In this document: one piece after another, positions 1 through 30,347 of the stretch
Layout of the letters: each line of letters begins with the position of its first letter
How positions within the stretch are numbered: the first letter of the stretch is position 1
Source: a virus
Virus record (IMG/VR): IMGVR_UViG_3300010160_000164
Location: 1-30,347 of that record
Direction: 5' to 3' (one strand)
DNA: 30,347 nucleotides
Program-made: the position numbers and the translations under genes
The notes under the pieces: model-generated
What the model was told of the DNA's origin: nothing
The model's database searches: none
The model's input: the letters and a program-made list of their open reading frames with translations, nothing else

Positions 1-336
1 AATAATGCTAATATTTCGCCAAACTTGCGCTTATTTTACCTAGAAACTATAATGCCAATTATTCGTAAATACACCAGTTCGCTGGAACGATTCTTTGGCT
101 ATGATGTTGAAGCAATTACCGCAAGTGTAAGCGCCCTGCAACCAGAATTAAAAGACATAGCTAGTTACCACGTATCACTAGTTAACGGCGGCATTATTAC
201 ACCAAACGAAGCTAGGCAAGAATTGCGGTATCAGACAATGGATGGGCAGGATGAATTACGTGTTCCTGCTAATATTGCTGGTAGTGCTGTAAATCCAGCA
301 CAAGGCGGTCGTCCCGCCACAGACCCTAAAGAATAA
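1..336 (+). CDS. Phage portal protein, C-terminal end (5' truncated by window)
   Basis: The reading frame is open from the first base of the window, so this is the 3' end of a longer gene; the first in-window start-like codon (TTG at 25) is not a real start. About 111 residues are visible. They contain a helical stretch with LETIMPIIRKYTSSLERFFG, then SLVNGGIITPNEARQELRY, followed by a low-complexity Gly/Pro/Ala tail. The 'GxxTxNEAR' motif near the end of the stem/clip helix region is typical of HK97-family portal proteins. The portal forms the dodecameric ring at the capsid vertex through which DNA is packaged and ejected. Position directly before a protease-capsid gene supports the call. 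The missing N-terminus prevents subfamily assignment. Confidence 0.82.
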   Translation, partial: NNANISPNLRLFYLETIMPIIRKYTSSLERFFGYDVEAITASVSALQPELKDIASYHVSLVNGGIITPNEARQELRYQTMDGQDELRVPANIAGSAVNPAQGGRPATDPKE

Positions 337-348
337 CGGGGAGAACAT

Positions 349-2340
349 ATGGTAGATAAAAATAAAGTACTTACACTAACGAGTACTTTTACTAAAAGTG
401 ATCTACCTACCAAAGATATGAGCATTGATTCGATTATGATCGAAGGTTACGCAAGTACCGTAGATACAGATCGTCAAGGTGATATTGTACCAGCCACAGT
501 GTGGAAAAAAGGTATGCAAAATTACTTGAAAAATCCAGTAATTTTAGCTTATCACGATCACAGTGAGCCTGTTGGTAGGATGGTTGATCATAGAATTGAC
601 AGTAAGGGTTTGTGGATTAAAGCACGAATTTCTGCAGCCGCAGGCGAAGTGTTCAATCTTATCAAAGACGGTGTACTTACTGCTTTTAGTATTGGTTTTC
701 GTATCGCTGATGCGGAATATAATGCAGCTGAAGAGCTGTTTGTTGTTAAAGACCTGGAACTACATGAGATTTCAGTAGTGTCCGTACCTGCAAATCAAAA
801 TACACTATTTAGTTTGTCTAAATCGTTTAAAACCGACGAAGAACTTAAATTTTTCAAACTGCAATTTGCGCCCAAGTTGGAATCAGCTAAAGGGCTAGAG
901 TCCCCTGTGGAAGCAAATAGCGACACTACAAAGGAATGGAACATGGATCCTAAAGATATTGAAAAACTGGTGGCCGAGGCTGCCGATAAAGCTGCTAAAC
1001 TAGCAGCTAAACAATTTACCGATGCTCAAGAAAAAGCTTTGGCTGAAAAAGCTTTGGCTGAAAAAGCTACTGCTGAACTAGACGCTAAAGTCAAAGCAGC
1101 CGTTGCAAGCATCCAAACAGTAGATACAGGCGCTGAGCGTCTACTAGCTGAAGTTGAGAAGCGTTTTGCTGCTGAACAAGAAGCTCAAAAGAGCGCTATT
1201 GCTGGTCTAGAGTCGGCTCTTAAAGAGAAAGCTCAAGAACTAGAAGCTATTCAGAAATCGCGTATGCAGTTCTTGGATGGCAAAAACGAAATGGCTTATA
1301 GCGACAAAGAAAAAGCCGTTATGTTAGCCAAAATGTCAAACAAGGGTATTGGGGACACCAAGTTTGGTCGTGAAATGATTGAAAAGTACGCTGGTTCGGG
1401 TCAAGGTCCTCACCTACCCGGAAATACTTGGGAACTTGAAGTTAGCCTAAACATGGAAGCTGAGGTTCGCCGCCGTCTAGTGGTTGCACCACTATTCCGC
1501 ACGATCCAGATGCAGACAAATGTCATGCGTATTCCAGTTAATCCAGAAGCAGGTACTGCTCAGTGGATTGACAACAGCAGCTTTGGTGCATATCCTGCTA
1601 ACGTCTCGGCAGCTAGCGCAGGTGCTAGTGCTGGTAATACAATCGTTCATGCACTTAAAGATATTGCTCTTAATTCGTACAAAGTAGCTACGAATGAGTA
1701 CACCGCTTACGAAGAAGAGGAAGATAGTCTTATTGCTATTATGCCTGTAATTCGTGATGGCATGATTCGTCGTGTTGCTCGCGCAGTTGACAAAGCTCTG
1801 CTACGTGGTGCTGGTGGTACAGGCGATCCAATTAGTGGTTTGTCGTTGTTGGCTTTCCCAAGCAGCTCAACCGCATACACAACTAACGCTAACCTAACTA
1901 CAGGTGCTAACGTTGCTACCCTACGCGCTATGCGTAAGCAGCTTGGTGTTTGGGGTCTTGATCCTGCAGATGTGGTTTATGTTGTTAATACTGCAACTTA
2001 CTACAACTTGCTAGACGATCCAGTCTTCCAGACAATGAACCAAGTTGGTCCATCAGCTACATTGCTAACTGGTCAAATTGGCCAGATCGGTAATAGCCCA
2101 GTTCTAGTTTCTGGCGAGCTGGATGGTACTACGACTACAGCTGGTACTACTTTTAACTCTACAGCAGGTGTTGTTCTAGCTCCTGGTAACTTTATCGTTG
2201 GTAATCAGCGTGGCTTGCGTATTGATACGCAAGAGCTAGTTGAAACACAACGTCGTGTTATGGTTGCTAGCCTACGTACTGGTTTTGTGCAAGTCACAAG
2301 CAATTACGGTCCTGGTGTTGCACGTTTGGTTGTTAATTGA
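349..2340 (+). CDS. Prohead protease / scaffold / HK97-fold major capsid fusion polyprotein
   Basis: This 663-residue product combines three normally separate functions. Residues about 28-155 match the HK97 prohead protease family (S78): IEGYAS near the start, His69 in AYHDHSEPVG, Ser114 in TAFSIGFR and Glu140 in LHEISVVSVPAN fit the catalytic residues. Residues about 200-305 are Ala/Glu/Lys-rich and predicted coiled coil, like the delta/scaffold domain of HK97 capsid protein. Residues about 310-663 are an HK97-fold capsid, including PGNTWELEVSL, LLRGAGGTGDPISGL and NQRGLRIDTQE. A good ribosome site (GGGGAG at 338-343) precedes the ATG. By family logic the protease would cut itself and the scaffold away during maturation; cleavage sites cannot be placed from sequence alone. 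Equal protease and capsid amounts would be unusual; see the nested start at 943. The capsid part uses visibly less AT-rich codons than most of the window, consistent with high expression. Confidence 0.93.
   Translation: MVDKNKVLTLTSTFTKSDLPTKDMSIDSIMIEGYASTVDTDRQGDIVPATVWKKGMQNYLKNPVILAYHDHSEPVGRMVDHRIDSKGLWIKARISAAAGEVFNLIKDGVLTAFSIGFRIADAEYNAAEELFVVKDLELHEISVVSVPANQNTLFSLSKSFKTDEELKFFKLQFAPKLESAKGLESPVEANSDTTKEWNMDPKDIEKLVAEAADKAAKLAAKQFTDAQEKALAEKALAEKATAELDAKVKAAVASIQTVDTGAERLLAEVEKRFAAEQEAQKSAIAGLESALKEKAQELEAIQKSRMQFLDGKNEMAYSDKEKAVMLAKMSNKGIGDTKFGREMIEKYAGSGQGPHLPGNTWELEVSLNMEAEVRRRLVVAPLFRTIQMQTNVMRIPVNPEAGTAQWIDNSSFGAYPANVSAASAGASAGNTIVHALKDIALNSYKVATNEYTAYEEEEDSLIAIMPVIRDGMIRRVARAVDKALLRGAGGTGDPISGLSLLAFPSSSTAYTTNANLTTGANVATLRAMRKQLGVWGLDPADVVYVVNTATYYNLLDDPVFQTMNQVGPSATLLTGQIGQIGNSPVLVSGELDGTTTTAGTTFNSTAGVVLAPGNFIVGNQRGLRIDTQELVETQRRVMVASLRTGFVQVTSNYGPGVARLVVN
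943..2340 (+). CDS. Possible nested in-frame start giving scaffold + major capsid without protease
   Basis: Inside the fusion gene an AAGGA motif at 931-935 lies 7 bases upstream of an in-frame ATG at 943 (residue 199 of the fusion, beginning MDPKDIEKLV). This start falls exactly in the linker between the protease domain and the coiled-coil delta/scaffold domain. The product would be about 465 residues, a normal size for an HK97-type capsid precursor with its delta domain. Several hundred capsid subunits but few proteases are needed per particle, so a second, efficient start would solve the stoichiometry. The ribosome site and location are seen in the sequence; use of the start is inferred. 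The alternative is that only the full fusion is made and processed. Confidence 0.5.
   Translation: MDPKDIEKLVAEAADKAAKLAAKQFTDAQEKALAEKALAEKATAELDAKVKAAVASIQTVDTGAERLLAEVEKRFAAEQEAQKSAIAGLESALKEKAQELEAIQKSRMQFLDGKNEMAYSDKEKAVMLAKMSNKGIGDTKFGREMIEKYAGSGQGPHLPGNTWELEVSLNMEAEVRRRLVVAPLFRTIQMQTNVMRIPVNPEAGTAQWIDNSSFGAYPANVSAASAGASAGNTIVHALKDIALNSYKVATNEYTAYEEEEDSLIAIMPVIRDGMIRRVARAVDKALLRGAGGTGDPISGLSLLAFPSSSTAYTTNANLTTGANVATLRAMRKQLGVWGLDPADVVYVVNTATYYNLLDDPVFQTMNQVGPSATLLTGQIGQIGNSPVLVSGELDGTTTTAGTTFNSTAGVVLAPGNFIVGNQRGLRIDTQELVETQRRVMVASLRTGFVQVTSNYGPGVARLVVN
1031..1060 (+). repeat. 15-bp tandem repeat in the scaffold coiled-coil region
   Basis: Two exact copies of a 15-base unit (AAAAAGCTTTGGCTG) run from 1031 to 1045 and 1046 to 1060, with eight further matching bases to 1068. 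The unit is a multiple of three and encodes KALAE repeated in the coiled-coil/delta domain. It looks like an in-frame slippage expansion. Confidence 0.85.
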
Positions 2341-2355
2341 TTTTTTAATCAATCT

Positions 2356-2383
2356 AAGACAGGTCTTTCGAGACCTGTCTTTT
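2356..2383 (+). terminator. Intrinsic terminator-like hairpin after the capsid gene
   Basis: An 11-bp perfect stem (2356-2366 with 2371-2381) closes a TTCG tetraloop, starting 15 bases after the capsid stop codon. The T-run that follows is only about four bases (2380-2383), so termination is probably partial. This suits a very highly expressed capsid gene followed by low-copy connector genes on the same transcript. No promoter is evident between here and the next gene, so downstream genes seem to depend on read-through. Confidence 0.7.
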
Positions 2384-2413
2384 ACATGGGCTTTGCGGAG
2401 TCTATGTAAAAGA
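2378..2413 (+). other. Second hairpin overlapping the terminator arm
   Basis: A 10-bp perfect inverted repeat, TCTTTTACAT (2378-2387) and ATGTAAAAGA (2404-2413), encloses 16 bases that can extend the stem with G-C, A-T and G-T pairs. It shares 2378-2381 with the right arm of the terminator hairpin, so the two full structures compete. It ends just before the ribosome site (AGGGGA, 2417-2422) of the following gene. Confidence 0.6.
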
Positions 2414-2427
2414 CACAGGGGAAAAAC

Positions 2428-3015
2428 ATGGCATTAAATTTAATTACATTAGCTGAATATAAAACTTATGCCGGAATTAAGAGTACTAATTACGACAGAG
2501 AAATTGCTGGACTAATTCCCCGCGTAAGTGAACTAGTAAAAAAATATTGCAATAAAACTTTTGTAGACTATGTTGACGTAGACAAGATTGAGTACTTTAA
2601 CGGCGAGACTAGTTATAGTGGTGCTGGTCTAAGTAAATTTATTTTGCAAGAAAGCCCGGTTATTGCGGTTAGCGAACTTGCCCTTAGCACAAACTATGGT
2701 CAAACGTATACAGCACTAACACAGTATGTAGACTGGGTACAAGACGGTGATGAAGTTTTGTCTATTGGCTCACAAGGATTTATTAAGTATATTCGCGGAT
2801 ATCGCGTTACTTATCGTGCAGGATATGACGACGTACCTAGCGACATTGCACTAGCTATCATGGATTTAGTTACCTACTACCGTCAAAATGACGCTAGTAT
2901 TCACAGTACAAAAGCACCAGGCACTAATAGCGTACAGATTGAATATATTTCAACCACAACATTACCTGCTCATATTCGACGTGTGCTAGACTTGTACAAG
3001 GCTGATTACACATGA
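2428..3015 (+). CDS. Head-tail connector / head completion adaptor (gp6-like)
   Basis: The 195-residue product looks like the HK97 gp6 / SPP1 gp15 family of adaptor proteins. It opens with NLITLAEYKTYAGI, followed by a helical segment containing LIPRVSELVKKYCNKTF, a beta-rich centre with VTYRAGYDDVPSDIALAIMDLVTYYRQ, and a C-terminal helix. The pattern 'YxAGY..vP.di..A...lv.y..' is characteristic. Such proteins form a ring beneath the portal and create the site for the neck proteins. The ATG at 2428 has an AGGGGA ribosome site 5 bases upstream. The stop codon overlaps the next start (ATGA at 3012), suggesting translational coupling. Confidence 0.82.
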   Translation: MALNLITLAEYKTYAGIKSTNYDREIAGLIPRVSELVKKYCNKTFVDYVDVDKIEYFNGETSYSGAGLSKFILQESPVIAVSELALSTNYGQTYTALTQYVDWVQDGDEVLSIGSQGFIKYIRGYRVTYRAGYDDVPSDIALAIMDLVTYYRQNDASIHSTKAPGTNSVQIEYISTTTLPAHIRRVLDLYKADYT

Positions 3016-4493
3016 GTATTAAAGATTTTACAGCAGCTATTCAAAGCGCTGCTTATAGAACATGGTTATCTAAACTAAAAGATAATATTCTTATTCAAAG
3101 CAGTAAAGAGTTGCGTAAAAAAGAACAAACTGCAGGAAAAACTAGTTTTTATGTTACGCAAACACAGATTAGACAAATCTATGAACGAATAACTGGTAAA
3201 GAAATAGATGTTGGTACATTAGGTGAAATTTTTAATGCCTTGCAAGAAGAAAATGAAAAAATAACTAATCCAGTAAAACGTAGAGAATCTGCTGGACAAG
3301 TTATTAATATTGGAACTGGTGAACAAGCAATATTTTTTGAATCTATTGGTTTCGATACTATTAGTACTAAATTCCAAGAAGTATTCGAAGATGATAATGT
3401 TAAAGCCGCATATGCAAATGCTACATTGCGAGAGTATGAAGCACGTTTAGCAGAATTAGAGTCGCAATATGGTAAAGGCAAAGTACCTCAGTCTCAATTA
3501 GATGATATTAAAAAAGAAGCTGATAGACATGGTACTTTTGGTTACTACGTTAATAAAGGTCATGTGATTAGTGTAGCAACTAACCTGTTGAAAAAAACCA
3601 GAGAAGATATTGACAAAGTTGAAGGCTTATCAACCAATCAAAAAGAAGCTTTAAAGGCAGCTTTAAAAGCATATATTGCTAAACTCGAAGCAGATGATAT
3701 TCTTACTAGTAACTTAAAACAAATTGATCAAACTATCTATGCTAATTATGTCAAAGACAGTTATGGTAAATATTTAGTAGAATTTCAATTTGGTGTAGAA
3801 AATCAGCTTTCTGGATCAGTAAGTGCTAATATACTTGAAGAAATTAAAGATCTGTTTACACTAAAAACAGAAGATGCAGAAGCAGTTATAAAAAACTCAC
3901 CTACACTAGGACAAGCATTATTACAAACAGAAGGGTCGCCTAGTTTTATTCAAATGCTTGCTGATAATTTAACTGATATTATTCAAACTGGTAAAAGTAA
4001 GAAAAAAACTTATACTGGTCAAACTGCTGAAGTAGCTAGAAAATCTACTAAAGTACTTAAAAGTAATAATAAAGCTAAAATTTCAAAACTTAAAAAAGTA
4101 CTTAGTGACATAGATCAAGCATCTAATAAGCCCACAGTTATTCAAGCTGCGCCTATGCAAGCAGCTACAGATTTAACTTCATTGCTTGCACTATTCAATG
4201 GTAAATTACGAGAAGCTATTGTTAAAAATATGGGCACAGGCTCAAGTACCAGTGTATTAAATTACAGAACCGGTAGATTTGCAGACAGTGCAAAAATTCA
4301 ACGATTAACTGAAAGCAAGCAAGGTATGATTACTGCTTTTTATAGCTATATGCGTAATCCCTACGGAACTTTTAGTACTGGTGGTGCTCAGGAAAATCCT
4401 AGGAGCAGAGACCCTAAACTGTTGATAGCTAAATCAATCAGGGATATTGCAGCAGAAAACATAAAGAATAGGTTAAGGGCGGTGAATGTATGA
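3012..4493 (+). CDS. Putative neck protein with gp10-like C-terminal region
   Basis: This 493-residue protein is not confidently recognised. It sits between the head adaptor and the tail terminator, where neck and head-closure proteins are encoded. Most of it (residues about 1-385) is Lys/Glu-rich, mainly helical, with a Lys/Thr-rich linker around residues 325-375. The last ~105 residues (LLALFNGKLREAIVKNMG, then LNYRTGRFADS and a short terminal helix) resemble the 'RTGRF..S' core seen in HK97 gp10-type neck or tail-completion proteins, which are normally only about 140 residues. It could thus be a gp10-like domain with a large N-terminal extension. It overlaps both neighbours by four bases. 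Structural role is inferred from position; the N-terminal function is unknown. Confidence 0.55.
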   Translation: MSIKDFTAAIQSAAYRTWLSKLKDNILIQSSKELRKKEQTAGKTSFYVTQTQIRQIYERITGKEIDVGTLGEIFNALQEENEKITNPVKRRESAGQVINIGTGEQAIFFESIGFDTISTKFQEVFEDDNVKAAYANATLREYEARLAELESQYGKGKVPQSQLDDIKKEADRHGTFGYYVNKGHVISVATNLLKKTREDIDKVEGLSTNQKEALKAALKAYIAKLEADDILTSNLKQIDQTIYANYVKDSYGKYLVEFQFGVENQLSGSVSANILEEIKDLFTLKTEDAEAVIKNSPTLGQALLQTEGSPSFIQMLADNLTDIIQTGKSKKKTYTGQTAEVARKSTKVLKSNNKAKISKLKKVLSDIDQASNKPTVIQAAPMQAATDLTSLLALFNGKLREAIVKNMGTGSSTSVLNYRTGRFADSAKIQRLTESKQGMITAFYSYMRNPYGTFSTGGAQENPRSRDPKLLIAKSIRDIAAENIKNRLRAVNV

Positions 4494-4927
4494 GTAAGCG
4501 AACTAGTATTGTAAAAGCCCTTGTTCAACAACTTAACAAGATTAATGGTCAAGCACCTTATCAAGTTAATATGTTTAAGAATTGTTACGCTAAACTAAAG
4601 TTTTGGGATGAGGTAAAAGACTTTCCAAGTATATTTGTTACACCTACTAACGAAATCCGAGAGTATCATCCTGCTGACTTTAAGTGGGGATTTTTAACAC
4701 TGTGCATTAGAGTTTACTGTCACGGCGAAACCAGCAGTGAACAGCTAGAAAAATTGTTAGAAGATGTTGAAACCTGTATTGATGCTAATAACAGATTAGT
4801 CTATAATACTGCAACCGGATATGAAACGACTGATATCTTAATTCAGTCAATTATAACTGATGAGGGGCTCTTAGCACCTTATGCAGTTGGAGAAATTACC
4901 TTACAAGTCCGTTATCAGATTATGTAA
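4490..4927 (+). CDS. Tail terminator / tail completion protein (gpU-like)
   Basis: The 145-residue size, the location directly before the tail tube gene, and the alpha/beta layout fit tail terminator proteins of siphophages (lambda gpU type). An N-terminal helix (SIVKALVQQLNKI) is followed by beta strands with FPSIFVTP and LTLCIRVYCHG, a helix (SEQLEKLLEDVETCI) and a C-terminal strand ending EITLQVRYQI. This protein caps the growing tail tube and joins tail to head. It starts within the stop codon of the previous gene (ATGA overlap). Sequence similarity in this family is low, so the call rests partly on position. Confidence 0.72.
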   Translation: MSKRTSIVKALVQQLNKINGQAPYQVNMFKNCYAKLKFWDEVKDFPSIFVTPTNEIREYHPADFKWGFLTLCIRVYCHGETSSEQLEKLLEDVETCIDANNRLVYNTATGYETTDILIQSIITDEGLLAPYAVGEITLQVRYQIM

Positions 4928-4967
4928 GCAACCATGCGGATAGTGCTAGCAACAGATAAAAGTCTAG

Positions 4968-4987
4968 TTAATGCACTTAGGCATTAA
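4968..4987 (+). other. Short inverted repeat between tail terminator and tail tube genes
   Basis: TTAATGC (4968-4974) and GCATTAA (4981-4987) form a perfect 7-bp stem with a 6-base loop. No T-run follows, so it is not a convincing terminator. The rest of this 77-base gap holds the AAGGA ribosome site for the tube gene. Confidence 0.4.
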
Positions 4988-5004
4988 ATAAAAAGGAATG
5001 AGAG

Positions 5005-6936
5005 ATGTCATTTAATTTAATTCGTAATAGTCGGATGTTCTTCACGACTAATGTGGATGCATCGAGCGGGGTGGTAGCCTCCAGCGGATTCACATCAAGC
5101 AATACATATGAAATCCAAGTTCTAGATGGCTTCAGCTTTAGTCAAAATACAACGGCTGATGTGGTTACTCTAAATGAAGCTGGTGCAACACCTGTTCGCG
5201 GTCAACGTAGTTTTAACACGGCACTTGATCCAGTAGATTTTACATTTAGTACTTATATTCGTCCTGCTGACTCTAGCACTACTACCGCCGGTGGTTTTAA
5301 CGCTGGGGTTCTTACAGTTCCAACACCCACAAGTATGTCGGCAAACGTTGCAAACGTTACACTTGCATTTAGTGTAAAAGATAGTGCAGCTAATGTTAGC
5401 ACACCTGCAACAAAAGTACTTAACTATACACTAAGCCGCGGCGCTACTGCAAATGCTAATGTTATTACAAGCGGGGCATCTAATGTTGCTAGTTATTTTA
5501 CAATTACAAACGCACCTACAGTAGTTACTAAAGCAGCTACAACTGGTGCACTTCCAGGAACATTTCCAACACTTACTACTAATGTAAATAATATTATTAC
5601 TCCTACTTATCAGTGGGCTATTCAAGCTGGTAGTACAGGTAGTTTTACAAATATTACTGGTGCTAACACCAGTAGTTATGTAATCAATAGTGGTGGTGTA
5701 GAATATACAGCTGGTCTTGCTACTGGTGCTGCAACAAATACTTATCGTTGTACTGTAACTGGTACAGTTAATGGTGTAGCAGCAAGTACACTTGTTGACG
5801 AAATTACAGTTCCTGTTGTACAAACTGTTGCTACTGGTGCTGGTGCGATTGTTGTTGCTACAAGTAGTCTAAATAAAATCGTACCATCTGCAGGCGGTTC
5901 AGCATTTACAGACATTGATTTTACTAATGCTAGCGCAGGTATTAGCATTTATGAAGGTGCTACGCGACTAACTTTTGATGGTGTTGGTAGTCTTGCTCAA
6001 ACTGCTAGTACGTTTAAGGTAACTTATACGGCTGGTACAGGTGTTGTAATTAATACTGGTGTTAATCTTGTTACTGCTGAAGAAGCCGTACTGTGGAATG
6101 CCCTAATGAGCACAACTAGTATTGGTGGTGCAACAGCAGGTTGGACTGATGGTTATCAGTATTCTAAACTAGTAGCTGACTACTCACAGGCTCACCAACT
6201 ACAAAAGTTTGGTGTAATTATTGTACTAGACTCTAGCAGCTTTATTATCGATAATTGTGCGCTAGACAGTGCTACAATTGACTTTGGTCTTGATGCAATT
6301 GCTACAATTGCTTGGGCAGGAAAAGGTACTAAACTACGTCAACTGCCTGGTTTAACAGCTAGTGCTGGTACAACAGTTAATTTTGGTAGCGGTTTGACCG
6401 GTACAGCCAAAGGCAAAAACTACTTAGCACCTTATATTGCTAATAAATTAAGCACTATGAGCGTTAAGGGTGGTATCAATGGTACTGGTACAGTTTATTC
6501 AGTAGCCCTAACCGGCGGTCAGATGGTTATTAGTAATAATATCACCTACTTGACGCCAGCTAACTTGGGTATTGTTAACCAACCTATTACGTACTTTACT
6601 GGTACACGTAGTATTACTGGTACACTAAATGCCTACTTGCGTACTGGTACAGTTGCAGTTCCTAATAGTACAGCAACATTGCTAAGCGATATGTTAACAC
6701 AAAGCTTGACTGATGTTAACCCTGCTTATGAAATGATTGTTGCAATTGGCGGTTCTTCAAACCCAATTCGTGTTGAACTAGATGTTAGCGCCGCAGTGCT
6801 AACCATTCCTAGTATTGCTACGGAACAGGTTATTAGTACAAGCATTAACTTTACTGGCCAAGGCTATACCACAGGCAATGCCTTTGATATTGCTCAGAGT
6901 AACGAAGTCGAAATTCGTTACTACACAGTACTTTAA
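5005..6936 (+). CDS. Major tail tube protein with inserted Ig-like domain
   Basis: The 643-residue protein begins MSFNLIRNSRMFFTTNV and continues with YEIQVLDGFSFSQ, TLNEAGATPVRGQRSFN and VDFTFSTYIRP, a pattern of tail tube proteins in long-tailed phages. The tube fold seems to resume at about residue 356 with VTAEEAVLWNALM and runs to the end (VEIRYYTVL). Between them (about residues 88-355) lies a Thr/Ala/Val-rich insertion. It contains an Ig-like domain at about 170-270: TYQWAIQAG, then FTNITGANTSSYVI, and NTYRCTVTG with Cys249 in the usual 'YxC' strand. Such Ig-like additions decorate the outside of tails and are thought to bind surface glycans weakly. A ribosome site AAGGA lies 10 bases before the ATG. 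The normal length without the insertion would be near 375 residues. Confidence 0.85.
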   Translation: MSFNLIRNSRMFFTTNVDASSGVVASSGFTSSNTYEIQVLDGFSFSQNTTADVVTLNEAGATPVRGQRSFNTALDPVDFTFSTYIRPADSSTTTAGGFNAGVLTVPTPTSMSANVANVTLAFSVKDSAANVSTPATKVLNYTLSRGATANANVITSGASNVASYFTITNAPTVVTKAATTGALPGTFPTLTTNVNNIITPTYQWAIQAGSTGSFTNITGANTSSYVINSGGVEYTAGLATGAATNTYRCTVTGTVNGVAASTLVDEITVPVVQTVATGAGAIVVATSSLNKIVPSAGGSAFTDIDFTNASAGISIYEGATRLTFDGVGSLAQTASTFKVTYTAGTGVVINTGVNLVTAEEAVLWNALMSTTSIGGATAGWTDGYQYSKLVADYSQAHQLQKFGVIIVLDSSSFIIDNCALDSATIDFGLDAIATIAWAGKGTKLRQLPGLTASAGTTVNFGSGLTGTAKGKNYLAPYIANKLSTMSVKGGINGTGTVYSVALTGGQMVISNNITYLTPANLGIVNQPITYFTGTRSITGTLNAYLRTGTVAVPNSTATLLSDMLTQSLTDVNPAYEMIVAIGGSSNPIRVELDVSAAVLTIPSIATEQVISTSINFTGQGYTTGNAFDIAQSNEVEIRYYTVL

Positions 6937-6951
6937 TAGCTTAAATACAAA

Positions 6952-6977
6952 GGAGCTGGCTTAGGCCAGCTCCCTTT
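6952..6977 (+). terminator. GC-rich hairpin after tail tube gene, probable partial terminator
   Basis: GGAGCTGGC (6952-6960) and GCCAGCTCC (6965-6973) form a perfect 9-bp stem with a TTAG loop, 15 bases after the tube stop codon. The following tract is CTTTCCC, a weak T-run. It probably lowers expression of the chaperones relative to the abundant tube protein, or protects the 3' end of the tube message. Confidence 0.6.
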
Positions 6978-6996
6978 CCCATAACAAAAGGTAAAC

Positions 6997-7416
6997 ATGT
7001 CTACACTTTCTCTTAAAAATCTACTAGTACCCTCAAAGTCAGTAGAAACCGAATATCCCGGCATGCCTGGATTTGTGCTACAGCTGAGTTTTTTATCTCG
7101 TGAGTTGTTGCTTAATATTCGTAAAAAGTCTACTAAAACCACATTTAAAAATCGTCAACCACAAGAAGATTTTAATGAAGACTTATTTTTGCAGCTATAC
7201 TGCGAACAAGCAATTAAAGGTTGGAAAGGCCTTAAGTTAAGTTATTTAGAGCAATTGGCTCCAGTTGATTTAACAGGTCAAGATCCAGACGATTTCCTAG
7301 AGTTCACTGCAGAAAATGCACTGTACTTAATGAAAAATTCCAGTAACTTTGACGCATTTATTAGCGAACAGGTAAGCGATCTGGGAAACTTTTCTACCAG
7401 CAGCTCCACGAAGTAA
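6997..7416 (+). CDS. Tail assembly chaperone, short form (gpG-like)
   Basis: This 139-residue product lies between the tail tube and tape measure genes and carries a programmed -1 frameshift signal near its 3' end, the hallmark of lambda-type G/GT chaperones. It is acidic and helical in the second half (FLQLYCEQAIKGWKGL, DFLEFTAENALYLM). The N-terminus (STLSLKNLLVPSKSVETEYPG) resembles regulatory N-termini of other phage chaperones, which often begin with 'pv..v.vP.kg..vev'. In known systems many copies coat the tape measure, are not kept in the virion, and the ratio of G to GT is critical. An AAAGG ribosome site precedes the ATG. No sequence family is otherwise recognised. Confidence 0.75.
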   Translation: MSTLSLKNLLVPSKSVETEYPGMPGFVLQLSFLSRELLLNIRKKSTKTTFKNRQPQEDFNEDLFLQLYCEQAIKGWKGLKLSYLEQLAPVDLTGQDPDDFLEFTAENALYLMKNSSNFDAFISEQVSDLGNFSTSSSTK

Positions 7417-7769
7417 GCGAGTTGCTGACTAACTATATACAAAATAGTTCATTGGCTATGACTAAGGCAGCATATTTTGAAATGTGCGAACAGTTAGGCA
7501 GTGAACCAGTAGAATCTGAAATACCCGTAGAATTTGATGATTTTCCACTAGATGTACAGCAAGCACTCAATGTCTATAAATTTATGCGAGACGATTGGGA
7601 CGGCATGAATGGTGTATATTTAGGAAAATCCCTAGTAGGTATCTCCGAAATTTTTCAATTTTGTGATATAGATCCTAGCGATAGAAATATTGTATTTCAG
7701 TTAATTAAAATAATTGATAATATACGACAAGAAGATATAAACAGCAAAAAGAAAAGCTCGTCTAGTTAA
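6997..7769 (+). CDS. Tail assembly chaperone, frameshifted long form (gpGT-like)
   Basis: Ribosomes that slip at 7383-7389 join residues 1-131 of the short chaperone to 126 residues of the -1 frame (starting LFYQQLHEVSELLTNYIQ), giving about 257 residues. The T part is helical and charged (MTKAAYFEMCEQLG, DVQQALNVYKFMRDDWDGM), ending in a Lys/Ser-rich tail. The T frame has no ribosome site of its own; a TTG at 7422 is the only early start-like codon. In the lambda system the T domain binds tail tube subunits and the G domain binds the tape measure, bringing them together for tail assembly. The stop codon (7767-7769) lies in the loop of the terminator that follows. Confidence 0.85.
7383..7427 (+). 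promoter_or_regulatory. Programmed -1 ribosomal frameshift signal (G GGA AAC + stem-loop)
   Basis: The heptamer GGGAAAC at 7383-7389 is read in the zero frame as (G) GGA AAC and fits the X XXY YYZ rule; lambda uses the near-identical GGGAAAG. Eight bases downstream, CAGCAGCTC (7398-7406) pairs with GAGTTGCTG (7419-7427) in a 9-bp stem with one G-U pair and a 12-base loop that contains the zero-frame stop (7414-7416). Slipping back by one puts ribosomes into the open frame that ends at 7769. The spacing and stem match established stimulatory elements. Confidence 0.9.
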
Positions 7770-7789
7770 CCGACTAGACGAGCTTTTTT
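7752..7789 (+). terminator. Strong intrinsic terminator after the chaperone genes
   Basis: A 15-bp perfect stem (7752-7766 with 7773-7787) has a 6-base loop and runs into six T's (7784-7789). It overlaps the end of the GT frame: the TAA stop is in the loop. The A-run on the left could let it also work weakly on the opposite strand. It closes the head/tail-tube transcription unit just before a new promoter. Confidence 0.93.
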
Positions 7790-7809
7790 ATTGTTTAAAA
7801 ATTTCGGCA

Positions 7810-7838
7810 TTGACATAAACCAGCCCATATGTTATAAT
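7810..7838 (+). promoter_or_regulatory. Perfect-consensus sigma-70 promoter driving the tape measure and tail-tip genes
   Basis: TTGACA (7810-7815) and TATAAT (7833-7838) are separated by 17 bases, and TG lies one base before the -10 box (7830-7831), giving an extended -10 as well. Transcription should start near 7845. It lies 20 bases after a strong terminator and 60 bases before the tape measure start. The promoter at 25146 has the same design. Confidence 0.93.
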
Positions 7839-7855
7839 GAACCTACATAAAAATG

Positions 7856-7878
7856 TGTAGAATATTTAAAATTCTACA
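7856..7878 (+). other. Inverted repeat in the tape measure leader
   Basis: TGTAGAAT (7856-7863) and ATTCTACA (7871-7878) form a perfect 8-bp stem with a 7-base loop in the predicted 5' leader. The sequence CTACATAA occurs both at 7843-7850, around the expected start of transcription, and at 7874-7881 in the right arm. The element could be a leader-stabilising hairpin or a protein-binding operator. Confidence 0.5.
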
Positions 7879-7898
7879 TAAGATAACCTGGAGATGCT

Positions 7899-10800
7899 AT
7901 GGCAGGTAATACCGTAAATATTAAACTACAAGTCAAGTCTGACGGTAGTTTAGAAGCAAGTATTAATGATACCAAAGAACTTAACAAAGAGTTAGGTAAA
8001 GCTGTAAAACATGCACAAGAATACAGTAAAGTAGGTGCTAGTGCTGACAGTATGCAGTATGGTCGTGCTCGTGGCGCCAGCGGCTTAACTGGTGCTAGTG
8101 CCAGAGACTTTGCTAATGAACAGCAAGGTCTTGGTGGATTAGTTCGCCTATATGCAACACTTGCCGCTAATACTTATGCTGCTGCCACTGCTTTTAATTT
8201 TTTACGCGATGGATATAATGCAGCTATACAAGAGAATGCATTAACACAATTAAGTATTACTAGCGGCGTAGCTATTAATTCACTGGCTAAAAACTTAGTT
8301 GCCGCTACAGATGGTGCTATCAATTTTAAAGATGCAATGAGTGCTGCTGCCAAAGGCGTTACTAGTGGTTTAAGTAGTAAACAAATGTTGCAATTAGCTG
8401 ATGCAGCTAAAAAAGCAGGTCAAACTATTGGTATTGACACTGCTGAAGCTATTAGTCGATTAACTCGCGGTATTACAAAGATTGAGCCTGAATTGCTGGA
8501 CGAATTAGGTTTATTTACTAAACTTGATACAGCAGTTACAAATTATGCTCGCAGTGTGGGCAAAAGTGTTGGTAGTCTAACAGATTTTGAGCGGCGTCAA
8601 GCTTTTGCTAATGCTGTATTAAAAGAGGCAAAGGACAAGTTTAATGACGTTGACATTCCTGCTAATCCTTATGAAAAGCTAGCAGCAGCATTAAGTAATA
8701 TTGCTTTGCAAGGCACTAAACTCGTTAATAATTTTTTAATACCAGTAGTTGAATTTTTTACAAATAATACTGGTGCGCTAGTAGCAGCGCTTGCTTTAAT
8801 TGGTACAAAAATTATAGGCATGGCACTGCCAGCACTAAGTCAATGGCGACAAGGTTTAAATGATGCTGCTGAATTAGCAAAACGTCGTGCTTCTGAAATT
8901 AACGTAAGTTTTGGTGATGCTTTTGCACAAAAAATTGAAGCAAAGTATAATATACCAAAATTAAAAGAAAATTTGGATGAAGCTTTAAAAGCCTATGAAA
9001 AGTCTAGACAAGATTTTTTAGCCAAAGATAAAGCCTATGCTAGTGCTAAAGACGCACAAGATCAAAGAATTTATGGGGCTCTTAGCAAAGGTTTAAAAGG
9101 TTCAGAAGAACTTGGCAAGGACACTACTAGTGCAATACAACAAAAAATTGTTGATCTTCGTAAACAGGGTTTAAATGTTAGTGAAGCAGACAGAAAAGTC
9201 TTACAAGATACTGCTGATAGATTAGAAAAACAATTATTAATTTACGAAAGATTGATAACAGCTCGCAAAGCCCTTGCTGATGCAAATAGTAAATATGATG
9301 CAGCAGCAGAAGCTCCTAATCTTGAAGCTAGCTTACGTGAGCGAGTAAGCCTAGAAGCCAGAAAAAAAGCATTTAAAGCACAAACTGTTGCCTCAGCAGG
9401 AGACGATGCCCAAGTTTTAGGTATGAAAGATGCTTACAAAAATTTAAGCAGAACTATTAATGAAAATACTCTTGGTTTAGGCTACTTTGAAAAAGGTTTC
9501 TTAAGACTTCGTGGCGCTATGGTTATTGCTGCTACTACTGCAGAACTTGTAGCTGCAGCTTTTAATAGGATATTTTTTGTTATTACAGTAGTAATGACAA
9601 TTATAAACGTTATAATTGATGTATTTAGTCGTGCACAAAGAGAAGCCAGTAAGTTAAGTAGTAGTCTTGATGCTTTAGGTAATGCTGCATCTTTAACTGA
9701 TCAAATAATGGCACGTTTTGCGCGCAATATGAATTCTATAACTTTTAATGCAGTAGCAACAAATGCTAATGAGTTATTTGAAGGTTTAAAAGGTTCCATA
9801 GATGATTTTAATGATTATTTATATAAGCGCGGCCCCGTAGAAACTATTGCAGATAAACTTATAGATATTTTTACTCCAAGCAGTCTTGGATGGGGAAAAA
9901 TTAGTAGTTTTGAAAAAAATGCAGCAGAATCCATTGCTAGTACATTAAAAACAATTCCTGAAGGCCCCGGAAAAGAAGCACTTAAACAAAAATTACAGAG
10001 TATTTTAGGTACTACAGCTCTTGATTCTGATTCTATTAGAAAAAGTCTTGATAATATTTATGATGAAAATAAATTAGCTCAAACTGTAAAAAATGCACAA
10101 GAGGCATTAGGGCCTGCAGTTGGTAAATTACAAGAGTATAATTCAGCTCTTAAAGGCCTAAAAGAAAGCCTTACTGCAGTAGGTACTAGTTCTAAAAATT
10201 TACAGAATAGTTTACTACAAAATGATCCTATTAGTAAGTTTGCTTTTGATGCAATCGATTTAGGTTTAAAATTAAGTAAAACTTATGAAGATGCACAAAC
10301 AGCCGCTATAGCGTTACAAGATGTACTAAAAGATCCTACTGCACTACAACTATTGGGTGTAGAATATCAGGAATTAGCAAAACAAAGTCAACGGTCAATT
10401 AAAGATGCAACAGACTTAAATGAATTACAAAGAAATAGGGCACAACTAGAGCAAGACTTAATTTCAAATGCTGAAAAATTAAAAACAGCGTCTGGTAGTG
10501 ATAAAAAGCAATTAGAAAGTACTAGACAAAATTTAGAAAAGTCTTTGGAAGTAGTTAAAATTAATATTGAAGAGAAAAGTGTTAGCAAAATTCAAGGCCA
10601 ACTAAATAATATAGTAGATGTTATACTTACTAGAGCATTTGATATATTAGATAAAAAAACTGAACTGGCTAGACGACAAGCTCAAGTAGGAATTGAACGA
10701 GCAATTATAAGTGGTATGAGTGGTCCAGGCACAGCACAAGCACAAGCAGCCTTAGACAAAGCAGATGTTCAAATTCAAAGGGAGCAACTAAACTTAACTG

Positions 10801-13466
10801 CTGATATTGTTAAACAAGGTTTACAATCAAGAATTATCCAAGAGCAACAACTTTTACAACTAGAAGCTATTAATCAGGAACTATCAGGTGGCGGCACATC
10901 ACAATCTAGAGCAGCTAATAAAAAAGCTCAAGAGGATCTAGGTAAAGTATTAGATGCAGTTCAAACAGGAAAAGTAGGGCCAGAGGTTAAAAATTTATCT
11001 CCATCAGCAATGAAATATGCTATGGAGTCTAAACAGATTAATCAAGGTATAGCTGCTCAAAATGCTGCACTAAATGCAAAAGATCTTGAAATATCACTTA
11101 AAAAACAATTAGCCACTTTACAGGAACAGCAAGGAGTACGTGGTCGTTTATTAGCTGCAGAGCGTGCACAAGCACAGTTTGAATTAGAGTCTTTTAATCG
11201 GCAAGGAATAACTCTTGAGTTTTTAAGTGAAGGTGGTAAACTACGTAAAGATCAACTAGAAGATGCGGTTAGGCAAAAAGATAATGAAATTGCTATGAAA
11301 GCAATTACTGATAAAATTGCTCAGGATGATTTAAGAATTCAACAATTAAAGAAAAATGGTAATGATAAAGAGTTATTGGCCGCTGTTCAAAAAAGTAAAG
11401 CTGATTTATTAAGTCAAAAAAGTACTCTAGAAAATCAACAAAAACAACAAGATCAGCTTGCACAAATTAAAAAAGCTCAAGAAGAAATTAGTAGGGCTTA
11501 TGCAGCTATTACTCGTGAAATTGAACATCAAAATAGGATGCGTGATATTGCCATACAACAACAACGGCAAGATCTTGCTAATCAAGCCAGCCTTGTAGAA
11601 TTATATAATAATGCTGGTTTAGTAACTGGACAACAGTTAGCAGGCGAGCAAAAATTATCTCAAGAACGTAAAACCGAACTAGATTATCAGCAACAACAAA
11701 ATTCTTTGCAAGATAATTACGTTAAACAGTACCTTGATTTTCAAACAAAAATTGCTCAAGCTAAAACAGCTAATAAAACGTCTGACGTTACAGAATACGA
11801 ACGTGCTCAAGACAGGTTAAAACTAGAGTTTGAGAGTGCTAGCGCCGCTAATGCTAAAAATAATATACAACAAAAATTTCTAGATGCACGAAATGCAGAA
11901 ATTAATCTATTAAAACAAGTTAGAGAATACGAAAATAAATTAGCTGATGCTGCAATGGCTAGATTAAAATCACAGCAAGAACTTAATAGTTTAAGTGATA
12001 GCAATATGCCTTATCTAACCGATAAAGTTTTAGAAAACCGTTTAGCTCTAGAAAAAGAAATTGCAGATGAGGGCTTTAGACGTCGCCGACAAGAAATTGA
12101 TTATTTAGATCAAATAAATCAAAGATTAATGGTAGAGTTAAAAATAAAATATGCTATTGCTGGTATAGCTTTTGATTCTACTGCTTATAATAATGAGCAA
12201 GCTAGATTAGATAATTTGCGAAAATCTTTAGGATTAGATGAAAAAACTTTTCAAGTAAAACAAGCACAAGCAGTAATTAATAATAAACTTACAGAAGATT
12301 TACAGCGCCTGCAGATGCAAAATACTCTGGCTGAACAAGGAAATAAAGCAGATCAAATTGCTTTAGATAATAAAAGCCAACTGCTATCAGCACAACAAAG
12401 TCTTAATATGTTAACACCACAACAAATTCAAGACCAACAAAAAATTATTGATTATGGTAAGTTAGAGGCAGATACAACTGCCGCTAAACGATCCGAAGAT
12501 GACCGCTATACACAGGCAAAGTTAGAAAATGCAGCCGCAATTAAAAGAACTTTAGCAGCCGATGCAAAGGCTGATTTAACCCTATTAAATGATAAAGCTA
12601 AATTTATTGAGCAATCTCATCAAAATGAGATGAAAAATATTGCACAAACTATGGCAGGTAGAAAAGCTGCAATGGATTTGCAATATTCTATGAACGAACG
12701 CCAAAAAGCCTATAACGACGCATTTATTAAAATGTTTGACGGCATGGCCGATTCTATTATTGACTTTGTTAATACTGGCAAAGGTAATTTTAGCGACTTA
12801 ATTGATAGTTTTATCAAAGATATTGCTAGGTACGAGCTACGTTTACAGATGTTTGAAATGTGGCAAAAACTTCGTCCGGGATTTGGCTTAGGTCCAGCAG
12901 TTCCTGGAGGTAGTAGTGGCGGCTTTAATCTTTCAAATATTTTTAGTAGTTTTGGTGGAAGCAGTGGCACTATTACCGGTTCTAGCGGTACATATGCTAT
13001 GAATGCTTTTAGTTTAGCTGCTAAAGGTGCTGCATTTGATGGACAGGGCAATAAATTTGCCAAAGGTGGAGCATTTGACGAAGGTTATACTGTACAGCCG
13101 TTTGCAATGGGTGCTGCATTTACCAATAAAATAATCAATGAACCTACTATATTTAAATTTGCCCAAGGCACTGGGTTAATGGGCGAAGCAGGACCCGAAG
13201 CCATTATGCCACTTACTCGTGACAGTAGCGGTAATCTTGGTGTTAGAGCTGAAGGCGGCAATAGTGGCTCCAGTGTAAATATTGTTATTAATAATAATAC
13301 TAGTGCAGAAGTGCAGACTAATGAAACTACAGACGGTCGCGGAAATCGCAGTATTGACATAACTATTGGCGATATGGTAGCAAGACAAATTGCTAGTAAA
13401 AATAGTACGTTACAACAAACTATGGGTGCAGTATACGGTAATAAACCTGCGCTAGCAAGGAGGTAA
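7899..13466 (+). CDS. Tape measure protein
   Basis: At 1855 residues this is the largest gene of the window, placed directly after the chaperones as usual. The N-terminal third holds hydrophobic segments at about residues 81-103, 290-313 (ALVAALALIGTKIIGMALPAL) and 553-577 (FFVITVVMTIINVIIDVF), likely used for inner-membrane passage of DNA. The middle (about 800-1640) is a very long Gln/Lys/Ala-rich coiled coil. The C-terminus contains a Gly/Ser-rich stretch and then GLMGEAGPEAIMPLTRDSSG, a motif well known from lambda gpH-type C-termini. The protein sets tail length; at roughly 0.15 nm per residue, as in known siphophages, a tail near 280 nm would be expected. The ribosome site CTGGAG lies just before the ATG. 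No peptidase or lysozyme domain was seen. Confidence 0.93.
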   Translation: MAGNTVNIKLQVKSDGSLEASINDTKELNKELGKAVKHAQEYSKVGASADSMQYGRARGASGLTGASARDFANEQQGLGGLVRLYATLAANTYAAATAFNFLRDGYNAAIQENALTQLSITSGVAINSLAKNLVAATDGAINFKDAMSAAAKGVTSGLSSKQMLQLADAAKKAGQTIGIDTAEAISRLTRGITKIEPELLDELGLFTKLDTAVTNYARSVGKSVGSLTDFERRQAFANAVLKEAKDKFNDVDIPANPYEKLAAALSNIALQGTKLVNNFLIPVVEFFTNNTGALVAALALIGTKIIGMALPALSQWRQGLNDAAELAKRRASEINVSFGDAFAQKIEAKYNIPKLKENLDEALKAYEKSRQDFLAKDKAYASAKDAQDQRIYGALSKGLKGSEELGKDTTSAIQQKIVDLRKQGLNVSEADRKVLQDTADRLEKQLLIYERLITARKALADANSKYDAAAEAPNLEASLRERVSLEARKKAFKAQTVASAGDDAQVLGMKDAYKNLSRTINENTLGLGYFEKGFLRLRGAMVIAATTAELVAAAFNRIFFVITVVMTIINVIIDVFSRAQREASKLSSSLDALGNAASLTDQIMARFARNMNSITFNAVATNANELFEGLKGSIDDFNDYLYKRGPVETIADKLIDIFTPSSLGWGKISSFEKNAAESIASTLKTIPEGPGKEALKQKLQSILGTTALDSDSIRKSLDNIYDENKLAQTVKNAQEALGPAVGKLQEYNSALKGLKESLTAVGTSSKNLQNSLLQNDPISKFAFDAIDLGLKLSKTYEDAQTAAIALQDVLKDPTALQLLGVEYQELAKQSQRSIKDATDLNELQRNRAQLEQDLISNAEKLKTASGSDKKQLESTRQNLEKSLEVVKINIEEKSVSKIQGQLNNIVDVILTRAFDILDKKTELARRQAQVGIERAIISGMSGPGTAQAQAALDKADVQIQREQLNLTADIVKQGLQSRIIQEQQLLQLEAINQELSGGGTSQSRAANKKAQEDLGKVLDAVQTGKVGPEVKNLSPSAMKYAMESKQINQGIAAQNAALNAKDLEISLKKQLATLQEQQGVRGRLLAAERAQAQFELESFNRQGITLEFLSEGGKLRKDQLEDAVRQKDNEIAMKAITDKIAQDDLRIQQLKKNGNDKELLAAVQKSKADLLSQKSTLENQQKQQDQLAQIKKAQEEISRAYAAITREIEHQNRMRDIAIQQQRQDLANQASLVELYNNAGLVTGQQLAGEQKLSQERKTELDYQQQQNSLQDNYVKQYLDFQTKIAQAKTANKTSDVTEYERAQDRLKLEFESASAANAKNNIQQKFLDARNAEINLLKQVREYENKLADAAMARLKSQQELNSLSDSNMPYLTDKVLENRLALEKEIADEGFRRRRQEIDYLDQINQRLMVELKIKYAIAGIAFDSTAYNNEQARLDNLRKSLGLDEKTFQVKQAQAVINNKLTEDLQRLQMQNTLAEQGNKADQIALDNKSQLLSAQQSLNMLTPQQIQDQQKIIDYGKLEADTTAAKRSEDDRYTQAKLENAAAIKRTLAADAKADLTLLNDKAKFIEQSHQNEMKNIAQTMAGRKAAMDLQYSMNERQKAYNDAFIKMFDGMADSIIDFVNTGKGNFSDLIDSFIKDIARYELRLQMFEMWQKLRPGFGLGPAVPGGSSGGFNLSNIFSSFGGSSGTITGSSGTYAMNAFSLAAKGAAFDGQGNKFAKGGAFDEGYTVQPFAMGAAFTNKIINEPTIFKFAQGTGLMGEAGPEAIMPLTRDSSGNLGVRAEGGNSGSSVNIVINNNTSAEVQTNETTDGRGNRSIDITIGDMVARQIASKNSTLQQTMGAVYGNKPALARR

Positions 13467-13469
13467 TAT

Positions 13470-13841
13470 ATGGCTGTTATTAGTTGGCCTACTACAAACG
13501 GTTTTCCACAAGTACCACAAAAAGGTTTTCAGGAAACTGTGCAAGTAGGCGTTATTAGAAGCCCAATGGAAATGGGGCCTGCCAAAGTACGCAGACGTAA
13601 TGCTAGAACTAGCACTATGAATCTTAGTTTTATCCTAACCACTGCACAAACTCAGACTTTGGAAACTTTTATAAAAAACGATATTCGTGGTGTGGCAAGG
13701 TTTAACTTTCCACATCCACGATTGCTGGGCACTACGGTAGAAGCAAGAATTATACCACAAGGCGAAGGCGAATTCTATACATTAACATATCTAGCACCAG
13801 GTTTTTGGAGCGCTAGTTTAACATTTGAAATACTGCCATGA
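13470..13841 (+). CDS. Minor tail protein, probable gpM-like distal tail protein
   Basis: The 123-residue protein follows the tape measure with a perfect AGGAGG ribosome site (13459-13464) embedded in the end of that gene. It carries WPTTNGFPQVPQKGF at the N-terminus, then MEMGPAKVRRRNARTSTM, and ends FWSASLTFEILP. This pattern is common among small beta-rich tail proteins found between tape measure and NlpC/P60 genes. By position it corresponds to lambda gpM, at the junction of tape measure, tube and tip. The precise role is inferred. It overlaps the next gene by four bases (ATGA). Confidence 0.68.
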   Translation: MAVISWPTTNGFPQVPQKGFQETVQVGVIRSPMEMGPAKVRRRNARTSTMNLSFILTTAQTQTLETFIKNDIRGVARFNFPHPRLLGTTVEARIIPQGEGEFYTLTYLAPGFWSASLTFEILP

Positions 13842-14851
13842 GAGGATTAAGTGAAGCGGCCGTAAGAGCCATGTATTCTTCAGAAACTAAACAAGCAGTA
13901 ATACTGTTATTGACAATATACGATCCTGAAGATAATGAAACAGAAGTTTTACACTTAGCAGATAATTTTACTCAAAGGCTAGACCAATATACTACGGATA
14001 CAGATGTAGTATATGGCGTTAGTATGGTTGGTGGAGTAAATAGTTTAGGTACTGTAAGTGTTCAAAGCAGCGATTTTGATGGCGGCGTACAGAACCCACT
14101 TAGCAGCTATTTTAAAATTAATGGTACAACAGTTAATTATCAGTTTACACGTGGCCATACCGTTATGGTATTAAATCCAAATACTTTTGCTGTTGAAACT
14201 ATAAATACTTATGATACTTATTTAGCAAATAATTCTCAACAACTTAAAACTGCACTTCAAGCTATACCAACCGGAAAGTTGGTATGTATTGGCAGTTGGG
14301 ACGCCACATCGCTGGATCAATCAACCAGAGACTATATTAATCAACAGTTTAAAACTACAAGAACTAATACATGGGCTCAAACCAGAATTACACATACTGT
14401 AATTGGTGTAAAAGGTAATATTTACGTTAAACCTGTAGAAGTAATAACTAACGGTAGTACTGGATTTCTTTCTGAATTTACACTAAGTAGCAGCTATCAA
14501 ACTAGTGGTAGTAATATTACTAATAGTACTTTTATTTATTTTCCAATGGAAATTACCTTACCATCAGAAACTGATGACGGCAGTTCTAATTGTACTATTG
14601 CAATTAATTTTGCTAGCAAAGAATTAATTGAGTTTATTAGAGTTAATTTAACTTCACCTGCTAAAATACTACTACAACTTGTGCTATCAGACAATCCCAG
14701 TTATGTAGAAGCGTCTTTTTCAAATTTCTACATAACTGGTGTAAGTTATAGTGCTCAGGGTGTTAATCTTGACCTTAGCATGATTAATTATAGCACAGAA
14801 CCTTTTCCTGCCTATAATTTTTCTCCAAAATACTTTCCAGGACTGTTCTAA
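13838..14851 (+). CDS. DUF1833-type minor tail protein with inserted ILEI/FAM3-like domain
   Basis: The 337-residue protein is in the lambda gpL position. Its ends match the DUF1833 family: RGLSEAAVRAMYSSETKQAV and LLLTIYDPED at the N-terminus; FPMEITLPSETDDGSSN, a helix with ELIEFIRV, LVLSDNPSYVEASF and FPAYNFSPKYFPGLF at the C-terminus. Residues about 75-205 are an insertion that looks like the ILEI/PANDER (FAM3) fold: FTRGHTVMVLNP, VETINTYDTY, LKTALQAIPTGKLVCIGSWD, then ITHTVIGVKG. This order (RGhnV-vv-d, fDTy, L...ip-G.iV...D, .GvKG) is the signature of that family, known in vertebrate cytokine-like proteins and carbohydrate-related enzymes, and reported in some phage tail proteins. A ligand-binding role at the tail tip is an inference. 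It shares TAATG with the next gene. Confidence 0.78.
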   Translation: MRGLSEAAVRAMYSSETKQAVILLLTIYDPEDNETEVLHLADNFTQRLDQYTTDTDVVYGVSMVGGVNSLGTVSVQSSDFDGGVQNPLSSYFKINGTTVNYQFTRGHTVMVLNPNTFAVETINTYDTYLANNSQQLKTALQAIPTGKLVCIGSWDATSLDQSTRDYINQQFKTTRTNTWAQTRITHTVIGVKGNIYVKPVEVITNGSTGFLSEFTLSSSYQTSGSNITNSTFIYFPMEITLPSETDDGSSNCTIAINFASKELIEFIRVNLTSPAKILLQLVLSDNPSYVEASFSNFYITGVSYSAQGVNLDLSMINYSTEPFPAYNFSPKYFPGLF

Positions 14852-17800
14852 TGTGGCATAATAAATACATAGGATTACCATACAAGCACAATGGCAGAGA
14901 GCACTCAGGTACTGACTGTTGGGGATTAGCACGTCTAGTATATCAAGAGCAGTTTAATATTGATTTGCCAAGTTTGGTAGAAGATTATGATGGTAGTACT
15001 GGTAAAAATATTCGTGAACTAGTCAACATTCAATTTGGTATGAATTTACCAAGTTTGCTAGAAGACTGTGTTGGTGATAAAAATATTCGTGAACTGGTAA
15101 GTATTCAAAAAGAATCGTGGCAGTTGGTTACTGTGCCAGAAGTTCCGGATCTATGTGTATTCAAAATTTTTGGGCAACCAACTCATATTGGTATTTATAT
15201 TGGTAATAATAACTTTTTACATATAAATGAGGGCCAAACTAGTATAGTTGAGTCACTAAATAATCTTAATTGGGCTAAACGATTAGAGGGTATATATAGA
15301 TATTGCCCTAAAAAAGTTCAGTTAACCGGAGCACCACACCCATTACAAACTCAAAATATAGTTACAGATTGGGTAGCAGCTGGAAAAAATCTAGAAGAGT
15401 TATCTGTTTACATTAAGCAAAAGTATCAAATTAGTGATGCACTATTTGAAAGAGTTATTATACTTGTTGATGGTATGCCTGTAGATAAAACACACTGGCA
15501 TACAAGAACTTTATTGCCCGGCGAGACTATTGCATATAGAGTACTACCTGGTTTAAGGGCACTAAGAACTTTAGCAACAATTGCTTTAGTTATTGCTATA
15601 GCAACATATGCTCCACAGTTTGCTGCTTATGTAACAGGGGCTACAGAGGGGCTTGCGTATAATGCTGTATATATAGGTACAGCAGCTGCAATGTCGTATG
15701 TTGGCAGCAAATTAATTGATGCAATTGCACCAGTTAGAATGCCTAACGGCCCAAATAATCCCGGCACACCAGGAACCTTAAATTTATTCAACGGTACAAC
15801 TAACCAGATGAATAGATTTGGGGCCATTCCTGTAGTATTAGGCAAAGTTCGTATGACTGGAGTATTAGGTGCCCAACCTTATATTCATAGTTTAGAAAAC
15901 AGTAACAATATTACTACACTATTGATCTGGGGATTCGGACCACTAGCAATTGAAGATTTACAAATTGGTACCATACCACTTACAAGTTTTTATAATGACT
16001 TAACTACTGGTACACTAAGTCAATTAGCTCCTGCACATTTATATGGTTACTCAACAGAAGATCAAGATGCTTTTAATAGCATTTATGGTCAAGAAATTCA
16101 ACAAGTATATGCTAGTGCTGGAGGACCTGTAGAATTAGTAAATAACGCTACTTTGGGTAATCCTTGGACTGAAATTAGTTTAACTGACAAAGTTACCAGC
16201 ATGGCCCTAAGCTTTACCTTTCCACAAGGTTGTAGAGCAATTAATGTAAAAAACGGCGATATTAGTACTGCACAAACTGATATAGAAATTCAGTATAGAC
16301 CTGCATATGATGCAGACGGCAATAGAAATACTAGTAATGCTACTTGGGTATCACAAGGCGGGTATGCTACAGCGGTTAATACAAATTTACTAAATCCACA
16401 AGTTAAAACTTGGGTTGTAGGCATTCCTGCACCAATAGATTTTCCTGAAACCACAAATAATCCTGACTACAGCATCCTATATCAGTGGCATACTATTAGT
16501 ATTGGACAAGGAGGTAGGCTTACACTATCATCAGGCACTCCTACTCCTAATGCTACTGATACTAGTATTCCAAATGATATAAAAAGTTACTATTATCGGA
16601 AAAATTTTGCTAGTTTATCGCTGGTAGCTCAACCTTGGTCAAGTACTGGTATATATAAACTTAATGATTTAGTTAAATATAATGGAGGAGTATACGCTAG
16701 TTTACAAAATCAAAATACTAATCATGAGCCTAATGGTACGGCTGGTGATATGTACTGGTCATATCCAGAACCCTCTAGTATCTATCTATATGTAGTTAAG
16801 CCACAAATACCACAAGGCGATATAAAGCTATATGATTTTTGTTTAAAAACTGGTGTTGGACTTTTTGGTTCAGTAGTTGATAATCGCGGTACAGTAGATG
16901 TTAACTATACAGGCTTAAGTCTTAATATTGTTAGTAATAGTACTAATGTAGTAGACTGGGCTCAAACAACACCTACTTCTGTAGCTGTAACTATTAATGG
17001 TGGAAAACTATTAGGTACAAGCTATCAAACTGGTACAGAAAATTTAATATTTAATGGTACTAGTTTTAGCAATGTTACTGCTTTTACTAGTAGTAATAAT
17101 ACTCTTTCTACTTGGTCACCTTTGTTAATTAATAATGGAATTTGGGCAACAAGTGGACAAAACGTTGTAGATTTAGATGCAACAGTATCATTTCCTGTTG
17201 ATGGATATTATACAGTTGAAATGGCTGTAGTAGGTTCTGCAAATTTATATATTGCCGCAACGGATTATAATAGTACTGGTAATACTGGAGGTCTTGCAGG
17301 GGCTTGGTTAAATGCAATTAGATCAAACCCAACCTCAAAATTAGATATAGAAGATTTAACACCTGTACTTAGTATTGAAAATAATTTTTTTGGAACTAGG
17401 TTTACAACTTCAGTAAATGTTACAAAAGGTATTAGAAAAGTAAGACTAATTGGTAGAGGGGATGCTAGTTTTAGTACTGGCGGGGTTTCCTATGCCGGAC
17501 GTGTTGCACTAAGAGTTACTTATATAGCTGGAGGCGATTTAAATCCTAATCCACAAACTACTAATACAATTTCAATTGGTATTGCTGGTACTTATGAAAA
17601 ACGAAAAGATCCATTTAACTATATCTATCGGTTTTATAATCTTCCACAAGCACAGTACGATGTTAGAGTACGCAGAGCAAATTCTGATAAAGATGAAGAG
17701 GGTGATCTTAGATTTTTCTATAATGTACAAGTTAATTCTTTAACGGGATTTAGCAATAATGGTCCTACCACTAATCCACCAGGATGTTACCTAGCAAAAA

Positions 17801-19761
17801 GTGCAATTAGACTTGAAAGTACCGGTAAAGTTAATGGTACTGTAGATGGAATTAATGCATTAGTCACTACTAAAACTTATGATTGGAATGGTACTGGTTG
17901 GAATAATAATGATCCTAATACGCCCATTAATACCCTATCAAATGGCACTAATTGGATACCAGATAGGCCAACTAATAATCCTGCTAGTTTATTTATTTAT
18001 GTTCTTACTCATTGTGCTAATGCCTATGCAATACCTATAGCAAAAGTAAGTGCACAATTTGATTTATTAAAATTACAAGAGTGGCATACATTTTGTTTTG
18101 TTAAAAAATTAGCATTTAATAGTGTGATTACAAATACTCAAAGTGTTATGGATACACTCAGAGATATTTGTGCTGCCGGTCTTGCTAGTCCAGCAATAAT
18201 AAATGGTAAATGGACAGTTATTATTGATAGACCGCGACAATATGTAACCCAATATTTTACTCCGCATAATAGCTGGGGATTTGAATCATCAAAAACATTA
18301 CCAAGGCTACCAGACGCATTAAGGGTTACTATTCAAGATGAATCTAAAGCGTATCAACAAGATGAGTTTTTTGTGTACAGAGAAGGATTTACAGAGTCAA
18401 CAGCAAAAATTTATGAACAAATAACTTTTCCTGGTGTAACTAATAAAACCCAAGCCATATACTTGGCAAAATTTCATTTAGCACAAGCAAAACTACGTCC
18501 AGAAACTTACAGCATTAATGCAGACTTTGAACATTTAGTGTGTACTAGAGGTGACTTAGTCAGAGTTTCGCATGATATTCCTCAATGGGGTATTGGAACT
18601 GGTAGAATTACAAAAATTGAAAATCCTACTATTAATACTACTAAGCTAACCTTAAGCGAAGACTTTTATATAGAACCAAATAAAATATACATTATTAGAA
18701 TTAGAACTGTAGCGGGTGCAGTTGTAAAAACTTTTAGTACACCAGTAAATATTGGTGCGCCACAGTATACAAACGAAATAACTATTAATCAACAATTACT
18801 GTTACTATCTACTCCTCCGGAAGTAGATAATTTGTATATGTTAGGAATTACTACTACATTAACACCTACTAGTTATACTGATTCTCAAGAATTAGTTGTA
18901 CTAAGTGTTGAAACTCAGTCTAATAATACTGCAAGACTTACACTTACAGACTATTCACCTACACTGTACGACGATAATTTTACTAATGATGTATTTTTAC
19001 CAAATATTACTGGTGGAAATACTGATGTATTAATACAACGTATTACACAAGTACCTATTATTGTTAATACAAGTAGTGATCCGCTGTATGCAATACAAAT
19101 ATCTCCAGGTGTATATCAAAATACATTAATTGTAGCTATTGGACACCCTACAGGACTTCCTGCGCTTGCAACTAAGATTCAATTAGCTATTGTTGAAGGT
19201 GATGCTCAATTTAATGACGATACATTAGCTGGGGTTATGACAGTTGATAAATCTCAAAGTGCTTTTTCAATACCTGGATTAATTTCTAATAGTGGATATA
19301 AAATTAAAGTCAGGTATTCTAATGCAACTGGTAGTATAGTAGGACCGTGGTCATATCCACCAACTACAGTTTCTATTACTGGAAAAAGTGGACTAAGTTA
19401 TATGGAGCCTCCACCAATAGATGTTTTATTAGATGATCACTATATATACATTACTCCACAAAACTTTGATTTATTAAGTAACAGTGATTTTAAAGCCTAT
19501 GAATATAGAGTATACAGAAATCCAGGTAGTGGTGATTTTTGGGAATTAGGCTCTGGTTTAATAGATATAAAATCAGTTCAAAGTCGTGGTCCCGGTAGAA
19601 TTAATATTATCGATTACGATTTAGGTACGGGTATAAATCCTACACCTAGGCTTAGTTTTACAGGCGTTCAATACAGAATTGCTTGCAGAACTGTAGATAC
19701 AAACAACAACTATAGTATTACTAGTTCTCTAGGAGTAGTAATTGTGACTCACATAAAGTAA
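14851..19761 (+). CDS. Tail tip fusion: NlpC/P60 peptidase (K) + I-like + host-specificity J-like protein
   Basis: The 1636-residue protein joins three lambda-type functions that are usually separate. Residues 1-150 are an NlpC/P60 peptidase: Cys23 in GTDCWGL, His112 in PTHIGIYIG, His124 in FLHINEG; it likely trims peptidoglycan at entry. Residues about 160-235 resemble gpI, and about 236-295 contain two hydrophobic helices with YVGSKLIDAIAP. From about 300 the J-like central tail-tip protein follows (FGAIPVVLGKVRMTG, YIYRFYNLPQAQYDVRVRRAN, LRDICAAGLASPAIINGKW). Extra parts are a CBM5/12-like patch (594-637: W596, Y602, VKYNGGVYAS, W636), a beta-rich lectin-like insertion (about 690-895) and an FN3-like domain near 1425-1510. 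A 26-residue duplication lies in the peptidase. The protein forms the tip hub and probably contacts the host receptor. Confidence 0.87.
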   Translation: MWHNKYIGLPYKHNGREHSGTDCWGLARLVYQEQFNIDLPSLVEDYDGSTGKNIRELVNIQFGMNLPSLLEDCVGDKNIRELVSIQKESWQLVTVPEVPDLCVFKIFGQPTHIGIYIGNNNFLHINEGQTSIVESLNNLNWAKRLEGIYRYCPKKVQLTGAPHPLQTQNIVTDWVAAGKNLEELSVYIKQKYQISDALFERVIILVDGMPVDKTHWHTRTLLPGETIAYRVLPGLRALRTLATIALVIAIATYAPQFAAYVTGATEGLAYNAVYIGTAAAMSYVGSKLIDAIAPVRMPNGPNNPGTPGTLNLFNGTTNQMNRFGAIPVVLGKVRMTGVLGAQPYIHSLENSNNITTLLIWGFGPLAIEDLQIGTIPLTSFYNDLTTGTLSQLAPAHLYGYSTEDQDAFNSIYGQEIQQVYASAGGPVELVNNATLGNPWTEISLTDKVTSMALSFTFPQGCRAINVKNGDISTAQTDIEIQYRPAYDADGNRNTSNATWVSQGGYATAVNTNLLNPQVKTWVVGIPAPIDFPETTNNPDYSILYQWHTISIGQGGRLTLSSGTPTPNATDTSIPNDIKSYYYRKNFASLSLVAQPWSSTGIYKLNDLVKYNGGVYASLQNQNTNHEPNGTAGDMYWSYPEPSSIYLYVVKPQIPQGDIKLYDFCLKTGVGLFGSVVDNRGTVDVNYTGLSLNIVSNSTNVVDWAQTTPTSVAVTINGGKLLGTSYQTGTENLIFNGTSFSNVTAFTSSNNTLSTWSPLLINNGIWATSGQNVVDLDATVSFPVDGYYTVEMAVVGSANLYIAATDYNSTGNTGGLAGAWLNAIRSNPTSKLDIEDLTPVLSIENNFFGTRFTTSVNVTKGIRKVRLIGRGDASFSTGGVSYAGRVALRVTYIAGGDLNPNPQTTNTISIGIAGTYEKRKDPFNYIYRFYNLPQAQYDVRVRRANSDKDEEGDLRFFYNVQVNSLTGFSNNGPTTNPPGCYLAKSAIRLESTGKVNGTVDGINALVTTKTYDWNGTGWNNNDPNTPINTLSNGTNWIPDRPTNNPASLFIYVLTHCANAYAIPIAKVSAQFDLLKLQEWHTFCFVKKLAFNSVITNTQSVMDTLRDICAAGLASPAIINGKWTVIIDRPRQYVTQYFTPHNSWGFESSKTLPRLPDALRVTIQDESKAYQQDEFFVYREGFTESTAKIYEQITFPGVTNKTQAIYLAKFHLAQAKLRPETYSINADFEHLVCTRGDLVRVSHDIPQWGIGTGRITKIENPTINTTKLTLSEDFYIEPNKIYIIRIRTVAGAVVKTFSTPVNIGAPQYTNEITINQQLLLLSTPPEVDNLYMLGITTTLTPTSYTDSQELVVLSVETQSNNTARLTLTDYSPTLYDDNFTNDVFLPNITGGNTDVLIQRITQVPIIVNTSSDPLYAIQISPGVYQNTLIVAIGHPTGLPALATKIQLAIVEGDAQFNDDTLAGVMTVDKSQSAFSIPGLISNSGYKIKVRYSNATGSIVGPWSYPPTTVSITGKSGLSYMEPPPIDVLLDDHYIYITPQNFDLLSNSDFKAYEYRVYRNPGSGDFWELGSGLIDIKSVQSRGPGRINIIDYDLGTGINPTPRLSFTGVQYRIACRTVDTNNNYSITSSLGVVIVTHIK
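14953..15108 (+). repeat. Tandem duplication inside the NlpC/P60 domain
   Basis: Two adjacent units, 14953-15033 (81 bases) and 15034-15108 (75 bases), encode near-copies: FNIDLPSLVEDYDG...KNIRELVNIQ and FGMNLPSLLEDCVG...KNIRELVSIQ. The stretch AAAAATATTCGTGAACT is identical in both. It sits between the catalytic Cys23 and His112, in the loop after the first helix, so the active site can stay intact. Confidence 0.9.
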
Positions 19762-19770
19762 GGGATTATT

Positions 19771-22700
19771 ATGGCAGTAAGAGCATACTTAAATCCTGGA
19801 ATTAAGTCGTTAAACTTAAGTATAAGTTCACCTACAGATGTATATACTGGTAGGTTTAGAAATGATTTAACAACGGTTAAAGTTTGGTGCTATTTAACCT
19901 CTGGAGCGGACTTAACCACACAAAGCCCTCCCACAGGTAATTTAGTGTACGACGGACTAAGCCTACAAGTTCATATACCTAACTTAATACCCAATAGTAG
20001 ATACTATGTTAAGTACGCATTGGTATCTAATATTGACGGCAGCCCCCTAGGTTATACAGTTTCCGGCGAACTAAGTTCATTTGTGTATGAAAATCCCACA
20101 GATGGCGAATACTTATTAGCAGGCGATGGTGACGGCGGATTTCAAAACGTTATATTAGACACTGGTTTAACGCTTGATAATAATACACTAAAAACCACAG
20201 GGCTTGCAAAAACTACAGAAAGCTTTGTGGTTATGGGCGGCAGTGGTAATTTAACTAATGAGCGTGTACTAACACAAGGTGCAGGCATTATTATTGAAGA
20301 TCGCGGCCCTAATAATGCAGTTGTTATTAGTATCGGGGGTGTAGGTGCCCTAACTAGTGTAGGTATTGGTACTCCTGAAAATTTCTTTTTAAAGGTATCA
20401 AATAACCCGCTTACGGCTGATGGAAATCTTGGTTTAAGTTATTCTGAAGGCAATGCTTTGCCGGTCACCTCAGGAGGTACAGGCAGAGCTAATCTTGGTA
20501 GTGGATTGCTAAAAGGCAATACTACTGGTGCAATTATCACCGGTGTAGCAGGCGTAGATTACATTGGTCCTACTACCGGCGCGGACTTATTAATGGGCAA
20601 CGGCAGCGGTGGCGTAAGAAATGTTAGTATTGGCGACAATATTATTTTTGCTAATAATACAATTAGCGCTGATTTTAGTGCTGCTACAGCTACCCTATTA
20701 ACTGGTGTAGGTAATACATATCCTATTATAAGTAGCGGAGGCACTGCTCCTAATATTAGTCTTGACATTGTGCCTGTTAGGTTAGGTGGTACGGGTGCAA
20801 GTGCTGCGGGCAACGCGCGCAGAAATATTTTGCCGCTTGCAAATAATGTGGCTTTTAAAAAATATGTGTTAACTTTAGACGCTACTGGAGTTGATTCTAA
20901 TTGGGAAGCTACTCAAGTTCCTGCAAATGTAGTTAGTAAAGTTAATGCAACTGGCCCGCTTGAAGTAACTATCTACAAACCAGAAGGAACCCCGGGACTA
21001 TATGGTGCCGAACATGCTAATATTGCATTAACAGGTATTGTTAACATAGCAAATGGTGGCACTGGTGCTAATACTGCAGCAAATGCTAGAATTAATTTAC
21101 TACCAAATTACATTACTAAAGGTACAAAATTTTTACGAGTTAATGCTGGCGAAACAGATGTTGACTGGGTAGATGTGCCTATGCCTAATTTAATAGGCGG
21201 CTATGTTACTGGTACTGGTAATTTAGGCAGAGCAAATGCTGAAGTTACTGGAATTGCATCACCACCAAATGTTTTAAGTTTAAGAAGTAACTACAATAAC
21301 AATAACTATCCAACTGCTTTTGGTAATTTACTTACCCTAGGCGGCGAAGGTGACGGACAATTATATGTTGGTTGGCCTAATACAGGTGGTACTAATGGTA
21401 ACGCTACGGTAAGTGCAGATAGTTATATACGTAGTCGCAGAGACGTAAGTAATAGTTGGAGTCCTTGGGCCAGAATTATTACTAGTGTTAACTATAATAG
21501 TGGCGACTTTTTTGCAAATGTTGCTATTACTGGCAGCTATACAGACCTGTTAGGTAAACCAGCATTAAAAAATGTGGCTATTACTGGCAGCTATGCAGAT
21601 TTAATTGATAAACCAACAATATTTAGCGGCAATTATGCAGATTTAACTAACAAACCAGTACTTACTACATCACTTGCTAATTTAACAGATGTTAATACTA
21701 CTGGCGTAAGTGCTGGACAAACTTTACTTTATAACGCTAGTACTCAAACTTGGAAATCTGGTACTCTTAGTATAGGTTATTCAGAAAGTGCTAATACTGC
21801 TAATACTGCTCTTAAAGCAAACTTTGCAGAAACCGCTAATAGTGTGGCACTAGTAGTACCTATTAATAAAGGTGGTACAGGTAGTGATAATAGGCAAGGG
21901 GCAATTAATGCGCTAGCAGGAAATGCATCTATAGGTAGATTTCTGCGTGGAGACGGTAGTAATGTGACCATGTCTAATATTGCTGCTAGTGATTTAGCTG
22001 GACTTACTATTGCTGCTAATATTACTGGCAGTGCGGGCAGTACAACATTTGCAACTTCAGCAGGTACTATTAGTGGTAATGGAATAATTTCAATTGCTAA
22101 TGGTGGTACAGGAAAAAATAATAGACAAGACGCAATTAATGAATTAACTAATAATGCAAATACCGCCGGAAAATTTTTACGAATAAATGCTCAAAACAAT
22201 GCTGTAATGGATTTTATTACAGCCCAAGACCTTGCCGGACTTACTATTAGTGGAAACGTTAGTGGTAGTGCTGGTACTATAACTACTACTTTAGGGATTG
22301 GTTTAGGCGGTACAGGACAACAAACTAGACAAAATGCTATTAATTTTTTAGCTTCTAATAATGCTTCAAATGTACGTGCCGGACTATATGGTGATTCTAG
22401 ATTTTTTAAATCTGACGGCACCAATATGGTTATGTCTAATATTGCTATTGCAGATGTGCCTACACTAAATCAAGACACTACAGGTAATGCCGGTGGTTTA
22501 GTAAGTACGTATATAGTGCCTGCTAGACAAGGTGGCACTGGTCAAGGTGGTGCAAGTGCCTATGTAATTGGTGATATATTATACGCAAGCAGCAATATTG
22601 CCCTAAGTAAATTAGCTGCTGTAACTGCAGGTAACGTATTAATATCGGCAGGAGCTAATACGGCTCCGGCATACGGTAAAGTAAACTTACAGACTATGAC

Positions 22701-23544
22701 TACTGGAACACTTCCGGCAGGTCAAGGCGGTACAGGAAACGGTAATACTCCAACAGGTACGGGCAACGTAGTTTTACAAACCAGTCCTGCATTAATTACG
22801 CCTAATATTGGAACACCTAGTTTTGGTGTATTAACAAATTGCACAGGATTACCGTTAGGAGGTACTGGTGTTACTGGTATATTAAACGTAGCTAATGGTG
22901 GTACTGGTAGATCATCTCTTGGTGCTTCGTTATTAAAAGGTAATACATCTGGTGCAATTATTTCAGCTACTGCTGGAACTGATTATGCTTCTCCAACTAG
23001 CGGTAGTGGCCTTCTTGCTGGTAATGGTGCTGGTGGGTTTACCAGCGTTACACTTAGTGGTCCACTAAGTTATACTGGCGGAGTACTGAGTTCTACCGCA
23101 TTAGATAATAGCCTTTCATATACTTGGACAGCCTTACAAACTTTTAATAAATCGCTATTTGTTTCTCCAACAGAAGTAATTGTTATTAACGGAACTTCAC
23201 CAAGTGGAACAGTAGTATTAGACGCCGCTACTTCTCCTATACTGTATACAACTGCAAATCCAACAGCAAACTGGACCCTAAACATAACAAGTGTGGGAAC
23301 CTTGCTAAATGTAAATAATAGATCCCTAACTATTATTCACATAGTAACTAACGGAACTCCTGCTTATTATCAAAGCGCACTACAAATTGATGGTGTATCG
23401 CAAGCGGCAAGTGCTGTAAAATGGTTAGGAGGTCTTGCACCTACTAGCGGCGGTGCAAGTAGCATAGATATTTATTCACTAACAATACTTAAAAATAACT
23501 CAGGAGTTTATACTACTGTAGCTAGTGTAGCGAGGTATGCATAA
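19771..23544 (+). CDS. Tail fibre protein with GGTG repeats and pyocin-knob-like domain
   Basis: The 1257-residue protein begins with an FN3-like region (residues about 1-110) that may dock on the J protein. The shaft holds ten 'GGTG' motifs, for instance IANGGTGANTAANARINLLP, typical of phage side or central fibres and likely marking trimeric beta-structure units. In the middle (about residues 472-573) GNLLTLGGEGDGQLYVGW, YIRSRRD and SWSPWARIIT resemble the pyocin-knob / fibre-knob domain. Next come short repeats of the type ITGSYTDLLGKP. The C-terminal ~130 residues (SLTIIHIVTNG, LQIDGVSQAAS, VKWLGG, IDIYSLTILK) match a C-terminal beta domain shared by many fibre proteins of aquatic phages. 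It likely binds the cell surface. An AAGGGA site precedes the ATG; the stop overlaps the next start (TAATG). Confidence 0.87.
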   Translation: MAVRAYLNPGIKSLNLSISSPTDVYTGRFRNDLTTVKVWCYLTSGADLTTQSPPTGNLVYDGLSLQVHIPNLIPNSRYYVKYALVSNIDGSPLGYTVSGELSSFVYENPTDGEYLLAGDGDGGFQNVILDTGLTLDNNTLKTTGLAKTTESFVVMGGSGNLTNERVLTQGAGIIIEDRGPNNAVVISIGGVGALTSVGIGTPENFFLKVSNNPLTADGNLGLSYSEGNALPVTSGGTGRANLGSGLLKGNTTGAIITGVAGVDYIGPTTGADLLMGNGSGGVRNVSIGDNIIFANNTISADFSAATATLLTGVGNTYPIISSGGTAPNISLDIVPVRLGGTGASAAGNARRNILPLANNVAFKKYVLTLDATGVDSNWEATQVPANVVSKVNATGPLEVTIYKPEGTPGLYGAEHANIALTGIVNIANGGTGANTAANARINLLPNYITKGTKFLRVNAGETDVDWVDVPMPNLIGGYVTGTGNLGRANAEVTGIASPPNVLSLRSNYNNNNYPTAFGNLLTLGGEGDGQLYVGWPNTGGTNGNATVSADSYIRSRRDVSNSWSPWARIITSVNYNSGDFFANVAITGSYTDLLGKPALKNVAITGSYADLIDKPTIFSGNYADLTNKPVLTTSLANLTDVNTTGVSAGQTLLYNASTQTWKSGTLSIGYSESANTANTALKANFAETANSVALVVPINKGGTGSDNRQGAINALAGNASIGRFLRGDGSNVTMSNIAASDLAGLTIAANITGSAGSTTFATSAGTISGNGIISIANGGTGKNNRQDAINELTNNANTAGKFLRINAQNNAVMDFITAQDLAGLTISGNVSGSAGTITTTLGIGLGGTGQQTRQNAINFLASNNASNVRAGLYGDSRFFKSDGTNMVMSNIAIADVPTLNQDTTGNAGGLVSTYIVPARQGGTGQGGASAYVIGDILYASSNIALSKLAAVTAGNVLISAGANTAPAYGKVNLQTMTTGTLPAGQGGTGNGNTPTGTGNVVLQTSPALITPNIGTPSFGVLTNCTGLPLGGTGVTGILNVANGGTGRSSLGASLLKGNTSGAIISATAGTDYASPTSGSGLLAGNGAGGFTSVTLSGPLSYTGGVLSSTALDNSLSYTWTALQTFNKSLFVSPTEVIVINGTSPSGTVVLDAATSPILYTTANPTANWTLNITSVGTLLNVNNRSLTIIHIVTNGTPAYYQSALQIDGVSQAASAVKWLGGLAPTSGGASSIDIYSLTILKNNSGVYTTVASVARYA
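20473..23055 (+). repeat. Repeated GGTG fibre modules
   Basis: Ten degenerate modules with GGTG lie between these points. The first (20473 on) and last (22897 on) share an extended pattern: LLKGNTTGAI / LLKGNTSGAI, then AGVDYIGPT / AGTDYASPT and MGNGSGG / AGNGAGG. Three middle modules share 'GGTG..xRQ.AIN.L..N'. This shows shaft growth by internal duplication. Confidence 0.8.
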
Positions 23545-25100
23545 TGCCAATGATTGCAACTACGGCAAAAATGAGCATTCGTGGATTTGGTGGTTTAAGT
23601 TATCAATTTACTGGTAATCCGGGCATTAATAGTGCCTGGCTTGCCAGGATTGGTACTTTTGGTACTGCTGTTACTAATAAAAACGTTGCCAGCAGAATAG
23701 CTGTACATGCCGCAACTGGTGATTTTTACGTAGGTGGTCAAGAAAACGTAGGTACTAGCGGTATCTTTGGATTCGCTATGACCAAATTTAGTAGCACTGG
23801 TAGTATTGCATGGCAAAAAATAGTGGGGGCGTTTAACACAGAAGCACACGTACTAGATTGTTGCGTCGATAGTGTTGGCAATGTATACTGGATTGGCACA
23901 GCTCAATTTACTAGCGGCCAACCTGCTGGTTATACTACTAATTCAAGCAGAGATGCCTACTTTGGAAAATTTAACAGTGATGGTACTACAGGATTTATAA
24001 AGCGAATAAATATTACTTATAGTACTCAAAGCTATACTGACAGTGGTGAAGCTATAGCATACTCTGCTAGTGACGATAGTATTGTAATTGCAGGCAGAAC
24101 ACCAAGAATGGCAAGTGCTACAAGTGTGGTTACTGATGCTTGTTTTGTAGCTAAATTTACTACTAGCGGTACTCAAACATGGCGATATACCTACTATAAC
24201 ACTGTTACTCAAAATCAATTTTATGCAAAAGGAGTTAGTGTTGATAGTAGCGGCAATATTTATCTAACAGTATATGATGTTACGACTAGTTCAGGAATTA
24301 CCTTTCTTGGATTAAATAGTACTGGCGGTATTAGATTTGGTAATAAAGTACGTATGTCTGGCTCAACAGCTATTGTAGGATATAGAACTACTATAGTTAA
24401 TGGTAATATAGCTATGGCTATACAGGGAAATCCTCCAGCACCTACTACAACTACAAATTTAGCCATAGTTACTCTATATAACTCAACTGGAGGTATAGTT
24501 TGGCAAAAAGTAGTAGATACTACTAGAAACACTAGTATAGCTCCTGCAAATTTTAATACCTCAACAGCACTATCCAGTTATGTTAATTTACAGGGCCTTA
24601 CTAGTGATAGTAGTGGTAATGTTTATCTTGCAGTTCCAGGTCGTTCAGGTACAACAGCAGACTGTATACTACTATATAAATTTGCAGCCGCTGATGGCAG
24701 TGTACTATGGATTCGTGCTATTTATATTAATAGTGGTGCTGCAGCAACTGTACCTACCGGACTACAATGTTTAGGAGATTTCTTATATCTTATAGGTACT
24801 ACAGATCAGGAGACTACAACTCAGGTTACTACTTATGGAAATTACATATTTGCTAAATTGCCTATTGATGGTACAGCAATATCTGGTACCGGATATACGG
24901 TAAGCACCGGCATTAGTTATATAAATCAAGATGTAGGTACGTTTCACGCAACACTAACTCCTTCAAACCTAGTTAATGATACTGGATTAAGTATTTCTAA
25001 TAGTGTTGCTACAACAGCCTATGACGGTGTAGCAGATGTGTCCTTAACAGTAAATAATAATACTATGCTGGTAGAAAGCAAAACAATCAGTATTGCCTAA
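23544..25100 (+). CDS. Predicted seven-bladed beta-propeller tail/fibre-associated protein
   Basis: The 518-residue protein starts inside the stop codon of the fibre gene. It contains seven units of one pattern, a hydrophobic strand, 'G(N/D).Y..(G/V)' and 'aw.k': TGDFYVGGQ, VGNVYWIGT, DDSIVIAGR, SGNIYLTVY, NGNIAMAIQ, SGNVYLAVP and GDFLYLIGT, each usually followed by 'F.s.G...W.k'. This is the layout of SBBP/YncE-type beta-propellers and predicts seven blades over residues about 45-460. The last ~50 residues (FHATLTPSNLVNDTG, AYDGVADVSLTV) are a separate beta domain. Translational coupling to the fibre suggests it sits at the fibre tip or acts as an adaptor. It could bind a glycan or be a decoration protein. 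No enzyme motif was seen. Confidence 0.72.
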   Translation: MPMIATTAKMSIRGFGGLSYQFTGNPGINSAWLARIGTFGTAVTNKNVASRIAVHAATGDFYVGGQENVGTSGIFGFAMTKFSSTGSIAWQKIVGAFNTEAHVLDCCVDSVGNVYWIGTAQFTSGQPAGYTTNSSRDAYFGKFNSDGTTGFIKRINITYSTQSYTDSGEAIAYSASDDSIVIAGRTPRMASATSVVTDACFVAKFTTSGTQTWRYTYYNTVTQNQFYAKGVSVDSSGNIYLTVYDVTTSSGITFLGLNSTGGIRFGNKVRMSGSTAIVGYRTTIVNGNIAMAIQGNPPAPTTTTNLAIVTLYNSTGGIVWQKVVDTTRNTSIAPANFNTSTALSSYVNLQGLTSDSSGNVYLAVPGRSGTTADCILLYKFAAADGSVLWIRAIYINSGAAATVPTGLQCLGDFLYLIGTTDQETTTQVTTYGNYIFAKLPIDGTAISGTGYTVSTGISYINQDVGTFHATLTPSNLVNDTGLSISNSVATTAYDGVADVSLTVNNNTMLVESKTISIA

Positions 25101-25104
25101 ACGT

Positions 25105-25142
25105 AAAAATACCCGCCCACAAACAGGGGTGGGTATTTTTTT
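25105..25142 (+). terminator. Strong intrinsic terminator after the beta-propeller gene
   Basis: AAAAATACCC (25105-25114) pairs perfectly with GGGTATTTTT (25131-25140), and the stem extends inward through a G-T pair and three C-G pairs. It ends in seven T's (25136-25142). It lies four bases after the stop codon and abuts the next promoter. Confidence 0.93.
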
Positions 25143-25145
25143 ATA

Positions 25146-25174
25146 TTGACACTTTAAACCCACCGTGTTATAAT
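25146..25174 (+). promoter_or_regulatory. Perfect-consensus sigma-70 promoter for the distal structural genes
   Basis: TTGACA (25146-25151), a 17-base spacer and TATAAT (25169-25174), with TG at 25166-25167 as extended -10. The -10 lies in the imperfect palindrome GTTATAATATAAC (25167-25179), which might be bound by a regulator. The leader to the ATG at 25236 is about 55 bases; CTGT/ACAG (25212-25223) forms a small stem beside the CAGGAG ribosome site. Confidence 0.92.
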
Positions 25175-25235
25175 ATAACAAAATTACTATGTTATCATAA
25201 TTTTTTGGTGTCTGTAACTACAGGAGTTTTTATCA

Positions 25236-25598
25236 ATGAATCCAGAAGAAAGTTACTCATTACTACAGGTTATAGGTGTTGGTTTTGCCAGTTTATTAAC
25301 TATTAGTTTTCTATTACAAAAATTCTTGACTGGATTTAAAACAGATAAAACAGAAAATTCTATACTTAATATGATGCACCAAGAACTGGAACGTATGAGT
25401 GATCAAAATACAAAATTAAGTACAGAATTAGGTAAACTGCAAGAAGAAGTAATTGAGTTAAATCAACAAATTAGAAATTTAACTACAGAAAATCAACGTT
25501 TGCATCAAGAAATTGCTGCACTTACTCTTGAAATTGGTAAGTTAAAAGACCTCTCCATTATTAAGCATAAGGAAACAACATGGCACGATCAAGATTAA
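25236..25598 (+). CDS. Membrane-anchored coiled-coil protein (possible spanin-like or structural accessory)
   Basis: The 120-residue protein has one hydrophobic segment at about residues 10-29 (LLQVIGVGFASLLTISFLLQ), a short Lys-rich linker (KFLTGFKTDKTEN), then a long coiled coil (about 42-107, including KLSTELGKLQEEVIELNQQI). There is no Cys and no signal peptidase site. A single N-terminal membrane anchor plus a coiled coil matches the topology of inner-membrane spanins (Rz), but also many small phage membrane proteins of unknown role. No o-spanin or endolysin is next to it, so lysis function is only a possibility. It is the first gene after the second promoter, with CAGGAG nine bases before the ATG, and overlaps the next gene by 19 bases. 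Confidence 0.7.
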   Translation: MNPEESYSLLQVIGVGFASLLTISFLLQKFLTGFKTDKTENSILNMMHQELERMSDQNTKLSTELGKLQEEVIELNQQIRNLTTENQRLHQEIAALTLEIGKLKDLSIIKHKETTWHDQD

Positions 25599-26200
25599 CT
25601 GATACAAGCCTAGACTTAATTACAGATGCTGGAGCAGTCTTGTGGTCTATGGTCTATGGTGAGCAATTAGAATTTCCAATTACCCTAAATTTTATAGTAA
25701 ACGCAAGTGTTCAACCAAGCGGCAACTACATCTATGAAGCAGTTGTAATTGAGGCAAAAAATGTAAGTGGACAAACTGAAAAACCAACAGTTGTTGACCC
25801 TAGTGCTACAACTACCAGATTATTTGTTAGATTGCCAGTATTTTTAGGAACTTGGGGTGCTGCTCAAGCATATAACAAAGAAGAAGTTGTACTTTACAAT
25901 GGTTTATACTACAAATTATTATCTGGAATTGGTGTAACTAGTGCAATTACTCCGGATAAAGATCGCAATTGGGAAGTAACTCAACTTAATAAAGTATATG
26001 TTCAATTTCCTAGTAGTTTAGGCAGTACTTGGAATGTAAAGCCCCTACCAGACAGTGCTAGTTATGGATTTTTTGAGTTGCGTGTAACTGAACCTACAGA
26101 TCCGGTTTTTACTCGCACATTTAAACCTGTTCGTGGTATGGTAGAGTTATTATTTAGTCCAACAAATGATACTGCTGATCAACTTTATCAAACCGTATAA
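25580..26200 (+). CDS. Structural protein with CBM5/12-like carbohydrate-binding patch
   Basis: The 206-residue protein begins with a region seen in phage tail or decoration proteins (LEFPITLNFIVNAS, IYEAVVIEAKNVSG), beta-rich and without signal peptide. Residues about 90-133 show the aromatic pattern of carbohydrate-binding module 5/12: W92, Y98, EEVVLYNGLYYK with Y106, Y110 and Y111, then W131 in NWEV. The same pattern occurs in the tail-tip fusion at 16630-16761. The C-terminal third (FFELRVTEPTDPVFTRTFKPVRGMVELLFSP) is another beta region. It likely belongs to the virion surface and may help bind host glycans. An AAGGA site lies eight bases before the ATG; 11 bases separate it from the next gene. 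Confidence 0.62.
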   Translation: MARSRLTDTSLDLITDAGAVLWSMVYGEQLEFPITLNFIVNASVQPSGNYIYEAVVIEAKNVSGQTEKPTVVDPSATTTRLFVRLPVFLGTWGAAQAYNKEEVVLYNGLYYKLLSGIGVTSAITPDKDRNWEVTQLNKVYVQFPSSLGSTWNVKPLPDSASYGFFELRVTEPTDPVFTRTFKPVRGMVELLFSPTNDTADQLYQTV

Positions 26201-26211
26201 AGGGATTTAAT

Positions 26212-29200
26212 ATGGCACTGGGAATTACTACTACAAATACTACCCCCACTCTTGTCACTACACAAACAGTAGTTCCAGAAACAACTAGTGGTGGAGTAAT
26301 ACCCGGTGTCACACCTAATAGTAAATTAAGTTTAACAACACAAGTAGCTACTCCCGCTATTACTACTAGTACCGGTACTCCAGAAACCACTACAAATACT
26401 ACTGTTCCTGGAGTAACTACTACAGCGGATGTTACTCCTACTAGTGCAACTCCAGGTAAGTTTGCCAGAGGATTAGATAAACTAAAGTTACAAAATCCTA
26501 TATACAAACAAACAGAAAAAGTATTCAGTGATTTTAAAACCGTTACAGATACTTTTAGTAGTGTAACAGCTTATGTACGAAATATTACAGATCCACTAGT
26601 CACTAATAATTTAGACATTATTTTTTCTGCAAATAAAGGTTTAGAAGATCTGAGTATTACTTCAGACTTATTTACCACAAGAATGATTTTTGGCAGAAAT
26701 TTAGCAGATCAAATTAGTTTTGCAGACTTAGGCGTAGAATATAATCTTAATACAAATTACAGTGATACTATTAGTATTAGTGAATTTATTGAAACAGCAA
26801 TGTCGTTTATTAAAGACATTACTGGACAAGAAACTACCACTATATCAGATTTACAAATAAGCATAGGTTTTAGTAGCACTATAATAGATACAACTAATGG
26901 TACTGATAGGTTAGCTAAGTTATTTAGTGCTGTAATATCAGAAACTACTTTAGCTTATATAAGAACAGATGCTGATTATAGTAATAGTGTATTAAAGTTC
27001 TTAGAAAATTACATTCAAATTGCCACAGAAACACCAATAACTCCATATAAGTTATTTACTGAAATTTTAACTGTACAAGAAACCAGTGAGCGGGTTTGGG
27101 ATATTTTCAGAGAATTTTTTGATACTGTAATTTCTACTGACGATTACTATGGCGCGGCAAATATTGACGATGATCAATATGCCAATATAAATAAAACTGT
27201 TATAGATGTTTTAAATTTTGGCGAAACTGTTGACTTACTACCAATATTTGCAATATATATTAATCCAGAAAATTTTTATAGCGCAATTGATGCTGCTAGT
27301 ATTTTAACCAATAAAATACTAAATAGCTCTATTAATTTTGCCAACAATGAATTAACTGAAATTACCGTAGGTAAAACTCTAGAAGAAATTAAAAGTTTTA
27401 ATGAAGTCAATAAATTTTACTCTAGTTTAATAAAAATTGAATCTGTAAATATTACAGAAAATTTTACTAGAGATATTAATAAGACCTTGTATAGTTCTAC
27501 AAGGCCTGCAGATAGCGCAGAATTTAATGTTCAACTTTTAACATTGAACATACTTGGTATCAGTGACACACTTATACCAGAAATGACATTTAGAAGAATT
27601 TTAGAAAATACTAGTATATTTAACGATAGTACATATAACCTAGATGTTATAAAATATGCTATAAATACTCTTGCTATTCAATCAGAAACTTCTATTCTAA
27701 AAACTAATATTTTTGCAGATGCAATAATTATTGGCGATATTTTTACTAGACAAGTAAATTATGTTCGAGAAATCAATGATTTAGTAGATATTACTGATGA
27801 TTACTATGGTGCAGCAACTGTTGGTGATGACGAATATGTAAGTTTTGATAAACGAATAAATGATTACTTAGCCACGCAGGAAAGATTTGAAAAATATTTT
27901 ACTACTATAAAAACAGACAGTGTAATAAATACTAGTAGTGCTAAAATAAGTATAATAAATTATTATTATGAGTTAAATACATTAGCTGATGTAAAAAATA
28001 TACAATATTTTAAAGATATTCCAGAATTACTAAACACTACAAATCCTGTAGTTTTAAGTACTAGTAAAATATCAGAAGAACTGTTAGGTTTATCGGATCC
28101 CTATTTTTCTGAAGCAAATTTTAAAAGACAATTTAATGAACAAATTACTAATACTAGTATTCCTAGTGTATTAATAAGTATTCCTAAAATTGATAGTATA
28201 ACACAAACAGATACTTTTAATCGGTTAGTTAATTATGTACGAAATGTAACAGAAAACAAAATAATTAGTGAACTATTTTTTAATACATCAAGATTGGTTA
28301 AATTAGAACCACTAACTACACAAGATGCACTAGAACGATCTTTTATTAGACAAGTTTCTGACTCTAAAACTCTCGCAGCAGATACGTTTAACAGAGTAGT
28401 AAACTATATAAGACAATTTAATAACTTAGTTATTAGTACTGATGATTATTATGGTGCAGCTAATATTGATGATGATCAAATCGCTACTGTAAGAAAGCGA
28501 TTAGTTGATGTAGCAAACATAGATGATTTAGATTTTTATATTGTTAAAACAGTTTATAGAAATAGCTTTAGTAATGCACTAATTATTAATCCTGCAAGTT
28601 TAAGTTTGCGTAAACCTGTAACAGATGTACTTACTTTTACTGATTTAAGTTATCACAATGCTTTAAAAACAATATTAGAACTGCAAACTTTATCTGAATA
28701 TCAGTATAGTAGTGCTAATAAAATATTAGCTAATAATTTAACTATAGCTGATTTATGTCTTACAAGCGGTAGTTTTAACAGAATATTTACAGAATTAATT
28801 AGCGAAGTCGAACTTATAGAAATTAATTCTAGCACAATTAAATCAGACCAAGTATTAATACAGGACTATTATTCTAGTATTGCTAATTTTTATCGCCAAG
28901 TTAATGAACTAAAAACTTTAACTGATCAACAAAAATTTAGTAATAATAAATATGTGATTAACACGCTTGGTATTATAGATATTAAAACTGCGCTAGTAAA
29001 TAAATATCCTGATAGTGAATTATTTACACAAACAGATGACAGCTATACTGTTACGGATTTTGTTCGTCAATTTGAAGATTTTATAATTGCTACTGATGAT
29101 TATTATGCTGAAGCTAATATTGATGATGATCAATATACACAAGTTAACAAAGGTTTAACAAACATAGTAAGTTTTGCAGAAGACGTTGAATTAACTCCAA

Positions 29201-30138
29201 TACTTTTTACACTATATAGCCCTCAACAAGAATTGTTTGTAAATAGTGACGAAACTAGTCTGTTTATTAATAGATATCCCGACTATGAATTAAGTTCAGT
29301 AAATAATAGTTTTGAGCAAAAAACCATAGATATTACTAAAAACGCTACTACTGATACATTATACAATTATAATATAGCTAGTTTTTACATTGGTCGAATT
29401 CAGGACAGTGATACTGTTACCACTACTAGCGAAGATATAGTATTTACAAGCAATGCTTATATAGATTTTGACGAATATGTTTATAAAGACGACAATGATT
29501 TTAGTTTAGAGTTTGGAGTTGTAGCTCAAGAAATTATAAGTTCTACTGACAGTTATAACTATGTAATGACTTATAGACGTATTTTATTAAATACAACGCT
29601 TTTAGATGATAGCAATAATAAACGATATATAGCTGTAGGTAAATACATAGACAGTACAAATAATATTGCGTATTTAAATACTGATAGTATAACATTTGTG
29701 CCTAATAAAGGTATTCAAGATCAAAAATTTATTTTTGATTTTTTAACAACTCAATTAAGTACTTCTTACGGAATATACGATACAGTTACTGCAACTGATG
29801 ATTATTATGGCGTATCTAATATTGATGATGATCAGTTTGCACAATTTAATAAAACTCTTGCAGACAGTTATACAACTGTAGACTATCCTAGATATAATGT
29901 ATCCATACAAAAAACAGACACAATTACTAAAGCAGAACAAACTACTCTAAATATCGGACAAAATACAATAGAAACTTTGCATATCACAGAAACTTTTACC
30001 TACAACAAATACGCAGTTACACTATTCACAGATCAAATTCTTAAATCCGATTCTGGAACCATTAATAACCAGGATTACTTTGCCAGTACTTATGTTGAGC
30101 CAGGATATGCGGGCACAAATAGAACTATTGGTAGTTAA
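26212..30138 (+). CDS. Giant acidic repeat protein, probable tail fibre or virion surface fibre
   Basis: The 1308-residue protein has a Thr/Pro-rich N-terminal stalk (about residues 1-85; VVPETTSGG, TVPGVTTTADVTP) followed by more than 1200 residues of degenerate repeats. Within these, DDYYGAANIDDDQ or close variants occur five times, spaced 215-234 residues apart, usually preceded by 'f.R.vnYvR...dlv..T'. Smaller units of 25-35 residues run in between, rich in Asp, Ser, Thr, Asn and Ile. No Cys-based, enzymatic or membrane motif was seen. The composition suggests an elongated beta-rich fibre; Asp clusters might bind calcium, which is only a guess. The gene is more AT-rich than the capsid gene. 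Similar repetitive proteins are known from phages of aquatic bacteria, but the function is unknown. Confidence 0.72.
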   Translation: MALGITTTNTTPTLVTTQTVVPETTSGGVIPGVTPNSKLSLTTQVATPAITTSTGTPETTTNTTVPGVTTTADVTPTSATPGKFARGLDKLKLQNPIYKQTEKVFSDFKTVTDTFSSVTAYVRNITDPLVTNNLDIIFSANKGLEDLSITSDLFTTRMIFGRNLADQISFADLGVEYNLNTNYSDTISISEFIETAMSFIKDITGQETTTISDLQISIGFSSTIIDTTNGTDRLAKLFSAVISETTLAYIRTDADYSNSVLKFLENYIQIATETPITPYKLFTEILTVQETSERVWDIFREFFDTVISTDDYYGAANIDDDQYANINKTVIDVLNFGETVDLLPIFAIYINPENFYSAIDAASILTNKILNSSINFANNELTEITVGKTLEEIKSFNEVNKFYSSLIKIESVNITENFTRDINKTLYSSTRPADSAEFNVQLLTLNILGISDTLIPEMTFRRILENTSIFNDSTYNLDVIKYAINTLAIQSETSILKTNIFADAIIIGDIFTRQVNYVREINDLVDITDDYYGAATVGDDEYVSFDKRINDYLATQERFEKYFTTIKTDSVINTSSAKISIINYYYELNTLADVKNIQYFKDIPELLNTTNPVVLSTSKISEELLGLSDPYFSEANFKRQFNEQITNTSIPSVLISIPKIDSITQTDTFNRLVNYVRNVTENKIISELFFNTSRLVKLEPLTTQDALERSFIRQVSDSKTLAADTFNRVVNYIRQFNNLVISTDDYYGAANIDDDQIATVRKRLVDVANIDDLDFYIVKTVYRNSFSNALIINPASLSLRKPVTDVLTFTDLSYHNALKTILELQTLSEYQYSSANKILANNLTIADLCLTSGSFNRIFTELISEVELIEINSSTIKSDQVLIQDYYSSIANFYRQVNELKTLTDQQKFSNNKYVINTLGIIDIKTALVNKYPDSELFTQTDDSYTVTDFVRQFEDFIIATDDYYAEANIDDDQYTQVNKGLTNIVSFAEDVELTPILFTLYSPQQELFVNSDETSLFINRYPDYELSSVNNSFEQKTIDITKNATTDTLYNYNIASFYIGRIQDSDTVTTTSEDIVFTSNAYIDFDEYVYKDDNDFSLEFGVVAQEIISSTDSYNYVMTYRRILLNTTLLDDSNNKRYIAVGKYIDSTNNIAYLNTDSITFVPNKGIQDQKFIFDFLTTQLSTSYGIYDTVTATDDYYGVSNIDDDQFAQFNKTLADSYTTVDYPRYNVSIQKTDTITKAEQTTLNIGQNTIETLHITETFTYNKYAVTLFTDQILKSDSGTINNQDYFASTYVEPGYAGTNRTIGS
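27139..29835 (+). repeat. Five long-period repeats with DDYYGAANIDDDQ core
   Basis: Cores start at 27139, 27796, 28441, 29095 and 29797, that is, at intervals of 219, 215, 218 and 234 codons. Core variants are DDYYGAANIDDDQY, DDYYGAATVGDDEY, DDYYGAANIDDDQI, DDYYAEANIDDDQY and DDYYGVSNIDDDQF. All are in frame, so the repeat is at protein level. Confidence 0.93.
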
Positions 30139-30158
30139 TTTTTTAAAGGAAAATTGTC

Positions 30159-30347
30159 ATGTTAAATGATTCACTAAAAGCCAATGGCGTCTTGCAACTA
30201 ACACTCTTAGATGCTGCTGGCAATGTTAAAGAACAACACGAGCATAACTTAGTAGTTAATACAGGTTTAGCTTATATTGCTAGTCGTATTAAAGACGCAA
30301 CAGCAACAGCAATGTCGCACATGGGTATTGGTAGTGGTAGCACTGCA
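30159..30347 (+). CDS. Phage structural protein, N-terminal part (3' truncated by window)
   Basis: An ATG at 30159 with an AAAGGA ribosome site (30145-30150) opens a frame that is uninterrupted to the window end (63 codons). It begins MLNDSLKANGVLQLTLLDAA and continues with HNLVVNTGLAYIASRIKD and AMSHMGIGSGSTA. The pattern 'NLVV..Gl..ia.r..d.....m.h..iG.G..a' occurs in small virion or tail-associated proteins of many tailed phages. It lies 20 bases after the repeat protein, presumably in the same operon. The function is not known beyond a likely structural role. Confidence 0.72.
   Translation, partial: MLNDSLKANGVLQLTLLDAAGNVKEQHEHNLVVNTGLAYIASRIKDATATAMSHMGIGSGSTA

Follow-up and report, generated by a model that had tools for sequence, protein, structure and literature searches.

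An ILEI domain inserted in a predicted hub-domain-I tail-tip protein, a putative glycan-binding module of a phage tail

The tail-tip gene at 13838-14851 raises the question of why a phage tail protein should be split by a stretch that resembles a family of animal secreted proteins, and what such a stretch might do at the end of a tail. The window analysed here is the whole 30,347-nucleotide stretch of IMG/VR virus record IMGVR_UViG_3300010160_000164, a 30-kb record that may itself be a fragment. The initial annotation, made by eye, described the gene product as a DUF1833 tail-tip protein carrying an ILEI/FAM3 domain between its two halves. The features concerned are listed below, with P0001 denoting the tail-tip protein.

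13838-14851, plus strand: predicted DUF1833/hub-domain-I tail-tip protein with ILEI insertion (P0001), 337 amino acids plus stop
13838-14020, plus strand: N-terminal part of the hub domain, residues 1-61 (alignment with insert-free homologues; fold)
14021-14530, plus strand: inserted module, residues 62-231, between two hub-domain strands (homologue alignment; VIA-align)
14150-14419, plus strand: Pfam ILEI core, residues 105-194 (E 3.5e-11, model positions 1-90 of 90; DNA-level E 1.3e-13)
14150-14152, plus strand: R105, equivalent of POMGnT1 Arg129, a sugar contact (alignment, profile; PMC9802357)
14300-14302, plus strand: D155, equivalent of POMGnT1 Asp179 (alignment, profile; PMC9802357, PMC9437275)
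14384-14386, plus strand: R183, equivalent of POMGnT1 Arg207 (alignment; PMC9802357)
14531-14848, plus strand: C-terminal part of the hub domain, residues 232-337, ending in FPGLF (PHROG 396, E 1.9e-15; DUF1833 positions 50-149)
13470-13841, plus strand: small tail protein in the gpM position, 123 amino acids (PHROG 384)
14851-19761, plus strand: fused NlpC/P60 (K-like), tail I and central-fibre J-like protein, 1636 amino acids (Pfam, PHROG)

Analysis of the central region recovered the motifs picked out by eye, with RGHTVMVLNP starting at R105, YDTY at residue 125, LKTALQAIPTGKLVCIGSWD ending at D155 and VIGVKG starting at residue 188. A search against the Pfam ILEI family (PF15711) matched residues 105-194 over the complete model, scoring 43.9 bits where the cut-off is 27 (E 3.5e-11), and four P0001 homologues likewise exceeded that cut-off. 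The match was also found at the nucleotide level (14150-14419, E 1.3e-13); the same kind of search gave matches in none of 14 control genomes. The residues on either side of the Pfam match (about 70-104 and 195-215) are similar to those that flank it in phages of streptococci and lactococci, and the whole insert is therefore regarded as an ILEI domain. Searches of the PDB depended on the query used. The single P0001 sequence found no relevant match and a five-sequence profile found marginal matches only (E 0.41-0.88); a profile built from ten phage ILEI domains retrieved TMEM2, FAM3B, FAM3A, POMGnT1 and FAM3C at E values from 5e-4 to 0.03. The PHROG matches obtained with the domain by itself include the long-tail-fibre proximal connector family, in agreement with the 'GG domain' for which PMC3742443 cites Guo et al. 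(2006).

The predicted structure points in the same direction. P0001 was modelled with AlphaFold2 without templates from 40 sequences (mean pLDDT 69.9, pTM 0.51); a first, poor model built on six sequences had a pLDDT of 43.7. Rows that contained the ILEI domain only were excluded from the full alignment because they misaligned globally. With either model, the first 21 Foldseek ranks were all occupied by POMGnT1, FAM3 and TMEM2 structures. Alignment of the modelled insert (residues 62-224) by VIA-align placed 139 residues on the POMGnT1 stem (5ggf_A) with a Z score of 15.3 and an rmsd of 3.1, followed by FAM3B (Z 14.3), FAM3C (Z 14.0) and TMEM2, also called CEMIP2 (Z 12.1). The insert thus has a POMGnT1-stem/FAM3-type fold in the model. 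Its orientation relative to the ring is uncertain in this medium-confidence monomer model, in which the linker residues 195-208 and 217-228 have pLDDT values below 50. The by-eye assignment to ILEI/FAM3 is upheld by the Pfam profile, the profile search of solved structures and the fold comparison; a lack of any such match had been named as the result that would speak against it, and the match to a FAM3/POMGNT1 stem-type fold proved strong. A chance resemblance or an illusion of the eye is ruled out by the ILEI profile and the fold match.

Comparison with relatives demonstrates that the domain is an insertion. Five close homologues of P0001 (L002-L006) were found in IMG/VR. One of them, L006, is an insert-free protein of 173 amino acids that keeps both flanks and has approximately seven residues at the insertion site, where its sequence runs uninterrupted from VVYGV through TSNSQD to FIFFPM. 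It matches DUF1833 over positions 3-149 of 150 at 25.8 bits, above the cut-off, and P0001 minus its insert aligns with it at 74% in the N-terminal part and 87% in the C-terminal part. As insert-free homologues such as L006 retain both flanks, the insertion is clean. They place the hub parts at residues 1-61 and 232-337, within a few residues of the split first proposed (1-60 and 235-337). The insert itself had been put at about 130 residues and is in fact about 170 (62-231), the fold reaching past the Pfam model on both sides. L002 carries the same ILEI insert as P0001, and L003, L004 and L005 carry at the same site ILEI plus approximately 125 further residues of PA14-like appearance. This extra module follows the ILEI domain; in L003 (1740-2141) it matches PA14 at E 0.0084, below the cut-off, and in L005 (6439-6840) the search gave no match.

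A wider survey of the family was also suggested at the outset. Among 99 aligned DUF1833 proteins, the window's own included, the interval between G60 and F232 (P0001 numbering) comprises 7-12 residues in 94 and 170, 171 or 295 residues in the other five. The 94 insert-free relatives rule out that the region is an ordinary part of DUF1833. These proteins were ordered by their similarity to L006, and IMG/VR contains 565 or more relatives; five in 99 therefore does not give a frequency in the population. In Curvibacter phage P26059A, the nearest isolate, the protein lacks the insert. An assembly chimera is likewise ruled out, since the insert, in one open frame, recurs on four further contigs, each from a separate sample. 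In a tree, the proteins with the insert group together with insert-free L006, a topology that both one gain and a gain plus a loss would fit. Identity is 69-76% in the insert and 82-93% in the hub halves, indicating that the insert diverges faster. No ILEI domain was found elsewhere in 20 records bearing insert-free DUF1833 proteins, a plasmid search gave no match, and bacterial genomes yielded no close relative of the whole of P0001 and a single Gram-positive ILEI domain. Five of the 99 proteins (L032, L033, L034, L035 and L041) carry a different insertion, 94-109 amino acids long, whose place between T26 and R47 (P0001 numbering) is in an earlier loop. The open reading frame of L033 lies at 5992-6753, and the earlier-loop insertion has no significant Pfam family.

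What, then, is the protein that has received the insert? The C-terminal half of P0001 matches DUF1833 over positions 50-149 at 17.8 bits, just below the 21-bit cut-off, and PHROG 396, 'minor tail protein', at E 1.9e-15. When the two halves of the AlphaFold2 model were rejoined and compared by VIA-align, the best matches were a tail protein of Sf11 (Z 12.5) and residues 1-162 of lambda gpL (8iyk_L; Z 11.5), followed by proteins of JBD30 (Z 11.2), RcGTA (11.0), Chi (11.0), R4C (10.2), T5 (pb3 residues 1-168, Z 9.8) and T1 (Z 9.4). These matches to siphophage hub proteins bear out the earlier reading of a tail hub. On its modelled fold, P0001 is a hub-domain-I subunit, the counterpart of the lambda gpL N-terminal domain. 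The gene order, in which the tape measure gene is followed by the gene in the gpM position, P0001 and the fused K/I/J protein, agrees with this identity. The 1636-residue neighbour contains the Pfam domains NLPC_P60, Lambda_tail_I, FNIII-A_GpJ and Phage-tail_3 and matches PHROG 31, central tail fiber J, at E 1.5e-60; in Microcystis phage Mwe-Yong1 the gene at the gpM position carries the annotation 'tail tip protein M'. Lambda gpL has in addition a C-terminal [4Fe-4S] domain with four cysteines. That domain is absent from P0001, because the chain terminates at the hub domain and contains only two cysteines in all (C150 and C252), the former in the insert.

The lambda tail contains three copies of hub domain I, which join a gpJ domain to build the final ring of the tail (PMC10721106). 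The model puts the insert of P0001 between strands 59-63 and 230-234, probably strands three and four of the hub domain. In lambda gpJ, hub domain III takes the place of the loop between beta3 and beta4 in hub domain IV (PMC11101478), and from strand order we infer that the insert loop corresponds to that gpJ loop.

Several other features of the window were recorded. A single 663-residue protein at 349-2340 has prohead protease (Peptidase_S78) and capsid matches; Vibrio phage Ceto and phages of Aeromonas are among its best phage matches by query coverage. Positions 3012-4493 match T5_p143 (tail completion). Judged by these head-gene and T5_p143 matches, a T5-like head is predicted to be combined with a lambda-like tip. 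The major tail protein (5005-6936, 643 amino acids) matches its PHROG over residues 355-619 only, leaving approximately 350 N-terminal residues unexplained. The tail assembly chaperone open reading frames at 6997-7416 and 7365-7769 (PHROG 313 and 3914) share an overlap in the -1 frame; the heptamer GGGAAAC at 7383-7389 (zero frame G GGA AAC) is a classic -1 slippery site like that of lambda G/GT. The J-like protein contains a weak PA14-like stretch (window 16900-17600, E 0.08-0.09), perhaps a related beta-sandwich module. Beyond it, a 518-residue protein at 23544-25100 has a beta-propeller repeat match (SBBP, E 2.9e-6) and is a possible fibre or adhesin, and a 1308-residue open reading frame past the tail genes (26212-30138) has no significant Pfam match and a weak PHROG match (E 0.0044).

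The residues that contact sugar in the animal proteins bear on the function of the insert. Binding of GlcNAc is reported for the POMGnT1 stem, where it involves Arg129, Asp179 and Arg207, and likewise for FAM3C and FAM3A, so that sugar binding is the property these proteins have in common (PMC9802357). R105, D155 and R183 of P0001 align with these three residues, the numbering of the POMGnT1 PDB chain having been derived by a single constant offset (+86) that fits all three. Across ten phage ILEI domains, among them seven with no more than 27-31% identity to the domain of P0001, all three residues are invariant and belong to the 16 invariant columns among 103. The chance that all three named columns would be invariant is approximately 0.003 if columns are taken as independent, which they are not, R105 lying in the conserved RGH motif; the conservation could be structural rather than related to binding. 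T4 gp35 passes the ILEI cut-off (E 1.1e-8) and has alanine at the first sugar-contacting position and a non-acidic residue at the second, so that at least the first two residues are missing. Because the POMGnT1 sugar-contacting residues are kept in P0001, a glycan-binding role predicted from sequence is plausible for the insert. The 'cytokine-like' of the initial annotation survives as a name only: the insert contains a single cysteine, nothing in its context points to signalling, and P0001, a structural gene within a tail operon, lacks the conserved cysteines and secretion signal of FAM3-type proteins.

On balance, we favour with moderate confidence the reading in which a complete ILEI domain of the POMGnT1-stem type took the place of one hairpin loop in hub domain I and serves as a putative glycan-binding adsorption module on the ring. 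The ILEI domains, three per tip, would protrude from the tail-tip ring and would bind a host-surface sugar (capsule, exopolysaccharide or LPS) weakly and reversibly. This contact would raise adsorption ahead of commitment by the central J fibre. What the analysis establishes is which domain the insert is and how it folds, exactly where it sits, that most relatives are without it, and that the three sugar-contacting residues are conserved. We infer the sugar binding, the kind of ligand, the exposure and the copy number of the insert by analogy with carbohydrate-binding Dit insertions and POMGnT1-type sugar binding. Insertions of the former type in lactococcal Dit restored or improved adsorption to exopolysaccharide-coated cells (PMC10688798). 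The insert is not essential to the tip, because it is rare among the surveyed relatives.

The insert might instead be a docking part that binds another phage protein, for instance a collar or side fibre, and not a host sugar; the ILEI domain in the T4 gp35 connector may do the same. That T4 gp35 is a long-tail-fibre connector with a Pfam ILEI domain, that many gp35 hinge connectors are among the BFVD matches and that several large downstream open reading frames (19771-30138) could encode fibres all fit such a role. The sugar-contacting residues tell against it, the first two being missing from T4 gp35 and all three being kept in P0001 and its relatives, and the hub functions without the insert, judging by insert-free L006. 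We consider docking unlikely. The rarity of the insert (five in 99), its faster divergence and the frequency of decoration domains on tail rings would agree with a decoration of the ring that is neutral or only stabilising and lacks a specific ligand. The faster divergence fits selection by changing host surfaces equally well, however, and the invariance of the triad in distant phages and the addition of a PA14-like module at the same site in three relatives tell against such a decoration; we consider this explanation quite improbable.

The position of the insert between what are probably the third and fourth strands also brings to mind hub domain III of lambda gpJ, which grows from a hub domain IV loop and rotates on opening (PMC11101478). 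An insert that senses attachment and helps to open the tube could be imagined from this likeness. We hold it to be very improbable, since hub domains I and IV of T5 are nearly static on opening (PMC10038345) and most relatives inject without the insert. Returning to the glycan-binding module, a broader proposal can be advanced only tentatively, at somewhat less than even confidence: in Gram-negative phages with lambda-like tips, the hub-domain-I loop may serve as a dock at which glycan-binding modules are exchanged, being empty, occupied by ILEI or occupied by ILEI plus a PA14-like module, and the earlier loop may be a second dock for other modules, together making an 'evolved hub' that would parallel evolved Dit.

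Comparison with known systems places these observations in context. One close parallel is CBM_1 of Tal, the tail-tip adhesion protein of Streptococcus phage TP-778L, a POMGnT1-stem-like carbohydrate-binding module in which the first two sugar residues are conserved (PMC9437275). Like the insert, it has an ILEI domain, extensions on both sides and the R/D/R residues (the residue numbers in PMC9437275 are one higher than in the sequence record that we compared). Unlike the insert, to which it is approximately 31% identical, it is part of a string of carbohydrate-binding modules on the long Tal extension of a Gram-positive phage and does not interrupt a loop of hub domain I. The POMGnT1 stem, FAM3 and TMEM2 (CEMIP2) share the fold (Z 15.3 to 12.1), the profile match and the three sugar residues, but are animal secretory-pathway or secreted proteins, whereas P0001, with its one insert cysteine, is predicted to be a virion part. 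T4 gp35, with the 'GG domain' as cited in PMC3742443, belongs to a phage tail too and has a Pfam ILEI domain; it differs in joining fibre halves and in lacking at least the first two sugar residues. The rejoined halves resemble lambda gpL and the RcGTA, Chi, JBD30, T1 and T5 pb3 proteins in fold (Z 11.5 to 9.4) and in position before the K/I/J genes; lambda gpL differs from P0001 in having the iron-sulphur domain and in lacking the ILEI insert.

The evolved Dit of lactococcal and other siphophages offers a further likeness, in that a module of sugar-binding type occurs in a conserved tail-ring protein of some family members only (PMC10688798). In P0001 the ring protein is hub domain I and the module is a different one, while the effect on adsorption is established for Dit. 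The likeness is one of design only, as evolved Dit is defined by a module inside Dit and a separate small protein fills the gpM/Dit position upstream of P0001. ILEI domains in phage tails are already known (PMC6145125, PMC9437275, Guo 2006), and BFVD contains entries named 'Interleukin-like EMT inducer'. In the limited open-access literature searched, we found no report of an ILEI or sugar-binding module inserted in hub domain I/DUF1833. It therefore appears that the ILEI domain at the hub-domain-I site is new, ILEI domains in phage tails and module insertion in Dit being known before.

These results link the uncharacterised family DUF1833 to the siphophage hub domain I. The triad kept in P0001 and partly lost in T4 gp35 may separate binding from structural uses of a fold shared by phages and animals, and the insert is a small protein with which to ask which sugars phage ILEI domains bind. 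They also suggest that the hub ring, usually treated as a pure extension of the tube, can carry adhesion-type modules in the manner of Dit in Gram-positive phages.
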